Below, piece by piece: positions 1 through 64,000 of a stretch of 64,000 bases of DNA (within the stretch, counting starts at the first letter, position 1; every line of letters starts with the position of its first letter). The notes beneath the pieces were generated by a model. The model worked only from the letters and a program-made list of their open reading frames with translations, ran no database searches and was not told where the DNA came from. The translations under genes were made by a program, and so were the position numbers. The DNA comes from Limnospira fusiformis SAG 85.79 (GTDB lineage: Bacteria > Cyanobacteriota > Cyanobacteriia > Cyanobacteriales > Microcoleaceae): positions 4,097,363 to 4,161,362 of the forward strand of contig NZ_CP051185.1 in the NCBI RefSeq assembly GCF_012516315.1, written 5' to 3'.

Positions 1-499
1 AGATCTGCAATTGGGACGCAAATACAAGGAACAAACTACAGCCCCGGAACTCCTGAGCGATATTCAAGCTACTATTGATTTCCTCAAACAGCAAGATCAT
101 GTCAAAAATGCGCCCTTTGGGGCTATTGGCTTCTGTTTTGGTGGTCATGTGACTTATTTGGCTGCTACCCTCCCTGACCTGGGGGCGATCGCTTCCTTCT
201 ATGGCGCGGGAATTGTTACCGGAACTCCCGGCGGCGGACCTGCTACCGTTACTCGCACTCCCGAAATTAAAGGGACTCTGTATGGCTTCTTTGGTACCGA
301 AGATCCTTTAATCCCTAATTCTGAGGTTGACCAAATTGAGGCGGAACTGCAAAAATATAAGATTCCCCATCGTATTTTTCGTTATCAAGCCACCCACGGT
401 TTTTTCTGTGATCAGCGAGATAGCTATAATAAAGATGCCGCTGAAGATGCCTGGAAACAAGTTAGGGAACTGTTCGCTCAGGAACTAACCGGATCTTAG
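1..499 (+). CDS. dienelactone hydrolase family protein (5' end cut by window)
   Basis: The frame is open from base 2, so the N-terminus lies outside the window; the TTG at 11 is not the true start. The visible part is the C-terminal two thirds of an alpha/beta hydrolase of the dienelactone hydrolase family. The nucleophile motif GFCFGG carries a catalytic Cys rather than Ser, as is typical of this family. The acid is probably the Asp of GTEDPLIP and the base the His of THGFFCD, giving a Cys-Asp-His triad in the right order and spacing. Family members are soluble hydrolases of lactones and esters; the substrate cannot be told from sequence. The protein ends at 499, with about 185 bp to the next gene on the same strand. 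Confidence 0.88.
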   Translation, partial: DLQLGRKYKEQTTAPELLSDIQATIDFLKQQDHVKNAPFGAIGFCFGGHVTYLAATLPDLGAIASFYGAGIVTGTPGGGPATVTRTPEIKGTLYGFFGTEDPLIPNSEVDQIEAELQKYKIPHRIFRYQATHGFFCDQRDSYNKDAAEDAWKQVRELFAQELTGS

Positions 500-685
500 G
501 AACTTGGGAAGGCTGGAGGGGTTGGCGATCGCATATCGCTTAACCCTTTCAATTCGGTCTACTAAATGGCTTCTCATCTTAGGATATCTTAGACTTTTGT
601 TCTCAGAGAGCAGCCAAAACTCCGAAATCCAGGGAAAGTGCGAGAACGGGTTAAAGTGTGAATTTGTTTTGGGTTGGTTTATTCT

Positions 686-1570
686 ATGACTACAGGAAAT
701 CAGTCGTTTTCAATTGATGATTTTGCCAAAGCCCTAGAAGCTCATGATTATGATTTACAAAAAGGGCAAATCGTGACAGGTCGGGTATTTGAGTATGATT
801 CTAATGGTGCATATATTGAAATCAAAGGTGGGAAATCACCCGGATTTTTACCGATGTCCGAAATCTCCTTCACCGCAGGGGATAATCTATCGGAGATTTT
901 ACCCCTAGGTGAAGAACAAGAGTTTTTGATTATCCGTGACCAAAACTCCGATGGTCAGGTATTACTGTCTCTGCGAAAATTGCAAGTTGAAAAGGCTTGG
1001 GATCATTTGTCGGAAATATCCGAAAATTCCGAAAGTTTACAGGTAGTAGTTACTGGCGTTAATCGCGGCGGCGTGACTGTAGATGCCGATTGTTTGCGCG
1101 GATTTATTCCTCGATCGCATCTCCTGGTTCGGGATAATTTAGAGGCTTTGGTCGGTGAAACTATCACCGTCACTGTTCTCGAATTTAATCGCGATCGTGA
1201 AAAGCTGGTACTGTCTCAACGTATGGCTTCTCAATCCGTTTCCTTTAGCCAGCTTCAAGTTGGTCAACTCGTAGAGGGAACTGTCGGAAGTATTAAACCT
1301 TTTGGTGTGTTTATCGAACTAGAAGGCGTAACTGGGTTGATTCATATTAAGGAAGTTAGCCAAAAATATGTCGGTTCTCTCCCTGATATATTTACCATAG
1401 GTCAAACCGTCAAAGCCTTAGTTATTAGCCTAGAAGAGGGTCGCCAGCGCGTGTCTCTTTCTACTCGACTTCTGGAAAATTACCCCGGGGAAATTGTCGA
1501 TAAATTCCCCGAAGTGATGGATTCTGCCGAAGCACGCGCCGAAAGGGCTCGCAAGTTACTTACAGCTTAA
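686..1570 (+). CDS. S1 RNA-binding domain protein, ribosomal protein S1-like (three S1 domains)
   Basis: This 294-residue protein has three S1 (OB-fold) RNA-binding modules at roughly residues 24-98, 114-180 and 190-262, then a charged helical tail with ESAR/AEARAERARK character. That size matches the short cyanobacterial S1-like proteins (Rps1 paralogues) rather than the six-domain E. coli S1. Its expected role is binding mRNA leaders or single-stranded RNA at the ribosome. I chose the ATG at 686; a TTG at 674 is in frame but lies in what looks like leader sequence. Its second and third S1 domains and its tail have a clear homologue fused to an Hsp70 domain at 24508-26409: GFIPRSHL, the PFGVF/PYGVF stretch and the YPGE tail are shared. 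Confidence 0.88.
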   Translation: MTTGNQSFSIDDFAKALEAHDYDLQKGQIVTGRVFEYDSNGAYIEIKGGKSPGFLPMSEISFTAGDNLSEILPLGEEQEFLIIRDQNSDGQVLLSLRKLQVEKAWDHLSEISENSESLQVVVTGVNRGGVTVDADCLRGFIPRSHLLVRDNLEALVGETITVTVLEFNRDREKLVLSQRMASQSVSFSQLQVGQLVEGTVGSIKPFGVFIELEGVTGLIHIKEVSQKYVGSLPDIFTIGQTVKALVISLEEGRQRVSLSTRLLENYPGEIVDKFPEVMDSAEARAERARKLLTA

Positions 1571-1584
1571 ATATCGCCGAAAAT

Positions 1585-1606
1585 CGGGCAGCTTTTTAGT
1601 TGCCCG
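1585..1606 (+). terminator. possible hairpin terminator after the S1-like gene
   Basis: An inverted repeat CGGGCA/TGCCCG with a 10-nt T-rich loop lies 15 bp after the stop codon of the S1-like gene. No U-tract follows, so a role in termination is uncertain. Confidence 0.35.
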
Positions 1607-1645
1607 AACCCGTGAATTAACTGATAAAGTGATGGTGATTTATTG

Positions 1646-2593
1646 ATGGTTTATGGACTAGGAATTGATGGGGGTGGCTCGAAAACTGTTTGTCTGTTAA
1701 TTGACGATCGCTATCAGGTCTTAGGTAGGGGAGAAGCTGGACCCTCGAATTATCAAAGTATCGGTTTGTCCGCCGCCACAATGGCTATTAAAAACGCTAT
1801 TTCTCAAGCCGTTAGCTATCACCAACCGGGGATTTGTATTGGTAGTTTGGGGTTGGGTTTGGCGGGGGTGGGTCGCCCCGAAGATATCGAAATTGTGCGG
1901 GAATTGGTGCGACAAATTCAGTCCAATGAACAACTACAAATTAATTGGAATATTGCACCGGAAAATTTTTTTATTGGCGGCGATAGTCTGATCGCACTCG
2001 TGGGAGGGTTGGGTCATGATGTCGGAATTGTCGCTATGGCTGGGACAGGTTCTCAGGTGTTTGGACGTAACCACCACGGGAAAATAAAAAGGGTTGGTGG
2101 TTGGGGTTATATTTTGGGTGATGAAGGCGGCGGTTATGATATCGCTGTCCGGGGGTTGCGCGCCGTTATGCGATCGTTTGATGGCCGTTTACCGCCAACT
2201 CGCTTGACTCAAGAGTTACTCAATGAACTCGGTTTAAAGTCTCCTGAAAGGCTCATAGAAGCCGTTTATAGGCGTGGTTTAGGGGTGCGAGATATGGCGG
2301 CATTATCTACTATTATTGACCGCGTGGCGGCTGAGGGAGACCCCGTAGCAGAAACTATCATAACTGATGTGGCTCAGGAATTGGTTTTGGCTACTCAAGT
2401 GGCGATCGCTGATTTATTTAATTCCGGTGATTTTTGCGAAATTGTAACAGTAGGTGGCATTTGGCGCGGCTGGTCAAATTTACGCTCCGAATTTATCACT
2501 GGAATTAATGCGATCGCTCCCCAAGCTGAAATAGTATGGCCCCGTCACGAACCTGCATTAGGCGCGGCATTATTGGCTATGAAATTCAAATAA
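1646..2593 (+). CDS. BadF/BadG/BcrA/BcrD-type ATPase, N-acetylglucosamine kinase-like
   Basis: A 316-residue member of the ASKHA (actin/sugar kinase/Hsp70) superfamily. The N-terminal phosphate-binding loop is GIDGGGSKT. The second phosphate loop is MAGTGSQVFG near residue 130, followed by GDEGGGYDI, a pattern shared with N-acetylglucosamine kinases. A C-terminal glycine-rich adenosine segment (TVGGIWRGW) follows. By family the enzyme probably phosphorylates an amino sugar, such as GlcNAc recovered from wall turnover, in the cytoplasm. The ATG at 1646 is preferred over an in-frame TTG one codon upstream. It stands alone, about 75 bp after the S1-like gene on the same strand. BadF-type 2-hydroxyacyl-CoA dehydratase activators are relatives, but the CxC iron-sulfur motif of that group is absent. 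Confidence 0.85.
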   Translation: MVYGLGIDGGGSKTVCLLIDDRYQVLGRGEAGPSNYQSIGLSAATMAIKNAISQAVSYHQPGICIGSLGLGLAGVGRPEDIEIVRELVRQIQSNEQLQINWNIAPENFFIGGDSLIALVGGLGHDVGIVAMAGTGSQVFGRNHHGKIKRVGGWGYILGDEGGGYDIAVRGLRAVMRSFDGRLPPTRLTQELLNELGLKSPERLIEAVYRRGLGVRDMAALSTIIDRVAAEGDPVAETIITDVAQELVLATQVAIADLFNSGDFCEIVTVGGIWRGWSNLRSEFITGINAIAPQAEIVWPRHEPALGAALLAMKFK

Positions 2594-2620
2594 CTTAACC
2601 TGAACCTTAGATAGATATAT

Positions 2621-2726
2621 AGCCTGTTCAGAAATCATCTGATCACCTCTCAAAGTCCCTCTCCCTGTCTGGGATCCAGGATTTAGGGTGAGGGCAATTT
2701 ATTAAGCGACTGGTGAACAAGCTGTA
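2621..2726 (+). mobile_element. MITE-like element, copy 1
   Basis: A non-coding element of about 105 bp with imperfect terminal inverted repeats: AGCCTGTTCA at the left and TGAACAAGCTGTA at the right. A second copy, inverted and about 97% identical, lies at 52069-52176. The two differ by two substitutions and one indel. Flanking TA dinucleotides on both sides fit a TA target duplication of the IS630/Tc1 type, but that is inferred from only two copies. No open frame is present. Confidence 0.72.
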
Positions 2727-2742
2727 TATAGCGATCGACATT

Positions 2743-2751
2743 TGGTATAAT
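2743..2751 (+). promoter_or_regulatory. candidate extended -10 promoter for the MFS gene
   Basis: The sequence TGGTATAAT matches an extended -10 box (TGnTATAAT) 130 bp upstream of the MFS start codon, just after the MITE-like element. No good -35 box is visible at 17 bp spacing, which extended -10 promoters tolerate. Confidence 0.4.
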
Positions 2752-2880
2752 AGGAGTAAGCCTATAGGCAAAAAACGCACATCTGCATCTAATCATAGTT
2801 ACACATTCAACACCCCCCAACTAATTCAACCCATACTCTCTCAAAATATGACCTATAACTGCTGAATAACGATTAAATTA

Positions 2881-4239
2881 ATGACATCCCAAAAACCACA
2901 TTTAACATTCTTTCAACTCATCAATATGAGTGTCGGATTTTTCGGCATTCAGTTTGGCTGGGGGTTGCAAATGGCAAATATGAGCGCCATTTTTGAACAC
3001 CTAGGCGCTCAAGCCCACCAAATCCCCATTTTATGGCTGGCTGCACCACTCACCGGGCTATTTGTTCAGCCAATTATCGGTCACATGAGTGACAACACTT
3101 GGAACTTTTTAGGACGCAGAAGACCTTACTTTTTAGTCGGTGCTATTCTCAGTGCGATCGCCTTAATTTTCATGCCCAGTTCCTCCAGTCTTTGGATGGC
3201 TGCTGGTCTCTTATGGATACTAGATACCTCCGTTAATATCAGCATGGAACCCTTTAGGGCTTTTGTTGGGGATTTACTACCCGAAAACCAGCGAACGCGA
3301 GGCTTTGCTATGCAGAGTCTATTCATTGGTTTAGGGGCTGTAGTTGCTTCCATATTCCCCTGGTTTCTCAACCATGTTTTTGACATCTCATCAGTCGGAA
3401 TAGACGGACAAGCAATTCCCTTAACCGTCAAATTTTCCTTTTATATCGGCGCGGCCGTTTTTTTGGGGACTGTCCTCTGGACTGTCTTAACCACCCAAGA
3501 ATATCCACCCCAAGATATCCAGAACTTCAACAATCAAAATAAAGGCGGTATTCTCCAAGGCATAAAAGACATTTGGGATGCTTTCCGAGATATGCCAGAA
3601 ACCATGGTACAATTGTCCTGGGTACAGTGGTTTACCTGGATGGGAATGTATTGTATTTTCCTGTATTTCCCCCCAGCAGTTGCCCGCAATATTTTTGGCG
3701 CAGTTGATCAGGATTCCCTATTATATTCTGAGGGGATAGAATGGGCTGGACTTTGTATCGCCGCTTATAATGCCGTCTGTTTCGGGTTCTCCTTTATCTT
3801 ACCCCAAATAGCAAAATCCACTAATCGCCAAATTGCCCATTCTTTCTGCTTAATATGTGGGGCGGTTGGATTATTCTCTCTGGCGACCATTGATAATCAA
3901 TACTTCCTATTCCTACCAATGATTGGTATAGGTATTGCTTGGTCTAGTATTCTATCTATGCCTTATGCTATGTTGGTGGGATGTCTACCACCAGACCGGA
4001 CAGGTATATATATGGGGATTTTCAATTTCTTTATCGTCTTACCACAAATCACCGTCTCTCTCGGGTTTGGTTGGGTGATGCGAAATCTCCTGAATAATGA
4101 CCGCCTATCTGCTGTGATTATTGGTGGTGTATTTTTCCTAATGGCGGCTGCTTTGACTCAGCGGGTACAACCAGCATCAACTATGCTTGAAAGTCCTAAG
4201 CAACCTGTCACCCAAGCTGATATTACTACCTCTACTTAA
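2881..4239 (+). CDS. MFS transporter, SLC45/GPH-like sugar carrier family
   Basis: A 452-residue polytopic membrane protein with about twelve hydrophobic segments. The cytoplasmic loop between TM2 and TM3 contains GRRRPYFLVG, the signature of the SLC45/sucrose-transporter-like and glycoside-pentoside-hexuronide MFS carriers. Asn/Asp residues inside early helices (IQFGWGLQMAN; DTSVNISMEPFRAF) are also typical of that group. By family it is a proton- or sodium-coupled sugar symporter of the plasma membrane; the substrate is not known. It starts at ATG 2881 after an AT-rich leader. The rhodanese gene follows on the same strand, 136 bp downstream. Confidence 0.82.
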   Translation: MTSQKPHLTFFQLINMSVGFFGIQFGWGLQMANMSAIFEHLGAQAHQIPILWLAAPLTGLFVQPIIGHMSDNTWNFLGRRRPYFLVGAILSAIALIFMPSSSSLWMAAGLLWILDTSVNISMEPFRAFVGDLLPENQRTRGFAMQSLFIGLGAVVASIFPWFLNHVFDISSVGIDGQAIPLTVKFSFYIGAAVFLGTVLWTVLTTQEYPPQDIQNFNNQNKGGILQGIKDIWDAFRDMPETMVQLSWVQWFTWMGMYCIFLYFPPAVARNIFGAVDQDSLLYSEGIEWAGLCIAAYNAVCFGFSFILPQIAKSTNRQIAHSFCLICGAVGLFSLATIDNQYFLFLPMIGIGIAWSSILSMPYAMLVGCLPPDRTGIYMGIFNFFIVLPQITVSLGFGWVMRNLLNNDRLSAVIIGGVFFLMAAALTQRVQPASTMLESPKQPVTQADITTST

Positions 4240-4375
4240 TTGGTGGCTGTTGGTCTCGCAGGTTAATCTCTCTGAGGCTGGGAATCTACTTTACAGATGC
4301 CGATATGGTTTAATAGGGTTGGGGGTAGTTTTGTGGCTACCCTACAACCATCGACCATTGATCTGGTTTGGAATT

Positions 4376-4864
4376 ATGAAACTCAAAAAAGCGCTTTTAG
4401 TAATTAGTATCTGCTGCTGGGGATTACTTTTTCCGGTGTGGAATTGGGGGATAATTCCCCCCGCTGAGGCTGCCAAAACACCCGTCATTATTACCCCCAG
4501 CGAGGAAGTTTCCCAGGGTGTTGATCAGTTTATTCATAAGTTGCCCCGCGACTATTATAACATAAATAAAATCGCCAAGGTTAAAAAACTTTCCCAAAGC
4601 GATCGCGCCTTATTTATTGATGTCCGAGAACCCTCCGAATACAGGCAAGGTCATATCCAAGGAGCAATTAATATTCCCCTACGGACCCTCACCGAACGCC
4701 TAGACGATATTCCCCATGACCGCCAGGTGGTTATTTACTGCTCCAGTGGCTACCGGACAGGCATTGCCGTAGCTTCCTTACAACTATTAGGCTACAACAA
4801 TATCAAAGGATTTGCCCCCAGTATTAATGGCTGGAAAGAAGCAGGAGAACCCTTAGAAAAATAG
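4376..4864 (+). CDS. exported rhodanese-like domain protein
   Basis: A 162-residue protein with one rhodanese domain. It has an N-terminal signal peptide or anchor (MKLKKALLVISICCWGLL followed by an AEAAK cleavage-like site) and then the domain, with FIDVREPSEYRQGHI as the conserved front half and IYCSSGYRTG as the active-site loop. The catalytic Cys is present, so a sulfur-transfer or persulfide role in the periplasm or thylakoid lumen is possible. The frame is open back to 4187 inside the MFS gene, but that extension is unlikely; the ATG at 4376 gives a clean signal peptide. It converges with the TonB-like gene, with a 61-bp gap. Confidence 0.83.
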   Translation: MKLKKALLVISICCWGLLFPVWNWGIIPPAEAAKTPVIITPSEEVSQGVDQFIHKLPRDYYNINKIAKVKKLSQSDRALFIDVREPSEYRQGHIQGAINIPLRTLTERLDDIPHDRQVVIYCSSGYRTGIAVASLQLLGYNNIKGFAPSINGWKEAGEPLEK

Positions 4865-4925
4865 TCCTCAATCCTCTATTTTCTCATCGGAAAACTGCCC
4901 CTTCTCCAACTCTCATAACTCATCA

Positions 4926-6560
4926 CTAATCAATAAATTCCTCCGAAAATTGCTCGGGATTTTCCAGAGAATCCTGTAGTTGTTGAAGTATTGAGCCAGA
5001 ATGCACCTCTGGTTCCGGTTGTGGTTCCGGTTCGCGGACACTTTCCGGGGCTAATTCTGGGTTAAATTCCTGTTGTGGTTGCGGTTGTGGTTGCGGTTGT
5101 GGTTCCGGTTCGCGGACACTTTCCGGGGCTAATTCTGGGTTAAATTCCTGTTGTGGTTGCGGTTGTGGTTGCGGTTGTGGTTGCGGTTGTGGTTGCGGTT
5201 GTGGTTCCCGGACACTTTCCGGGGCTAATTCTGGGGAAGCAGCCGGAGCCGGAGCCGGAGCCGGAGCCGCAGCGGGAGCCGGAGCCATTGACCGACAATT
5301 CTCGCTATCGAAATTAAAAGCATACTGATAAGCAATAGGGCGACCCTGACCCTCAAAGGGAATATTGGCAATAGCTGCCACCGCCGCATCATCCAAAATC
5401 CGATAACCCGTTCCCCTTAATAAGCGGGGTCCGGCAATTACGCCACCATCAGAACCAATCATCACACCGACCAAGGCTTGACCGCTGAGATTTTGCTCAC
5501 AGGCTTCTGCTGGATATAGTGCCGAGATAGTGCGAGGTTGGCTGGTGTCCAAGTCAGGATAATCTGGCAGCATCGACAGCACCCATTCTACATAGGCTCC
5601 TCCCCCTTCTAACATGGCATATTGACTATCGGAAACCTCCCCGGTAGGCGTAGGTGGTGCAACCGCATCATCAGAAGAAGGAGAACCAACAGCCTCGGCG
5701 CGGCGCTGGTTGTCTGCCTCTAGTCTAGCTAATATTGAACCCCGCCCATCAGGTTGTTGTACTTGGGTTTCCGGGGTGAACTCCTGGGTAGGTTCCCCAG
5801 AGCCCCCAGATTCCCTAGGTATTCGGGGAGGTTGATTATAGTTAGGGTCATGTTCAGGAAACCGAGGCCTAGGCGGAGGGGGTGGCAACATGGAAAACTG
5901 CTCCTCGAGTAATCGTTGTTCCTCCGGTGACAGATGACTAAATCGAGGATTATTTTGTAGGCGCGACAATTCCTCACTGTTTCGGTCCCATGGAAAACTG
6001 GGTTGAGCAGGTGGGGTTTGATAAAACTCAATAGGTGGCGGCGAACTAAATTGAGCAGGCGGCGGGGAGGAAGTCTGAACAGGGGGTAAAAATGTACTAT
6101 TGCTGGGATTGTTGAATATTTGGGGGGGTCCACTGGGGACGACACCAAAAGGATAATCCCTCGGTTGTGGCAATGTGGAGGGAAAAACGGGAAGTTGTTG
6201 GGCTGAGGGAGGAAATGGGGATGGGGTGGGGGCGCTACCCCACATCGCTAAGGACGGAGGTTCAGGAAAGGGGGTAAAGGAAAATTGGGGCGGCGGTGCT
6301 GGAAAAACCTGGTCAATTTGACTAGGAGATAGTTCCACCAGTTCTACACTGGGGGGTAATTGCACAGTATTTGGATAAAGACGGATATTTTCCAGGTTGA
6401 GAGCAAATACGGCGTGTAAACCAAGGGATGCAAGCACAGCAACCGTGGTGGGTTGACGGACGAGTGAGGGAATGTAGGAAATGGCGGAAGTGGTAGCAGT
6501 CATGGTCAAACCTGTTAAATCCAAATCAATATCGGGAGCTGTTGCTGTACTCGATCGCAT
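4926..6560 (-). CDS. TonB-like energy transducer with Gln-Pro repeat tail
   Basis: A 544-residue protein. Residues 35-55 form a single N-terminal membrane segment (VAVLASLGLHAVFALNL). Then follows a long Pro/Ser-rich periplasmic spacer of about 250 residues. A TonB C-terminal-type domain lies at about 330-425, with GQALVGVMIGSDGGV, LLRGTGYRILDDAAV and a closing YAFNF strand. Canonical TonB ends there, but this protein continues about 115 residues with Ala-Pro and Gln-Pro repeats carrying a duplicated NPELAPESVREP block. By family it would couple inner-membrane energy to outer-membrane receptors; no ExbB/ExbD or receptor gene lies nearby. Start ATG 6560; a second in-frame Met follows shortly after. 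Confidence 0.78.
   Translation of the reverse strand: MRSSTATAPDIDLDLTGLTMTATTSAISYIPSLVRQPTTVAVLASLGLHAVFALNLENIRLYPNTVQLPPSVELVELSPSQIDQVFPAPPPQFSFTPFPEPPSLAMWGSAPTPSPFPPSAQQLPVFPSTLPQPRDYPFGVVPSGPPQIFNNPSNSTFLPPVQTSSPPPAQFSSPPPIEFYQTPPAQPSFPWDRNSEELSRLQNNPRFSHLSPEEQRLLEEQFSMLPPPPPRPRFPEHDPNYNQPPRIPRESGGSGEPTQEFTPETQVQQPDGRGSILARLEADNQRRAEAVGSPSSDDAVAPPTPTGEVSDSQYAMLEGGGAYVEWVLSMLPDYPDLDTSQPRTISALYPAEACEQNLSGQALVGVMIGSDGGVIAGPRLLRGTGYRILDDAAVAAIANIPFEGQGRPIAYQYAFNFDSENCRSMAPAPAAAPAPAPAPAASPELAPESVREPQPQPQPQPQPQPQPQPQQEFNPELAPESVREPEPQPQPQPQPQQEFNPELAPESVREPEPQPEPEVHSGSILQQLQDSLENPEQFSEEFID
5014..5240 (-). repeat. in-frame low-complexity repeat in the TonB-like gene
   Basis: A 12-bp unit (GGTTGTGGTTGC read on the plus strand) is repeated many times and encodes alternating Gln-Pro. 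A larger 78-bp unit starting CGCGGACACTTTCC is duplicated at 5033 and 5111, with a third partial copy near 5210. All periods are multiples of 3, so length change by slippage would keep the frame. Confidence 0.85.
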
Positions 6561-6608
6561 TTACTGTTTTAGCACGATTAGTTTTAATCGTGGGGACTTA
6601 ATTAATCC

Positions 6609-6968
6609 TTAATTATCTGTGGTTTTGTCTAACACAACTGTGGAATATCCAATTAGAATGGAAATGCGATCGCGCATAGAAGCAAGTCGCTCCCGGGTGG
6701 TAGCACTATGGCGCGAGGCTTTCAGAAATCTTAGGTCTAATCCCAACAATCGCATCTGCTTATGGGTTTCTGTAATGTAGGACTGAAGTTGTAGCTGGCT
6801 GTCACTATCGCATAGCTGCATAATTCGACTCTCAAACACCGTCTGAACCTCGCCAAAGGCTTCAGTCATCTGATTTACATCGGATTGGTCAGAAACCATG
6901 GTTTTTTGGAGTTTTTCCAAAGATTGCCTGAATTGTGCGATCGCTTTATGGAACTCCTTTGTTAACAT
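6609..6968 (-). CDS. PatD-like small protein
   Basis: A 119-residue, mostly helical, soluble protein with no signal peptide. The C-terminal half (SYITETHKQMRLLGLDLRFL followed by an ATTRERLASMRDRI segment) resembles the conserved core of the cyanobacterial PatD family, which in Anabaena influences heterocyst frequency. If this strain does not form heterocysts, its role would have to be something else. The assignment rests on remembered family character and not on an alignment. It lies upstream of the TonB-like gene on the same strand (48-bp gap), so the two may be cotranscribed. Confidence 0.5.
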   Translation of the reverse strand: MLTKEFHKAIAQFRQSLEKLQKTMVSDQSDVNQMTEAFGEVQTVFESRIMQLCDSDSQLQLQSYITETHKQMRLLGLDLRFLKASRHSATTRERLASMRDRISILIGYSTVVLDKTTDN

Positions 6969-7455
6969 AATGTTAAGAAGTTTGTCTATTATTTAACCAT
7001 CATAGACAAAAATTGTACCTAACAGCTACCCAGCCTACCCCAGGTTAATCTAGCTTAATCGTGATCCCTATGCAATTAGCATCCAATTGGGTTAATTGTT
7101 GTGGTTCGCGGCTATGGGCGATCGCCCTATAGGGGTATACAGGGATATGTGGGGAATATCTGGGGGATAAGTTAGGATATTTCCCAAAGCGTGAAAACAT
7201 CCCCTATTCAGAGCGATCGCTCCCGGAACCACCAGCTAAAGGCCTGTGTGTGGGAGTATGAATCGCTAACCCAATAGTAGCATCGCCGCCGGGGTTGTGG
7301 AAACTCCCGCGGTCAAATCATCGATTATTTTTTCCATTACTGACTGCTGTTAGTCAGGAGAAAGCCCTATTTTACTCTGGGTCCCCAGTCCCACATATTT
7401 TGTATCCAAAACTACAAAGTCATCAAGTATCTGTAATTGAATAGGCATAAATACC
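6969..7455. other. 487-bp intergenic region between divergent patD-like and rsh genes
   Basis: No gene is supported here. The region holds three HIP1 octamers or close variants and the likely promoters of both divergent genes. A short TTAGTCAGGAGAAAG stretch and a CTCTGGGTCCCCAG imperfect palindrome lie near 7350-7395. A long untranslated leader or a small RNA in 7130-7400 is possible, but I could not fold or match one to a known family. Confidence 0.5.
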
Positions 7456-9750
7456 ATGAACATCAAAACTCTATCATCCTCAAACACCTACGAATGCTCA
7501 GTTCCCGACTGGCTACAACATTGTTTGGACAACTCCCACAGCCTGGAGTCATCAGATACGCCGTCATTTTCTCCAGACAATGATCTGATCTCGCGCGCTT
7601 TCCTATTCGCCTACCAACTACATAAGGGACAATATCGCAAATCAGGGGAACCTTATATTAACCATCCCATTGCTGTAGCAGGTATCCTGAGATTTTTAGG
7701 TAGTGATACGGCTATGGTGGCGGCGGGTTTTCTACACGACATCATCGAAGATACTGATGTCACTCCGGAAGAATTAGAAAGCCACTTCGGGCCAGAAGTC
7801 CGCCATTTAGTGGAAGGCGTGACCAAACTATCTAAGTTTAACTTTTCTAATACCACAGAACGCCAAGCTGAGAATTTCCGGCGAATGTTTCTGGCTATGG
7901 CTCAAGATATTCGAGTGATTGTGGTTAAACTAGCCGATCGCCTCCATAATATGCGAACTCTGGAATTTATGTCAGAATCGAAACAGCGAAGTATTGCTTT
8001 AGAAACTCGCGAAATTTTTGCCCCGTTAGCGAACCGTTTGGGGATTGGTCGTCTGAAGTGGGAATTGGAAGATTTAGCCTTTAAATATATAGAACCGGAA
8101 GCCTACCGCGAAATTCAAATCCGCGTAGCTGACCGCCGCGCTACTCGGGAAGAAAAACTAGCAGCCTTGGCGGATATTTTACGCGATCGCATGGAAAAAT
8201 CGGGGATTCGATGTTATGAAGTAACCGGTCGTCCTAAGCACCTTTATGGCATCTATAAAAAGATGCAAGAACGTCACAAACAGTTTCATGAGATTTATGA
8301 TATTGCCGCCCTGCGTTTAATCGTAGAAACTAATGAGGAATGTTATCGGGCTTTAGCCATAGTTCATGATTCTTATCGCCCCATTCCCGGACGTTTTAAA
8401 GATTATATCGGACTGCCAAAACCCAACCGTTATCAGTCTCTACACACGGGAGTTATCGGGAACACTGGTCGCCCGGTAGAAGTGCAAATTCGCACGGTAG
8501 AAATGCACCATATAGCGGAATATGGAATTGCTGCCCATTGGAAATATAAGGAAACTGGCGGCTCGGAATTTGGCAAATTAACAGAAACCGATGAGAAGTT
8601 TACCTGGTTACGGCAACTACTGGAATGGCAAAGCGATCTGAAAGATGCTCAGGAATATTTAGATACGGTTAAAAATAACCTCTTTGATGAGGATGTTTAT
8701 GTGTTCACCCCTGATGGTGATGTGATGGCTTTGAGCAATGGTGCCACTACGGTAGATTTTGCCTATCGGGTGCATAGTGAAGTGGGCAATCATTGCAAGG
8801 GGGCGAAGGTTAATGAACGGATGGTTCCCCTAGATACGGTGTTAAAAAATGGGGATATTGTCGAGATTTTAACCAATAAAAATAGCCACCCTAGTTTAGA
8901 CTGGTTGAATTTTGTCAGAACTAGCACGGCTAAAAATCGTATCCGTCAATGGTATAAGCGATCGCATCGTGATGAAAATATCGCCAGAGGTCGGGAACTT
9001 TTAGAGAAAGAAATGGGTCGGAATGGTTTGGAATCTCTACTGAAATCCGCCCCGATGCAAACAGTGGTTCATCGCTGCAATTATCACAGTGTTGATGATT
9101 TATTAGCTGCTTTGGGTTATGGGGAAATTACCCTGAAACAGGTGGTGCATCGACTCCAGGATGTCGTGAAAGCTAATAGTCCGGTTCCAGAAGTTTCGAT
9201 GGAACAGGCGGCTAATAACCTACAAATGCAGAATTTAGCCCCTCGAAATACATTACATGGGTCTGTACCTACTTCTACATCTTCTAGCAAGTCTCCCATA
9301 GCCGGGGTAGAGGGGTTAATGTACCATATCGCGGGATGCTGTAATCCGATTCCTGGAGAGCCAATTATTGGGACTGTGACCCGGACTCGTGGCATTTCCA
9401 TTCACCGCCAAGGCTGCCATAATGTTAGCAAGGTTAGTGGCGATCGCCTAGTTCCAGTTAGTTGGAATCCTACCCCCATTGACCAAGGACGACCCAAAAC
9501 TTATCCGGTGAAAATTCAGATTGAGGTATTAGACCGGGTGGGGGTACTCAATGATATTTTATCTCGACTCAAAGACAACAATATCAACGTTTGTAGCGCT
9601 CAGGTTAAGACGTTTCGCGACGCTCCGGCTTTAATTGAGTTGGGTATCGAAATATGCGATCGCAATCAATTTGAGCAGACCTGTCTACAAATTAAAAATA
9701 TCAGTGATGTTCTCAACTTGCGTCGCATGAACCGAGGCGATCAAAGCTAG
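7456..9750 (+). CDS. rsh: bifunctional (p)ppGpp synthetase/hydrolase (RelA/SpoT homologue)
   Basis: A 764-residue long RSH enzyme that makes and degrades the alarmone (p)ppGpp. Order of domains: HD hydrolase (about 45-200) with GFLHDIIEDTD and the VKLADRLHNMRT helix; synthetase (about 240-370) with GRFKDYIGLPKPNRYQSLHT and the EVQIRT strand; TGS domain (about 405-465) with YVFTPDGDV; helical region; Cys/His zinc-finger or RIS domain near 620-655 (HIAGCCNPIPG, IHRQGC); and ACT domain (about 685-755). Hydrolase catalytic His and Asp residues and the synthetase Glu are present, so it should be truly bifunctional, as is usual for the single cyanobacterial RSH. It is transcribed alone from a long leader. 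Confidence 0.95.
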   Translation: MNIKTLSSSNTYECSVPDWLQHCLDNSHSLESSDTPSFSPDNDLISRAFLFAYQLHKGQYRKSGEPYINHPIAVAGILRFLGSDTAMVAAGFLHDIIEDTDVTPEELESHFGPEVRHLVEGVTKLSKFNFSNTTERQAENFRRMFLAMAQDIRVIVVKLADRLHNMRTLEFMSESKQRSIALETREIFAPLANRLGIGRLKWELEDLAFKYIEPEAYREIQIRVADRRATREEKLAALADILRDRMEKSGIRCYEVTGRPKHLYGIYKKMQERHKQFHEIYDIAALRLIVETNEECYRALAIVHDSYRPIPGRFKDYIGLPKPNRYQSLHTGVIGNTGRPVEVQIRTVEMHHIAEYGIAAHWKYKETGGSEFGKLTETDEKFTWLRQLLEWQSDLKDAQEYLDTVKNNLFDEDVYVFTPDGDVMALSNGATTVDFAYRVHSEVGNHCKGAKVNERMVPLDTVLKNGDIVEILTNKNSHPSLDWLNFVRTSTAKNRIRQWYKRSHRDENIARGRELLEKEMGRNGLESLLKSAPMQTVVHRCNYHSVDDLLAALGYGEITLKQVVHRLQDVVKANSPVPEVSMEQAANNLQMQNLAPRNTLHGSVPTSTSSSKSPIAGVEGLMYHIAGCCNPIPGEPIIGTVTRTRGISIHRQGCHNVSKVSGDRLVPVSWNPTPIDQGRPKTYPVKIQIEVLDRVGVLNDILSRLKDNNINVCSAQVKTFRDAPALIELGIEICDRNQFEQTCLQIKNISDVLNLRRMNRGDQS

Positions 9751-9772
9751 GCTAAATTCGCCAATCCACAGA

Positions 9773-9819
9773 GAGGCGGCTTCCCACATTTGGGCGACTT
9801 CTGGGCGCCCAGCCGCCTC
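9773..9819 (+). terminator. large hairpin after rsh
   Basis: A perfect 9-bp inverted repeat, GAGGCGGCT/AGCCGCCTC, encloses a second GC-rich stem-like stretch, 22 bp after the rsh stop codon. It is well placed as a transcription terminator or mRNA 3'-end protector, though no U-tract follows. Confidence 0.5.
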
Positions 9820-9877
9820 CTTGGGAAAAGGCTGTAGCTGCATCAACTAACCACAGCCCCTAGGTGATTAACTGGAT

Positions 9878-10868
9878 CGGGATTATCGGGTGGGGCGGGT
9901 TTATTCACCAAATCGGGGTGGGGCGGGTTTATCAAAATCCGGGTTGTGAATTGGAATTCCCGGCGGAACCCGCCCCTACGTCGGTTGGGGCGGGTTTATT
10001 CACCAAATCGGGGTGGGGCGGGTTTATTCACCAAATCGGGGTGGGGCGGGTTTATCAAAATCCGGGTTGTGAATTGGAATTCCCGGCGGAACCCGCCCCT
10101 ACGTTGGGTGGGGCGGGTTTATTCACCAAATCCTGGTGGGGCGGGTTTATTCACCAAATCGGGGTGGGGCGGGTTTATCAAAATCCGGGTTGTGAATTGG
10201 AATTCCCGGCGGAACCCGCCCCTACGTTGGGTGGGGCGGGTTTATTCACCAAATCCTGGTGGGGCGGGTTTATTCACCAAATCGGGGTGGGGCGGGTTTA
10301 TCAAAATCCGGGTTGTGAATTGGAATTCCCGGCGGAACCCGCCCCTACGTTGGGTGGGGCGGGTTTATCAAAATCCGGGTTGTGAATTGGAATTCCCGGC
10401 GGAACCCGCCCCTACGTTGGGTGGGGCGGGTTTATTCACCAAATCCTGGTGGGGCGGGTTTATTCACCAAATCGGGGTGGGGCGGGTTTTCAAAATCCGG
10501 GTTGTGAAACCCCCAAACATAAATCAAAAATTCCCGGCGGGAACCCGCCCCTACGTTGGGTGGGGCGGGTTTATCAAAATCCGGGTTGTGAATTGGAATT
10601 CCCGGCGGAACCCGCCCCTACGTTGGGTGGGGCGGGTTTATTCACCAAATCGGGGTGGGGCGGGTTTATTCACCAAATCGGGGTGGGGCGGGTTTATCAA
10701 AATCCGGGTTGTGAATTGGAATTCCCGGCGGAACCCGCCCCTACGTTGGGTGGGGCGGGTTTATTCACCAAATCGGGGTGGGGCGGGTTTATTCACCAAA
10801 TCGGGGTGGGGCGGGTTTATCAAAATCCGGGTTGTGAATTGGAATTCCCGGCGGAACCTGCCCCTACG
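9878..10868. repeat. 123-bp GC-rich tandem repeat array
   Basis: Nine units begin at each AAAATCCGGGTTGTG (9934, 10057, 10180, 10303, 10370, 10492, 10576, 10699, 10822). The usual period is 123 bp; shorter units of 67 and 84 bp also occur. Each unit contains TGGGGCGGGTTTAT several times and its inverse AACCCGCCCC once, so transcripts would fold into strong hairpins. The unit at 10492 is diverged. The array runs from just after rsh into the last codons of the DUF3386 gene on the opposite strand. Long open frames across it exist only because 123 is a multiple of 3. Confidence 0.92.
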
Positions 10869-11514
10869 TCGTGGCTTTGTTCAAAAGTTGGATGTTGGAG
10901 AAGGTAAAGCGATCGCTCCGATCGCTTTCTGGGTTGTGGATAATCCGCTGATTGAGGATTTGATACTTACCCACTTGGGTATAGGAATCTTCAAAATCGC
11001 TTTTTTCCCCCTTCTGTTCCCCCGTTTTGGGGTCATGATAAACCGAATCATAACGGTGGGAAAGATAACCCTCCGGCGTTTGGTGGCTGCTGTGGGTGTA
11101 GATGGTCACTACCACCCCGTGAATGTGACGATGCACCATGCAGACCTCATTATTGCGGAGTTGGTAGCGATCGCCTTCTCCTTTCCCGCCGATAATGATT
11201 TCCACCGCCCCGGTTTCGTCGGTTTCGCCATAGCTAAACGTATTTTCTCCATGTACCGATTCAAAATCCCGACGTACCCGGTGGATCGCCGTTTCCCAAA
11301 GTTGTCCATGGATAGCCTTTTGCGCCGCCTCGTCAGCAACATCTAACACTTCCGCCTTCATGTCCGCCCCTACCTTCGCGCGACCATGAATCACCTTGCC
11401 ATCATGTTCGTAGGTGATATCAGCAGTATAGCCTGGGAAATCGGCATCCCAGGTGTAGCGATTTTCATAAGCCGCCCGGAAAAGTTCGCGTGCAGAAACT
11501 TGTGTAGCCGTCAT
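10864..11514 (-). CDS. DUF3386 family protein
   Basis: A 216-residue soluble protein starting at ATG 11514, preceded by a good ribosome-binding site (AGGAG, 8 bp upstream); an in-frame TTG further up is less likely. The sequence matches the general character of DUF3386, a family of cyanobacteria and plastid-bearing plants with no known activity: an N-terminal helix with ARELFRAAYENRYTW, then mostly beta strands with many conserved His, Asp and Tyr residues. Its last codons run into the GC-rich 123-bp array, and the TAG stop lies inside the repeat motif CCTACGT. The natural C-terminus may therefore have been reset by the array. Confidence 0.7.
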   Translation of the reverse strand: MTATQVSARELFRAAYENRYTWDADFPGYTADITYEHDGKVIHGRAKVGADMKAEVLDVADEAAQKAIHGQLWETAIHRVRRDFESVHGENTFSYGETDETGAVEIIIGGKGEGDRYQLRNNEVCMVHRHIHGVVVTIYTHSSHQTPEGYLSHRYDSVYHDPKTGEQKGEKSDFEDSYTQVGKYQILNQRIIHNPESDRSDRFTFSNIQLLNKATT

Positions 11515-11732
11515 AAATACTCCTAGTGTGAAGATGAACAATTGTTAATTAGTATAAACCATTACCAGCATATCCCCTTGGTGGGGTATTGCGCCCTGGC
11601 GATCGGGTTTTCCTCCCCCTAGCGGTTTCTCCCGGTCTGGTAACGGTCATTCATTCACCGGGAAATTTCCTCCCCCGCTACAGTTTCCCGTAGGGGGGTC
11701 ACAAACCAGGAGTCAGAAACGGGGTTGTATTT

Positions 11733-14210
11733 CTATTTGAGAGATTCTCCAATGAGGGTAAAAGCTGCCCAATGTTTGGGTTGAGGATATTCTTCCATAG
11801 TGGTCAACATCGCTTGTCGTAAAGCCACAGCCCGATCGCCTTTTTCGGGTAGAAGTCGATAAAATTCCTGCATTAATTTTGCCGTGGGTTCATCGGTGGC
11901 TTGCCATAAAGAGACAATCACACTTTCCGCCCCCGCACCAATAAACGCACGAGATAATCCGATGATACCATCACCTGTAATTCTGCCGCCACCTGTGTTA
12001 CAAGCACTTAAAACCACCAAGGAAGCTGTTAAATTCAATCCCATGATTTCCTCGGAACTCAGAAACCCTTGATCGCCATCACTGGGAGTTAGTGCGATCG
12101 CTCCTAAAACACCCCCAGACTCACTAAAATCATCCAATAAGCCGTGGGTTGCCAAATGCACGATCGCCGCCGCATTAATGCGTTCCAAAACCTCTGATTT
12201 CGTGGCTGCACTACCAATTAACGCTTCTGTATTCAACATAGAGGCGATGGCGATCGCTTCCGCTTCTGCACCCGGTAAATTAGCTAATCTCTCCGGTCCT
12301 TCTCCCGGTTGTATCGACAATTTTGGCATCACGGGATTGCCCACCACTAGAGCATTTATGGGGTTAGTGCTTCTGTTGGGCATCCGGTTTTCTGCCAGTT
12401 GGCGAGTCAATTTTAACACTTGAATTGCTGGGGCGGTCAGAATAGTATGCTGAGTAATTAAATAGCGATCGCTTTCATCCAGTAACGCCGGAAACGGCAC
12501 AAACAATAACTCCTGGTGGGGGATGAATATCACCTTCTCTTCTGGATTTTGGGGGAGTAAATCGGCGATCGGTTTTATCAGCACATCATGCAGTTGTCGC
12601 AGGTGACTCTCGCGGAGATTTCGGGTAGAAATGGTCGGCAGATTTTCCGTGATCACCTGGTGAGTTCCCCGCACCAAAGCCGTTAGTAAACTTTCCGCTT
12701 CCGAGTCCGTCCCCTCCGCCAAAAAAGGCACTAAAGTATCCCTAAAGGTTTCTAATTGGCTTAAATTGACTTCCCGAAATGTGATGTTTCCCGTCGGTTG
12801 CACCACCCAGATAAACAAAGCCGAATTTTCCCCGAAATTATCACTAATAATCGAATATTGAACTAGGGTAGCATTTTGCTGTCCTGCCACTTTTTGAATG
12901 TCCGAAATTGTCATCGGCGGATTATTTACCCGCGCATATTCTGCGACCGCTTCAGGAGATAATTGCTGGGCGATTAATTCCAGGAAAGCACGGGCGCGTC
13001 CTCTCTCCGCAATTTCTAAGGCGATTTCCGGTTTATTGGCGCTAATTAATGCTTTTTGTAGTATACTATAACTAGACCGATATTTATCGAAAATCGAGAC
13101 TTTATTAATATCGCTCAAGCCGGGTCGCAGAGATTCTAATGCGTCAATTGCGGCGTATAAGGTTTGGGTAGCTTCCGCGATTTTTCCAGCTTCAAATAAG
13201 GCGACACCTTTATTGTTGAGGGTGACAGCAATTCCGGCTGTATTCCGTAAATTTCGCCGAATTTCTAAGGCGCGATCGTAAAATTCTATGGCTTGGGAAT
13301 AGTCCCCCATTAATCGATGAACTGAGCCGATATTATTCAAGGCTTGACCCTGGGAATCTTCTTCACCGATCGCCCTCATAATTTCTAATCCTTGATTGTA
13401 CAATTCCAAGGCTTGGGAATAGTTGGCTAATTTCTCATAAGCAGCCCCCATATTCAACAGAGTTTGACCAACCCCGACAGTATCTCCTCTTTCCGAGGCG
13501 ATCGCTAACCCTTTGGCATAGAATTCTAACGCTTGGGAATATTCCCCCAGAGCATGATAAACCGCCCCCATATTAGCGAGAGTAATTCCCACCGCAACAT
13601 CATCATCTTCTTGTGCAAATAGCGCCCCGGCTTGTTGAAAATAAATCAGGGCTTTTTGAGGTTGTCCCAAAGCCCGATAAATGTTCCCAAGATTATTATA
13701 AATAACCGCCCAACCATAATAGTCTTCTGCTGGCAAAACTTCCATGGCTTGCTGATAAATATCCAGGGCGGCGGGATAGTTAGCTTGGGAGTAAGAAAGC
13801 GCCCCCAAATTCATCAGAGTTTGGCTAATTCCCTGTCTGTCGTTAATATTTTGGCTAATAGTTAAAGCCTCGTTTAAAAAATGCCCAGCCTGGGGATAAT
13901 TGCCCAAATGGCGATAGACAATACCGATCTCATTTAAGATTACCGCCTCTAGTTGGCGATCGCCTTCAAAACGCACCTTTTGCAAAGCGCGATCGAAGGT
14001 TATCAACGCTTCTTTCAACTCACCGCGATCGACCTGTTTATATCCGTGTTCATACAATTCTATCGCTTCACTGACCCCACCTTCTCCCCTTTCTTGTGCC
14101 AAAACTGGCAGCCCTATTACCGGGAAGGAAAGAAATTTGATAAACTCAATTTTACCCAGAGTCAGAAACCCAATCAGGAACACACAGGACCAATTTTTTT
14201 TGAGAGGCAT
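11733..14210 (-). CDS. TPR-CHAT protein, caspase-like peptidase
   Basis: An 825-residue protein. A short hydrophobic N-terminus (FLIGFLTLGK...) could be a signal peptide or anchor. About eight tetratricopeptide repeats fill residues 45-350, each with the A-Y-G-A-Y-P spacing (for example NYPQAGHFLNEAL, DYSQAIEFYDRAL). A CHAT domain fills about 530-825. The caspase-type dyad is intact: His689 in HLATHGLLDD and Cys737 in LSACNTGGG. CHAT proteins are C14-clan proteases with partner-controlled activity. TPRs suggest it senses or binds another protein. It starts 9 bp from the divergent sigma-like gene and is part of the CHAT cluster to its right. It could also be cleaved and exported, as some separase-like relatives are. 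Confidence 0.88.
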   Translation of the reverse strand: MPLKKNWSCVFLIGFLTLGKIEFIKFLSFPVIGLPVLAQERGEGGVSEAIELYEHGYKQVDRGELKEALITFDRALQKVRFEGDRQLEAVILNEIGIVYRHLGNYPQAGHFLNEALTISQNINDRQGISQTLMNLGALSYSQANYPAALDIYQQAMEVLPAEDYYGWAVIYNNLGNIYRALGQPQKALIYFQQAGALFAQEDDDVAVGITLANMGAVYHALGEYSQALEFYAKGLAIASERGDTVGVGQTLLNMGAAYEKLANYSQALELYNQGLEIMRAIGEEDSQGQALNNIGSVHRLMGDYSQAIEFYDRALEIRRNLRNTAGIAVTLNNKGVALFEAGKIAEATQTLYAAIDALESLRPGLSDINKVSIFDKYRSSYSILQKALISANKPEIALEIAERGRARAFLELIAQQLSPEAVAEYARVNNPPMTISDIQKVAGQQNATLVQYSIISDNFGENSALFIWVVQPTGNITFREVNLSQLETFRDTLVPFLAEGTDSEAESLLTALVRGTHQVITENLPTISTRNLRESHLRQLHDVLIKPIADLLPQNPEEKVIFIPHQELLFVPFPALLDESDRYLITQHTILTAPAIQVLKLTRQLAENRMPNRSTNPINALVVGNPVMPKLSIQPGEGPERLANLPGAEAEAIAIASMLNTEALIGSAATKSEVLERINAAAIVHLATHGLLDDFSESGGVLGAIALTPSDGDQGFLSSEEIMGLNLTASLVVLSACNTGGGRITGDGIIGLSRAFIGAGAESVIVSLWQATDEPTAKLMQEFYRLLPEKGDRAVALRQAMLTTMEEYPQPKHWAAFTLIGESLK

Positions 14211-14219
14211 TTTAGTTAA

Positions 14220-14861
14220 ATGATGAATGACCAGTTACAATTGCTAATTGCCGAGACTTGTCGGCACCCTCCCGGCAGCCTCAAACGGCAGCAAGGGTTA
14301 ACTCAACTGTATCGAATCATTGTCAATTCAGGCAAGCTATGGCGAGAAAAAACCCCCTATTATGAGGAAGTCTGGCAACAAACTTGGCTGTATTTTTGCC
14401 TAAATCTCTGTGAAGCCACCACCGGGAAAGAGAAATATGATAGCGATCGCAGTAGCATCACCACCTGGCTAAATGTTTACCTAAAAATGCGCCTCAAAGA
14501 TAGGGCTATCAAACAGCAAAAACAGAAACAGCAAATGGTTTCCGCTTCACAAGCGTTATGTGATGATGACACCCTCACCTTTTTGGATACCTTAGAAGCG
14601 CCGCCAGATATCCCGCCGATCCTACAAGCGACCCGCCAGTGGGCGGAAACTGACCCAGAGGGAGAATTGCAGCGTGTCCACCTCCGGGGTCGAAAAGATG
14701 TTACCTGTCAACTGTTGATTTTACGGCGTTTACCCCCAGAAACTACCTGGGAGGATCTTTCCGCACAGTTGGGTTTACCAGTTTCTACCCTCAGCAGCTT
14801 TTATCAGCGGAAATGTCTGCCACAATTGCGTAAATTTGGCAAATCAGCCGGATATCTATAA
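14220..14861 (+). CDS. sigma-70-like / HTH regulator
   Basis: A 213-residue protein. The N-terminal half resembles sigma region 2 (YYEEVWQQTWLYFCLNL and a following ITTWLNVYLKMRLKDR helix). The C-terminus has a sigma region 4-type helix-turn-helix (TTWEDLSAQLGLPVSTLSSF then RKCLPQLRKF). Proteins of this type are common at the head of DUF1822-CHASE2 operons in cyanobacteria and probably control that operon, but a specific promoter target is not known. The ATG at 14220 faces the divergent TPR-CHAT start with only 9 bp between, so its promoter must sit inside the CHAT gene or overlap its start. The DUF1822 gene starts 26 bp after its stop. Confidence 0.72.
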   Translation: MMNDQLQLLIAETCRHPPGSLKRQQGLTQLYRIIVNSGKLWREKTPYYEEVWQQTWLYFCLNLCEATTGKEKYDSDRSSITTWLNVYLKMRLKDRAIKQQKQKQQMVSASQALCDDDTLTFLDTLEAPPDIPPILQATRQWAETDPEGELQRVHLRGRKDVTCQLLILRRLPPETTWEDLSAQLGLPVSTLSSFYQRKCLPQLRKFGKSAGYL

Positions 14862-14886
14862 AAAGGTCATTACACCAATAACAATT

Positions 14887-15819
14887 ATGGCTAATCATAC
14901 CCAACAAATCGAAAATTCTGCCTTACCCATGTTGATCGGCATCAATTCGCGCCGCCTCGCCCAACAATTTGCGAGGGAACAACCCAATCGCCAAAAAGCT
15001 GAACAGGTTTATTTTAACACTCTGGCGATATGTGTGGTGCGTAATTATTTAGAGTGGATGGGAATTGCTACCCAAGTTAATGCTGGTGATAGTTGGAATC
15101 CGATCGCCCGCTTGGCTAGTGATGTGGCAGATCTACAGGTGACCGGATTGGGGATTCTCGAATGTCGTCCGATCCGCGAAAATCAGCAAATTTGCCGAAT
15201 TCCCCCAGAAGTTTGGGGCGATCGCATTGGCTATGTAGTCGTGGAAATTGAAGATTCTTTAAAAGCCGCCAATATTCTGGGATTTATGAATAATATCGAT
15301 CGCCCAGAAATTCCCCGGAGTCAGTTGCAACCCATAGAAGCACTGCTGATCACTTTATCTGGGTTGCGTCGGCAGAATTTGGTTAACCTTAGTCAATGGT
15401 GCCAAGGCATCTTTGAGGAAACGTGGCAGGATTTGGGGGCAATATTTAGCACTCAAAATATCGCCTACAATTTCCGCAATTCTCCACCAGATAGCCAAGC
15501 CGAGATAGAAAAAGCAAAATTGATTGATTTGCAAATGCAGTTGGGCAGTCAAATGGTAGTATTGTTGGTGGCGCTAACACCAGAATTTGACACCATGGCA
15601 GTCAGAGTGCGACTTTATCCCCCTGATGGAGAAATTTATTTACCCCATAATTTACGGTTAGCATTACTATCAGACCAGGCGGATACTTTAGAAGAAGTGC
15701 GATCGCGCCGTCATGATAATTATATCCAACTACCCCGCTTTAGCGGAGAAATAGGGGAACGCTTTTCTATTCAAGTCGCCCTAGAAAATGCCATGATTAT
15801 AGAGAACTTTCAAATTTAA
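14887..15819 (+). CDS. DUF1822 family protein
   Basis: A 310-residue soluble protein without membrane segments. The N-terminus has QQFAREQPNRQKAEQVYFNT followed by an LAICVVRNYLEWMGI helix, the hallmark of cyanobacterial DUF1822 proteins. These usually lie between a sigma-like gene and a CHASE2 or CHAT gene, as here. The C-terminal half is predicted to be mixed beta strand with RVRLYPPDGEIYLP and EVRSRRHDNYIQLP. I chose ATG 14887; the in-frame TTG at 14836 lies inside the sigma-like gene. Its stop overlaps the next start by one base (TAATG), so the two are translationally coupled. Function is not known. Confidence 0.75.
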   Translation: MANHTQQIENSALPMLIGINSRRLAQQFAREQPNRQKAEQVYFNTLAICVVRNYLEWMGIATQVNAGDSWNPIARLASDVADLQVTGLGILECRPIRENQQICRIPPEVWGDRIGYVVVEIEDSLKAANILGFMNNIDRPEIPRSQLQPIEALLITLSGLRRQNLVNLSQWCQGIFEETWQDLGAIFSTQNIAYNFRNSPPDSQAEIEKAKLIDLQMQLGSQMVVLLVALTPEFDTMAVRVRLYPPDGEIYLPHNLRLALLSDQADTLEEVRSRRHDNYIQLPRFSGEIGERFSIQVALENAMIIENFQI

Positions 15820-18125
15820 TGACCAGCCCCCAAAAATCAACTCTTGTCGTCATTAATTTAGGATATGGGAATTTGCTATCCGGTTTTCCCCATGTCACCG
15901 CACTGCTTTGGGAATCAGAAAATCACCGTCCCTTCAAGTTTACTGGCGCGTTACCTCCCGCCCCGGAATTGGATGGGATTTATCGTCGCTGGAATTTGAT
16001 TTATCAAGCACTGTATCGCCGTCCGGGATGGTATCCACGCATTCAAATAGATCAGGAAGATATCACCAATGTTTCTGAGGTAGAATTTGCGGACATTTGC
16101 CAGCAGTATATTGAGGTAATTAATCAGTGGTTGGGTGCAGAGACATTTAGAAATATCGATCGCCAATTGCGATCGCATCTCTACCATGATGACGAAATCC
16201 AATTAATTCTGGAAACCGATGACGAATTAGTGAGGCGTTTACCGTGGCATTTATGGGATTTTTTGTCTGATTATCCCCAAGCCGAAATTGCTTTAAGCGT
16301 CCCCGAATATCATCGAGTAAAGAAGAAGTTGCACCCCAGAAAAAAGATGAGAATTTTAGCTATTCTAGGCAATGATAACGGTCTCGACATAGAGGCGGAT
16401 CGCCAGGTGTTGTCAGAAAACGATGATGCGGAAACTGTTTTTTTGTGGAAACCTTCCCGTCAAGAAGTTGACAAACAGTTATGGGATGATCGCGGTTGGG
16501 ATATTTTATTTTTTGCTGGTCATAGTGAGAGTGAAGAAAATGGGAACGGGGGGTTATTGGCGATTAATTCCACCGAGAAAATCGGCATTTCTCATCTAAA
16601 ATTATCTCTAAGAAAGGCTATCAGCAGAGGTTTACAACTGGCGATTTTTAATTCTTGCCAGGGGTTGGCGTTAGCTACAGAATTGGCGGATTTACATATT
16701 CCCCAAATCATTGTAATGCGAGAACCCGTGTCGGACAGGGTAGCCCATGCCTTTTTGGCGCAATTTATCCAGGCTTTTTCGAGGGGATATTCTTTTTATT
16801 TAGCAGTGCGAGAAGCCCGGGAACGTTTACAGGGTTTAGAAGATAAATTCCCCTGTGCGAGTTGGTTGCCAATTATCTGTCAAAATCCTGCCGAATCACC
16901 CATAGTCTGGCGACAGCAACCGCCACCGCCAAAACGGAATTTTTTACCAAGGGGCGATCGCACTTTTTGGTTAACCAGTTTGTCGATAACTTTAATGATT
17001 CTAATTATCCGGCAATTGGGAATTTTACAAGGGTGGGAATTGCGACTCTATGACCACTTAATGCGATCGCGTCCTACCGAACCACCAGACCCCCGAATTT
17101 TAGTCATTGAAGTGACCGAAAATGATTTACAATTGCGACAAGAATATTCTATCTCAGATGGCACTCTTAGTCAAGTATTGCAGCAATTAGAACCCCATGA
17201 ACCCAGAGCGATCGGGTTAACCATTTATCGAGATTTTCCCGTTCCTCCTGGGGAGTCAGAATGGCGAACACAAATGCAGGAACAAGACAATTTATTTGCT
17301 ATATGTAGTTTCCCAAGGTCTAATGAACCCGCAGTGCGATCGCCTGATGTCATCCCCAAAAATCGCTTAGGATTCGATGATGTCCTAGTCGATCCTGATG
17401 GAATTTTGCGCCGTCACCTATTCTTTATGAGAGCCAACCCCGACTGTAACACCGCTTTTTCCTTGAGCTTTCAATTAGCCCGCAAATATCTGGAGTCTGA
17501 GAATATTTTTCCCGACAATCAAGGCAATCAAAACAACCCATTAAAATTCGGTCAAGCCATTTTTCACCCTCTGCAAAGTCCCCATACAGGAGGATACCAA
17601 AATATAGCGATCGGGGGTTGGTCTGTGATGTTAAATTATCGTTCTTTTCCCATAGCCAGAACTCTGACCCTCACCCAAGTTTTGCAGGGAGATTTTGACC
17701 CCAACCTAGTCAAAGACAGAATTGTGCTGATTGGTTTTACCAGTAGAGTCAACGCCAAATTTTTTAGCACCCCCTACCGTGCCGGAAAATCTCCTTCTGA
17801 GCAAGTACCAGGAGTCATGGTCCAAGCACAGATGGTCAGCCATATTCTTAGTGCAGCCCTTGACGGTCGTCCGCTGATTAGGGTATGGCTTTGGTGGCAA
17901 GAAGTGATTTGGGTGGTATTGTGGTCAATAGCCGGAAGTGCGATCGCATTGTATATCAGCCATCGGGGATGGGCGATCGCCGCGATCGTGATAGCGATCG
18001 CGATCCTATATATCCTTTGCTATCTGCTATTCCTGCAAGGAACCTGGGTTCCCCTCCTCCCCCCACTATTAACATTGGCGATCGGTCCTTTTTTGACGAA
18101 ATTTTTGCGTAAATTTCTGCCCTGA
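15819..18125 (+). CDS. CHAT-CHASE2 membrane protein
   Basis: A 768-residue protein with two parts. Residues 1-365 form a cytoplasmic CHAT (caspase-like) domain with the dyad His235 (FFAGHSES) and Cys280 (IFNSCQGL). Residues near 380-400 are a membrane segment. About 400-690 form a CHASE2 sensory domain (ILVIEVTENDL near its start, and DRIVLIGFTSR), expected outside the membrane. Residues 700-768 hold two further membrane segments. The layout suggests a receptor in which an external signal controls a cytoplasmic caspase-like protease. It is translationally coupled to DUF1822 and followed 43 bp later by DUF928. CHASE2 was first described on kinases and cyclases; the CHAT partner is seen mainly in cyanobacteria. 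Confidence 0.86.
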   Translation: MTSPQKSTLVVINLGYGNLLSGFPHVTALLWESENHRPFKFTGALPPAPELDGIYRRWNLIYQALYRRPGWYPRIQIDQEDITNVSEVEFADICQQYIEVINQWLGAETFRNIDRQLRSHLYHDDEIQLILETDDELVRRLPWHLWDFLSDYPQAEIALSVPEYHRVKKKLHPRKKMRILAILGNDNGLDIEADRQVLSENDDAETVFLWKPSRQEVDKQLWDDRGWDILFFAGHSESEENGNGGLLAINSTEKIGISHLKLSLRKAISRGLQLAIFNSCQGLALATELADLHIPQIIVMREPVSDRVAHAFLAQFIQAFSRGYSFYLAVREARERLQGLEDKFPCASWLPIICQNPAESPIVWRQQPPPPKRNFLPRGDRTFWLTSLSITLMILIIRQLGILQGWELRLYDHLMRSRPTEPPDPRILVIEVTENDLQLRQEYSISDGTLSQVLQQLEPHEPRAIGLTIYRDFPVPPGESEWRTQMQEQDNLFAICSFPRSNEPAVRSPDVIPKNRLGFDDVLVDPDGILRRHLFFMRANPDCNTAFSLSFQLARKYLESENIFPDNQGNQNNPLKFGQAIFHPLQSPHTGGYQNIAIGGWSVMLNYRSFPIARTLTLTQVLQGDFDPNLVKDRIVLIGFTSRVNAKFFSTPYRAGKSPSEQVPGVMVQAQMVSHILSAALDGRPLIRVWLWWQEVIWVVLWSIAGSAIALYISHRGWAIAAIVIAIAILYILCYLLFLQGTWVPLLPPLLTLAIGPFLTKFLRKFLP

Positions 18126-18168
18126 CTGCGATAAGTAAATATAACCCCAACTACCCAGGAGTAGCAGC

Positions 18169-18954
18169 TTGTCCAGTCCTTCGAGAAAACCCCCAAAACC
18201 CCGCCAATTTAAGTTATCCATCGCCTTGATTCTCTTAATCGGGATAGTGCCAATACAGCGAGTTTACGGCACTTATAGCAGGGAATTACGCCCGGAAAAT
18301 CATCAATTGCCATTATCCGATACCCTTGTCGCCACAGCCTTTGACGTACCAGACCCCCAACCCCCAGAAGATCGGGAAGGTTCTGGGAGTCGCACCTCTT
18401 GTCCCGCCGTCGATAAACCTCTGACCGCATTAATTCCCAGTCAAGTGAACTACACCCTATCGGGACATCCCACATTCTGGTTTTATGTACCTTATTCCTC
18501 CGAGCTAACCCGTGAGGTAGAATTTGTGGTATTGGACGAACAAGAAACCGAAGTTTACCAAACCGTCGTGAGGATTACCGATACACCGGGAATTGTGAGT
18601 TTCCGCCTACCGGACAGCCTCCCCCCCTTGGAAATTGGCAAAAAATATTTGTGGCAATTCTCCTATAGATGTCATCCCAGAATTAGGGCTGAGGATGACT
18701 ATGTACAAGCAATGGTGGAAAGAGTTGCCGCCTCGAGAAGTCTAACCAGTCAGCTAGAAGCGGCAACAACACCCATGCAGCGGGTGGAAATCTATGCAGC
18801 GAATGGGTTATGGCACGATACCCTCACGACTCTCGCCGAATTACGTCGGGATAATGCAGGAAATGCAGATATCGCCGCCGGGTGGACGGAACTTCTGGAA
18901 TCTATTGGTTTGGGTCATCTAGCTAATGAGGCGATCGGGGGTTGTTGTCGTTAG
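18169..18954 (+). CDS. DUF928 family exported protein
   Basis: A 261-residue protein with an N-terminal signal peptide or anchor (LSIALILLIGIVP). The central part has CPAVDKPLTALIP, the YTLSGHPTFWFYVPY segment and a YLWQFSYRC strand, the recognisable core of cyanobacterial DUF928 proteins. The start is a TTG at 18169, supported by AGGAG 10 bp upstream; no better ATG is available. It belongs to the CHAT-CHASE2 operon. Its last 38 codons lie inside a 564-bp repeat whose second copy (27013) stands before the Ser/Thr kinase gene. This gene is the intact copy. Its biochemical role is unknown. Confidence 0.8.
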   Translation: MSSPSRKPPKPRQFKLSIALILLIGIVPIQRVYGTYSRELRPENHQLPLSDTLVATAFDVPDPQPPEDREGSGSRTSCPAVDKPLTALIPSQVNYTLSGHPTFWFYVPYSSELTREVEFVVLDEQETEVYQTVVRITDTPGIVSFRLPDSLPPLEIGKKYLWQFSYRCHPRIRAEDDYVQAMVERVAASRSLTSQLEAATTPMQRVEIYAANGLWHDTLTTLAELRRDNAGNADIAAGWTELLESIGLGHLANEAIGGCCR

Positions 18955-19403
18955 TCTCGACGGGAGAAACGGGGTTTCTCGGCTGTTTAACGATTAACCC
19001 CAAAAATTTTTCCCAATTTGCGTAAAAGTTATCCGCGAAGGCGATAGATAGGTATCACCTACAATTTCAGGAGTCATGCGGATTGTCAATTTACAAGCGA
19101 TCGCTCCCCCGCCCTGCTTATGTGTCAAGGAAATTCCGTGAAAATACTGATGTCTGGAAACATCAGAACGGCTTTAATGGATAATTAGCAGAACTTATGA
19201 TTGACGTTAAAAGGCGATCGTTCCGTCCGTCCAGTCCGTCCCACTCACCGAATCAGCCCTAGCCACGAGTACCGATCATGCAAACGCCCTTAAATAATCA
19301 GCATCAACTTATCAATGGTCGCTATCAAGTTATAAAATCCCTGGGAACCGGTAGTTTCGGCGAGGTATTCCTGGCACAAGACACCCAGATGCCCTTGCAG
19401 CAA
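18840..19403 (+). repeat. 564-bp direct repeat, copy 1 (left border of the Hsp70 cassette)
   Basis: Covers the last 115 bp of the DUF928 gene, the intergenic region and the first 126 bp of a Ser/Thr kinase gene. It matches 27013-27576 with no gaps and six substitutions, all in the first 215 bp or so. The two copies are 8173 bp apart. After base 19403 the sequence changes abruptly, leaving the kinase gene cut. Confidence 0.95.
18963..18979 (+). terminator. hairpin after DUF928
   Basis: A perfect 7-bp inverted repeat GAGAAAC/GTTTCTC with a GGG loop, 9 bp after the DUF928 stop. It resembles the AGAAACCGGGTTTCT palindromes at 57190-58230. In repeat copy 2 (27136-27152) the last pair is lost. Confidence 0.45.
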
Positions 19404-19421
19404 AACGAAATATATGGTTGA
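19278..19421 (+). pseudogene. truncated Ser/Thr kinase 5' fragment
   Basis: Starts at the same ATG as the kinase at 27451 and gives the same first 42 residues, including the glycine loop GTGSFGEV. It then runs out of the repeat into unrelated sequence and stops after five more codons. The kinase start region could still be translated into a 47-residue peptide, but it lacks the catalytic core. Confidence 0.88.
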
Positions 19422-19467
19422 ATTTCGAGTTTTTGTCAAATGGTACAGTTGTTTCTAAAATTGAAAA

Positions 19468-22400
19468 ATGACTAACTTCAAACCCTCTCAATATCAACAA
19501 GACATCTTCAAGTGGATCGAGTCAGGTTCAGGAGATGGTTTTGTCCAAGCCGTAGCAGGAAGCGGTAAAACTACAACTTTAGTAGAAGGTGCCAAAAAAC
19601 TAAAAAACAGCAAGGCATTATTTTTGGCTTTTAATAAAAATATCGCCGATCACTTGAGTAAAAAACTGCCGCATAATATGGAGGCTAGCACTTTTCATCG
19701 CCTAGGGAATGGCTGCCTGTTTAAAATGTTGGGTGCAACTCAGCCAGTAGATGAATATAAATATCGAAATTTGGCAAATGAAGAAGCTCAAAAAATTTCA
19801 ACAAAGATAAAATATAGTGACAAAAATAGTTGGAGTGAAGCTCCCATAAATCTAAACAAAAGTACAATTGCCAAGCAATTGGGTGATTTGGTTCATTTTG
19901 CAATGGTCACTCTTACCGACCCTAGCGATCGCAATGCGACCTTGAATATGATTCACCACTTCGGTATAGATATTGACTTTGAACAGCCTATAATATTCAA
20001 TGAGTTATTGTCAGGAGCGACTCGGATTATCGCCAGTGGAGAAGAACTTGCACGGAATGCCAAAATCATTGGTTTTGATGATATGGTTTATCTGCCAGTA
20101 CAATGGAATCTACGAGTTCCTAAATATGATTGGATATTTGTAGATGAAGCTCAAGATTTATCTAAGGCTCAATTAGAATTAGCATTACGCGCTCGTGAGC
20201 GAGGAGGAAGGATATTATTTGTTGGAGATAAACACCAGGCAATTTACGGATTTGCTGGTGCTAATTGTGATAGTGTTGATGAAATTATTAAGGAAACAGG
20301 GGCTAAAGAGCTACCTTTATCTATCTGCTATCGCTGTCCAACTTCCCATCTTAATCTTGCCAGAGAAATTGTTCCATATATTGAACCACGCCCAGATGCA
20401 CCAGAAGGAGATATTAAGACAATTAAACTCGATAAACTTTCTGGTATAGTCCAAGAAGGAGATTTAATCTTATCTCGAACTACCGCACCATTGGTTGAAC
20501 TATGTATTGAGTTAATTAGCAAGAATATCCCGGCGCGTGTACGCGGGCGAGATATTGGCACATCTATTACCAGCATTGCTCAAGAAATTTCTCGTATTTC
20601 GGGGTTTACTTATTCCAAGTTACCCATATATGTCAAAGATTGGGAGCAGCAAAAATTAGAAAAGCTACAATCTAATCCAGACAATGAAGGGAAAATTCAA
20701 TCTTTACGCGATCGCTGTCAAAGTATCATTGCTTGCTACGAAGGATTTAACTGTTCTTCTATTGAAAAACTCTGTAATCGACTAGAGAGATTATTTGGTG
20801 ACGATCGTCCTGGGGTAATACTATCCACAATTCATCGGGCTAAAGGGCTGCAAAATCGACGAGTGATGATTTTAGATTATGAAAAACTACCTCTAAAATG
20901 GTTAGGACAAAAATCTCACGAATTAGAACAAGAGTGGAATCTTAAATATGTAGCATTAACCCGTGCAGAGGAGGCATTATTCTTGGTTCAAACGGGCCAA
21001 AAATTGGAAGAAACTTCAAATCGTAATAACGCTTTACCAAATCAGAATAAGGACAAACCAAAAAATGTTTCTCAACCCAACTATGAGCGGAACAATGTTG
21101 TTTCTCCCAGTTTAAGAGAACGGCAAACTTCGCCAACCATTAAACCCAATATTAACCCAAAATTACAAGGAAATAATGCTGAAATGAATTACAAACTTGG
21201 TATCGATTTAGGAACCACCAACTCTGTTGTTTCTGTCTGGCGTAATGGAAAAGTAGAAACCCTGACAATCGAGGGAGATGAACTCATGCCTTCTGTGGTT
21301 TCTTTTCTCCCTGATGGCAGTTGTATGGTAGGAAAAAGCGCGAAAAGAAGATTCCTGCTTTATCCAGAACAAAGCGTTGCGTCTTCTAAGCGTTATATGG
21401 GAGATATCAACCAGCTTTATCAGCGACAAGGAAAATATTTCTCTCCTACTGATATCGCCAAGTTGATCCTAGAGAAAATTGCTAAAGTTGCTCAACAAGC
21501 TCTTGGAGAAGAGGTTAAGGATGCAGTGATTACGGTTCCAGCTTATTTTAACGAAGCACAGAGGGCAGAGACAAAGAAAGCCGCAGAAAAAGCGGGGCTA
21601 AATGTTCTTCATTTAATTGGAGAACCAACCGCAGCCGCGATCGCCTATGGGATTGATACTAGCCAAAATCAGACCCTAATGGTTTATGACTTAGGGGGTG
21701 GTACATTTGATGTATCCATCCTAGTTGTCAACAACAATAGCTTTGATGTTAAAGCCGTCGATGGAGACGGTCGGTTAGGTGGTGATGATTTTGACCAGGC
21801 GATCGTAGATTGGGCTTGCCAAAAATTCATGGCTCAGTCAGGGATTGACCTTAACAGCCACCCTAAAAAGGAGACAGAACTAGCAAAACTAAAAGAACTA
21901 GCAGAACAAGTCAAGATTGAACTATCAAGTGCTGATGATGCTTGTTTATACACGACTTGTCTCGGTCATTCATTGGAATTGAATATTTCCCGACAGGAAT
22001 ACAACACGCTGATCAATCCTCTGTTGGAACGCACCATCCAGATTATGAATCGGGTTTTGGCAAAGGCAAAATTGACGGCTCAAGACATTGATCGAGTGAT
22101 TTTGGTAGGCGGATCGACTCATACTCCCGCAGTCCGAGAAATGCTGAAATGGGAAATTAAAGAACCCTATACAGCTTCCCGTGTTGCATTAGTAGTTTCT
22201 CATGGGGCAGCCTACTTAGCAGCAGGTAAGTGTCCAAACATCAGCGAAGTTACAGCCCACTCCCTAGGGATAGCTATGCGTAATTCTAATAAAAACCAGC
22301 TATTCTTTAAACCAATTATTCCCCAACAAACGACTTATCCCTGCCGATTGGGTGTATTGGGATATACCATTGATTCCTATCAAGAGCAAGTCCAAATGAA

Positions 22401-22698
22401 GGTTTATCGGGGCGAAAATAACGATCCGGAAGAAAATACTTATTTAGGTGAACTGTACTTACCAGTATCGCCACCACAGAAAGAAAAAGTTCCTGTCGGT
22501 GCCATTTTTGACTTGGATGCAGATGGAATCATTCATTTTACTGCGGTGCAACTGCCAGTTGGCGCGGCTAGTCAAGGGATTCGTCAATATGCTCTTGAGA
22601 ATAATAGTTCTTTAGATTTATCAGCAGTGGATGTTTTGATAAAAGGAGGTCAGGCTAAAACCAAAATGGTAAAAATTGAAAAAGCAGTGGTCAAATAA
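19468..22698 (+). CDS. SF1 (UvrD/Rep-like) helicase fused to Hsp70
   Basis: A 1076-residue fusion in one open frame. Residues 1-510 are a superfamily 1 helicase: Walker A AVAGSGKTTT (28-37), Walker B FVDEAQD (224-230), VGDKHQAIYGFAGA (252-265), CYRC (287-290), STIHRAKG (453-460) and YVALTRAEEALFL (494-506). Residues 511-572 are a polar, disordered linker. Residues 573-1076 are Hsp70: GIDLGTTNS (578-586), DLGGGTFD (741-748), GGSTHTP (881-887), then a beta-type substrate-binding domain; the C-terminal lid is missing. An internal Met573 with an upstream AGGA could also allow a separate Hsp70 product. It heads a tight three-gene run, with 24 bp to the next start. The two halves imply helicase remodelling tied to chaperone activity, which is inference. 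Confidence 0.9.
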   Translation: MTNFKPSQYQQDIFKWIESGSGDGFVQAVAGSGKTTTLVEGAKKLKNSKALFLAFNKNIADHLSKKLPHNMEASTFHRLGNGCLFKMLGATQPVDEYKYRNLANEEAQKISTKIKYSDKNSWSEAPINLNKSTIAKQLGDLVHFAMVTLTDPSDRNATLNMIHHFGIDIDFEQPIIFNELLSGATRIIASGEELARNAKIIGFDDMVYLPVQWNLRVPKYDWIFVDEAQDLSKAQLELALRARERGGRILFVGDKHQAIYGFAGANCDSVDEIIKETGAKELPLSICYRCPTSHLNLAREIVPYIEPRPDAPEGDIKTIKLDKLSGIVQEGDLILSRTTAPLVELCIELISKNIPARVRGRDIGTSITSIAQEISRISGFTYSKLPIYVKDWEQQKLEKLQSNPDNEGKIQSLRDRCQSIIACYEGFNCSSIEKLCNRLERLFGDDRPGVILSTIHRAKGLQNRRVMILDYEKLPLKWLGQKSHELEQEWNLKYVALTRAEEALFLVQTGQKLEETSNRNNALPNQNKDKPKNVSQPNYERNNVVSPSLRERQTSPTIKPNINPKLQGNNAEMNYKLGIDLGTTNSVVSVWRNGKVETLTIEGDELMPSVVSFLPDGSCMVGKSAKRRFLLYPEQSVASSKRYMGDINQLYQRQGKYFSPTDIAKLILEKIAKVAQQALGEEVKDAVITVPAYFNEAQRAETKKAAEKAGLNVLHLIGEPTAAAIAYGIDTSQNQTLMVYDLGGGTFDVSILVVNNNSFDVKAVDGDGRLGGDDFDQAIVDWACQKFMAQSGIDLNSHPKKETELAKLKELAEQVKIELSSADDACLYTTCLGHSLELNISRQEYNTLINPLLERTIQIMNRVLAKAKLTAQDIDRVILVGGSTHTPAVREMLKWEIKEPYTASRVALVVSHGAAYLAAGKCPNISEVTAHSLGIAMRNSNKNQLFFKPIIPQQTTYPCRLGVLGYTIDSYQEQVQMKVYRGENNDPEENTYLGELYLPVSPPQKEKVPVGAIFDLDADGIIHFTAVQLPVGAASQGIRQYALENNSSLDLSAVDVLIKGGQAKTKMVKIEKAVVK

Positions 22699-22722
22699 TA
22701 GCTTTAGGAGTTAAATTAACTA

Positions 22723-24492
22723 ATGAATGATAATCAGTTGTCAGAACCTCAACAGACCACAATTGAGGAAAATACTACATCGCCGCCATCAGACGAAAAA
22801 TCTGCAAATTTTAATTTGGCTGATGTAATCTTCCACTTTTTCCGAGGTATTTTAGAATTTTTGCGTTCATGTTTTTATAATTTTTGGGGGATTCAGGGAA
22901 TGGGCAAAACGAAAGAAAAATCAATTGTGATCACAGAAAAACAGCAATCTATCCTAAATAAGATAGTTTCTCAGCAGTTTTCACCAGAATTAGTGCTGGG
23001 AGTTATAATTATCCGAGAACTAGCAAAAGGCAAACAGGAGCAACAGGTAGCTGACGATCTGGGAATCAAAATCAAGACGGTGCGTCAGTGGGCGGGAAAA
23101 TGGTTAAAGGCAACGGAGGAACTCTCACTTGATGATCCCAGTGTGGATGACGATCGGCTAACTCAATTGATAGAGAAGGTGTTTGGAAGTTTTCAGTTAC
23201 CTTCTGAAACTGAGTCGTCTCCGGTATTACCATCAGCCTGGGAAACTCAAATTCAAACATTGAATGATCGCCTAATCAACTTAGAAAGCCAACTGCAAAC
23301 AACTAATCAGAGTGTCACGAGCGTAGAAAGTCAATTTCCGCAGGTACTCAATCAGTTACAGGGGCTAGAAAATCAGCTTTTTCCAGTTATTCCACAGCTA
23401 ACCGAGCGGGTGATGGGCTTAGAAAGCCAATTGCAAGCAACTAATGAGAGTGTCACGGGCTTAGAAAGCCAATTGCAAGCAACTAATGAGAGTGTCACGG
23501 GCTTAGAAAGCCAATTGCAAGCAACTAATGAGAGTGTCAAGGGCTTAGAAAGTCAGTTGCCGGAGGTAATCAATCAGTTGCAACGGCTGGAGGATGAGAT
23601 GTTCCCTCCACTGCCACCGGCTATCGCAAAACTGGTTGAGGACGTTTGCCAGAAGGATGAGGTTAGTCTCGCTCAAGATCAACAAGATATTGAGGACTAC
23701 TACAAGCAGGCTCAACATTGGAGTAATTTGAATGCCACTTTAAATCATGAGTTAAAGTCTGCGATCGAGAATTGGGAGAGCAACCTACTACCCGATTGTC
23801 GTAAGTTAAAAGAACAATTGCCTGAAAACATCCAGGAAAGGTTAAAACCACGACATGAAGTTATAGAAATGATTAATCGTAGTTTGTTACGTTTGCGCGA
23901 TGTAGTTGATGGGCTGATGGCGAATGAATTGCCAGCTAAACCTCAGCTACCGGCAATAACCCAACAACAGTTAAGGAATATTGTAGATGGCGATTTAGAT
24001 CCAGATGCAGCGAGCCAAGCCATTGAAACCGAATTAAATCATGTGCAACGAGAGCGTTATCAGCAGATCCGCGCCATTCAGGATGTAGCCGAGACCAATC
24101 AAAAAAACTTTACCAATTTTGTCAAAAATAAAGTCCTGGCAATTCTCGATAATTTAGATGAGGGAGAACGCTATTCTAAGCCAATTGTCAAAGAATTAGT
24201 TGAGGAAACCCGCCAGCATCAGGAAATACTCGAACAGTGGCTAGGTTTTCATGGAATTTTGCGAGCAAATTTGCTAGATTTGCTGACTCCATTGGGCATC
24301 AGCACAATGAAAATAGAGATTGGCAGTCCAATAGACTGGAATCGTCACGAACCTTTGGACAAAGAAGCCGAGCCTCAATTACCCAATGAATCTATCAAGG
24401 AAGTGATTCGTAACGGTTATGAGTTCAGTATGGGGAATGGCAAACAACCTCAACTGCTGCGCGAAGCGATGGTAATTATCGTCAATAATTAA
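22723..24492 (+). CDS. HTH/coiled-coil protein with C-terminal GrpE-like domain
   Basis: A 589-residue protein. Residues 1-30 are polar; 32-58 are an amphipathic or membrane-touching segment (VIFHFFRGILEFLRSCFYNF). Residues 66-130 resemble the helix-turn-helix of IS630-type transposases (KGKQEQQVADDLGIKIKTVR then QWAGKWLK). A long coiled coil at 175-290 includes three exact 14-residue repeats (GLESQLQATNESVT). Residues 455-589 resemble GrpE, the Hsp70 nucleotide exchange factor: NFVKNKVLAILDNLDEGERY matches the GrpE helix bundle, and the last 65 residues (PIDWNRHEP, VIRNGYEF, LLREAMVIIV) match the GrpE beta wing. It sits between two Hsp70 genes with a good ribosome-binding site (TAGGAG), so it probably serves them. 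The GrpE call is by eye. Confidence 0.8.
   Translation: MNDNQLSEPQQTTIEENTTSPPSDEKSANFNLADVIFHFFRGILEFLRSCFYNFWGIQGMGKTKEKSIVITEKQQSILNKIVSQQFSPELVLGVIIIRELAKGKQEQQVADDLGIKIKTVRQWAGKWLKATEELSLDDPSVDDDRLTQLIEKVFGSFQLPSETESSPVLPSAWETQIQTLNDRLINLESQLQTTNQSVTSVESQFPQVLNQLQGLENQLFPVIPQLTERVMGLESQLQATNESVTGLESQLQATNESVTGLESQLQATNESVKGLESQLPEVINQLQRLEDEMFPPLPPAIAKLVEDVCQKDEVSLAQDQQDIEDYYKQAQHWSNLNATLNHELKSAIENWESNLLPDCRKLKEQLPENIQERLKPRHEVIEMINRSLLRLRDVVDGLMANELPAKPQLPAITQQQLRNIVDGDLDPDAASQAIETELNHVQRERYQQIRAIQDVAETNQKNFTNFVKNKVLAILDNLDEGERYSKPIVKELVEETRQHQEILEQWLGFHGILRANLLDLLTPLGISTMKIEIGSPIDWNRHEPLDKEAEPQLPNESIKEVIRNGYEFSMGNGKQPQLLREAMVIIVNN
23415..23556 (+). repeat. 42-bp in-frame tandem repeat in the GrpE-like gene
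   Basis: Three near-exact 42-bp units start at 23415, 23457 and 23499, with a partial fourth from 23541. Each encodes two coiled-coil heptads. Unit number could vary without breaking the frame. Confidence 0.9.
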
Positions 24493-24507
24493 GGAAGGAG
24501 AAAAATT

Positions 24508-26409
24508 ATGTCATACGATTCCGAACACAATCCGGTAATGGGAATAGATTTGGGTACAACCAATAGCGCGATCGCCTATTGGAAGGGTGAGGATAGGGGA
24601 CCAGTTTCTTATGAGGTCGATGATGGAGAAAACACTCTCCAATCAGTTGTGTACTATGATTCTGATAATTCAACCGATGAACAATATCAATTTTTGGTAG
24701 GTAAATCTGCTTTAAGACGAGGCGAATTGAATCCGAGCTACATGAAGAGAGAGTTTAAACGAAGAATGAAAAATGCTTCACATTCTATCATTCTTGGGGG
24801 AAAAATATTTTCACCAATAGAACTATCTGCCGAAGTTCTCAAAAAGATTTACCGGGATGTAATTATAAAATATCCTGCAGGAAAATTTCAAGCTCGTAGT
24901 ACGGTTGTAACTGTCCCCTATGACTTTGAAGAAATTGCTTGTGAAAATACTAAACAAGCCGCTAGAATGGCTAATATTAACTTCAAAGAACTTCTACAAG
25001 AACCAATTGCAGCTTCTCTATCCTATGCTTTGGATAGAGTCAATCACACTCAACAGGGTAGCGGAGAAGAAAAAATTTTGGTATTCGATTTGGGTGGTGG
25101 TACATTTGACTTAACTTTATTCCGCTTACAACAGCAACCTCATAAGCTGATTTTTGAAGTCTTAGCGACAGGGGGTCATTCTCAACTGGGTGGAATTGAC
25201 TTTGATGAATGTTTAACTAAGTTTTTACTGGAAAGATCTAAGATTAGCTTGGAGAATGTCCGCGACGTAAGACAAAAGAGAGTTGCTGAACGTAAATTAA
25301 AAGATGCAGTCATCGAGACGAAGCATTCACTTACCTCTACAGATAGTGATTATTGTTCGATAGCAGACATTTTACCTGGTCAGAATTTAGAATTAAAGGT
25401 GAAAAGACAGGATTTTGAAAGCTCTATCGAACATTATCTTAAAGACATTCAATCCATTATGTCCCAGTTATGGAGACAAACCCAAATTCAGCCCAATCAA
25501 GTCGATCGCATTATTTTAGTGGGTGGTTCTAGCCGTATTCCCTGTATCCGACAACTTTTAATTGAAAACATCGGTGACAAAATATATCAGCATCCTACGC
25601 CAGACCTTTGTGTAGCAGAGGGTGCAGCAATTTATGCTGCTTATTTAGAGGATCTGCGTGTATTCGGAAATCGTGAAGTTGAAATTGTAACCAATGGGTT
25701 TGATGCCAATATTTCAATTTTAAATCAACAGATTGAAGAGTTACGTCAGCAAGTTTCTGACCTAGAAATTCAGTTAGAAGATAAGAAGGATAAAATTCAA
25801 GAATTGGAAGCAAATCTGAAAGATATCCAAGAATCTCAAAATATTGATGATATCCCAGAGACTATCGATCCGTGGAATATTTTGGAAGAAAAATATTCTA
25901 ATAATGAGATTATTGATGTACAAGTAACAAGCATCAACAATGGTGGTGCGGTTGTCGAAGTATTCAATCTACAGGGATTTATACCGCGATCTCACCTTAT
26001 AAAATCACACAATCAATCTCTTGTTGGTCAATTGCTAAAAGTGGTTGTTTTAGAATTAACACCTAATTTATTATTTTCTATGCTGCACATAGGTCAACTA
26101 GGTGAAGGAATAATTTCAGGAATTCAACCTTATGGGGTGTTTGTTGAATTTAATAGATTGTCAGGATTGCTACATAAGAGTCAAATCACTAATAAAGATT
26201 TCGATTCTATCGATAAATTATTTTATAAAAATCAAATAATCAAGGCGGTAATTATCAAACTGGAGAATCTGCCAGGGGAAAGAATAAGAATAGCTTTATC
26301 AACAAAGATTTTAGAAGAATATCCAGGAGAAATGCTGGAAAATATGGATAAGGTTATGAGTGAAGCTGAAGCAAGACTTGCTCAAGCTAGGCAAAAACTA
26401 TCTCTGTAA
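24508..26409 (+). CDS. Hsp70 ATPase domain fused to coiled coil and two S1 domains
   Basis: A 633-residue chimera. Residues 8-385 are an Hsp70 nucleotide-binding domain: MGIDLGTTNSA (11-21), VTVPYDF (134-140), FDLGGGTFDL (193-202) and LVGGSSRIP (337-345). No substrate-binding domain follows. Instead residues 400-445 form a coiled coil, then come two S1 RNA-binding domains at about 466-518 and 527-598 and a helical tail. The S1 part matches domains 2 and 3 and the tail of the S1-like protein at 686-1570 (GFIPRSHL; PYGVFVEF for PFGVFIEL; EEYPGE for ENYPGE). So RNA or ribosome binding seems to replace peptide binding. It is third in the cassette, 15 bp after the GrpE-like gene with a strong GGAAGGAG site. 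Confidence 0.9.
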   Translation: MSYDSEHNPVMGIDLGTTNSAIAYWKGEDRGPVSYEVDDGENTLQSVVYYDSDNSTDEQYQFLVGKSALRRGELNPSYMKREFKRRMKNASHSIILGGKIFSPIELSAEVLKKIYRDVIIKYPAGKFQARSTVVTVPYDFEEIACENTKQAARMANINFKELLQEPIAASLSYALDRVNHTQQGSGEEKILVFDLGGGTFDLTLFRLQQQPHKLIFEVLATGGHSQLGGIDFDECLTKFLLERSKISLENVRDVRQKRVAERKLKDAVIETKHSLTSTDSDYCSIADILPGQNLELKVKRQDFESSIEHYLKDIQSIMSQLWRQTQIQPNQVDRIILVGGSSRIPCIRQLLIENIGDKIYQHPTPDLCVAEGAAIYAAYLEDLRVFGNREVEIVTNGFDANISILNQQIEELRQQVSDLEIQLEDKKDKIQELEANLKDIQESQNIDDIPETIDPWNILEEKYSNNEIIDVQVTSINNGGAVVEVFNLQGFIPRSHLIKSHNQSLVGQLLKVVVLELTPNLLFSMLHIGQLGEGIISGIQPYGVFVEFNRLSGLLHKSQITNKDFDSIDKLFYKNQIIKAVIIKLENLPGERIRIALSTKILEEYPGEMLENMDKVMSEAEARLAQARQKLSL

Positions 26410-26442
26410 GTTTCCCTAGGGTAACACACTCTCTGGATAAAC

Positions 26443-26632
26443 GCGATCGCCTTTTGGTTTGGGAAACCGGTTTTCTTTTGGGAACCCCCAGAAACCCCCT
26501 TTCTTTGGGAAAATTAAGCGATCGCCTTTTGATTGGGGAAACCGGTTTTCTTTTGGGAACCCCCAGAAACCTCCTTTCTTTCGGTAAAATTAGGCGATCG
26601 CTCATCTGAGGCGAACATAACTAACGGGCGAT
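26443..26632. repeat. 75-bp GCGATCGCCTTTTG... repeats downstream of the Hsp70-S1 gene
   Basis: Two tandem units of 76 and 75 bp start at the HIP1 octamers at 26443 and 26519, each with AAACCGGTTTTCTTTTGGGA and AACCCCCAGAAACC. The last 95 bp (26538-26632) recur at 29608-29702 with few changes. They resemble the GGGTTT-type palindrome family at 57190. No gene is supported from 26410 to 27012 apart from a candidate extended -10 box TGGTATAAT at 26951. Confidence 0.85.
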
Positions 26633-27012
26633 CGCGCCTACCATCTCGCGGGGTTAGTGCTACCATTAACAGTCGCAATATCTGCATTCATTATAATGTA
26701 GAATATTGACAACAAGATATTCAAACATTGCCAGCGTTAGGAAAAATTTAATTGAACAACTAACTTAATTATTGTCAGCAATCCCTCATTCGAGCTGTGG
26801 CCAATTCGTGGAGCGATCGCATACTCCGAGCCAACGAATCCAGTGTTTTCTCTAATAGTAATTTGCACGCTATGCCATTCTCTCTACTCTGGCTGCCGAT
26901 AGTTGAGTTGCCCATAGATGCGACAATCTGAGGCGAACGTACTGATAATGTGGTATAATCATCTGGCTCTATCTTGGCTAGGTCTCCACTGTGCTTTAAA
27001 GGTTAACTCTAT

Positions 27013-27127
27013 ATTACGTCGGGATAATGCAGGAAATGCAGATATCGCCGCCGGGTGGACGGAACTTCTGGAATCTATTGGTTTGGGTCATCTGGCTAAT
27101 GAGGCGATCGGGGGTTGTTGTCGTTAG
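27013..27127 (+). pseudogene. 3' fragment of DUF928 gene
   Basis: Encodes the last 37 or so residues of DUF928 (LRRDNAGNADIAAGWTELLE and the IGGCCR end) in repeat copy 2. It has no DUF928 start; the open frame back to 26918 is unrelated sequence. A remnant of the duplication that borders the cassette. Confidence 0.88.
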
Positions 27128-27576
27128 TCTCCACGGGAGAAACGGGGTTTCTGGGCTGTTTAACAATTAACCCCAAAAATTTTTCCCAATTTGCGTAAAA
27201 GTTATCCGCCAAGGCGATAGGTAGGTATCACCTACAATTTCAGGAGTCATGCGGATTGTCAATTTACAAGCGATCGCTCCCCCGCCCTGCTTATGTGTCA
27301 AGGAAATTCCGTGAAAATACTGATGTCTGGAAACATCAGAACGGCTTTAATGGATAATTAGCAGAACTTATGATTGACGTTAAAAGGCGATCGTTCCGTC
27401 CGTCCAGTCCGTCCCACTCACCGAATCAGCCCTAGCCACGAGTACCGATCATGCAAACGCCCTTAAATAATCAGCATCAACTTATCAATGGTCGCTATCA
27501 AGTTATAAAATCCCTGGGAACCGGTAGTTTCGGCGAGGTATTCCTGGCACAAGACACCCAGATGCCCTTGCAGCAA
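27013..27576 (+). repeat. 564-bp direct repeat, copy 2 (right border of the Hsp70 cassette)
   Basis: The partner of 18840-19403. It supplies the promoter region and start of the intact kinase gene at 27451. The left junction with unique sequence is at 27013 (just after GGTTAACTCTAT); the right end of identity is at 27576. Confidence 0.95.
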
Positions 27577-29535
27577 CACTATGTGATCAAGCAACTCAAG
27601 CGCCAAGTTCAACGCCAGTTTAACAATATTGTTAAAGAACGATTCCGGCAGGAAGCGGCAACATTGCAAACTTTGGGGCAGCATAACCAGATTCCTCGGT
27701 TGTACGCTTACTTTGAGGAGCTGAACAAGTTTTACTTAGTGCAGGAGTATATCGAGGGTGAAACCCTAGAAGCGAAGGTGCAAAGGGAGGGTAAACTCAG
27801 CGAAAGTGCCGTGAGGGAAATTTTGACCAGTCTGTTGGGAGTGCTTCAATACATACACAGCAAGCAAATAGTCCATCGCGACATCAAACCGGACAATATT
27901 ATTTTGCGCCAGGAAGATCCCAAGCCAGTGTTGATTGACTTTGGTGCGGTTAAGGAAGCCATGAGTACCCAGCTCAATACCCAAGGAAATGCGGTTAACT
28001 CCATTATAATTGGTACTCCTGGGTTTATGGCTTCTGAACAGGCAATCGGTAGACCTGTTTATTCTAGTGATTTATATAGTTTGGGACTGACCGCGATTTA
28101 TATGCTAACAGGTAAGCTGCCGCAAGATTTGGCGATGGATCCTGGGACGGCAGAAATCCTTTGGCGACAAGATGCACCAGAAGTGAGTGTCGGTTTAGCC
28201 AATGTGTTAGATAAAGCAGTTCGCTCCCACGCTGGCGATCGCTACTCTAGCGCCCAAGAAATGCTCGATGCCTTGAAATCCCTTACGGATACATATATGC
28301 AGCCCGATAATAATATTCCCGCTTCTGCACCAAAACCCACATCGACATCAACAAAACGTGGGCTATTGGTTCTATCGACGATTGTTTCTCTGGTTGTTCT
28401 GGGGTTGGGGTGGCGATCGCTTCCCTACCTGTGGAAACCGAAAGTACAAGCCCAATCCTTAACAATTGGCAGTTTAAGCAATCCCAAGTACAACACCGAC
28501 CTAGTAGATTATTTACGACAAGAGTTAATCCCCAGTAATTTTATTGATTTTTTTCTGGGTAAAAAAGTAGACTTGGCGATCGATGGTGACCATAATCTAC
28601 CTTACCAAGAAGCCAAGGATAGAATAGCCAAGAAAGAGTGGGATGTCGTCTTTACCCTGTCTCCGATCATTTCTGTTGCTGCCAAAGATAACAGTTATAC
28701 GTTTGCCGCTTTAATGTTTCCTGAAGGTCCGCCTTATTATTATTCTGCATTGTACGTCAGAGCGGACAGCCCAATTCAATCTATCAATGACATAACACCA
28801 AGCACCGTAATTGCCTTGGGCGGGTTCAACTCAGCATCGAGTTTTTATATGCCCGTTTACGATTTGTATGGCAAAACTCTAACCGTAGATATGGGACACC
28901 GAGGGCAGAATATTCGGGAAATGGTGAGGACTGGAAAAGCCGATTTGGGTGCGGGGGCTTTAGGTGATACAGTCAAAAACTATCCAGATCTCCGTATCAT
29001 CCACCTGAGTCGAGCTATTCCGGGTGCAGGAGTATATCTCTCTCCCGAACTTTCAGAATCAGACAGAAAGGTAATCGAAAGAGTTTTGCTCAACGCCCCT
29101 CCAGACATTCAAAAACAAGCCAACTATGGCCTAGGCTCAGAACCAGATTATACCAATTTCAGAGGAATTATCCGGAGAACCGAAGAAATTTTAGTTTGTT
29201 CTAATTTTAGGCAGAATCCCGTTAATTTCTTTTGTGGAACTGGGGTGGGTACAGTTCCTACAACAGTTAATCATGGTGGGAATGAGATCAGGGGTCGAGT
29301 CAATGGCTGGAGGCGGCCGACTGTTGACACAGTTTGGTTAAATTTGATGGCAGAAGGTAATCAACTTTATCGGGTGGTAGTATCTTCGCAAATTCTCAAT
29401 CAAGTTCCTGGTGCTACGAATTTGCTGGAACTTCAGAATAAAGAGATTAAAGTTATGGGAGTAGTCCCGAATCAAATAGGTGATGGAATACTGGAATTAA
29501 ATATTCAGAATTCAATGGAATTGGAGGTTTTATAA
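27451..29535 (+). CDS. Ser/Thr protein kinase with PhnD-like C-terminal domain
   Basis: A 694-residue protein. Residues 14-285 are a eukaryotic-type kinase with an intact glycine loop GTGSFGEV (23-30), Lys47, HRDIKPDN (142-149, catalytic Asp144) and DFGAVKE. A Pro/Thr-rich stretch and one membrane helix follow at about 305-325 (GLLVLSTIVSLVVLGLG). Residues 335-590 look like a periplasmic binding domain of the phosphate/phosphonate type (PhnD-like): LTIGSLSNPKYNTDLVDYLR, DVVFTLSPI, ADLGAGALGD. The C-terminal 100 residues are beta-rich and unassigned. It reads as a membrane receptor kinase with an external ligand-binding domain. Before the cassette arrived it was probably next to DUF928 and the CHAT operon. 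Confidence 0.88.
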   Translation: MQTPLNNQHQLINGRYQVIKSLGTGSFGEVFLAQDTQMPLQQHYVIKQLKRQVQRQFNNIVKERFRQEAATLQTLGQHNQIPRLYAYFEELNKFYLVQEYIEGETLEAKVQREGKLSESAVREILTSLLGVLQYIHSKQIVHRDIKPDNIILRQEDPKPVLIDFGAVKEAMSTQLNTQGNAVNSIIIGTPGFMASEQAIGRPVYSSDLYSLGLTAIYMLTGKLPQDLAMDPGTAEILWRQDAPEVSVGLANVLDKAVRSHAGDRYSSAQEMLDALKSLTDTYMQPDNNIPASAPKPTSTSTKRGLLVLSTIVSLVVLGLGWRSLPYLWKPKVQAQSLTIGSLSNPKYNTDLVDYLRQELIPSNFIDFFLGKKVDLAIDGDHNLPYQEAKDRIAKKEWDVVFTLSPIISVAAKDNSYTFAALMFPEGPPYYYSALYVRADSPIQSINDITPSTVIALGGFNSASSFYMPVYDLYGKTLTVDMGHRGQNIREMVRTGKADLGAGALGDTVKNYPDLRIIHLSRAIPGAGVYLSPELSESDRKVIERVLLNAPPDIQKQANYGLGSEPDYTNFRGIIRRTEEILVCSNFRQNPVNFFCGTGVGTVPTTVNHGGNEIRGRVNGWRRPTVDTVWLNLMAEGNQLYRVVVSSQILNQVPGATNLLELQNKEIKVMGVVPNQIGDGILELNIQNSMELEVL

Positions 29536-29607
29536 AACCAAATATCTATACCGAAGCATAAATGGGGTATATTCCTCATCATCAGGTTAGTTATCGCGGA
29601 GGTTTCC

Positions 29608-29702
29608 GAAACCGGTTTTCTTTTGGGAACCCCCAGAAACCCCCTTTCTTTCGGGAAAATTAGGCGATCGCTCATCTGAGGCGAACATAACTAACGGGCG
29701 AT
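29608..29702 (+). repeat. 95-bp repeat, second copy after the kinase gene
   Basis: Nearly identical to 26538-26632, including AAACCGGTTTTCTTTTGGGA, a HIP1 octamer and GAGGCGAACATAACTAACGG. The two copies, in the same direction, enclose repeat copy 2 and the kinase gene. Confidence 0.88.
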
Positions 29703-29767
29703 AAACACACCCAGAACACAATCGGCAGATTCCTTTAACTTCTATGTGTATTCCTCCTCAAAGGGGA

Positions 29768-30484
29768 TTACATAGCATCAGGGTCAATGCCTAATTCCCG
29801 CAGTTTTTCCGCCAGGCGGTTAGCGCGTTCTGCTTCCTGTTGTGCGCGTTCTGCTTCCTGTTGTGCGCGTTCTGCTTCCTGTTGTGCGCGTTTTTCGGCT
29901 TTTTGGCGATCGCTCTCTAACTCAATATAAGTCGAGAATTTACGACCATCGGGACGATACAATTCTAACCCCGACTCCGACATTTCAAATCTCACCCCTA
30001 GCCGGGGAGAAATCCAGCCTTTTATGGTGTCAATTAATGTCAGTTGATTCTCTGTGCGAATCCAACCACAGACATCGATTTTATCAGGGTCATATATATA
30101 GTATTCTTCCACTCCATAACGCTGATAAAAGTCCAGCTTTTTCGCCATTTCGGTTAAGGTATTACCGGGAGATAATACCTCAAAAACTACTTGGGGGGCG
30201 ATATCATCTTCTTCCCATTGCAAATAAGACCCCCGTTTAACTTTGGGTCGTCCTATGGCTACCATCACATCTGGAGCTACTCGCAGTTTATTGTTGCCTT
30301 CTACGGGATACCAGAGTAAATCTCCGGCTACAAATACGTTAGGGTCATCTTTAAAGAGGGCATCAATCCCTCCTTGAATGGTGACAATCCAGCGGAATTG
30401 TTCGGTGTTTTCTGCCATAGGTTGACCGTCGCTTTCAGGGTAGATAATTGGGGTTTGGGCAGTGGTTTTAATCTCGGTTACCAT
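29768..30484 (-). CDS. Uma2 family (DUF820) nuclease-like protein, copy 1 (3 heptads)
   Basis: 238 residues. As in all twelve copies, residues 1-192 are a Uma2/DUF820 domain of the PD-(D/E)XK nuclease fold, with Asp72 in RVAPDVMV, Glu102 in FEVLSPGNTL and the YGVEEYYIYDP strand. Then come three AQQEAER units and the end NRLAEKLRELGIDPDAM. It is the last gene of the array in the direction of transcription. It has KAEKRA before the units and EKL in the end segment, where most copies have ERL. Uma2 proteins are abundant in cyanobacteria; their substrate is not established. Confidence 0.93.
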   Translation of the reverse strand: MVTEIKTTAQTPIIYPESDGQPMAENTEQFRWIVTIQGGIDALFKDDPNVFVAGDLLWYPVEGNNKLRVAPDVMVAIGRPKVKRGSYLQWEEDDIAPQVVFEVLSPGNTLTEMAKKLDFYQRYGVEEYYIYDPDKIDVCGWIRTENQLTLIDTIKGWISPRLGVRFEMSESGLELYRPDGRKFSTYIELESDRQKAEKRAQQEAERAQQEAERAQQEAERANRLAEKLRELGIDPDAM

Positions 30485-30531
30485 GTTGCCTCCTTGGGGT
30501 GCTTTATGGGTGTATTCGTTGTCAAAGGGGA

Positions 30532-31332
30532 TTACATAACATCAGGGTCAATGCCTAATTCCCGCAGTCTTTCCGCCAGGCGGTTAGCGCGTTCTGCTTC
30601 CTGTTGGGCGCGTTCTGCTTCCTGTTGGGCGCGTTCTGCCTCCTGTTGGGCGCGTTCTGCCTCCTGTTGGGCGCGTTCTGCCTCCTGTTGGGCGTGTTCT
30701 GCCTCCTGTTGGGCGCGTTCTTCGGCTTGTTGGGCGCGTTCTTCTGCTTTTTGGCGATCGCTCTCTAACTCAATATAAGTCGAGAATTTACGACCATCGG
30801 GACGATACAATTCTAACCCCGACTCCGACATTTCAAATCTCACCCCTAGCCGGGGAGAAATCCAGCCTTTTATGGTGTCAATTAATGTCAGTTGATTCTC
30901 TGTGCGAATCCAACCACAGACATCGATTTTATCGGGGTCATATATATAGTATTCTTCCACTCCATAACGCTGATAAAAGTCCAGCTTTTTCGCCATTTCG
31001 GTTAAGGTATTACCGGGAGATAATACCTCAAAAACTACTTGGGGGGCGATATCATCTTCTTCCCATTGCAAATAAGACCCCCGTTTAACTTTGGGTCTTC
31101 CTATGGCTACCATCACATCTGGAGCTACTCGCAGTTTATTGTTGCCTTCTACGGGATACCAGAGTAAATCTCCGGCTACAAATACGTTAGGGTCATCTTT
31201 AAAGAGGGCATCAATCCCTCCTTGAATGGTGACAATCCAGCGGAATTGTTCGGTGTTTTCTGCCATAGGTTGACCGTCGCTTTCAGGGTAGATAATTGGG
31301 GTTTGGGCAGTGGTTTTAATCTCGGTTACCAT
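30532..31332 (-). CDS. Uma2 family (DUF820) nuclease-like protein, copy 2 (7 heptads)
   Basis: 266 residues. Seven units: AQQAEER, AQQEAEH, then five AQQEAER. The end is GIDPDVM, the only copy with Val instead of Ala or Thr. The nuclease-fold residues (Asp72, Glu102) are unchanged. A type A spacer of 47 bp separates it from copy 1. Confidence 0.93.
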   Translation of the reverse strand: MVTEIKTTAQTPIIYPESDGQPMAENTEQFRWIVTIQGGIDALFKDDPNVFVAGDLLWYPVEGNNKLRVAPDVMVAIGRPKVKRGSYLQWEEDDIAPQVVFEVLSPGNTLTEMAKKLDFYQRYGVEEYYIYDPDKIDVCGWIRTENQLTLIDTIKGWISPRLGVRFEMSESGLELYRPDGRKFSTYIELESDRQKAEERAQQAEERAQQEAEHAQQEAERAQQEAERAQQEAERAQQEAERAQQEAERANRLAERLRELGIDPDVM

Positions 31333-31379
31333 GTTGCCTCCTTGGGGTGCTTTATGGGTGTATTCGTTGTCAAAGGGGA

Positions 31380-32201
31380 TTACATAGCATCAGGGTCAAT
31401 GCCTAATTCCCGCAGTCTTTCCGCCAGGCGGTTAGCGCGTTCTGCTTCCTGTTGGGCGCGTTCTGCTTCCTGTTGGGCGCGTTCTGCCTCCTGTTGGGCG
31501 CGTTCTGCCTCCTGTTGGGCGCGTTCTGCCTCCTGTTGGGCGCGTTCTTCTGCTTTTTGGGCGCGTTGTGCCTGCTGTTGGGCGCGTTCTGCCTCTTGTT
31601 GGGCGCGTTCTTCTGCTTGTTGGCGATCGCTCTCTAACTCAATATAAGTCGAGAATTTACGACCATCGGGACGATACAATTCTAACCCCGACTCCGAGAT
31701 TTCAAATCTCACCCCTAGCCGGGGAGAAATCCAGCCTTTTATGGTGTCAATTAATGTCAGTTTATTCTCTGTGCGAATCCAACCACAGACATCGATTTTA
31801 TCGGGGTCATATATATAGTATTCTTCCACTCCATAACGCTGATAAAAGTCCAGCTTTTTCGCCATTTCCGTTAAGGTATTACCGGGAGATAATACCTCAA
31901 AAACTACTTGGGGGGCGATATCATCTTCTTCCCATTGTAAATAAGACCCCCGTTTAACTTTGGGTCGTCCTATGGCTACCATCACATCTGGAGCTACTCG
32001 CAGTTTATTGTTGCCTTCTACGGGATACCAGAGTAAATCTCCGGCTACAAATACGTTAGGGTCATCTTTAAAGAGGGCATCAATCCCTCCTTGAATGGTG
32101 ACAATCCAGCGGAATTGTTCGGTGTTTTCTGCCATAGGTTGACCGTCGCTTTCAGGATAGATAATTGGGGTTTGGGCAGTGATTTTAATCTCGGTTACCA
32201 T
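31380..32201 (-). CDS. Uma2 family (DUF820) nuclease-like protein, copy 3 (8 heptads)
   Basis: 273 residues. Eight units: AQQEAER, AQQQAQR, AQKAEER, then five AQQEAER. Changes in the core include Ile for Thr near residue 7 (EIKITAQ), Lys for Gln in TENKLTL and Ile for Met in RFEISE. Catalytic-type residues are intact. Type A spacers on both sides. Confidence 0.93.
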   Translation of the reverse strand: MVTEIKITAQTPIIYPESDGQPMAENTEQFRWIVTIQGGIDALFKDDPNVFVAGDLLWYPVEGNNKLRVAPDVMVAIGRPKVKRGSYLQWEEDDIAPQVVFEVLSPGNTLTEMAKKLDFYQRYGVEEYYIYDPDKIDVCGWIRTENKLTLIDTIKGWISPRLGVRFEISESGLELYRPDGRKFSTYIELESDRQQAEERAQQEAERAQQQAQRAQKAEERAQQEAERAQQEAERAQQEAERAQQEAERAQQEAERANRLAERLRELGIDPDAM

Positions 32202-32248
32202 GTGGCCTCCTTGGGGTGCTTTATGGGTGTATTCGTCGTCAAAGGGGA

Positions 32249-33112
32249 TTACATAGCATCAGGGTCAATGCCTAATTCCCGTAGTTTTTCCGCCAGGCGG
32301 TTAGCGCGTTCTGCTTCCTGTTGGGCGCGTTCTGCTTCCTGTTGGGCGCGTTCTGCTTCCTGTTGGGCGCGTTCTGCCTGCTGTTGGGCGCGTTCTGCCT
32401 GCTGTTGAGCGCGTTCTTCTGCTTTTTGGGCGCGTTGTGCCTCCTGTTGGGCGCGTTCTGCCTCCTGTTGGGCGCGTTGTGCCTGCTGTTGGGCGCGTTC
32501 TGCCTCTTGTTGGGCGCGTTCTTCTGCTTGTTGGCGATCGCTCTCTAACTCAATATAAGTCGAGAATTTACGACCATCGGGACGATACAATTCTAACCCC
32601 GACTCCGAGATTTCAAATCTCACCCCTAGCCGGGGAGAAATCCAGCCTTTTATGGTGTCAATTAATGTCAGTTGATTCTCTGTGCGAATCCAACCACAGA
32701 CATCGATTTTATCGGGGTCATATATATAGTATTCTTCCACTCCATAACGCTGATAAAAGTCCAGCTTTTTCGCCATTTCCGTTAAGGTATTACCGGGAGA
32801 TAATACCTCAAAAACTACTTGGGGGGCGATATCATCTTCTTCCCATTGCAAATAAGACCCCCGTTTAACTTTGGGTCGTCCTATGGCTACCATCACATCT
32901 GGAGCTACTCGCAGTTTATTGTTGCCTTCTACGGGATACCAGAGTAAATCTCCGGCTACAAATACGTTAGGGTCATCTTTAAAGAGGGCATCAATCCCTC
33001 CTTGAATGGTGACAATCCAGCGGAATTGTTCGGTGTTTTCTGCCATAGGTTGACCGTCGCTTTCGGGGTAGATAATTGGGGTTTTGGGAGTGGTTTTAAT
33101 CTCTGTTACCAT
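32249..33112 (-). CDS. Uma2 family (DUF820) nuclease-like protein, copy 4 (10 heptads)
   Basis: 287 residues. Ten units: AQQEAER, AQQQAQR, AQQEAER, AQQEAQR, AQKAEER, two AQQQAER and three AQQEAER. The N-terminus reads KTTPKTP, as in copies 5 and 11. Upstream (towards copy 5) the spacer is type B, downstream type A. Confidence 0.93.
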   Translation of the reverse strand: MVTEIKTTPKTPIIYPESDGQPMAENTEQFRWIVTIQGGIDALFKDDPNVFVAGDLLWYPVEGNNKLRVAPDVMVAIGRPKVKRGSYLQWEEDDIAPQVVFEVLSPGNTLTEMAKKLDFYQRYGVEEYYIYDPDKIDVCGWIRTENQLTLIDTIKGWISPRLGVRFEISESGLELYRPDGRKFSTYIELESDRQQAEERAQQEAERAQQQAQRAQQEAERAQQEAQRAQKAEERAQQQAERAQQQAERAQQEAERAQQEAERAQQEAERANRLAEKLRELGIDPDAM

Positions 33113-33162
33113 GTTGCCTCCTTGGGGTGGGTTCTGTGCCTAAACTGGTTCAACTTTTTCCC

Positions 33163-34047
33163 TTACATAGCATCAGGGTCAATGCCTAATTCCCGCAGTC
33201 TTTCCGCCAGGCGGTTAGCGCGTTCTGCTTCCTGTTGGGCGCGTTCTGCTTCCTGTTGGGCGCGTTCTGCTTCCTGTTGGGCGCGTTCTGCCTGCTGTTG
33301 GGCGCGTTCTGCCTGCTGTTGAGCGCGTTCTTCTGCTTTTTGGGCGCGTTGTGCCTCCTGTTGGGCGCGTTCTGCCTCCTGTTGGGCGTGTTCTGCCTCC
33401 TGTTGGGCGTGTTCTGCCTCCTGTTGGGCGCGTTCTTCGGCTTGTTGGGCGCGTTCTTCTGCTTTTTGGCGATCGCTCTCTAACTCAATATAAGTCGAGA
33501 ATTTACGACCATCGGGACGATACAATTCTAACCCCGACTCCGAGATTTCAAATCTCACCCCTAGCCGGGGAGAAATCCAGCCTTTTATGGTGTCAATTAA
33601 TGTCAGTTGATTCTCTGTGCGAATCCAACCACAGACATCGATTTTATCGGGGTCATATATATAGTATTCTTCCACTCCATAACGCTGATAAAAGTCCAGC
33701 TTTTTCGCCATTTCCGTTAAGGTATTACCGGGAGATAATACCTCAAAAACTACTTGGGGGGCGATATCATCTTCTTCCCATTGCAAATAAGACCCCCGTT
33801 TAACTTTGGGTCTTCCTATGGCTACCATCACATCTGGAGCTACTCGCAGTTTATTGTTGCCTTCTACGGGATACCAGAGTAAATCTCCGGCTACAAATAC
33901 GTTAGGGTCATCTTTAAAGAGGGCATCAATCCCTCCTTGAATGGTGACAATCCAGCGGAATTGTTCGGTGTTTTCTGCCATAGGTTGACCGTCGCTTTCG
34001 GGGTAGATAATTGGGGTTTTGGGAGTGGTTTTAATCTCTGTTACCAT
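33163..34047 (-). CDS. Uma2 family (DUF820) nuclease-like protein, copy 5 (11 heptads, longest)
   Basis: 294 residues, the longest copy. Eleven units: AQQAEER, two AQQEAEH, AQQEAER, AQQEAQR, AQKAEER, two AQQQAER and three AQQEAER, a predicted coiled coil of about 77 residues plus flanks. Both neighbouring spacers are type B. The core is nearly identical to copy 4. Confidence 0.93.
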   Translation of the reverse strand: MVTEIKTTPKTPIIYPESDGQPMAENTEQFRWIVTIQGGIDALFKDDPNVFVAGDLLWYPVEGNNKLRVAPDVMVAIGRPKVKRGSYLQWEEDDIAPQVVFEVLSPGNTLTEMAKKLDFYQRYGVEEYYIYDPDKIDVCGWIRTENQLTLIDTIKGWISPRLGVRFEISESGLELYRPDGRKFSTYIELESDRQKAEERAQQAEERAQQEAEHAQQEAEHAQQEAERAQQEAQRAQKAEERAQQQAERAQQQAERAQQEAERAQQEAERAQQEAERANRLAERLRELGIDPDAM

Positions 34048-34097
34048 GTGGCCTCCTTGGGGTGGGTTCTGTGCCTAAACTGGTTCAACTTTTTCCC

Positions 34098-34940
34098 TTA
34101 CATAGCATCAGGGTCAATGCCTAATTCCCGCAGTCTTTCCGCCAGGCGGTTAGCGCGTTCTGCTTCCTGTTGGGCGCGTTCTGCTTCCTGTTGGGCGCGT
34201 TCTGCCTGCTGTTGGGCGCGTTCTGCCTGCTGTTGAGCGCGTTCTTCTGCTTTTTGGGCGCGTTGTGCCTCCTGTTGGGCGCGTTCTGCCTCCTGTTGGG
34301 CGTGTTCTGCCTCCTGTTGGGCGCGTTCTTCGGCTTGTTGGGCGCGTTCTTCTGCTTTTTGGCGATCGCTCTCTAACTCAATATAAGTCGAGAATTTACG
34401 ACCATCGGGACGATACAATTCTAACCCCGACTCCGAGATTTCAAATTTCACCCCTAGCCGGGGAGAAATCCAGCCTTTTATGGTGTCAATTAATGTCAGT
34501 TGATTCTCTGTGCGAATCCAACCACAGACATCGATTTTATCGGGGTCATATATATAGTATTCTTCCACTCCATAACGCTGATAAAAGTCCAGCTTTTTCG
34601 CCATTTCCGTTAAGGTATTACCGGGAGATAATACCTCAAAAACTACTTGGGGGGCGATATCATCTTCTTCCCATTGTAAATAAGACCCCCGTTTAACTTT
34701 GGGTCGTCCTATGGCTACCATCACATCTGGAGCTACTCGCAGTTTATTGTTGCCTTCTACGGGATACCAGAGTAAATCTCCGGCTACAAATACGTTAGGG
34801 TCATCTTTAAAGAGGGCATCAATCCCTCCTTGAATGGTGACAATCCAGCGGAATTGTTCGGTGTTTTCTGCCATAGGTTGACCGTCGCTTTCAGGATAGA
34901 TAATTGGGGTTTGGGCAGTGATTTTAATCTCGGTTACCAT
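34098..34940 (-). CDS. Uma2 family (DUF820) nuclease-like protein, copy 6 (9 heptads)
   Basis: 280 residues. Nine units: AQQAEER, AQQEAEH, AQQEAER, AQQEAQR, AQKAEER, two AQQQAER and two AQQEAER, that is copy 5 minus one AQQEAEH and one AQQEAER. The N-terminus has EIKITAQ like copy 3, and the core has VKFEISE (Lys for Arg). Confidence 0.93.
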   Translation of the reverse strand: MVTEIKITAQTPIIYPESDGQPMAENTEQFRWIVTIQGGIDALFKDDPNVFVAGDLLWYPVEGNNKLRVAPDVMVAIGRPKVKRGSYLQWEEDDIAPQVVFEVLSPGNTLTEMAKKLDFYQRYGVEEYYIYDPDKIDVCGWIRTENQLTLIDTIKGWISPRLGVKFEISESGLELYRPDGRKFSTYIELESDRQKAEERAQQAEERAQQEAEHAQQEAERAQQEAQRAQKAEERAQQQAERAQQQAERAQQEAERAQQEAERANRLAERLRELGIDPDAM

Positions 34941-34987
34941 GTGGCCTCCTTGGGGTGCTTTATGGGTGTATTCGTCGTCAAAGGGGA

Positions 34988-35662
34988 TTACATAGCATCA
35001 GGGTCAATGCCTAATTCCCGTAGTTTTTCCGCCAGGCGGTTAGCGCGTTCTTCCGCTTGTTGGGCGCGTTCTTCTGCTTGTTGGCGATCGCTCTCTAACT
35101 CAATATAAGTCGAGAATTTACGACCATCGGGACGATACAATTCTAACCCCGACTCCGAGATTTCAAATCTCACCCCTAGCCGGGGAGAAATCCAGCCTTT
35201 TATGGTGTCAATTAATGTCAGTTGATTCTCTGTGCGAATCCAACCACAGACATCGATTTTATCGGGGTCATATATATAGTATTCTTCCACTCCATAACGC
35301 TGATAAAAGTCCAGCTTTTTCGCCATTTCGGTTAAGGTATTACCGGGAGATAATACCTCAAAAACTACTTGGGGGGCGATATCATCTTCTTCCCATTGCA
35401 AATAAGACCCCCGTTTAACTTTGGGTCTTCCTATGGCTACCATCACATCTGGAGCTACTCGCAGTTTATTGTTGCCTTCTACGGGATACCAGAGTAAATC
35501 TCCGGCTACAAATACGTTAGGGTCATCTTTAAAGAGGGCATCAATCCCTCCTTGAATGGTGACAATCCAGCGGAATTGTTCGGTGTTTTCTGCCATAGGT
35601 TGACCGTCGCTTTCAGGATAGATAATTGGCGTTTGGGGAGTGGTTTTAATCTCGGTTACCAT
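34988..35662 (-). CDS. Uma2 family (DUF820) nuclease-like protein, copy 7 (1 heptad)
   Basis: 224 residues with a single AQQAEER unit followed by the common NRLAEKL end. It has the N-terminus KTTPQTP shared with copy 12. Type A spacers lie on both sides. Despite the short tail, the nuclease-fold core and ribosome-binding site are intact, so it is not a degraded copy. Confidence 0.93.
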   Translation of the reverse strand: MVTEIKTTPQTPIIYPESDGQPMAENTEQFRWIVTIQGGIDALFKDDPNVFVAGDLLWYPVEGNNKLRVAPDVMVAIGRPKVKRGSYLQWEEDDIAPQVVFEVLSPGNTLTEMAKKLDFYQRYGVEEYYIYDPDKIDVCGWIRTENQLTLIDTIKGWISPRLGVRFEISESGLELYRPDGRKFSTYIELESDRQQAEERAQQAEERANRLAEKLRELGIDPDAM

Positions 35663-35709
35663 GTCGCCTCCTTGGGGTGCTTTATGGGTGTATTCGTCGT
35701 CAAAGGGGA

Positions 35710-36489
35710 TTACATAGTATCAGGGTCAATACCTAATTCCCGCAGTCTTTCCGCCAGGCGGTTAGCGCGTTCTGCTTCCTGTTGGGCGCGTTCTGCTTCC
35801 TGTTGGGCGCGTTCTGCCTGCTGTTGGGCGCGTTCTTCGGCTTGTTGGGCGCGTTCTGCCTGCTGTTGGGCGCGTTCTGTTTCCTGTTGGGCGCGTTCTT
35901 CTGCTTTTTGGCGATCGCTCTCTAACTCAATATAAGTCGAGAATTTACGACCATCGGGACGATACAATTCTAACCCCGACTCCGAGATTTCAAATCTCAC
36001 CCCTAACCGGGGAGAAATCCAGCCTTTTATGGTGTCAATTAATGTCAGTTGATTCTCTGTGCGAATCCAACCACAGACATCGATTTTATCGGGGTCATAT
36101 ATATAGTATTCTTCCACTCCATAACGCTGATAAAAGTCCAGCTTTTTCGCCATTTCGGTTAAGGTATTACCGGGAGATAATACCTCAAAAACTACTTGGG
36201 GGGCGATATCATCTTCTTCCCATTGCAAATAAGACCCCCGTTTAACTTTGGGTCGTCCTATGGCTACCATCACATCTGGAGCTACTCGCAGTTTATTGTT
36301 GCCTTCTACGGGATACCAGAGTAAATCTCCGGCTACAAATACGTTAGGGTCATCTTTAAAGAGGGCATCAATCCCTCCTTGAATGGTGACAATCCAGCGG
36401 AATTGTTCGGTATTTTCTGCCATAGGTTGACCGTCGTTTTCGGGGTAGATAATTGGGGTTTGGGCAGTGGTTTTAATCTCTGTTACCAT
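35710..36489 (-). CDS. Uma2 family (DUF820) nuclease-like protein, copy 8 (6 heptads)
   Basis: 259 residues. Six units: AQQETER, AQQQAER, AQQAEER, AQQQAER and two AQQEAER. The AQQETER unit (Thr) is shared only with copies 9 and 10, marking a local sub-family. The N-terminus has YPENDG where most copies have YPESDG, and the end is GIDPDTM. Confidence 0.93.
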   Translation of the reverse strand: MVTEIKTTAQTPIIYPENDGQPMAENTEQFRWIVTIQGGIDALFKDDPNVFVAGDLLWYPVEGNNKLRVAPDVMVAIGRPKVKRGSYLQWEEDDIAPQVVFEVLSPGNTLTEMAKKLDFYQRYGVEEYYIYDPDKIDVCGWIRTENQLTLIDTIKGWISPRLGVRFEISESGLELYRPDGRKFSTYIELESDRQKAEERAQQETERAQQQAERAQQAEERAQQQAERAQQEAERAQQEAERANRLAERLRELGIDPDTM

Positions 36490-36539
36490 GTGGCCTCCTT
36501 GGGGTGAGTTCTGTGCATAAAGTGGTTCAACTTTTTCCC

Positions 36540-37277
36540 TTACATAGTATCAGGGTCAATACCTAATTCCCGCAGTCTTTCCGCCAGGCGGTTAGCGCGT
36601 TCTGCTTCCTGTTGGGCGCGTTCTTCCGCTTGTTGGGCGCGTTCTGCCTGCTGTTGGGCGCGTTCTGTTTCCTGTTGGGCGCGTTCTTCGGCTTGTTGGC
36701 GATCGCTCTCTAACTCAATATAAGTCGAGAATTTACGACCATCGGGACGATACAATTCTAACCCCGACTCCGACATTTCAAATCTCACCCCTAACCGGGG
36801 AGAAATCCAGCCTTTTATGGTGTCAATTAATGTCAGTTGATTCTCTGTGCGAATCCAACCACAGATATCGATTTTATCAGGGTCATATATATAGTATTCT
36901 TCCACTCCATAACGCTGATAAAAGTCCAGCTTTTTCGCCATTTCGGTTAAGGTATTACCGGGAGATAATACCTCAAAAACTACTTGGGGGGCGATATCAT
37001 CTTCTTCCCATTGCAAATAAGACCCCCGTTTAACTTTGGGTCGTCCTATGGCTACCATCACATCTGGAGCTACTCGCAGTTTATTGTTGCCTTCTACGGG
37101 ATACCAGAGTAAATCTCCGGCTACAAATACGTTAGGGTCATCTTTAAAGAGGGCATCAATCCCTCCTTGAATGGTGACAATCCAGCGGAATTGTTCGGTG
37201 TTTTCTGCCATAGGTTGACCGTCGTTTTCGGGGTAGATAATTGGGGTTTGGGCAGTGGTTTTAATCTCTGTTACCAT
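36540..37277 (-). CDS. Uma2 family (DUF820) nuclease-like protein, copy 9 (4 heptads)
   Basis: 245 residues. Four units: AQQETER, AQQQAER, AQQAEER, AQQEAER. Like copies 8 and 10 it has YPENDG and ends GIDPDTM; it alone has KIDICG instead of KIDVCG. Type B spacers flank it on both sides. Confidence 0.93.
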   Translation of the reverse strand: MVTEIKTTAQTPIIYPENDGQPMAENTEQFRWIVTIQGGIDALFKDDPNVFVAGDLLWYPVEGNNKLRVAPDVMVAIGRPKVKRGSYLQWEEDDIAPQVVFEVLSPGNTLTEMAKKLDFYQRYGVEEYYIYDPDKIDICGWIRTENQLTLIDTIKGWISPRLGVRFEMSESGLELYRPDGRKFSTYIELESDRQQAEERAQQETERAQQQAERAQQAEERAQQEAERANRLAERLRELGIDPDTM

Positions 37278-37327
37278 GTGGCCTCCTTGGGGTGAGTTCT
37301 GTGCATAAAGTGGTTCAACTTTTTCCC

Positions 37328-38086
37328 TTACATAGTATCAGGGTCAATACCTAATTCCCGCAGTCTTTCCGCCAGGCGGTTAGCGCGTTCTGCTTCCTGT
37401 TGGGCGCGTTCTGCTTCCTGTTGGGCGCGTTCTTCGGCTTGTTGGGCGCGTTCTGCCTGCTGTTGGGCGCGTTCTGTTTCCTGTTGGGCGCGTTCTTCTG
37501 CTTTTTGGCGATCGCTCTCTAACTCAATATAAGTCGAGAATTTACGACCATCGGGACGATACAATTCTAACCCCGACTCCGAGATTTCAAATTTCACCCC
37601 TAGCCGGGGAGAAATCCAGCCTTTTATGGTGTCAATTAATGTCAGTTGATTCTCTGTGCGAATCCAACCACAGACATCGATTTTATCAGGGTCATATATA
37701 TAGTATTCTTCCACTCCATAACGCTGATAAAAGTCCAGCTTTTTCGCCATTTCGGTTAAGGTATTACCGGGAGATAATACCTCAAAAACTACTTGGGGGG
37801 CGATATCATCTTCTTCCCATTGCAAATAAGACCCCCGTTTAACTTTGGGTCGTCCTATGGCTACCATCACATCTGGAGCTACTCGCAGTTTATTGTTGCC
37901 TTCTACGGGATACCAGAGTAAATCTCCGGCTACAAATACGTTAGGGTCATCTTTAAAGAGGGCATCAATCCCTCCTTGAATGGTGACAATCCAGCGGAAT
38001 TGTTCGGTATTTTCTGCCATAGGTTGACCGTCGTTTTCGGGGTAGATAATTGGGGTTTGGGCAGTGGTTTTAATCTCTGTTACCAT
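37328..38086 (-). CDS. Uma2 family (DUF820) nuclease-like protein, copy 10 (5 heptads)
   Basis: 252 residues. Five units: AQQETER, AQQQAER, AQQAEER and two AQQEAER, that is copy 9 plus one AQQEAER. The core carries VKFEISE like copy 6. Type B spacers on both sides. Confidence 0.93.
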   Translation of the reverse strand: MVTEIKTTAQTPIIYPENDGQPMAENTEQFRWIVTIQGGIDALFKDDPNVFVAGDLLWYPVEGNNKLRVAPDVMVAIGRPKVKRGSYLQWEEDDIAPQVVFEVLSPGNTLTEMAKKLDFYQRYGVEEYYIYDPDKIDVCGWIRTENQLTLIDTIKGWISPRLGVKFEISESGLELYRPDGRKFSTYIELESDRQKAEERAQQETERAQQQAERAQQAEERAQQEAERAQQEAERANRLAERLRELGIDPDTM

Positions 38087-38136
38087 GTGGCCTCCTTGGG
38101 GTGAGTTCTGTGCATAAAGTGGTTCAACTTTTTCCC

Positions 38137-38832
38137 TTACATAGTATCAGGGTCAATACCTAATTCCCGCAGTCTTTCCGCCAGGCGGTTAGCGCGTTCT
38201 GCTTCCTGTTGGGCGCGTTCTTCCGCTTGTTGGGCGCGTTCTTCTGCTTTTTGGCGATCGCTCTCTAACTCAATATAAGTCGAGAATTTACGACCATCGG
38301 GACGATACAATTCTAACCCCGACTCCGACATTTCAAATCTCACCCCTAACCGGGGAGAAATCCAGCCTTTTATGGTGTCAATTAAGGTCAGTTGATTCTC
38401 TGTGCGAATCCAGCCACAGACATCGATTTTATCAGGGTCATATATATAGTATTCTTCCACTCCATAACGCTGATAAAAGTCCAGCTTTTTCGCCATTTCC
38501 GTTAAGGTATTACCGGGAGATAATACCTCAAAAACTACTTGGGGGGCGATATCATCTTCTTCCCATTGTAAATAAGACCCCCGTTTAACTTTGGGTCGTC
38601 CTATGGCTACCATCACATCTGGAGCTACTCGCAGTTTATTGTTGCCTTCTACGGGATACCAGAGTAAATCTCCGGCTACAAATACGTTAGGGTCATCTTT
38701 AAAGAGGGCATCAATCCCTCCTTGAATGGTGACAATCCAGCGGAATTGTTCGGTATTTTCTGCCATAGGTTGACCGTCGCTTTCGGGGTAGATAATTGGG
38801 GTTTTGGGAGTGGTTTTAATCTCGGTTACCAT
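38137..38832 (-). CDS. Uma2 family (DUF820) nuclease-like protein, copy 11 (2 heptads)
   Basis: 231 residues. Two units: AQQAEER and AQQEAER. The N-terminus reads KTTPKTP and the end GIDPDTM, so it mixes traits of the copy 4/5 and copy 8-10 groups, consistent with gene conversion inside the array. Spacer type B downstream, type A upstream. Confidence 0.93.
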   Translation of the reverse strand: MVTEIKTTPKTPIIYPESDGQPMAENTEQFRWIVTIQGGIDALFKDDPNVFVAGDLLWYPVEGNNKLRVAPDVMVAIGRPKVKRGSYLQWEEDDIAPQVVFEVLSPGNTLTEMAKKLDFYQRYGVEEYYIYDPDKIDVCGWIRTENQLTLIDTIKGWISPRLGVRFEMSESGLELYRPDGRKFSTYIELESDRQKAEERAQQAEERAQQEAERANRLAERLRELGIDPDTM

Positions 38833-38879
38833 GTGGCCTCCTTGGGGTGCTTTATGGGTGTATTCGTCGTCAAAGGGGA

Positions 38880-39533
38880 TTACATAGCATCAGGGTCAAT
38901 GCCTAATTCTCGCAGTCTTTCAGCCAGGCGGTTAGCGCGTTCTTCGGCTTGTTGGCGTTGGTTGTCCAATTCGATATAAGTCGAGAATTTACGACCATCG
39001 GGACGATACAATTCTAACCCCGACTCCGACATTTCAAATCTCACCCCTAGCCGGGGAGAAATCCAGCCTTTTATGGTGTCAATTAATGTCAGTTGATTCT
39101 CTGTGCGAATCCAACCACAGACATCGATTTTATCGGGGTCATATATATAGTATTCTTCCACTCCATAACGCTGATAAAAGTCCAGCTTTTTCGCCATTTC
39201 GGTTAAGGTATTACCGGGAGATAATACCTCAAAAACTACTTGGGGGGCGATATCATCTTCTTCCCATTGCAAATAAGACCCCCGTTTAACTTTGGGTCGT
39301 CCTATGGCTACCATCACATCTGGAGCTACTCGCAGTTTATTGTTGCCTTCTACGGGATACCAGAGTAAATCTCCGGCTACAAATACGTTAGGGTCATCTT
39401 TAAAGAGGGCATCAATCCCTCCTTGAATGGTGACAATCCAGCGGAATTGTTCGGTGTTTTCTGCCATAGGTTGACCGTCGCTTTCGGGGTAGATAATTGG
39501 GGTTTGGGGAGTGGTTTTAATCTCGGTTACCAT
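38880..39533 (-). CDS. Uma2 family (DUF820) nuclease-like protein, copy 12 (no heptads, first of array)
   Basis: 217 residues from ATG 39533, chosen because AAAGGAGG lies 5 bp upstream, as in the other copies. The frame stays open back to 39623, but those 30 residues have no match in the other copies. It has no heptad unit, and the segment before the end reads ELDNQRQQAEE instead of ELESDRQ, so it is the most distinct copy. It may be the ancestral form, and its upstream region (39534-39640) the only array promoter that does not lie in a spacer. Confidence 0.9.
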   Translation of the reverse strand: MVTEIKTTPQTPIIYPESDGQPMAENTEQFRWIVTIQGGIDALFKDDPNVFVAGDLLWYPVEGNNKLRVAPDVMVAIGRPKVKRGSYLQWEEDDIAPQVVFEVLSPGNTLTEMAKKLDFYQRYGVEEYYIYDPDKIDVCGWIRTENQLTLIDTIKGWISPRLGVRFEMSESGLELYRPDGRKFSTYIELDNQRQQAEERANRLAERLRELGIDPDAM

Positions 39534-39540
39534 GTCGCCT

Positions 39541-39909
39541 CCTTTGAGTGGGTTGGCTAAAATCAGATGTGGAAATTTAGGATTAATATGTTGACTATTT
39601 GGAGGTTGATATGCTAGTATCACTATGATGATGTCTGCCCTAATTAGATTATAGGGGTTGAGGTCTTGGACTGTACCGATGAGTATTAGGCGACGGTGAA
39701 TCGGTAAAATTGTCTAGGGAAAGAATGGGAAACACCCAGATAAACCCAGATAAGAAGGGATATAGGGAAGTCGGAGGAAGCAACTGTAAGATTGTGTAGA
39801 AATGCGATCGCATTTGTAAATCTGATGACGATCGCATTATTGAAGTCCGGTAAAATCCATGGCTAAATTAGAGACAAGGGATAATTCCTTGTCTCCAAAA
39901 ATCAACTAC
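39541..39909. other. intergenic region upstream of the Uma2 array and downstream of clpC
   Basis: No gene is supported. The left 100 bp are the leader of the Uma2 array. A HIP1-like site near 39805 and a second GCGATCG-type site near 39828 are present, and a short inverted repeat GACAAGGGATAATTCCTTGTC at 39873-39893 just beyond the clpC stop is a likely terminator for clpC. Confidence 0.5.
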
Positions 39910-42384
39910 TTAGCCGTTAGTAGTGGCATATTCAGGAAGCCGACGCAGACGTTCTTCGCCAGTGAGAACTTTTACCTGTCCATCATCATCCAAGTCTACC
40001 AAAGCCTGATCACCCGGTTTAAGTGTACCGGATAGCATGGTTTCCGCTAGGACATCTTCTAACAGATTCATAATCGCACGACGGAGGGGACGAGCGCCAT
40101 AATTAGGATCATATCCCACCTCAACAATATGATCTTTAAAGCGATCGCTAACTTCCAGGACAATCTCCTTATCCCGCAAGCGAGCAAACACTTCCTCCAA
40201 CAGGATATCAGCAATCTGTTTAACCTCATCTTTGGTCAACTTACGGAAAACAATAATCTCATCGAGACGGTTAATAAACTCCGGTCGGAAATACTGTTTC
40301 AACTCCTCATTAACCAAATTGCGAATCCGAGTATATTGAGCCTCTTCCTGTGATTGCTCAAACTCAAAACCCAGACCGCCGCCACCCTTTTCTATCACCT
40401 TCGAGCCGATATTGGAAGTCATGATAATCAGAGTATTTTTGAAACTGACCGTGCGACCTTTAGCATCAGTCAACCGTCCATCCTCCAAAATCTGCAATAG
40501 CATATTAAAGACATCGGGGTGAGCCTTTTCGATTTCGTCAAACAGAATCACCGTATAGGGACGACGACGCACCGCCTCCGTCAGTTGTCCACCCTCATCA
40601 TAGCCGACAAAACCGGGAGGGGAACCAATCAACTTAGAAACCGTGTGGCGTTCCATAAACTCGGACATATCCAAACGGATCATCGCTTCCATGGAACCAA
40701 AGAAGTAATAAGCCAAAGCCTTGGTTAGTTCGGTTTTTCCCACCCCGGTCGGACCGGAAAAGATAAAGCTGGCGATCGGTCGGTTGGGGTTTTTCAGTCC
40801 CACCCTGGCGCGACGAATAGCGCGGGAAACGGCGCTCACAGCCTCATGTTGACCTATCAGGCGCTGATGTAGGGTATCTTCCATGTGCATCAGTTTATAG
40901 GACTCAGATTCAGTCATTTTAGTGACGGGAATTCCTGTCCAGGCTGAGAGGACATCGGCGATATCTTCTTCGGTAACAATTAAGTTAGTTTTGATGCTGG
41001 TTTCCACTTGGGAAGCGGCTTCAATTTGGTCTTTGCATTTCAATTCACGATCGCGCAATTCTCCAGCCTTATCGAAATCCTGAACTTGAACAGCGACATC
41101 TTTTTGTTTAACAATGTCGGACAGTTCCACTTTCAGATCTCGCACTTCTGGGGGTAACTTAGAGTGCATCACCCTCACCCGCGAGCCAGCTTCATCAATT
41201 AAATCGATCGCCTTATCAGGAAGAAAGCGATCGCTAATATAGCGGTGAGATAGTTTCGCCGCCGCCAAAACCGCCTCATCAGAAATAGTCAAGCGGTGGT
41301 GTTGTTCATAAGCCGATCGCAACCCAAATAGAATCTCGATAGTTTCCTCAACGCTAGGTTCTCCCACCATTACCGGCTGAAATCGGCGTTCTAAGGCGGC
41401 ATCACGCTCAATATACTTCCGGTATTCATCCAGAGTCGTTGCGCCGATACACTGCAATTCTCCCCTTGCTAAAGCCGGTTTGAGCATATTAGCCGCATCC
41501 ATAGTTCCCTCAATGGCTCCCGCTCCCACCAGGGTATGGATTTCGTCAATTAATAGGATAATATTGCCATTAGCCTTAATTTCCTGAACAATTTTTTTGA
41601 GTCGTTCTTCAAACTCTCCCCGGAAACGGGTTCCCGCCACCAGAGTTCCCATTTCCAGGCTCACCACTTGGCGATTTTCCAGAAGTTCCGGCACATTTCC
41701 ATTAATAATACGTTGAGCGAGTCCTTCTGCGATCGCTGTTTTACCAACCCCCGGTTCACCAATTAGCACCGGGTTGTTTTTGGTACGGCGACCGAGTATT
41801 TGAATCACCCGTTCTATTTCGCGATCGCGTCCTACAATAGGATCTAGCTTTCCTTGAGCTGCCAACTGAGTCAAGTTAGTAGAAAACTCATCAAGGGTCG
41901 CCGTTTTACGACTCTGACTGCGGGAGTTTCCCCCGGCTGAGGCGGGGACTTCCTCCCCTAAATTTTTAATCAATTCTGTCCGCAATTGTCGGCGCTCAAT
42001 ACCGAAGTTTTCCAGAACCTTGGCTGCTACGCCTTCTTCATCTTGCAACAGGCCTAGCAATATATGTTCTGGCGCAATATAATTATTGCCTAACTGCCTA
42101 GCCTCTTTCATCGCCGACTCAAAGACCCTCTTGGCGCGAGGCGTAAACGGAATTTCTGGTGGCATAAAACCAGAACCGCGCCCAATAATAGATTCTATCT
42201 CACGGCGGGTATTATCCAAGTTTAGGTTTTGGTCTGAGAGTACCTTGGCGGCGATACTGGTTCCTTCCCCAATAATACCCAGTAGCAGTTGTTCAGTCCC
42301 GACGAAGTTATGTCCCAAACGTCGCGCCTCTTCCTGAGACAGCATCACGGCCTTGATCGCTTTATCTGAAAAATATTCAAACAT
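39910..42384 (-). CDS. clpC: ATP-dependent Clp protease ATP-binding subunit ClpC
   Basis: An 824-residue HSP100 chaperone that unfolds substrates for the ClpP peptidase. Order: two N-terminal Clp repeats (1-150; [32 protein letters not shown]), first AAA+ module with Walker A GEPGVGKT and Walker B LLIDEIHT, middle coiled coil with a UVR-type motif ([15 protein letters not shown]) that separates ClpC from ClpA and ClpB, second AAA+ module with [10 protein letters not shown] and [13 protein letters not shown], and the D2-small domain. In the second module the tip loop region [12 protein letters not shown] precedes the conserved C-terminus. Start ATG 42384. All nucleotide-binding motifs are intact. 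It is transcribed alone. Confidence 0.97.
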
Positions 42385-42718
42385 TTGTGCTTTTCCCGTC
42401 CAGCTATTGTACTTAGCTAACCCTGGGGTGTGCTTTTGATCCGTGCAGGAGGAACATCACACCACCAAGATTTGTAAACTTTTGTGTATTTTGCCTATCC
42501 CTACTCTATCGCTACTCTAGCAATAATGCAGTAAGGATAGCCGTAATTTTGCTGAAACGGGGACTAGGGGCTAGGGACAGGGTTTATCAACCCGTCCCCA
42601 ATTTTTAGACCCTACTCAGCCAAGAACTTGACCGTGGCAAATAATTGCTAACAGATCAACCAGGTTTCTTGGTGGCGGTTGATGTCAAATTAACCGCCTA
42701 ATTATCAATTATCCTTAC
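42385..42718. other. 334-bp intergenic region with palindrome
   Basis: Contains the clpC leader and promoter on its left side. An imperfect inverted repeat GGGACAGGGTT/AACCCGTCCC with a 4-nt loop lies at about 42575-42599, followed on the plus strand by AATTTTT. Because both flanking genes run leftwards, it may be a terminator for the META-domain gene read from the other strand or a dispersed palindrome. No gene is seen. Confidence 0.5.
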
Positions 42719-43573
42719 TCAATTATCATGCTCAAATACCATGATACCTGAACCTGATGCGTTTTGGAAGGTCATCACCAAATTATTACCATTTACCCGA
42801 AACTCTTGCACGCCTTCTAAAGCCTGAATAAACTCTGATTCCTGAGTCATTAACTCTGGTTCACAAGCCATGGAAGTTGAGGCTAAGGTGTTAATTTCTA
42901 GTTGCTGTTCTTTGACCTCATAACCACCGATTAAACGATTACAGCCACCAGTTCCAGAAATGCTATTTTCGGCAAACTCTAGGGTGACTTTGCTATCAGC
43001 GACTAAATCAATCATGGAGTCAGATTTTGTCCAAAACAACAACCGCCACGGCTTATTTAACATGGAGTTAACACTAGGTTCATCATACTTGCTAAACACC
43101 ATAAAACCCGACCCCGAATCATTTTGGTAATTCATGATTAAATTATCACCATTGACCCGAAATTCTTGCACACCTTCTAAGGCTTTAACAAATTGGAACT
43201 CTTGGCTCATTAAGGCTTCTTCGCAAGCCATTCTCGTGCTACCTACGGCACTTATTTCTAGGCGATTATCATGGACTTTATGGCCTGCCATTAAACGATT
43301 ACATCCCGCCGAACCACTAATTCCATTTTGGTCAAAAGCTAGAGTGATTTCACTACCAGCAACCACATCAACTAACCTATCAGCTTGACTCCAAAATGAG
43401 AGTTTCCAGCTACTATCTGCAATGGGGTGATTCATAGCCATGTATTGTTCAGAAATATTTTGATAAACTACTGACCCAGACTGGGCTATCCCTTGACTAG
43501 CAAACCATACGGGAGAAGCGATCGCACAAGTAGCTACCACCAGCAAACCTTTCCATTGACTTAGTTTTAACAT
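42719..43573 (-). CDS. exported protein with two META (HslJ-like) domains
   Basis: 284 residues. A signal peptide (LLVVATCAIASPVWFASQGI) is followed by two homologous META domains at about 55-160 and 170-280. Each repeats the pattern W-(K/R)-L-x-F-W, ITLAFDQNGISGSAGCNRL or VTLEFAENSISGTGGCNRL, and MACE. The paired Cys residues in GCNRL and MACE may form a disulfide. META domains occur in HslJ and in secreted or outer-membrane proteins; the function is unclear, with heat-shock and motility links reported in other bacteria. Ribosome-binding site GGAGTG lies upstream. It stands alone in a leftward run. Confidence 0.82.
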   Translation of the reverse strand: MLKLSQWKGLLVVATCAIASPVWFASQGIAQSGSVVYQNISEQYMAMNHPIADSSWKLSFWSQADRLVDVVAGSEITLAFDQNGISGSAGCNRLMAGHKVHDNRLEISAVGSTRMACEEALMSQEFQFVKALEGVQEFRVNGDNLIMNYQNDSGSGFMVFSKYDEPSVNSMLNKPWRLLFWTKSDSMIDLVADSKVTLEFAENSISGTGGCNRLIGGYEVKEQQLEINTLASTSMACEPELMTQESEFIQALEGVQEFRVNGNNLVMTFQNASGSGIMVFEHDN

Positions 43574-43874
43574 CTTTTTTCACTCCAAGCAACCATCTTA
43601 GTATAGCAACTATTGTGGGTTTATTACCCACTTTCTCAAATCACACCAACCGTAAATTAGGCATCATCGAACACCGGGAATTGTTCGGATGACATATCTG
43701 CCTGCTGTCAGTTTTCTTAATTTTTTCCATCCATCTTGATGATCAGACAAAACTTGACATCTGCCCTCACCATTTTAGGTAATGCGATCGGGTGAGCCAA
43801 ATAGTGAACAGTATGACCAGGCCCCTCGACCTGTCTTAATGGGGTGTAACTTTAGGAATTGTGGTGAATGGTGG
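43574..43874. other. 301-bp intergenic region
   Basis: Holds the META gene leader on the left. A short hairpin GTGGGT/ACCCAC with a TTATT loop is at 43616-43632. One partial HIP1 site (GCGATCG) near 43785. No open frame with support. Confidence 0.45.
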
Positions 43875-45347
43875 TTAATTCAAAAGTTGAGCCAATAGGC
43901 GAGGCATAGGTAAAATAATTGTTAGTAAAACGCCTAAAGTCATCAATCCGATGATATCTCGGACATCATCAACTTCACTAACATCATTAAGGGCTGGTTC
44001 ATCATTAAGGGGTAAAAAGAATAGCAGGATGGCTAAAATCATAAATTCCGACTGAATTAAAGCCACGAATAACATCAAAAAGCGGGTAATTTGACCAATA
44101 ATTAGACTGAGGCGCTGACCAAACATAGCATGGACCATGTGGCCTCCATCTAATTGACCAATAGGGAGTAAATTAAAAGCGGAAACTACCAAGCCTATAT
44201 ATCCAGCGATCGCCACCGGGTGCAAACTGATAGCCATATCCCGGCTTAAAGCATCTCCTAAAGCCAGTTTTGCCAAGATAGCCAAAAACATCGAAAACCT
44301 AGGATTGAGGGCATTGAAGGTCAAAATTCCCGACTGATCAGGCACAATATCGACGACTTCCGAATGAGCAAATCCCCAGAATAATAAAGGAATAGTCACC
44401 AGTAAACCAGCCCAGGGACCAGCCACACTGACATCAAATAAAGCGCGGCGGTGGGGATATGGCGATCGCGTTTGAATAAAAGCGCCAAAAGTTCCCAGAA
44501 AAAAGGGAACTGGAATAAAATAGGGAGGGGTTACCTGAATCTGATGGTGTCTAGCGGTCAAGTAGTGGCATAACTCATGAACCCCCAAAATCGCCATTAA
44601 AGCGACAGCATAGGGAAACCCCGTCAACAATAGGGAAGGATCATCCTGCCAATCCTGATTTGATATTCCCATAATTGTGCTTCCCGCGACAGTAGTTGTA
44701 AACAGGGTAATCACCATTAGCGCCAAGGCTAACAGAGGCTGACTCAGCAGGTCTTGATCAGATTTGGGAGGAGCGTCGGGGTGACGTTGGGGATTAGGGA
44801 CAAGGGCGAATAGGGGTTTATCAGATAAGTCTCGTTGGAATATTACCAAAAAGCGATCGCCAAAATTTGCCTCAATTTTCTCTCTTACGGTTTGATAAGC
44901 TATATCAGGTTGCGATCGCAATTGACCCCGACAAATCACCGCCTGGGGTCGATATTCCACATCATGCAACGGAAACACCGACCAAGGGAAACAAGCCCTT
45001 AATTTAGTCTCCTCACTCTGGCTGATAGGTGACACAGGTTCTGGAGTTTTGGTAGTTTCTGAGACAGAAGAATCTGTTTCACTTCCGGCATCTTCTGGGG
45101 TAGGATACTGGCGGCCAATATGCACCAAAACCCAATATAGACAAGGACAGACAATAAATGGAATAATCACCAGTAAAGCCGGAATCGGGGTCTGTTTGCC
45201 ATAAATTATCACCCAGCCAGTCCAGATGAAAGCAGGTGCCATCATCACCAACCACAAGATCCACACGGGAGTCCTGGTAATGCGGGTGACACTTTGACGC
45301 AAAACCAAATAAGTGACAAGTCCTAGAATTAGTAGCAATAAAAGCAT
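43875..45347 (-). CDS. site-2 protease family membrane metalloprotease
   Basis: 490 residues from ATG 45347. A TTG at 45443 is also in frame, but the Met-Leu-rich start (MLLLLLILGLVTYLVL) looks like the true N-terminal membrane segment. Two N-terminal helices precede a soluble region of about 100 residues with a VREKIEANFGDRF segment. The zinc site is HELCH (His257, Glu258, His261) in the first core helix, with a distal NLLPIGQLDGGH motif that supplies the third ligand Asp. Together these define an intramembrane S2P protease of the EGY/plastid type. It cleaves substrates within the membrane; its target is not known. It diverges from the MBL-fold gene at 45446. Confidence 0.87.
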   Translation of the reverse strand: MLLLLLILGLVTYLVLRQSVTRITRTPVWILWLVMMAPAFIWTGWVIIYGKQTPIPALLVIIPFIVCPCLYWVLVHIGRQYPTPEDAGSETDSSVSETTKTPEPVSPISQSEETKLRACFPWSVFPLHDVEYRPQAVICRGQLRSQPDIAYQTVREKIEANFGDRFLVIFQRDLSDKPLFALVPNPQRHPDAPPKSDQDLLSQPLLALALMVITLFTTTVAGSTIMGISNQDWQDDPSLLLTGFPYAVALMAILGVHELCHYLTARHHQIQVTPPYFIPVPFFLGTFGAFIQTRSPYPHRRALFDVSVAGPWAGLLVTIPLLFWGFAHSEVVDIVPDQSGILTFNALNPRFSMFLAILAKLALGDALSRDMAISLHPVAIAGYIGLVVSAFNLLPIGQLDGGHMVHAMFGQRLSLIIGQITRFLMLFVALIQSEFMILAILLFFLPLNDEPALNDVSEVDDVRDIIGLMTLGVLLTIILPMPRLLAQLLN

Positions 45348-45445
45348 AATGATATTTTGATCGCAGGGAACACCGTAACCGGGAATCAGGGAAACCACAA
45401 AAAAGGATCTGGTATAGTTTACCGATAACTCGTTGAGATTCAAAA

Positions 45446-46126
45446 ATGGCCCATAGGAACACCAGTGGAAACAGCGTAATGGCCCAGCAGCAGTCTACAA
45501 CCAAACCACCGAAACCTATTTTTGAAACAATTTATGGATTTTCACCAAACCGAGATACTCTGGGTGGGACAGCTTACTTCATTGTAGAAAACTCAGGTAA
45601 TATCTTGATCGATTCTCCGCCTTGGACAGAAACTGAACAAGAGTTTATCCAGCAACAGGGGGGGCTAAAGTGGTTAGTGATCACCCATCGCGGCGGTATG
45701 GGTAAAGCTAGGGAAATTCAGAAAGCTACTGACTGTCAAATTTTGTGTCAGGAACAGGAAGCCTATCTGTTACCAGAAGCTGAGGTCATATCTTTTGAAA
45801 GGGAATTTTCCCTAACTCCAGAGATTATGGTGATTTGGACTCCTGGACATTCTCCCGGTTCCTCCTGTGTTTATACTTCCCAGTATGGCGGGATCTTGTT
45901 TTCCGGTCGCCATTTGTTACCTGATGCTAAGGGTAAGCCAGTCCCCCTACGAACTGCTAAAACTTTTCACTGGTCGAGACAAGTTCGCAGTGTGCAGGTC
46001 CTATTGGATAGATTTACACCGGAAACGTTACAATGGATTTGTCCTGGGGCTAGTATTGGCTTATTACGCGCCAAGTTGGCGATCGCTGACGGTTATCACC
46101 AAATCGCTGATAGCATGAGGCAATAG
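45446..46126 (+). CDS. MBL-fold protein with degenerate metal site
   Basis: 226 residues (ATG 45446; a second Met 11 codons later at 45479 is possible). The fold is that of a metallo-beta-lactamase, with GTAYFIVENSGNILIDSPP strand order and TPGHSPGSSC. The first metal motif HxHxDH is replaced by HRGGMG: His81 is kept but the second His, the Asp and the third His are lost. FSGRHLL stands where FSGD usually gives a bridging Asp. A normal two-zinc hydrolase site is thus unlikely, though a single His and the PGH histidine remain. It is read divergently from the S2P gene and ends before a hairpin at 46144. Confidence 0.8.
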   Translation: MAHRNTSGNSVMAQQQSTTKPPKPIFETIYGFSPNRDTLGGTAYFIVENSGNILIDSPPWTETEQEFIQQQGGLKWLVITHRGGMGKAREIQKATDCQILCQEQEAYLLPEAEVISFEREFSLTPEIMVIWTPGHSPGSSCVYTSQYGGILFSGRHLLPDAKGKPVPLRTAKTFHWSRQVRSVQVLLDRFTPETLQWICPGASIGLLRAKLAIADGYHQIADSMRQ

Positions 46127-46143
46127 CTCACCTCAATTGTCCG

Positions 46144-46161
46144 TTGCCACTTGTGTGGCAA
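46144..46161 (+). terminator. hairpin after MBL-fold gene
   Basis: A perfect 7-bp stem TTGCCAC/GTGGCAA with TTGT loop, 17 bp after the stop codon. An AT-rich stretch follows, but no long U-tract. Confidence 0.45.
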
Positions 46162-46201
46162 AATATTCTATAGCTGTTGCTAAATTTATCGCCAAATAAC
46201 T

Positions 46202-46666
46202 ATGACTTCTGCAACTACACTTTCCGATGCTCCTGATTTGACAGGTGATGATTACATTGTTATTGGTTTAGCCCACTGCTTTATTAAAGAAGATGGGGAA
46301 GTCCAACCGGTTACGATCGCCGAACCCATCCCCTCAGCCGCCTTAGAAGCGATTATCAAGGGTATTCCTACCTCCTATCAAATCGCCTCTGCTGTCACCC
46401 TGGGAACTTTACTCACCGATGAGTCTGTCACACTTCCTGAAGCCTTCAGCCCAGAAACTCAACTCTGTGACGACTTTAGAGAACGTACCATCGCCGCCGC
46501 GCGTACCTACAAACGCCGTGAGGTGGCTAAGTCTCATATTTCAGTCGGGACTACCTTCGAGAAATTGAACTTTTCCACCGAACGCAAACGCCTACTTAAT
46601 TCTGAACGAATTGTTAGCGCGGAAGATAACGTTAAACAACACGCCTACACCCACCAAGTTCTCTAG
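46202..46666 (+). CDS. conserved cyanobacterial hypothetical protein
   Basis: 154 residues, soluble, no signal peptide or membrane segment. I do not recognise a named domain. The N-terminal half (YIVIGLAHCFIKEDGEVQPV followed by IAEPIPSAALEAI) looks beta-alpha and compact; the C-terminal half is basic and helical (AAARTYKRREVAKSH, FSTERKRLL). Start ATG 46202. The stop codon overlaps that of the histidine kinase on the other strand in the shared palindrome CTAG, so the two genes end tail to tail with no gap. Confidence 0.68.
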   Translation: MTSATTLSDAPDLTGDDYIVIGLAHCFIKEDGEVQPVTIAEPIPSAALEAIIKGIPTSYQIASAVTLGTLLTDESVTLPEAFSPETQLCDDFRERTIAAARTYKRREVAKSHISVGTTFEKLNFSTERKRLLNSERIVSAEDNVKQHAYTHQVL

Positions 46667-48858
46667 TTAGACTTCAGCGGTATATATATTCTGAACTCCA
46701 AGCCGCCTTGGGGTTGGGAAACACAAGCCAGTTCACCACCATGCTTTTCAACTACTAGGTGATGGGCTATAGACAATCCTAGGGCGGTTGTTTGACCAAA
46801 AGTAGGCGCGGCTAATAATGGTTCAAATACCTGCTGAAATTCATCTGGGCTTAAACTTGGACCATTATCAGCTATGGAAATCATTACCCTTTTTCTGTCT
46901 TTCTCCTCCACTATGGTAGTGCTGACTGACAGGGTAGGATCAACCATGCGATCGCCTCCTACCATCGCCATTTCTAGCCGATCTATATGGTAGGTGATTA
47001 GATTCATAAATACCTGATTTAATTGTCCGGGATAACACTCGATTAACGGTAAATATCCATAGTCTTTGACTAATTTAATACTCCCTCGCCCTCCCTTAGC
47101 CTGTAGGCGATTTTGCAAAATCAGCAAGGTACTATCCAAGCCTTCATGAATATTCGCCTCCTTCATTTGGGATTCATCTAGACGGGTAAATACACGCAGC
47201 GATCGCACCACGTCCCTAATGCGTTCCGCCCCCACCTGCATAGATTCAAACATTTTGGGTAAATCTATCTTGATAAAATCAAGACCTATTTCCTCCATTT
47301 CTTCCTCAATTTCCTCCGGGGTTTCTGGATAATACTCGTTATATAAATCTACCAATCTCAGTAGATCCTCAATATACTTATATCCATGACCCAGATTACC
47401 AAAAATGAAATTAACCGGATTATTAATTTCGTGAGCAATTCCTGCTACTAATTGTCCCAGAGAAGACATCTTTTCAGTTTGCACTAATTGGGTTTGGGCG
47501 CGTTTTAACTGTACTAAAGCCGCTTCTAACTCGTTGCGGCGGCGAGTTTCCTGTTCCTCACTTAGTCGCAGCGCCATTTCCATATTACGGCGTTCGGTAA
47601 TATCTAACCCGACAAATACCGCCGCCGCGCCCCGATGATATTTTTGAGCTACAATTAAATAGGTGCGTGGTTCACCCTTAACATTAGCAGTAATTTCCCG
47701 AGAACTTGTCCAGTTATTCCTATCAAAAAAAGCATAGACAAATTCATTAAATTCTGGGCTGGTTTGCAGAAAACCTACCTCTTTACCGATGAATTGATGG
47801 GTCGGTACACCATAAGCATTAGCTAGGTGTTGATTAACCCCTAAATATCTCAGGTCTGAACCTACCCAAGACACTAACCCTGGTACCGCATTTAAAACAG
47901 CTTCGAGTTGGTCGCGCGACTCGGTAATGACTGAGGAAGCCACTTGACGTTCGGAGATATCTCTGGCAAACCAACAGATTAACGGTAAGGTGGGAGAATG
48001 GCGATCGCCTGTTTGTATGGCAGTATTAACCTTAATATCAATATCTGAGGGTTTAACCTCTAAATAGTTAACATTGACTTCCACGGGACAAATTACGCCA
48101 TGGCGACAACTATGGCGTGATTCAAAAGTCAGCGAACCTTTATGGCGAATATCCTCGCACTGGACAGACCAGATAGTTGGGGATAGGTCAGGATCAATAT
48201 CGTAGATTTTCAGTTTTAGTAATTCCCCCCGGGAATAGCCTAATAACCTACAGGCAGTGTCATTAACATAGCATAACCTACCATCAAGGGTAATCCACAA
48301 TACCGCATCCGCCGCCCTATCCATCGCCAATTGGGTCAGTTGTAGGGTATCCTTTAACTGTTTCGATGCGGTAATGGCTTCTAAGGACAGGATTAAACCA
48401 GCGATCGCCCCGGTTTCCGTTTTCCAAGGCCTGACAACCCATTTCACCCATTCTATGCTACCATCACTCAGGCTCAGACAGGTTTCTAATTCCCAACTGT
48501 CTAAGGTTCCTGCTAAAGATGCCTCCGCGTTCTCATGCCAACGATCTGGTAAGTTCGGAAATAGCTGATAATGGGATACACCCAGTAAATTGTCGGAAAT
48601 TTGGCTATCACTATACTGGTCTTGCCAGTACTGGGATATAGCCACATAGCACATTTGGCGATCGACCATAGCGATCGCTGTCGGCATTGATGCCATCAGT
48701 TGATTAAATAGTATATCTCCTGATCTCCCTGGAACTGCTGCACTATACATAGAATTATAGCCACAATTATAGCCATTGCTAACTGATGCCGCCTCCTGGG
48801 ATGAAAAAGATTGTGTGGGCTGGTTATTCACAATTCGCGATACTCCGGTTAATTGCAT
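46663..48858 (-). CDS. PAS-domain histidine kinase with degenerate ATPase
   Basis: 731 residues, cytoplasmic. Three PAS domains lie at about 55-170, 180-300 and 320-430 (for example DAVLWITLDGRLCYVNDTAC). A HisKA-type dimerisation helix holds the phosphoacceptor His476 in GIAHEINNPVNF. The ATPase domain departs from consensus: the N-box Asn is replaced by Tyr623 (NLITYHIDRL for NLLSNAIDAL), the G1 box is DNGPSLS instead of DNGPGI, and the G2 box reads TTALGLS rather than GTGLGLS. It may be inactive or weak and act as a scaffold or phosphatase. A long acidic loop (about 508-526) interrupts the region between H and N boxes, as in several cyanobacterial kinases. No response regulator gene is adjacent. 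Confidence 0.88.
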   Translation of the reverse strand: MQLTGVSRIVNNQPTQSFSSQEAASVSNGYNCGYNSMYSAAVPGRSGDILFNQLMASMPTAIAMVDRQMCYVAISQYWQDQYSDSQISDNLLGVSHYQLFPNLPDRWHENAEASLAGTLDSWELETCLSLSDGSIEWVKWVVRPWKTETGAIAGLILSLEAITASKQLKDTLQLTQLAMDRAADAVLWITLDGRLCYVNDTACRLLGYSRGELLKLKIYDIDPDLSPTIWSVQCEDIRHKGSLTFESRHSCRHGVICPVEVNVNYLEVKPSDIDIKVNTAIQTGDRHSPTLPLICWFARDISERQVASSVITESRDQLEAVLNAVPGLVSWVGSDLRYLGVNQHLANAYGVPTHQFIGKEVGFLQTSPEFNEFVYAFFDRNNWTSSREITANVKGEPRTYLIVAQKYHRGAAAVFVGLDITERRNMEMALRLSEEQETRRRNELEAALVQLKRAQTQLVQTEKMSSLGQLVAGIAHEINNPVNFIFGNLGHGYKYIEDLLRLVDLYNEYYPETPEEIEEEMEEIGLDFIKIDLPKMFESMQVGAERIRDVVRSLRVFTRLDESQMKEANIHEGLDSTLLILQNRLQAKGGRGSIKLVKDYGYLPLIECYPGQLNQVFMNLITYHIDRLEMAMVGGDRMVDPTLSVSTTIVEEKDRKRVMISIADNGPSLSPDEFQQVFEPLLAAPTFGQTTALGLSIAHHLVVEKHGGELACVSQPQGGLEFRIYIPLKSN

Positions 48859-49207
48859 CTAGTCGGCACAGTTAGAAATTACAGGGGAACATTGGAGCGT
48901 TTCGGATCATTTATGTTCCATTTATTTATACGTTCCATGTCAATTATCATGGGGGGTCTCACCCTCCATTGTATTCTTGGTTACAGATTTTGTCTATATT
49001 CCTTATTGCTTGTAAACCCATGTCCCACAGTCCCATAGCCAGCGGACTGCGTAGCGTCAGAAGCCGACTCTCTCAATCCTAACCGGAAAATTTGGGCCTG
49101 ACGCAGCACAGCGATCGCCATGGTGCGTCAGAAATCCATTTCCTCCCTTGATGATAATTATCCCTATCTGACGCTACGGGTTGACATCTATTTTCAATTA
49201 TCATGAA
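48859..49207. other. 349-bp intergenic region with MITE-like element
   Basis: No supported gene. The central part is the inverted-repeat element at 49051-49177, described separately. The rest includes the leader of the histidine kinase on the left side and the 3' side of the receiver-like gene on the right. Confidence 0.5.
49051..49177. mobile_element. MITE-like inverted-repeat element of 127 bp
   Basis: Terminal inverted repeat GTAGCGTCAGA at 49051-49061, matched as TCTGACGCTAC at 49167-49177. A nested inverted pair CTGACGCAGCAC (from about 49095) and GTGCGTCAG (ending near 49130) lies inside, with a HIP1 octamer between them. The same GTGCGTCAG/CTGACGCAC pair flanks the MITE-like copy at 52069. 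No open frame. Confidence 0.6.
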
Positions 49208-49726
49208 TTATCCCATATTTAATCTGTCTAACTGATGGTAATTAAACATGATTTTCTGGATTTTGGTGAATACATAACCTAATTCTATTTGGTCAATAGG
49301 TAGTAAATCCAGCACTTCTAAAACTCGTTGTAATCCTAAAATAATTTCTGCCCGTAAGTGTAGGGCGGGAAATCCGGGTAATAAATCCTGCGCCCCTTGT
49401 TTGATAGCCCAAAGACGTTCTGCTTGTGATACTTTTGGGGCGGTTTCATGAGTTAAAATAACTTCAACTTCGGGATAGTTTAAATCACACCAACGACAAA
49501 ATTCATAGGGGCTTTCTTCTTGCCTGATAAAATACATGACATCAACTATACATAAATCTGGTAGCTGGTTTTCTCGAGCTTTTTTCTGCAAAAAGAACTT
49601 TAAATGTGATGATTTATGGTAGTTGTAAACTGATAGACCTTGAGAAGACAAGATTAAATTCCAAATCATTTGCTGTGGCTTCGAGATTTGAGCAACCAGC
49701 ACAGTTTTCGGAGGGTTATTTATCAT
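49208..49726 (-). CDS. receiver-like (CheY-fold) protein, function unknown
   Basis: 172 residues from ATG 49726 (a GTG at 49738 is in frame). The N-terminal 125 residues look like a CheY-type receiver: a beta-1 strand KTVLVAQISKP, the DLCIVDVMYF strand that places an Asp near the phosphorylation position, and a VEVILTHETA strand with Thr after beta-4. The acidic pocket of beta-1 (DD/ED) is missing, so phosphorylation is doubtful. The remaining 45 residues are helical. No output domain is visible. It may serve as a pseudo-receiver; the family is unnamed. Confidence 0.6.
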   Translation of the reverse strand: MINNPPKTVLVAQISKPQQMIWNLILSSQGLSVYNYHKSSHLKFFLQKKARENQLPDLCIVDVMYFIRQEESPYEFCRWCDLNYPEVEVILTHETAPKVSQAERLWAIKQGAQDLLPGFPALHLRAEIILGLQRVLEVLDLLPIDQIELGYVFTKIQKIMFNYHQLDRLNMG

Positions 49727-49980
49727 ACAAAAACTCACTTTTTGTTAATCAAGCACAATCCTATCGGTCGAAATCAATCAACCTTCAGTAATAGCTTTTG
49801 ATGGTTTTTGTAGAGACACCCTTAACTTAAACAACAAGAATCAGCAAATCTTGAAATCCGACTGACTAAAATTTAGACTGCGTGTTATGATCTATCAAAT
49901 AGCCGTTTAAACTCCACCCCAACTGCTGATTATAGCACTGGGACTGGTAATCTTAATCTCAATCAACTAATTAGTTGCCA

Positions 49981-52014
49981 ATGCCTGAATTTCATCAATT
50001 ACTAAATTTGCCATCTATTTCTCGCAGACAAGCTATCAAGATTTTGGGAGTCAGTATAGCTGGTGGAATCCTAGGCTATTCCCGATTCAAAAAAACCCAA
50101 CCTACGATCGCCCAAAAAGACTCAATTGCCCTTCCCTATACTTTAAACAACCCTAAAAAAGTTGTTGTAGTCGGTGCCGGATTAGCAGGTTTAGCCTGTG
50201 CCTACGAACTCAGCCAACGGGGGTTTGCAGTGACCTTATTGGAACGCGCGCCCCAACTCGGTGGCAAAATTGCCAGTTGGCCGATTCAGGTAGGAAACCA
50301 GACGTTTATGATGGAACATGGGTTCCACGGGTTTTTCCCCCAGTATTATAACCTCAACCGCATCATTGAGGAACTCCACATCAGAGATAATTTTTTATCT
50401 CTTAAATTCTACTCGGTAGTTCTGAGAAATAACACTTATGAGCCGGAAGTGTTTCGCCCCAATCATTCAGCCTTTCCCTGGAATATAGTAGATTTAGCGA
50501 TCGCATCACCCAACCGACTCCGGTGGGGAATTAACCTCACCAAACGCCAACACTGGGAAGTTTTCCGAGAAATTGGTGGTTTCGCCATTCCCGACAGCTT
50601 TGAAAGACTCGATCAGATCTCCGTCAGCGACTGGGTAAAGGGAGAATTTCCCCAAGGTCTTTACGACCTGTACTTTCTCCCCTTCGCTAAGTCTAGCCTA
50701 AATGCGCCGGATTCTCTTAGCGCCGGAGAACTAATGCAGTTTTTCCATTTCTACTTTTTCGGGAACCCAGAAGGACTAGCCTTTAACGGGACCCGCGAAG
50801 ATATGGGTAGCAGTCTCGTCCAACCCATAGCCGATGCAATTATTGCCAAAGGGGGTAAAATTATCACCGGAGGGGTAGTTTCTGAGGTGAAATGGCGAGA
50901 TGGAAAAATTGACTCCCTCACCTACACGACGGGAGACCGTCATGGGTCAGCACCTTTTTGGGTAAATCGTCATGTCAGTTTAGGAAACACTGGGGAATAT
51001 TTTGGCGCTGCGGATGAAGTTTATGCTGTTAACCCCGATAAAACGGAAGCGATTTCCCTCACCTGTACTCACCAAGGTTGTACTGTTAATCAGGAGTCTG
51101 ATGGACGTTTTTACTGTCCCTGTCATGGCGCTATTTATGATCAACAAGGTCGGGTGATTTCGGGTCCGACTCAACAGGATTTACCCCGATTTAAGGTTCT
51201 CAAATATGACACTACTCGCCTACAGTTAATTGCTCAAACCAACAAACCCCCCAAAGGTAGGGGGGATAATAGGGAGCTAAAACAGGAGGTAAGCTCGCAC
51301 TACTCTAAAATGGCGGCTTCTCAACTTTCCGTTACATATGTTACACAATCGACGATTAGTTTAGCAGCAGACTATTACATATTTGCTACTGATGTTCCGG
51401 GGGTTAAATCTTTATTTTCCCTGTCTATAGGGGATGTTAACCGGAAGGTTCAACAACAAATCGAAAAATTGGCGATCGCTGACCCTTTTGCGGTGTGTCG
51501 ATTCTGGTTTGACCGAGATTTCCCCTGGGAACATAGCGATTTTACCTCGGTATCGGGTTATAAATTAACCGATAGTATCACCCTATATCATCGCATTCAA
51601 GAAACTTATCAACAATGGCATCAACAAACGGGAGGAAGTGTGGTAGAACTGCACGCATACTGTTATAAAGAAGCGGATTTCCCTACTCAATCAGCGTTGC
51701 TAACCACCTTTGAAAAAGAACTATATGAAATCGTCCCTGAACTGCAAAACGCCACTCTATTACATCGAGAATTAGTCAATCAAAAGAACTTTTCTGGCTA
51801 TCCACCGGGTAGTTATAGCGATCGCCCTTGCACTGATTCTGGTGTCCCTAATCTCCAATTTGCGGGAGATTGGGTAAAAATGCCTTTTCCCTGTGGTTTA
51901 ATGGAAAGGGCGGTTAGTAGTGGCTTATTGGCGGCTAATGATATTATACACCAAGAAGGATTGCAAAGACGACCATTATTATCAGTCAATCCCAAAGGTA
52001 TTTTCACGATTTGA
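49981..52014 (+). CDS. FAD-dependent oxidoreductase with internal Rieske domain (carotenoid desaturase-like)
   Basis: 677 residues from ATG 49981. An apparent Tat signal comes first (SRRQAIKILGVSIAGGIL). A Rossmann FAD motif VVVVGAGLAGLACAYELSQR follows near residue 62. The fold is that of amine oxidase/phytoene desaturase enzymes (LGGKIASW, MEHGFHGFF). A Rieske [2Fe-2S] domain is inserted near residues 320-420, with C362-T-H364 (CTHQGC) and C379-P-C-H382 (CPCHG). The C-terminal FAD part (LQFAGDWVKMPFPCGLMERA) closes the fold. Isorenieratene synthase (CrtU/CruE-type) proteins combine these parts, so an aromatic carotenoid or similar beta-ring modification is a possible role. No other carotenoid gene is adjacent. 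Confidence 0.82.
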   Translation: MPEFHQLLNLPSISRRQAIKILGVSIAGGILGYSRFKKTQPTIAQKDSIALPYTLNNPKKVVVVGAGLAGLACAYELSQRGFAVTLLERAPQLGGKIASWPIQVGNQTFMMEHGFHGFFPQYYNLNRIIEELHIRDNFLSLKFYSVVLRNNTYEPEVFRPNHSAFPWNIVDLAIASPNRLRWGINLTKRQHWEVFREIGGFAIPDSFERLDQISVSDWVKGEFPQGLYDLYFLPFAKSSLNAPDSLSAGELMQFFHFYFFGNPEGLAFNGTREDMGSSLVQPIADAIIAKGGKIITGGVVSEVKWRDGKIDSLTYTTGDRHGSAPFWVNRHVSLGNTGEYFGAADEVYAVNPDKTEAISLTCTHQGCTVNQESDGRFYCPCHGAIYDQQGRVISGPTQQDLPRFKVLKYDTTRLQLIAQTNKPPKGRGDNRELKQEVSSHYSKMAASQLSVTYVTQSTISLAADYYIFATDVPGVKSLFSLSIGDVNRKVQQQIEKLAIADPFAVCRFWFDRDFPWEHSDFTSVSGYKLTDSITLYHRIQETYQQWHQQTGGSVVELHAYCYKEADFPTQSALLTTFEKELYEIVPELQNATLLHRELVNQKNFSGYPPGSYSDRPCTDSGVPNLQFAGDWVKMPFPCGLMERAVSSGLLAANDIIHQEGLQRRPLLSVNPKGIFTI

Positions 52015-52068
52015 ACACGGGATAATTGACAGCTATTAATAACGGGTTGGGTGCGTCAGCAAAGGCTG

Positions 52069-52176
52069 TACAGCTTGTTCACCAGTCGCTTAATACATTG
52101 CCCTCACCCTAAATCTGGATCCCAGAGAGGGAGAGGGACTTTGAGAGGTGATCAGATGATTTCTGAACAGGCTGTA
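52069..52176 (-). mobile_element. MITE-like element, copy 2
   Basis: Inverted copy of 2621-2726. It lies between the Rieske oxidoreductase and the next gene and is enclosed by GTGCGTCAG (52051-52059) and CTGACGCAC (52178-52186), an outer inverted repeat of 9 bp also found in the 49051 element. The element may have landed inside an older element of that type. Confidence 0.7.
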
Positions 52177-52208
52177 ACTGACGCACCTGTGACTAACTAA
52201 ATCAGAAT

Positions 52209-52676
52209 TTAGTAAATAAAAATACCTCCAGTTGATTGAATATTAACAGTGCGTAACCCAGCTTGGTCGCCACTGGGTCGAATTGTAAGGGTGACGTTGT
52301 TATTAACAACTTCTAGGTTATATTGCAGACTCAAAGAAGCAACTAAGGGGTTAATCACCAAATAGGAGTCTAGGGGAATGTTGTTATAACTAATCCTTTG
52401 TCCATTGGCTAAATTGGCGGTTTCGGTGGTAGTCAAACCATACTCTAGGGTGACACTAGATTGATTGACGAGGGTTAGGTTAACCGACTGTTGTGGATTA
52501 ATTCGCGCGACAGGTTGCCAAGGTCCGGGGCTATAGGTAGAAGCAGCCGGAGGATTTTGGGCGAGAATAACTCCTGTAATTGTTTCGGAAGCATTAAGGG
52601 TTTTTGGCTGTACTACGAAGGATAAACACAAGGTAGTTACAACACTTAGTCCGACTACATTAAGACGACAGTTCAT
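52209..52676 (-). CDS. small exported beta-rich protein, function unknown
   Basis: 155 residues with a signal peptide (LNVVGLSVVTTLCLSFVVQP). The mature part is short beta strands with many Asn, Thr and Val, NLTLVNQSSVTLEYGLTTTE and NNVTLTIRPSG, which resembles an immunoglobulin-like or fibrillar fold. I recognise no named family. Start ATG 52676. It lies 99 bp beyond the DUF3352 stop on the same strand and could be cotranscribed. Confidence 0.6.
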   Translation of the reverse strand: MNCRLNVVGLSVVTTLCLSFVVQPKTLNASETITGVILAQNPPAASTYSPGPWQPVARINPQQSVNLTLVNQSSVTLEYGLTTTETANLANGQRISYNNIPLDSYLVINPLVASLSLQYNLEVVNNNVTLTIRPSGDQAGLRTVNIQSTGGIFIY

Positions 52677-52775
52677 TCCATGACTCTCCTAAATACACGC
52701 GCTAACATCAAGTGTGAGGAGTTATTTCTATTATTGCCCAACCTGGATGTTTTGGATAGACAACTAACTAGGAGT

Positions 52776-54452
52776 TTATTGGAGGTGGGCGAAAACCGTG
52801 GCTTTTTGTACGCCATTTTCGCGACCTCTGGCGCTGATAGTCAGCGATCGCAAATGATTAAAGAAAGGCTGGGCGGATAATTCCACTAATCTTAGCAAAG
52901 GCATTTGTTGGCGTAAAATGTCCCGACTGACATCCCAATCAATATAAAAATAGCCATCATTTTTCTCGGAGAGTAACTTGAGACTATTGCTAAATTCAGG
53001 ATTAGTCAGAATGTTTCCAGTTTCCACCCCATGAATTGCAGCATCGATCGCCTCAACAGAAGTGGCAAAAATTTCGTAATCCCCAACGGTGGCGTGAACT
53101 CCTCTGGGTTCCGCCTCAATCATCTGTTTTCTGGCGCTGGTCTTGTTTTTAGACTTGATCGGAACAGTTTTAAGTTGTGTCCAAGCCCATAGGGTATAGT
53201 CCCCTAATACAAAACTCCCGACACTGTAACCCCTCTCAGTGGCGATCGCGTCTAAAGCCTCGATAGCAGTTTCGGCTAAAGGAGTCCGTTTGGCAACAAA
53301 TACCCAATCATTGCGATCGCCTATGGGGTGGGGGACTAAGGCGAGCGCGTATTCTTCTGTTACCCAATTAAAAATATCTTCGGGTAAATCAACACCCCAA
53401 CTTTCTTGTATGGAAACCTGCGCGCGTCTTAAAACTCCCCCCAAGGTCTCATTACTCCCGATAGTCCCGGAGGTTTGCGCCCACAAATCTTTTAAATCTC
53501 GTCCGGTCACTACTAGGGGACTATTGGCGCTGATATACTTTAAGGCTGTGGGGGGTTCCGACAATAACGGCGGCTCAAATTCTTCGCTGGTGGTAGCAAT
53601 TATGGCTGTATCTGCTAATAATCCTTGGGGGTTTAGGGTCAGTCCTAGGGCTAAACTGGGTTGAATGGGTAGGGCGTTGATTTCATCGGGGGTTAATTCC
53701 CAATTCCCTAAATTTAAAAATACTAATCCAATTTGGCTGGAGTCTAAAGCGGCGATCGCTTTTTGATAACTCTCGGAGTTGGCTAGGTTGAGGGTGGATA
53801 CCTGGAAATTATTAATGGCTTCCCGCAATACTTTTGGATAGTTAGCAAATAAAATAAAGCGATCGCTTAATACTGCTGTCGCTAATGTGGGCGCTAATTC
53901 TACCGACTCCCTTTGGCGGTAAGTAATAGTTACCCCTCGATAGGTTTCCGAGGTTACCATTACTCCCGACACCGCTTGTCGTTGCCAAAATAATTCCAGA
54001 AATTCCTGACTCTGTTGGGGATTTTGGCTGGTGAGGGCAAGAAGATATCCCGGTTGTTTATCATTACTACTATCGCGATCAATATCTGCGGCGATCAGAG
54101 ACAGGGTTATTTCCTCTCCTAACCAGGGTTTAATGTCCCGTTGGTAATTTAGTCCTGTATTTCCTAGCAGTATCTTTTTAAATCGGTTAAATTCCTGATG
54201 CGATCGCTGTCTTTGTTTCGGTTCAGCTAATACCTGGCGGAAGGCTTCCAGGCGGTCGGGGTTGACCAACAACGATGCTGTAAACGGCGCATTTTTTGGC
54301 ACAAATACTGTCGCTGTGGGAATGGTTTTGGCTTTAGCCCCCAATAATGATAGGGGAGTTTCACCTAACAGCGTCAGGAAGAAACTCACCCCTACCAGTA
54401 GCAGGGTCGCAGTGGCGATACCTAGCAGAATGAAAAACGACTTCAGCTTCAT
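52776..54452 (-). CDS. DUF3352 domain-containing membrane-anchored protein
   Basis: 558 residues. One N-terminal membrane helix (FFILLGIATATLLLVGVSFF) anchors a large extracytoplasmic part. The sequence fits DUF3352: an N-terminal VFVPKNAPFTASLLVNPDRLEAF stretch (read as VFVPKNAPFT and LLVNPDRL), then LAEPKQRQRS, WLGEEITLSLI, and a C-terminal FYIDWDVSR. The domain is common in cyanobacteria and has no assigned activity. Start ATG 54452. The copper-ATPase pair lies upstream on the same strand, with an 81-bp gap. Confidence 0.78.
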   Translation of the reverse strand: MKLKSFFILLGIATATLLLVGVSFFLTLLGETPLSLLGAKAKTIPTATVFVPKNAPFTASLLVNPDRLEAFRQVLAEPKQRQRSHQEFNRFKKILLGNTGLNYQRDIKPWLGEEITLSLIAADIDRDSSNDKQPGYLLALTSQNPQQSQEFLELFWQRQAVSGVMVTSETYRGVTITYRQRESVELAPTLATAVLSDRFILFANYPKVLREAINNFQVSTLNLANSESYQKAIAALDSSQIGLVFLNLGNWELTPDEINALPIQPSLALGLTLNPQGLLADTAIIATTSEEFEPPLLSEPPTALKYISANSPLVVTGRDLKDLWAQTSGTIGSNETLGGVLRRAQVSIQESWGVDLPEDIFNWVTEEYALALVPHPIGDRNDWVFVAKRTPLAETAIEALDAIATERGYSVGSFVLGDYTLWAWTQLKTVPIKSKNKTSARKQMIEAEPRGVHATVGDYEIFATSVEAIDAAIHGVETGNILTNPEFSNSLKLLSEKNDGYFYIDWDVSRDILRQQMPLLRLVELSAQPFFNHLRSLTISARGRENGVQKATVFAHLQ

Positions 54453-54533
54453 ATTAATCTGAGTTGACAGGGGACGGTTGATTGATCAACATAGTCTCAC
54501 CAATATCTTCTCACAGATGGCGGTTTGGCGAAC

Positions 54534-54785
54534 CTAATCACTAGACTTTTTCCTGGGAGGTTCGCTGAACATAAACCACCACAACTCTAACCCAATTAAG
54601 CCTATCCCGGCTAGGGTGATACCTACTTTTAAGCCTAGGGGTTGTTCGATTTTACTAAATTTACCATATTCTCCACCACCATGATCATGATGGTGCGGTG
54701 ATGCGATCGCTTCCACGGGAATAAATGCGATCGCACCTAATAACATTAACATCGTCAAAGAATTCTTGATTATTCTAACTTTCAT
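54534..54785 (-). CDS. small His-rich membrane protein next to the copper ATPase
   Basis: 83 residues from ATG 54785 (an ATG at 54815 adds ten residues). A signal or anchor (LTMLMLLGAIAFIPV) leads to a His cluster PHHHDHGGG, then one membrane helix (VGITLAGIGLIGLELWWF) and a basic C-terminus. It is 69 bp downstream of the P-type ATPase on the same strand. A periplasmic or luminal copper-handling role is a reasonable inference; no homology evidence is available. Confidence 0.65.
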   Translation of the reverse strand: MKVRIIKNSLTMLMLLGAIAFIPVEAIASPHHHDHGGGEYGKFSKIEQPLGLKVGITLAGIGLIGLELWWFMFSEPPRKKSSD

Positions 54786-54854
54786 TTTGGTTCCGGATCT
54801 ATTTACTGGGTACATAAAGCATGATTAATCTACCTAGTGATTTGGGATTTGTTT

Positions 54855-57122
54855 CTATAACCGAGTTCGCTGCAATCTTAACGCATTGGTAACCACAGAA
54901 ACGGAACTCATAGCCATCGCCGCCCCGGCTATAATAGGATTAAGTAACCAATTGGTTAGCGGGAATAAAACTCCAGCAGCGAGGGGGATACTGGCTGTAT
55001 TGTAGAAAAAGGCAAAAAACAGATTTTGGCGGATATTCTTCATGGTAGCACGACTCAGTTTAATCGCCGTCACAATACCCTGTAAATCTCCCGAAATTAA
55101 AGTAATATCTCCGGCGGCGATCGCTACATCAGTTCCCGTCCCGATCGCCATTCCTACATCAGCTTGTGCTAAAGCAGGTGCGTCATTAATGCCATCTCCC
55201 ACCATTGCCACAATCGCCTGTTTTTGAGACTTTTTTAGCCTCTCTTGTTGCAGGGATTTAATAATCTCTGATTTCCGGTCGGGACGTACTTGTGCAAATA
55301 CCCTATCTATAGCTACCTGTTCGGCGATCGCTTCCGCAGTTTTCTGATTATCTCCCGTTACCATGACCACCTGTAATCCCATCGATTTTAAAGCCCTGAC
55401 CGCTGCTACGGAAGCAGGTTTTAGACTATCTGCAATCCCCAATAATCCCTCGATTTCCCCATCAATAGCAATCCAAGCCGTCGTTTGTGCTTCCGTCTCC
55501 CAAATTCCTTGTTTTTCCTGAAAAATACTCGTATCAATGCCCAATTCTCTCATCCATATAGAAGTACCAATTTGAATTAAGCGATCGGACACCTTAGCCT
55601 GTACACCCATTCCCGGCATTGCCTCAAATTCCACTACTTCCGGTAAAGGGAATTCCACCTCCTGAGATTTCGCATATTCCACAATCGCTTCAGCCAAAGG
55701 ATGTTCGGATTTGGCTTCCACCGCCGCCACCAGCCGCAGCAGTTTTAACTCATGATTATTAGTGGTTCCTCCCACAGTGATATAATTAATTACTCTCGGT
55801 TTACCTTCCGTCAAAGTTCCCGTTTTATCTAAAACTATAGTCTGGATTTTGTGCGCTAATTCTAGGCTGTCTCCACCCTTAATTAAAATACCATGTTCCG
55901 CACCTAAACCCGTCCCAACCATTACCGAGGTCGGAGTCGCTAATCCCAACGCACAAGGACAAGCGATAATTAATACACCTACCGTAGTCACTATAGCTAG
56001 GGTAATATTTCCCGTCCAATTAAACCAGATCACAAAAGTGGCGATCGCTATAGCTATCACCACAGGAACAAACCAGCTAGTTACCTGATCTGCTAATGTT
56101 TGAATCGGTGCTTTTGCACCTTGCGCCTGTCTTACTAACTGCACAATTTGCGCCAAAACAGTTTCTTCTCCCACCCGTGCAGCCGTAAACTTAAAGCTAC
56201 CAGTTTTATTAATTGTCGCCCCAATCACTTCATCACCAATCTGCTTTTCTACCGGGACACTTTCCCCCGTCACCATCGATTCATCTACAGTCGATCGCCC
56301 TTCGATTATCTCTCCATCAACCGGGATTTTTTCCCCCGGACGAACTATCACAATATCCCCAACCTTCACCAATTCAATCGCGATATCTTCCTCCTTACCA
56401 TTACGAACTACACGAGCAGTTTTTGCCTGTAATCCTATTAATTTTTTGATAGCTTCTGACATTTTCCCTTTGGCGCGATGTTCTAACCATCTCCCCACTA
56501 AAACCAACGCAATAATCATCGCCGCCGACTCATAAAAAACATCGGGACTCAATCCCTGACTCAACAAAACATTAGGAAATAACGTCACAAACACCGAGTA
56601 AACATAAGCCACACCCGTACCAATCGAAGTTAGAGTATTCATGTCAGCGTTACGCTGCTTAAATCCTTTAATTGCACCCGTGAAACAACCTTGACCACAC
56701 CAAAACATCACCGGAGTAGTTAACACAAATTGCAGCCAGGGATGATGCAGCCAACCCGGTATAAAATGGATGTCTAAACCTGTCATCATTGGTAAGCCAC
56801 CAATCATCAAGAATAAACTCACAAATCCCGAAAATCCCACCTTCTTAATTAGTGCTTTTTCCTCGGCATCACTCTCGGATTCTCCCGGCTTTTCTAAGTT
56901 TCCTAAACCCCCTAAAGGTTTGGTTGTATATCCAGCGTCAGAAATCGCTTGTTCAATTACCTCTAAACTGACCGCTTCTGGGTTATAATCTATAGCAGCT
57001 TGTTCAGCACCAAAGTTAACTTGACATTGATTAACTCCATCAAGTCTATTCACTACTATTTCAATGCGGGATGCACAGGATGCACAACTCATCCCCCCCA
57101 CTTGTAAATGAGTGGTTTTCAT
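54855..57122 (-). CDS. copA: copper-translocating P1B-type ATPase
   Basis: 755 residues. An N-terminal heavy-metal domain has [10 protein letters not shown]. Eight membrane helices are expected, with the transport-site CPC in [12 protein letters not shown]. The actuator loop is [14 protein letters not shown]. The phosphorylation motif is [11 protein letters not shown], followed by SEHPLAEA and [20 protein letters not shown]. The CPC and the C-terminal YN...MxxSS pattern point to Cu(I)-transporting ATPases; cyanobacteria use such pumps to feed thylakoid plastocyanin (PacS, CtaA). Which of those two it is cannot be told here. Start ATG 57122. The small His-rich gene follows. Confidence 0.93.
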
Positions 57123-57189
57123 AGCGAAAATTTACCTTTGACAATTTTATACATTGATTTTAAAGTCTCCTGTGAACTGGAGAGTCAAC

Positions 57190-58230
57190 CAAAAAACCGA
57201 GTTTCTCCCAGTCTCTTGACAAACTTATGGCGATCGCTTCCAAAGAAACCGGGTTTCTCCCAGAAACCGGGTTTCTAAGCATCTCTCAAAGAAACCCGGT
57301 TTCTCCCAGAAACCGGGTTTCTAGATATCTCTCAAAGAAACCGGGTTTCTAGATATCTCTCAAAGAAACCGGGTTTCCCCCAAACCTCTTGACAAACTTA
57401 TGGCGATCGCTTCCAAAGAAACCCGGTTTCTCCCAGAAACCGGGTTTCTAGATATCTCTCAAAGAAACCGGGTTTCTCCCAGAAACCGGGTTTCTAAGCA
57501 TCTCTCAAAACAACCGAGTTTCCCCAGACCCCTTGACAAACTTATGGCGATCGCTTCCAAAGAAACCGGGTTTCTCCCAGAAACCGGGTTTCTAAGCATC
57601 TCTCAAAGAAACCCGGTTTCTCCCAGAAACCGGGTTTCTAGATATCTCTCAAAGAAACCGGGTTTCTAGATATCTCTCAAAGAAACCGGGTTTCCCCCAA
57701 ACCTCTTGACAAACTTATGGCGATCGCTTCCAAAGAAACCGGGTTTCTCCCAGAAACCGGGTTTCTAAGCATCTCTCAAAGAAACCCGGTTTCTCCCAGA
57801 AACCGGGTTTCTAGATATCTCTCAAAGAAACCGGGTTTCTCCCAGAAACCGGGTTTCTAAGCATCTCTCAAAACAACCGAGTTTCCCCAGACCCCTTGAC
57901 AAACTTATGGCGATCGCTTCTAAAGAAACCGGGTTTCTCCCAGAAACCGGGTTTCTAAGCATCTCTCAAAGAAACCCGGTTTCTCCCAGAAACCGGGTTT
58001 CTAGATATCTCTCAAAGAAACCGGGTTTCTAGATATCTCTCAAAGAAACCGGGTTTCCCCCAAACCTCTTGACAAACTTATGGCGATCGCTTCCAAAGAA
58101 ACCGGGTTTCTCCCAGAAACCGGGTTTCTAAGCATCTCTCAAAACAACCGAGTTTCCCCCAGAAACCGGGTTTCTAGATATCTCTCAAAGAAACCGGGTT
58201 TCTAGGTATCTCTCAAAGAAACCGGGTTTT
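57190..58230. repeat. palindromic AGAAACCGGGTTTCT repeat array
   Basis: The 15-bp palindrome AGAAACCGGGTTTCT and variants occur dozens of times, joined by CTAGATATCTCTCAA or CTAAGCATCTCTCAA. Larger units begin with CTTGACAAACTTATGGCGAT at 57215, 57388, 57532, 57705, 57895 and 58068, spaced 173, 144, 173, 190 and 173 bp. The array separates the copper ATPase and dnaX genes. Read into RNA it would fold almost completely. Open frames here carry only repeat-encoded residues. Confidence 0.93.
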
Positions 58231-58241
58231 TCCAGTAAGAC

Positions 58242-60548
58242 TTAAAAGGGTACATCATCTTCACTGTCATCATCTTCTGGAGAATAAAACTCTATGGTAT
58301 CCTCCAATGCTACAGAAGAAGAAGAAACAGTTGTCACCTGTGTATTTTCGGGATACCAAGGGATAATTTCCCCATCAAAAAACTCTGCCAGTTTTTCAGC
58401 CGCCGTAGCCACATCATCAACCGGAGAATTATTGTCATTATCAGCTACTTTAACTGAAATATCCTCAATTTTAGGAGTTGTTAATTCCGGCGGTCTCTCA
58501 GTTTCTGGTTCCCTAGTAGGTGGCGGGGGTTCTGGTGGTGGGGGTGGCGGCGATTGTACCCTCTGAGATATCGGTGTTTTTTCAGGATGAACCCCAGGAG
58601 AAACTGCCCCCATTCCCACTTCTAAATTTACCTGAATTTTAGTATTAAAAACCTTCTGACAAGCAACTTCTAAACTAGAGATTTTCGCCTGGGCAATTTT
58701 CAATAATGGATGGGATTTAAGCCCGATACAGACTACATTACCATGGTGCGATCGCAAACAGCCATGTTGACGCATCAAAGCCTGAGTTCCCAATTGTTCG
58801 ATCGCACTAAGTATCTGTTCCCAAAGTTCCTCCAGACTATAGTTTACTGCTTCCTCTTGATTAGCAGTAGTAGGCTGTGGCGGCGGGGGTGGCGGCGGGG
58901 GTGCATCCGGCACAGAAACAGCTTGTGAGACAGGTTGAGCAGGCGCAGGAGGCTTGTAAACAGGCTGTGACCTCATTTTTGAGGTAGGCTGATTTGAGAT
59001 AGGCTGAGGCTGTACATTTACCACCCCTGTAGATACCGTTTGAGGACGCAAAGCCTCCGGTAATAACCCTAATAAAGTCACCTCCAACCATAAACGCGGC
59101 TGAGTGGTATTTTTAATCTGTACCTCGCTATCGCGGAGATGTTTTTGACCAGCCAGGATAATTTCATGTTCCCAGCGTTGGGAAAAGGCGCATAAACTTT
59201 CCCAAGTCGGTTGAGTAAGTTTCACTAAATCCTGGCGATTTGGTGCGGTTTTGGCGATTAATAAATCCCGGTAAAATTCCCCCAGATTTTGCAGCACAAT
59301 TAAAGGTTCTCGACCCCGGTTCAGTAACTCGCGGGTTTGGTCTAAAATTGCCGTCGCTTTACCCTCTGCGATCGCCTCTAATAATGTCATCAAATCCCGT
59401 TCAGGAACAGCCCCAACCAAGTCCCAAACCCGTTCAACCGTAATTTCACCTGACAGTAAACTTAATTGGTCTAACAGGCTTTCCGCATCCCTTAATCCCC
59501 CTTGAGCAATTTGAGCCACCATCATCACCGCTTCCGGTGTAATAGCAATGTTTTCCTTGGCGGCGATAGTTTCTAAATGAGTCGCCATGGCTTGTAAAGG
59601 AATGCGCCGAAAATCAAAGCGCTGACATCGAGAAATAATCGTCGGGAGAACCCGTTGAGGGTCTGTAGTCGCCAGGACAAACACCACCCGATCAGGTGGT
59701 TCTTCTAGGGTTTTCAGTAAAGCATTAAAAGCCGCTGTACTCAACATATGGCAATTGTGAACTAGCAGACCATTCGCCACAAAATTATGATTATGTTCTA
59801 CCTCAATATCATAGACATGATTAACCCCTAACTTTTCGATAGATTCTACATCTTGTAATGCCGTCTTGACCGCCGCATCAATTTCCGGTGATAATATTTT
59901 CATTTTAGGGGTAATATTTGCCGCTTTTATCCAGCCTTTATCTGTCCTAATCAGATGATTACCAGTGCATTTAATTTCCGTCTGAAAGGTTTTAATTTTC
60001 CAAGTCTCACGAACCCCCTGGTCAAGCCAGCGTAAAACCTGCTGCCATTCCCATTGTTGAGTAGACTCATTATAACTAAGAACTCGACATTCTTGGAGAG
60101 TCGGATCATCAATTCTCAGCCATCCGCGATCGCTTAAAATCAGAGCATCACCCGTCAGACATTCATCAATTACATAGACCTTATAGCGACATTGAACCGG
60201 GGAAAACTGCGTCCGTTCAATTAAATCCCGGATATGATCAACCCCCGTATTACTAGCAGCATCAATCTCCACAAAATCTAAAGTTGCTCCCGTAGTGATA
60301 CCCCGACAGACCTCGCAAATACCACAGGGAGTTTCTGTCGGGTTAGAAGTTTGTAGACAGTTAAGAGATTTCGCTAAAATCCGCGCACTAGAAGTTTTAC
60401 CAGTACCCCTCGGACCTGTAAATAAATAAGCCGGAGCAATACGCCGCGATCGGATCGCATTAGTCAGAGTTTGAGCGATCGCCTCTTGACCCACCAGATC
60501 TGCAAAAGTTTGGGGACGATATTTGTGGTGAAGCGGTTCGTAGGTCAC
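58242..60548 (-). CDS. dnaX: DNA polymerase III subunit gamma/tau with intein
   Basis: 768 residues as translated, 632 after protein splicing. The AAA+ clamp-loader module includes Walker A TGPRGTGKTSSAR and the zinc-binding cysteines CLQTSNPTETPCGICEVC. The Walker B region VYVIDE is interrupted by the intein after Glu129, and the extein resumes with CHMLSTAAFNALLKTLEEPP. The C-terminal third is Pro-rich and ends in a conserved acidic DDDSEDDVPF. The start is GTG 60548. It loads the beta clamp at replication forks. It lies 34 bp after cpcF on the same strand, so it may be transcribed with the phycobilisome genes in part. Confidence 0.95.
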   Translation of the reverse strand: MTYEPLHHKYRPQTFADLVGQEAIAQTLTNAIRSRRIAPAYLFTGPRGTGKTSSARILAKSLNCLQTSNPTETPCGICEVCRGITTGATLDFVEIDAASNTGVDHIRDLIERTQFSPVQCRYKVYVIDECLTGDALILSDRGWLRIDDPTLQECRVLSYNESTQQWEWQQVLRWLDQGVRETWKIKTFQTEIKCTGNHLIRTDKGWIKAANITPKMKILSPEIDAAVKTALQDVESIEKLGVNHVYDIEVEHNHNFVANGLLVHNCHMLSTAAFNALLKTLEEPPDRVVFVLATTDPQRVLPTIISRCQRFDFRRIPLQAMATHLETIAAKENIAITPEAVMMVAQIAQGGLRDAESLLDQLSLLSGEITVERVWDLVGAVPERDLMTLLEAIAEGKATAILDQTRELLNRGREPLIVLQNLGEFYRDLLIAKTAPNRQDLVKLTQPTWESLCAFSQRWEHEIILAGQKHLRDSEVQIKNTTQPRLWLEVTLLGLLPEALRPQTVSTGVVNVQPQPISNQPTSKMRSQPVYKPPAPAQPVSQAVSVPDAPPPPPPPPQPTTANQEEAVNYSLEELWEQILSAIEQLGTQALMRQHGCLRSHHGNVVCIGLKSHPLLKIAQAKISSLEVACQKVFNTKIQVNLEVGMGAVSPGVHPEKTPISQRVQSPPPPPPEPPPPTREPETERPPELTTPKIEDISVKVADNDNNSPVDDVATAAEKLAEFFDGEIIPWYPENTQVTTVSSSSVALEDTIEFYSPEDDDSEDDVPF
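59754..60161 (-). other. DnaX mini-intein (136 residues)
   Basis: An in-frame insertion at residues 130-265 of DnaX. It begins CLTGDALILSDRGW (block A, Cys1), has a TGNHLIRTDKGW segment with the TxxH-type block B His, and ends with VYDIEVEHNHNFVANGLLVH then Asn, followed by Cys as the first C-extein residue. With 136 residues it has no room for a homing endonuclease. Insertion is at the Walker B site, a known position for cyanobacterial DnaX inteins. Confidence 0.93.
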
Positions 60549-60582
60549 GGTATAATCTCAACATCCCAAAAGCAACTAATTA

Positions 60583-61215
60583 TTAACTAATCCCTAAGTT
60601 CATCCTAGCCAGACTAGCCCTAGCAGAAACCGCCGGAGTTTCATCATTATTAACCATCCCCTCCAACCTTTGCGAAACCTGTGTAAACCAATGGGGTTTA
60701 TCCACCTCAGAAGCCGCCAAACCTTCCAAACCCACAACCGTTGCATAACGAACGATCCATTCCGTATCTTCAGAAGTATGCAGCAGAGTTTTTAGGGTTC
60801 TTTCCTTAGCCTCAGAGACTGCTTCTGGTGACATATCCTCCCAGCGAATTGCTCCCAAACCCCGCGCCGCAGCACGACGCACACTCAGAGCAAAATCACT
60901 ACCCGCCGCCTCCAGCAAAACATCTAAACCCCTAGGATCACCAATACCAGACAAAGCGCGAACCGCCCAAGCCCTAGCACCATAGTTATAACCATCTAAC
61001 CTCTCTAGTATACCAACCACAGCAGGTTTACCAATGGCTATCAATCCCTCAACTGCAGCCACCGCCGCGCCAGGGTTGTTATAACCCAAAACACGAATTA
61101 ACATTGGTACTGCATCCACAGAACCAGTCGCGGCCAATTGTGACACCGCGCCTATCAGTTTTCCAGCAGAGTCCGCCTGTTCAACCGCTAAAATTAGTTC
61201 CTCAACCTTTGTCAT
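60583..61215 (-). CDS. cpcF: phycocyanobilin lyase subunit CpcF
   Basis: 210 residues of HEAT-like repeats (for example VEGLIAIGKPAVVGILERL, RAWAVRALSGIGDPRGLDVL). It forms a heterodimer with CpcE that attaches phycocyanobilin to Cys84 of the phycocyanin alpha subunit. Its ATG overlaps the stop of cpcE by four bases, so the two subunits are translationally coupled. The C-terminal stretch SVRRAAARGLGAIRWEDM is typical of CpcF. Confidence 0.9.
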   Translation of the reverse strand: MTKVEELILAVEQADSAGKLIGAVSQLAATGSVDAVPMLIRVLGYNNPGAAVAAVEGLIAIGKPAVVGILERLDGYNYGARAWAVRALSGIGDPRGLDVLLEAAGSDFALSVRRAAARGLGAIRWEDMSPEAVSEAKERTLKTLLHTSEDTEWIVRYATVVGLEGLAASEVDKPHWFTQVSQRLEGMVNNDETPAVSARASLARMNLGIS

Positions 61216-62087
61216 AATAGAGAATCCATCAGCTTCATGATTTTAACTGCCTCTTCAGATAGGCATTTTTCCCCAATTTGACTGAGATGGTGTTCCAGAA
61301 TTCCCTGTAAAGCAATTAGTTTCAGGCTATTTTCAGCTAGGGTGTTGGCGATAGGTTCGGCGGCCTGAAGATATCCGATCGCCCCTAAATCCATTAAAGC
61401 ACTGCGTCGCAATTGTAAATCTTCCCCCCGCAAAGCTGCAATTAAGCGATCGCCATAAACCGGATCACCCGTAAGCTGATACATAGCCCTTAAAGCCGCA
61501 TACTGTATTCTAGCGATCGGATGGTTTATGAAAGGTTCAATATCAGTTAACGCCTCAGTTGCGCCCAGAGTTCCTATGGCTTCAATTACTGCGTCATAAG
61601 GCTGTTTTAAATGGGGTTTACCCGCTATCGGTGCAGTATCTTCTACTCCACCCACCAATAACCCACGCAAAGCAGAAACACAGCTAGAGTCTCCCAGACC
61701 TTCTAAAGCCTGAGCCGCCGCTTCCCGCACATAAAAATCTTGGCAATCTAAACATTTGACTAGGGGAGTCACCGCGCGACGATCGCCCAATTTACCCAAA
61801 GCCCGAGCCGCATTTCTGCGTAAAGGATAGCCCCCGTCCTTAGTGCGATCGGACTCATCATCCAAGGCCATAATTAAGGCATCAACTGCGATCGCATCAC
61901 ACACACGAAAACGCCCCAACCACCAAGCCGCATAATAGCGACGATTTGGTTCTTGATGGTTTAGGGCGGCGATCGCCTGTTCTACTGTCCAAGCATCACC
62001 CCCTTCAGCTTCTCCCCCAGTTAAAGGCGCATTATCTGCGCCCACTAGGGGGGATGCACCTGGGGTTTTTGATTCAGAATCCTGCAT
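61212..62087 (-). CDS. cpcE: phycocyanobilin lyase subunit CpcE
   Basis: 291 residues. A disordered N-terminus of about 30 residues precedes WTVEQAIAALNHQEPNRRYY and WWLGRFRV, the hallmark of CpcE, followed by five to six HEAT-type repeats (LRRNAARALGKLGDRRAVTP, VREAAAQALEGLGD). With CpcF it forms the lyase for alpha-phycocyanin. Start ATG 62087, 25 bp after the cpcD stop. All residues of the recognisable repeats are intact. Confidence 0.92.
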   Translation of the reverse strand: MQDSESKTPGASPLVGADNAPLTGGEAEGGDAWTVEQAIAALNHQEPNRRYYAAWWLGRFRVCDAIAVDALIMALDDESDRTKDGGYPLRRNAARALGKLGDRRAVTPLVKCLDCQDFYVREAAAQALEGLGDSSCVSALRGLLVGGVEDTAPIAGKPHLKQPYDAVIEAIGTLGATEALTDIEPFINHPIARIQYAALRAMYQLTGDPVYGDRLIAALRGEDLQLRRSALMDLGAIGYLQAAEPIANTLAENSLKLIALQGILEHHLSQIGEKCLSEEAVKIMKLMDSLL

Positions 62088-62112
62088 GAAAATCAGAATT
62101 GAATGGTCTAAA

Positions 62113-62376
62113 TTATTCGCCCTCAGCTTCAGACACCGTATTATCGGTAGTCATCGGCTCAATGCTAACAATTTTACCACCCATGCGGTTAATCCGCCGC
62201 ATTTCCTGATTCATCCTATTGTAAGGAACAATTACAAATTGACTCCCACTCGAGCGAATCTGATATTCTGTCTTGTCGGTTTCGTCATTCTGACGCATTC
62301 CCACCACTTCATATTTGAAGAAGCGAGCGCCCGAAGGACTACTGCCCATTTTTCCGGCACTGATGTAACCCAACAT
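62113..62376 (-). CDS. cpcD: phycobilisome rod-capping linker CpcD
   Basis: 87 residues, a single CpcD-type linker domain: FFKYEVVGMRQNDETDKTEY then FVIVPYNRMNQEMRRINRMG and GKIVSIEPM. It caps the distal end of the phycocyanin rod and sets rod length. The N-terminal MLGYISAGKMGSSPSGA is unlike the more usual start but the core is standard. It lies 45 bp after cpcC. Confidence 0.93.
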   Translation of the reverse strand: MLGYISAGKMGSSPSGARFFKYEVVGMRQNDETDKTEYQIRSSGSQFVIVPYNRMNQEMRRINRMGGKIVSIEPMTTDNTVSEAEGE

Positions 62377-62421
62377 TGTCCCTATTAATCTCCCAAAACA
62401 ATCAAGTTTTCTCTTGCCATT

Positions 62422-63288
62422 CTAAATAGGCGTAATGCTGGCAATTGTGCCACCTTGGCGCTGAATTTCCCTCAGTTGTGCCGAAAGCTGATCATAAGGA
62501 ACAATAAAAGCCTTACTGCAACGACGTACTCTGGGATAACGGCGCTCACGGATTCCAGAAACCTCTACACGGTAAGTCCGTCCCGCTTGCAGAACTCCAC
62601 CTTGGCTGAATCCAGTGCTAGGAGCCACACTCTGTCCAGATGGACGATAGGACCAACCATCCGAATCCCCAGAAGGAGCCACTACCACAGAAGCGCGGTT
62701 AGCACCTAGTTCCTGCGCCAGACGAGACATAGTGCCTTCACCTTGAGCGCTATCACTATTAGCATAACCCCGATACAGGCGGAACATCCGGGTAAAACCA
62801 ACCGTTTTCTGTCCCCGCTGAGTCTCGAAACCACGGTAGTAGGGAACAATATTTTCGCCGAAGCTCTCCAGATATTCTGGAGAATCAATATAAGAATCGA
62901 TATCGGCATCGTACCCTTCGTTTTGATATAAGTCTAAGTGGAAAACCACCTCTGACTCATCATAGGGAGCCCGACCCAACAGGTGTTTGTAATTTAGTTC
63001 AATTACACGGGTCTGGAAATTCGGGTAAAAGAATTTCTTTTTATAAAGCTCTGACTTCGCCACACACCGCACCAACTCCCGTACTGTGATGCTACCATCG
63101 CACAACAGTGACTCCGCACTCGTGAGGCGCTCAGAACTCATCAGATAATCATTACCCAGTAATTGACGGTATACCGCACGAATTACCTCTTGGGCATTGT
63201 CACGACTCCAATTGGGGCGCAACTCTACCAGAGAACTCTCCTGGAAAGCTGTTGTCCCTAACCGAGACGCTTGGGTTGTAATGGCCAC
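62422..63288 (-). CDS. cpcC: phycobilisome rod linker CpcC (second copy)
   Basis: 288 residues. The start is GTG 63288 with AGGAGG 8 bp upstream. Residues 20-175 are the Pfam PBS linker domain ([48 protein letters not shown]), and the last 60 residues are a CpcD-like domain ([28 protein letters not shown]). It joins phycocyanin hexamers in the rod. Arthrospira annotations call the paired genes cpcH and cpcI. Confidence 0.93.
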
Positions 63289-63396
63289 TAAAATCCTCCT
63301 ATGATCACAACCGAATTACTTGCGGATTTAGTCCTAGACAATCTAACTTGATTATGCTATTGTTATTAACTGGTTAACAGTTAACAACTTGCTGTT

Positions 63397-64000
63397 CTAA
63401 GCAGGGGTCACGCTGATGACCCGTCCGCCCATGCGGTTGATCCGCTGCAACTGTCCTGAAAGTTGCTCGTAGGCTACTGTATACTCTGCTGTAGCTTTAC
63501 GCATTCTCGGTGTCAACTGTGTGGGCTTTTGTACTACTACCACACGATACAATTGACCGCGCGAGCCACCATTAGCCCCCACCAGAGCTTGTCCGCTCCC
63601 GGCTGGAGAAATCGGCGAAGATGTATTGCGAGCTACTTCCCAAGTTAAACGTCCTTGGGTTTGATTTTGAGCGCGATCGCTATTCGCGTATCCCCGGTAA
63701 AGTTGGAACATCCGGTTAAATCCCACAGTCCACTGACCCCGTTGGGTAGCAAAACCACGGTAGTAAGGAACTACATTTTCCCCGAAACTTTCCAAATACT
63801 CAGGAGAATCGAGGTAAGAATTAATCTCAGCCTCGTAGCCTTCCTCGTTATACAGGTCAACGTGAAACGCGATTTCTGACTCATCATAAGGAGCCCGACC
63901 CAGCAAATGCTTATAGTTCAGCTCAATAAACCGAACTTGGCTATTCCCATAAAAAAACTTTTTCCGGTACAGTTCCGAAACAGCTAACGCTCGCACGAAA
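63397..64000 (-). CDS. cpcC: phycobilisome rod linker CpcC (first copy, 5' end cut by window)
   Basis: The visible 200 C-terminal residues are closely related to the next rod linker: the same [14 protein letters not shown] and [13 protein letters not shown] stretches, then a CpcD-type end ([20 protein letters not shown]). The frame continues beyond 64000. Two rod linkers in a row suggest two or three phycocyanin discs per rod. The phycocyanin genes cpcB-cpcA are expected just outside the window. Confidence 0.93.

What the first reader, a model, noticed from the sequence alone, without database searches (positions are those of the whole stretch)
29768..39533. Twelve Uma2 paralogues form a complete coiled-coil length ladder (0-11 heptads, each once)
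Seen in sequence: the twelve proteins are 217, 224, 231, 238, 245, 252, 259, 266, 273, 280, 287 and 294 residues long, steps of exactly 7, with no length repeated. In order of transcription (copy 12 to copy 1) the heptad counts are 0, 2, 5, 4, 6, 1, 9, 11, 10, 8, 7, 3. The nuclease-fold core and end segment are constant. If counts were drawn evenly from 0-11, a set of twelve with no repeats has a chance of about 5 in 100,000 (12!/12^12). Units such as AQQEAER place Ala at both core positions, an Alacoil, so each step would add about one nanometre. Inference: a diversity-generating paralogue set, perhaps with length-matched homotypic pairing or ruler-like spacing between two nuclease heads.
Basis: partly seen in the sequence, partly recalled or inferred. 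Interest (0 to 1): 0.95.

Follow-up and report, generated by a model that had tools for sequence, protein, structure and literature searches.

The report
One nuclease gene per coiled-coil length
A cyanobacterium carries twelve nearly identical predicted DNA-cutting enzymes that differ mainly in the length of a rod-like tail, one gene for each length, and similar gene clusters elsewhere also tend to avoid two copies of the same length, as if tail length were each enzyme's identity tag.

Summary
In detail: twelve tandem Uma2 genes encode proteins of 217-294 residues in steps of seven, each length once. It is not a lucky pick. The same closed genome holds two more complete ladders (9 and 10 intact copies), and two other genera hold complete ladders of 6 and 5. 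Over 46 arrays (194 copies, 21 genomes) there are 13 equal-length pairs but 106 pairs one heptad apart. Independent draws predict at least 53 equal pairs on average; for the 30 arrays of three or more copies, 0 of 20,000 simulations had as few. Fourteen neutral duplication/slippage settings gave no deficit.

The rule is strong, not absolute.

My explanation, untested biochemically: heptad number sets each nuclease's pairing specificity, so equal-length copies are redundant and lost. Precedent: in Rpn nucleases one extra repeat abolishes RpnL-RpnS matching (PMC10327210). Against a close Rpn analogy: I found no internal start in the window's genes, and Rpn arrays show the exclusion only weakly.

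The parts
29768..30484 (-). Uma2 copy 1, 238 aa, 3 heptads
30532..31332 (-). Uma2 copy 2, 266 aa, 7 heptads
31380..32201 (-). Uma2 copy 3, 273 aa, 8 heptads
32249..33112 (-). Uma2 copy 4, 287 aa, 10 heptads
33163..34047 (-). Uma2 copy 5, 294 aa, 11 heptads; model shows one helix over residues 186-286
34098..34940 (-). Uma2 copy 6, 280 aa, 9 heptads
34988..35662 (-). Uma2 copy 7, 224 aa, 1 heptad
35710..36489 (-). Uma2 copy 8, 259 aa, 6 heptads
36540..37277 (-). Uma2 copy 9, 245 aa, 4 heptads
37328..38086 (-). Uma2 copy 10, 252 aa, 5 heptads
38137..38832 (-). Uma2 copy 11, 231 aa, 2 heptads
38880..39533 (-). Uma2 copy 12, 217 aa, 0 heptads; first in the direction of transcription
   Evidence: ATG at 39533 preceded by AAAGGAGG
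33218..33457 (-). example of the 21-bp repeat tract (copy 5); the other tracts are listed

Best explanation
SHOWN: tandem arrays of coil-bearing Uma2 (PD-(D/E)XK-fold) genes in cyanobacteria keep a conserved nuclease core while the C-terminal coil varies by whole heptads, and two intact copies of one array share a length about four times less often than any independent-draw model allows. INFERRED: heptad number is the identity tag of each protein. Chains with the same number of heptads pair in register and chains that differ by even one do not, so equal-length copies behave as one and the same unit. A duplicated gene is therefore redundant and soon lost unless slippage changes its heptad number, after which it is a separate unit that selection retains. 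Repeated duplication, slippage and retention yields a gap-free ladder with one gene per rung. The proteins are most likely toxic or defensive nucleases held in check, or assembled, through the coil.
For: The window array holds rungs 0-11 each once. Independent complete ladders: G000 L037 (9) and L038 (10 intact), G382 L171 (6), G054 L175 (5); 10 of 14 arrays with five or more copies have no tie. Pair counts by length difference 0/7/14/21/28/35 aa: 13/106/89/74/66/52. Outside Arthrospira, 15 arrays of three or more copies (57 copies) have 2 ties against a mean of 10.0; 3 of 20,000 runs as low. Purifying selection on the cores (mean dN 0.0064 and dS 0.042 within G000; 0.036 and 0.303 between species) and homogenisation (98.6% and 98.8% within, 91.8% between; neighbouring clpC 95.6%), although copying between genes would tend to create ties. 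14 of 14 neutral settings gave ties at or above the independent-draw level, ratio 1.03-16.8; a model in which every distinct length is protected from any loss gave 0.06-0.25 in 5 of 5 settings; observed 0.25. Precedent: adding one repeat to RpnC-S or RpnC-LS abolishes matching, and adding it to both restores it (PMC10327210). Makarova et al. call Uma2 a likely solo toxin found in cassettes of paralogues (PMC2701414, passage); 5 of 5 proteins tested match the PADLOC defence candidate PDC-S03.
Against: Ties do occur: 13 in 46 arrays, some with clearly different coil sequences (L044 pair 3/10, L197), some near-identical (G001 L084 pair 5/6, G001 L076 pair 5/9 with no difference found). L035 has three equal copies of six. 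Rpn arrays, where repeat matching is experimentally known, show only a weak deficit (9 ties, 24 pairs one repeat apart; P 0.064), so exclusion does not follow automatically from length-matched pairing. Models that protect a unique length only from deletion or conversion did not produce a deficit (11 of 11 settings, ratio 1.20-2.18). No pairing, toxicity or nuclease data exist for these proteins. For the 19 other genomes the listings showed approximate lengths before I fetched the loci.
Confidence: 0.45

Rival explanations
1. Ruler set: each length holds two nuclease heads, or head and partner, at a different spacing, and the cell is selected to cover every spacing once.
For: Gap-free coverage in 5 of 14 arrays of five or more copies; one helix of 101 residues predicted in copy 5. 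TAEL-repeat spacer of EcoR124I/II as precedent, described in PMC10327210.
Against: Chain orientation unknown; a parallel dimer would put both heads at the same end, so length would not set their spacing. Sets differ between sister species: G001 covers rungs 1-7 in the window's numbering, the window 0-11.
Confidence: 0.2
2. Rpn-like intragenic toxin-antitoxin units: a separately made C-terminal coil fragment inhibits only the nuclease with the same heptad number, so losing a unique length is lethal and losing a duplicate is harmless.
For: Rpn precedent. Only the protected-from-any-loss model reproduces the observed deficit. Cap sequence RLAxxLRxLGIDP recurs in several Uma2 subfamilies with different coils.
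Against: In the window family no in-frame ATG, GTG or TTG shared by all copies with a suitably spaced Shine-Dalgarno lies between about codon 71 and the coil, whereas 12 of 12 real starts have AAGGAGG; the only ATG near the coil is in 5 of 12 copies. A start without Shine-Dalgarno is not excluded. Other subfamilies were scanned only from 60 codons before to 44 after an anchor in the core. Rpn arrays show weak exclusion.
Confidence: 0.15
3. Neutral: tandem duplication, 21-bp slippage, unequal exchange and gene conversion, without selection on length.
For: The 21-bp repeats are slippage-prone, and 468 of 493 non-zero length differences are multiples of seven (47 arrays). Related copies differ by one or two units, e.g. 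copies 8, 10 and 9.
Against: Independent draws require ties to be at least half the pairs one heptad apart; 13 against 53 observed. 14 of 14 neutral settings gave a ratio of 1.03 or more.
Confidence: 0.1
4. Assembly artefact: equal-length copies were collapsed.
For: No raw reads were available; tandem repeats are hard to assemble.
Against: The same assembly keeps equal-length copies: L044 (two pairs), L035 (three coil copies), L031 (one pair), six equal-length coil-less copies in L035 and three coil-less tandem pairs of 219, 230 and 191 aa. G001 keeps a pair without differences over the stretches compared. Complete ladders occur in four genomes' separate records.
Confidence: 0.05

Closest known systems
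Uma2 / DUF820 / COG4636 family (PF05685)
   Same: Core matches PF05685 at 4.2e-17 and solved Uma2-type structures 6okh, 3ot2, 9y1l, 1wdj; D72, E102 and K116 invariant in 30 of 30 aligned sequences, which fits the PD-EXX-K site of Feder and Bujnicki (PMC551604, passages). Paralogue cassettes and tandem duplicates were described (PMC2701414, PMC551604, passages).
   Different: Neither set of passages mentions coil-length ladders or exclusion of equal lengths; the word 'coiled' does not occur in PMC551604.
Rpn (recombination-promoting nuclease) toxin-antitoxin systems
   Same: PD-(D/E)XK nuclease with a C-terminal helix whose repeat number varies; tandem arrays; repeat number sets pairing specificity in Rpn.
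   Different: Different family: no TIGR01784 match among 5 of 5 Uma2 proteins; heptads rather than four-residue repeats; no internal start found in the window family; exclusion weak in Rpn arrays.
Type I restriction HsdS with TAEL repeats (EcoR124I/II)
   Same: Repeat number in a helical spacer changes specificity (as described in PMC10327210).
   Different: There one subunit spaces two DNA-recognition domains; here there are many paralogues per genome and no methylase or HsdS was sought or seen in the ORFs.

Membership tests
Uma2 (PF05685) | Pfam profile match above cut-off | tested here: met
   copies 1 and 5 and four proteins of other arrays, all above 27 bits; 135 places in the genome
Uma2 (PF05685) | PD-(D/E)XK fold | tested here: met
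   Foldseek E 3.9e-8 to 2.7e-6 to 6okh, 3ot2, 9y1l, 1wdj
Uma2 (PF05685) | Relocated active site PD-EXX-K | tested here: met
   D72, E102, K116 invariant in 30 of 30; motif taken from PMC551604
Uma2 (PF05685) | Nuclease activity | not testable with these tools
   none
Rpn toxin-antitoxin | Rpn family profile (TIGR01784) | tested here: not met
   no match at E 0.01 or better for 5 of 5 proteins
Rpn toxin-antitoxin | Internal translation start with ribosome-binding site before the repeat | tested here: not met
   window family only; other subfamilies scanned in part; starts without Shine-Dalgarno not excluded
Rpn toxin-antitoxin | C-terminal helix with variable number of repeats | tested here: met
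   but heptads, not four-residue units
Rpn toxin-antitoxin | Repeat-number matching between toxin and antitoxin | not testable with these tools
   none for Uma2; shown for Rpn in PMC10327210
Anti-phage defence candidate | Match to a PADLOC model | tested here: met
   PDC-S03, best E 1.7e-12 (window copy 5); 5 of 5 proteins match, weakest best-hit 1.3e-4; a candidate family, function untested

The most novel reading that the evidence does not exclude
A genome-encoded length code: paralogous nucleases with one conserved catalytic core use coil length, read to a single heptad, as their only address, and equal-length exclusion keeps one gene per address. Each rung would be an autonomous single-gene unit, and the array a self-assembling set of mutually insulated units that grows by duplication and slippage.
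Probability: 0.35. Interest if true: 0.93.

Novelty: new variant of a known kind. Interest (0 to 1): 0.82.

Why it matters
Repeat-number specificity is known for single genes (Rpn, HsdS). A set of paralogues partitioned one per length, recurring in independent arrays, would show that coil length alone can act as an orthogonal address in a living cell. It would give a natural library of insulated coiled coils, and it makes the long-unknown function of the Uma2 family, so abundant in cyanobacteria, directly testable with one pairing matrix.

Tried and rejected
Strict no-duplicate rule: rejected, ties in G001 L076 and in G000 L044, L035, L031.

Explaining the pattern by independent draws or neutral simulation: rejected. 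My first two selection models (unique length protected from deletion and conversion only) also failed to give a deficit: 6 of 6 settings and 5 of 5.

Broken copies as a control: inconclusive. In L045 and L038 three N-terminally broken copies with complete coils have the same length as an intact copy, but in a nearly full ladder that is expected; broken copies in G001 L080 and L082 and in G278 L203 do not tie.

Rpn arrays as a positive control: weak. 13 arrays, 57 copies, 9 ties, 24 pairs one repeat apart; arrays of three or more copies 8 ties against a mean of 12.9, P 0.064; G000 L219 alone has 5 ties in 13 copies.

Wider distribution: of 77 named loci from genome contigs only two held a tandem coil-Uma2 cluster by my filter, one of them G001 itself, mostly draft contigs. 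In a set of 8 closed or two-contig genomes most hits were single genes. Literature searches listed nothing on coil-length ladders in Uma2; only open-licence papers are held, and I looked inside six of them.

Rows dropped before the counts: frameshifted or N-terminally truncated copies in L045, L038, L084, L191; all of L080; masked copies of L178/L179; coil-less Uma2 clusters (L035 plus strand, L086, one of L177, L077 minus strand, L205, L206); antisense ORFs; the DUF4351-ended clusters of L195 and L196; fetched loci without a cluster at 70% identity (L174, L180, L202, L204, L207-L210). Two small arrays kept in the count (L082, L203) each still hold one N-terminally short copy; neither has a tie. 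still contained L080; one search does not. The coil-less pairs fetched were checked after the count and are not in it.

How arrays were chosen: in G000 every place where one search listed three or more neighbouring hits was fetched, plus some pairs and singles. In the other 19 genomes I took places with neighbouring hits; the listings print open-frame lengths, and for L171 and L175 I had noticed the gradation before fetching. G000 without the window alone still gives 6 ties against 21.3 (10 arrays, 66 copies, 0 of 4000).
Full report
WHAT IS THERE. Between a protein kinase/phosphonate-binding gene (27451-29535, plus) and a ClpC-type gene (39910-42384, minus) lie twelve minus-strand genes of the Uma2 family. 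Spacers are 47 or 50 bases, and each gene starts with AAGGAGG and an ATG in register. The units are mostly AQQEAER with variants AQQAEER, AQQQAER, AQKAEER and others, written with 13 distinct 21-mers. The window lies in a closed 6.42-Mb genome (G000) with 135 Uma2 places.

IS IT MORE THAN CHANCE. I read the other tandem Uma2 arrays of G000, the arrays of G001, and arrays in 19 further cyanobacterial genomes. Lengths were measured from an anchor in the core to the stop, so start-codon choice does not matter. Complete ladders with each rung once: the window (12), G000 L037 (9), G000 L038 (10 intact of 16 ORFs), G382 L171 (6), G054 L175 (5). That is 5 of 14 arrays with five or more copies; 10 of 14 have no tie. 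For independent draws from any one distribution the expected number of ties is at least half the expected number of pairs one step apart (Cauchy-Schwarz; my derivation). Observed: 13 ties and 106 one-heptad pairs in 46 arrays, 194 copies. Simulations with uniform draws conditional on each array's minimum and maximum gave 46.9 ties on average against 12 observed for the 30 arrays of three or more copies, 0 of 20,000 as low. Without the window, for five or more copies, 36.8 against 9, 0 of 20,000. Outside Arthrospira 10.0 against 2, 3 of 20,000. G000 alone without the window: 21.3 against 6, 0 of 4000.

THE RULE IS NOT STRICT. The orthologous array of G001, at the same place beside the same neighbours, has rungs 1,4,5,6,2,3,7,7,4,3 in the window's numbering: three ties in ten copies. 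One tied pair shows no difference in the compared core or tail, one differs by two residues in the tail, one by five. L044 (12 copies) shows all ten rungs of its range plus two repeats. L035 has one length three times, with two different unit orders among the three.

WHY NOT NEUTRAL OR ARTEFACT. Cores within each species are 98.6% and 98.8% identical against 91.8% between species, while the neighbouring clpC is 95.6% identical: concerted evolution or recent amplification. dN/dS below one shows purifying selection. Exchange that homogenises cores should create equal lengths. Ten neutral settings (slippage, duplication, unequal exchange, conversion) and four further neutral ones with deletion bias gave tie ratios of 1.03-16.8; the observed ratio is 13/53, about 0.25. 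Models that protect a unique length only against deletion and conversion failed too (ratio 1.20-2.18, 11 of 11 settings). Models that protect it against any loss gave 0.06-0.25, 5 of 5. So the data ask for individual retention of every length. Collapse in assembly is unlikely, because the same assembly holds equal-length coil copies, six equal-length coil-less Uma2 genes in L035, and three coil-less tandem pairs of equal length.

WHAT THE PROTEIN IS. The fold search puts the core with solved Uma2/DUF820 structures. D72, E102 and K116 are invariant in 30 of 30 aligned homologues, agreeing with the PD-EXX-K site proposed for COG4636 (PMC551604, passages). The model of copy 5 (mean pLDDT 83.4) has one helix from residue 186 to 286. 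It is a monomer model and says nothing of partners.

HOW IT MOST LIKELY WORKS. Shown: length diversity is maintained, one heptad is a meaningful step, and cores are conserved. Inferred: heptad number decides who pairs with whom, so that equal copies are redundant. The direct precedent is Rpn, another PD-(D/E)XK nuclease with a repeat-bearing C-terminal helix: one added repeat in toxin or antitoxin abolishes matching, and adding it to both restores it (PMC10327210, parts 1-3 of 4 of the text read). Makarova et al. call Uma2 a likely solo toxin that mostly forms cassettes of paralogues (PMC2701414, passage), and PADLOC carries it as defence candidate PDC-S03. Two results weaken a close Rpn analogy: no internal start with a suitably placed Shine-Dalgarno in the window's family, and a weak, non-significant deficit of ties in 13 Rpn arrays, even though several of those, such as G080 L211 with seven distinct lengths in steps of four, look ladder-like.

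KNOWN OR NEW. Family, fold, active site and paralogue cassettes are known. Exclusion of equal coil lengths was not in the listings of my literature searches, which cover open-licence papers only. I therefore call it a new variant of a known kind, with a bolder reading kept in the novel case.

Noticed in passing
L211 (G080:C1:1432000-1445000), L214-L219: Rpn nuclease genes also form tandem arrays with four-residue repeat steps; seven of seven copies in L211 differ in length, but L219 (13 copies) has five ties.
   Followed up: partly
L033, L043, L044 (G000): One coil-Uma2 subfamily sits beside several copies of a gene that looks like psbA (recalled from its N-terminal sequence, no family search run).
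   Followed up: no
L035 (G000:C1:1532000-1546000): Six coil-Uma2 genes alternate with six coil-less Uma2 genes on the opposite strand, all six of equal length.
   Followed up: partly
L038 (G000:C1:2648500-2668000): Sixteen Uma2 ORFs, ten intact on a complete ladder and six broken, several by frameshifts inside the coil; its C-terminal cap differs from the usual LGIDP cap.
   Followed up: partly
window 57190-58229: About 1 kb of nested tandem repeats built on AGAAACCGGGTTTCT with a 28-46 base period.
   Followed up: no
window 9888-10869: Tandem repeats of 28 and 123 bases (GGGTGGGGCGGGTTTATTCACCAAATC).
   Followed up: no
window 27451-29535: A predicted protein kinase fused to a phosphonate-type periplasmic binding domain, conserved beside the array in G001.
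   Followed up: no
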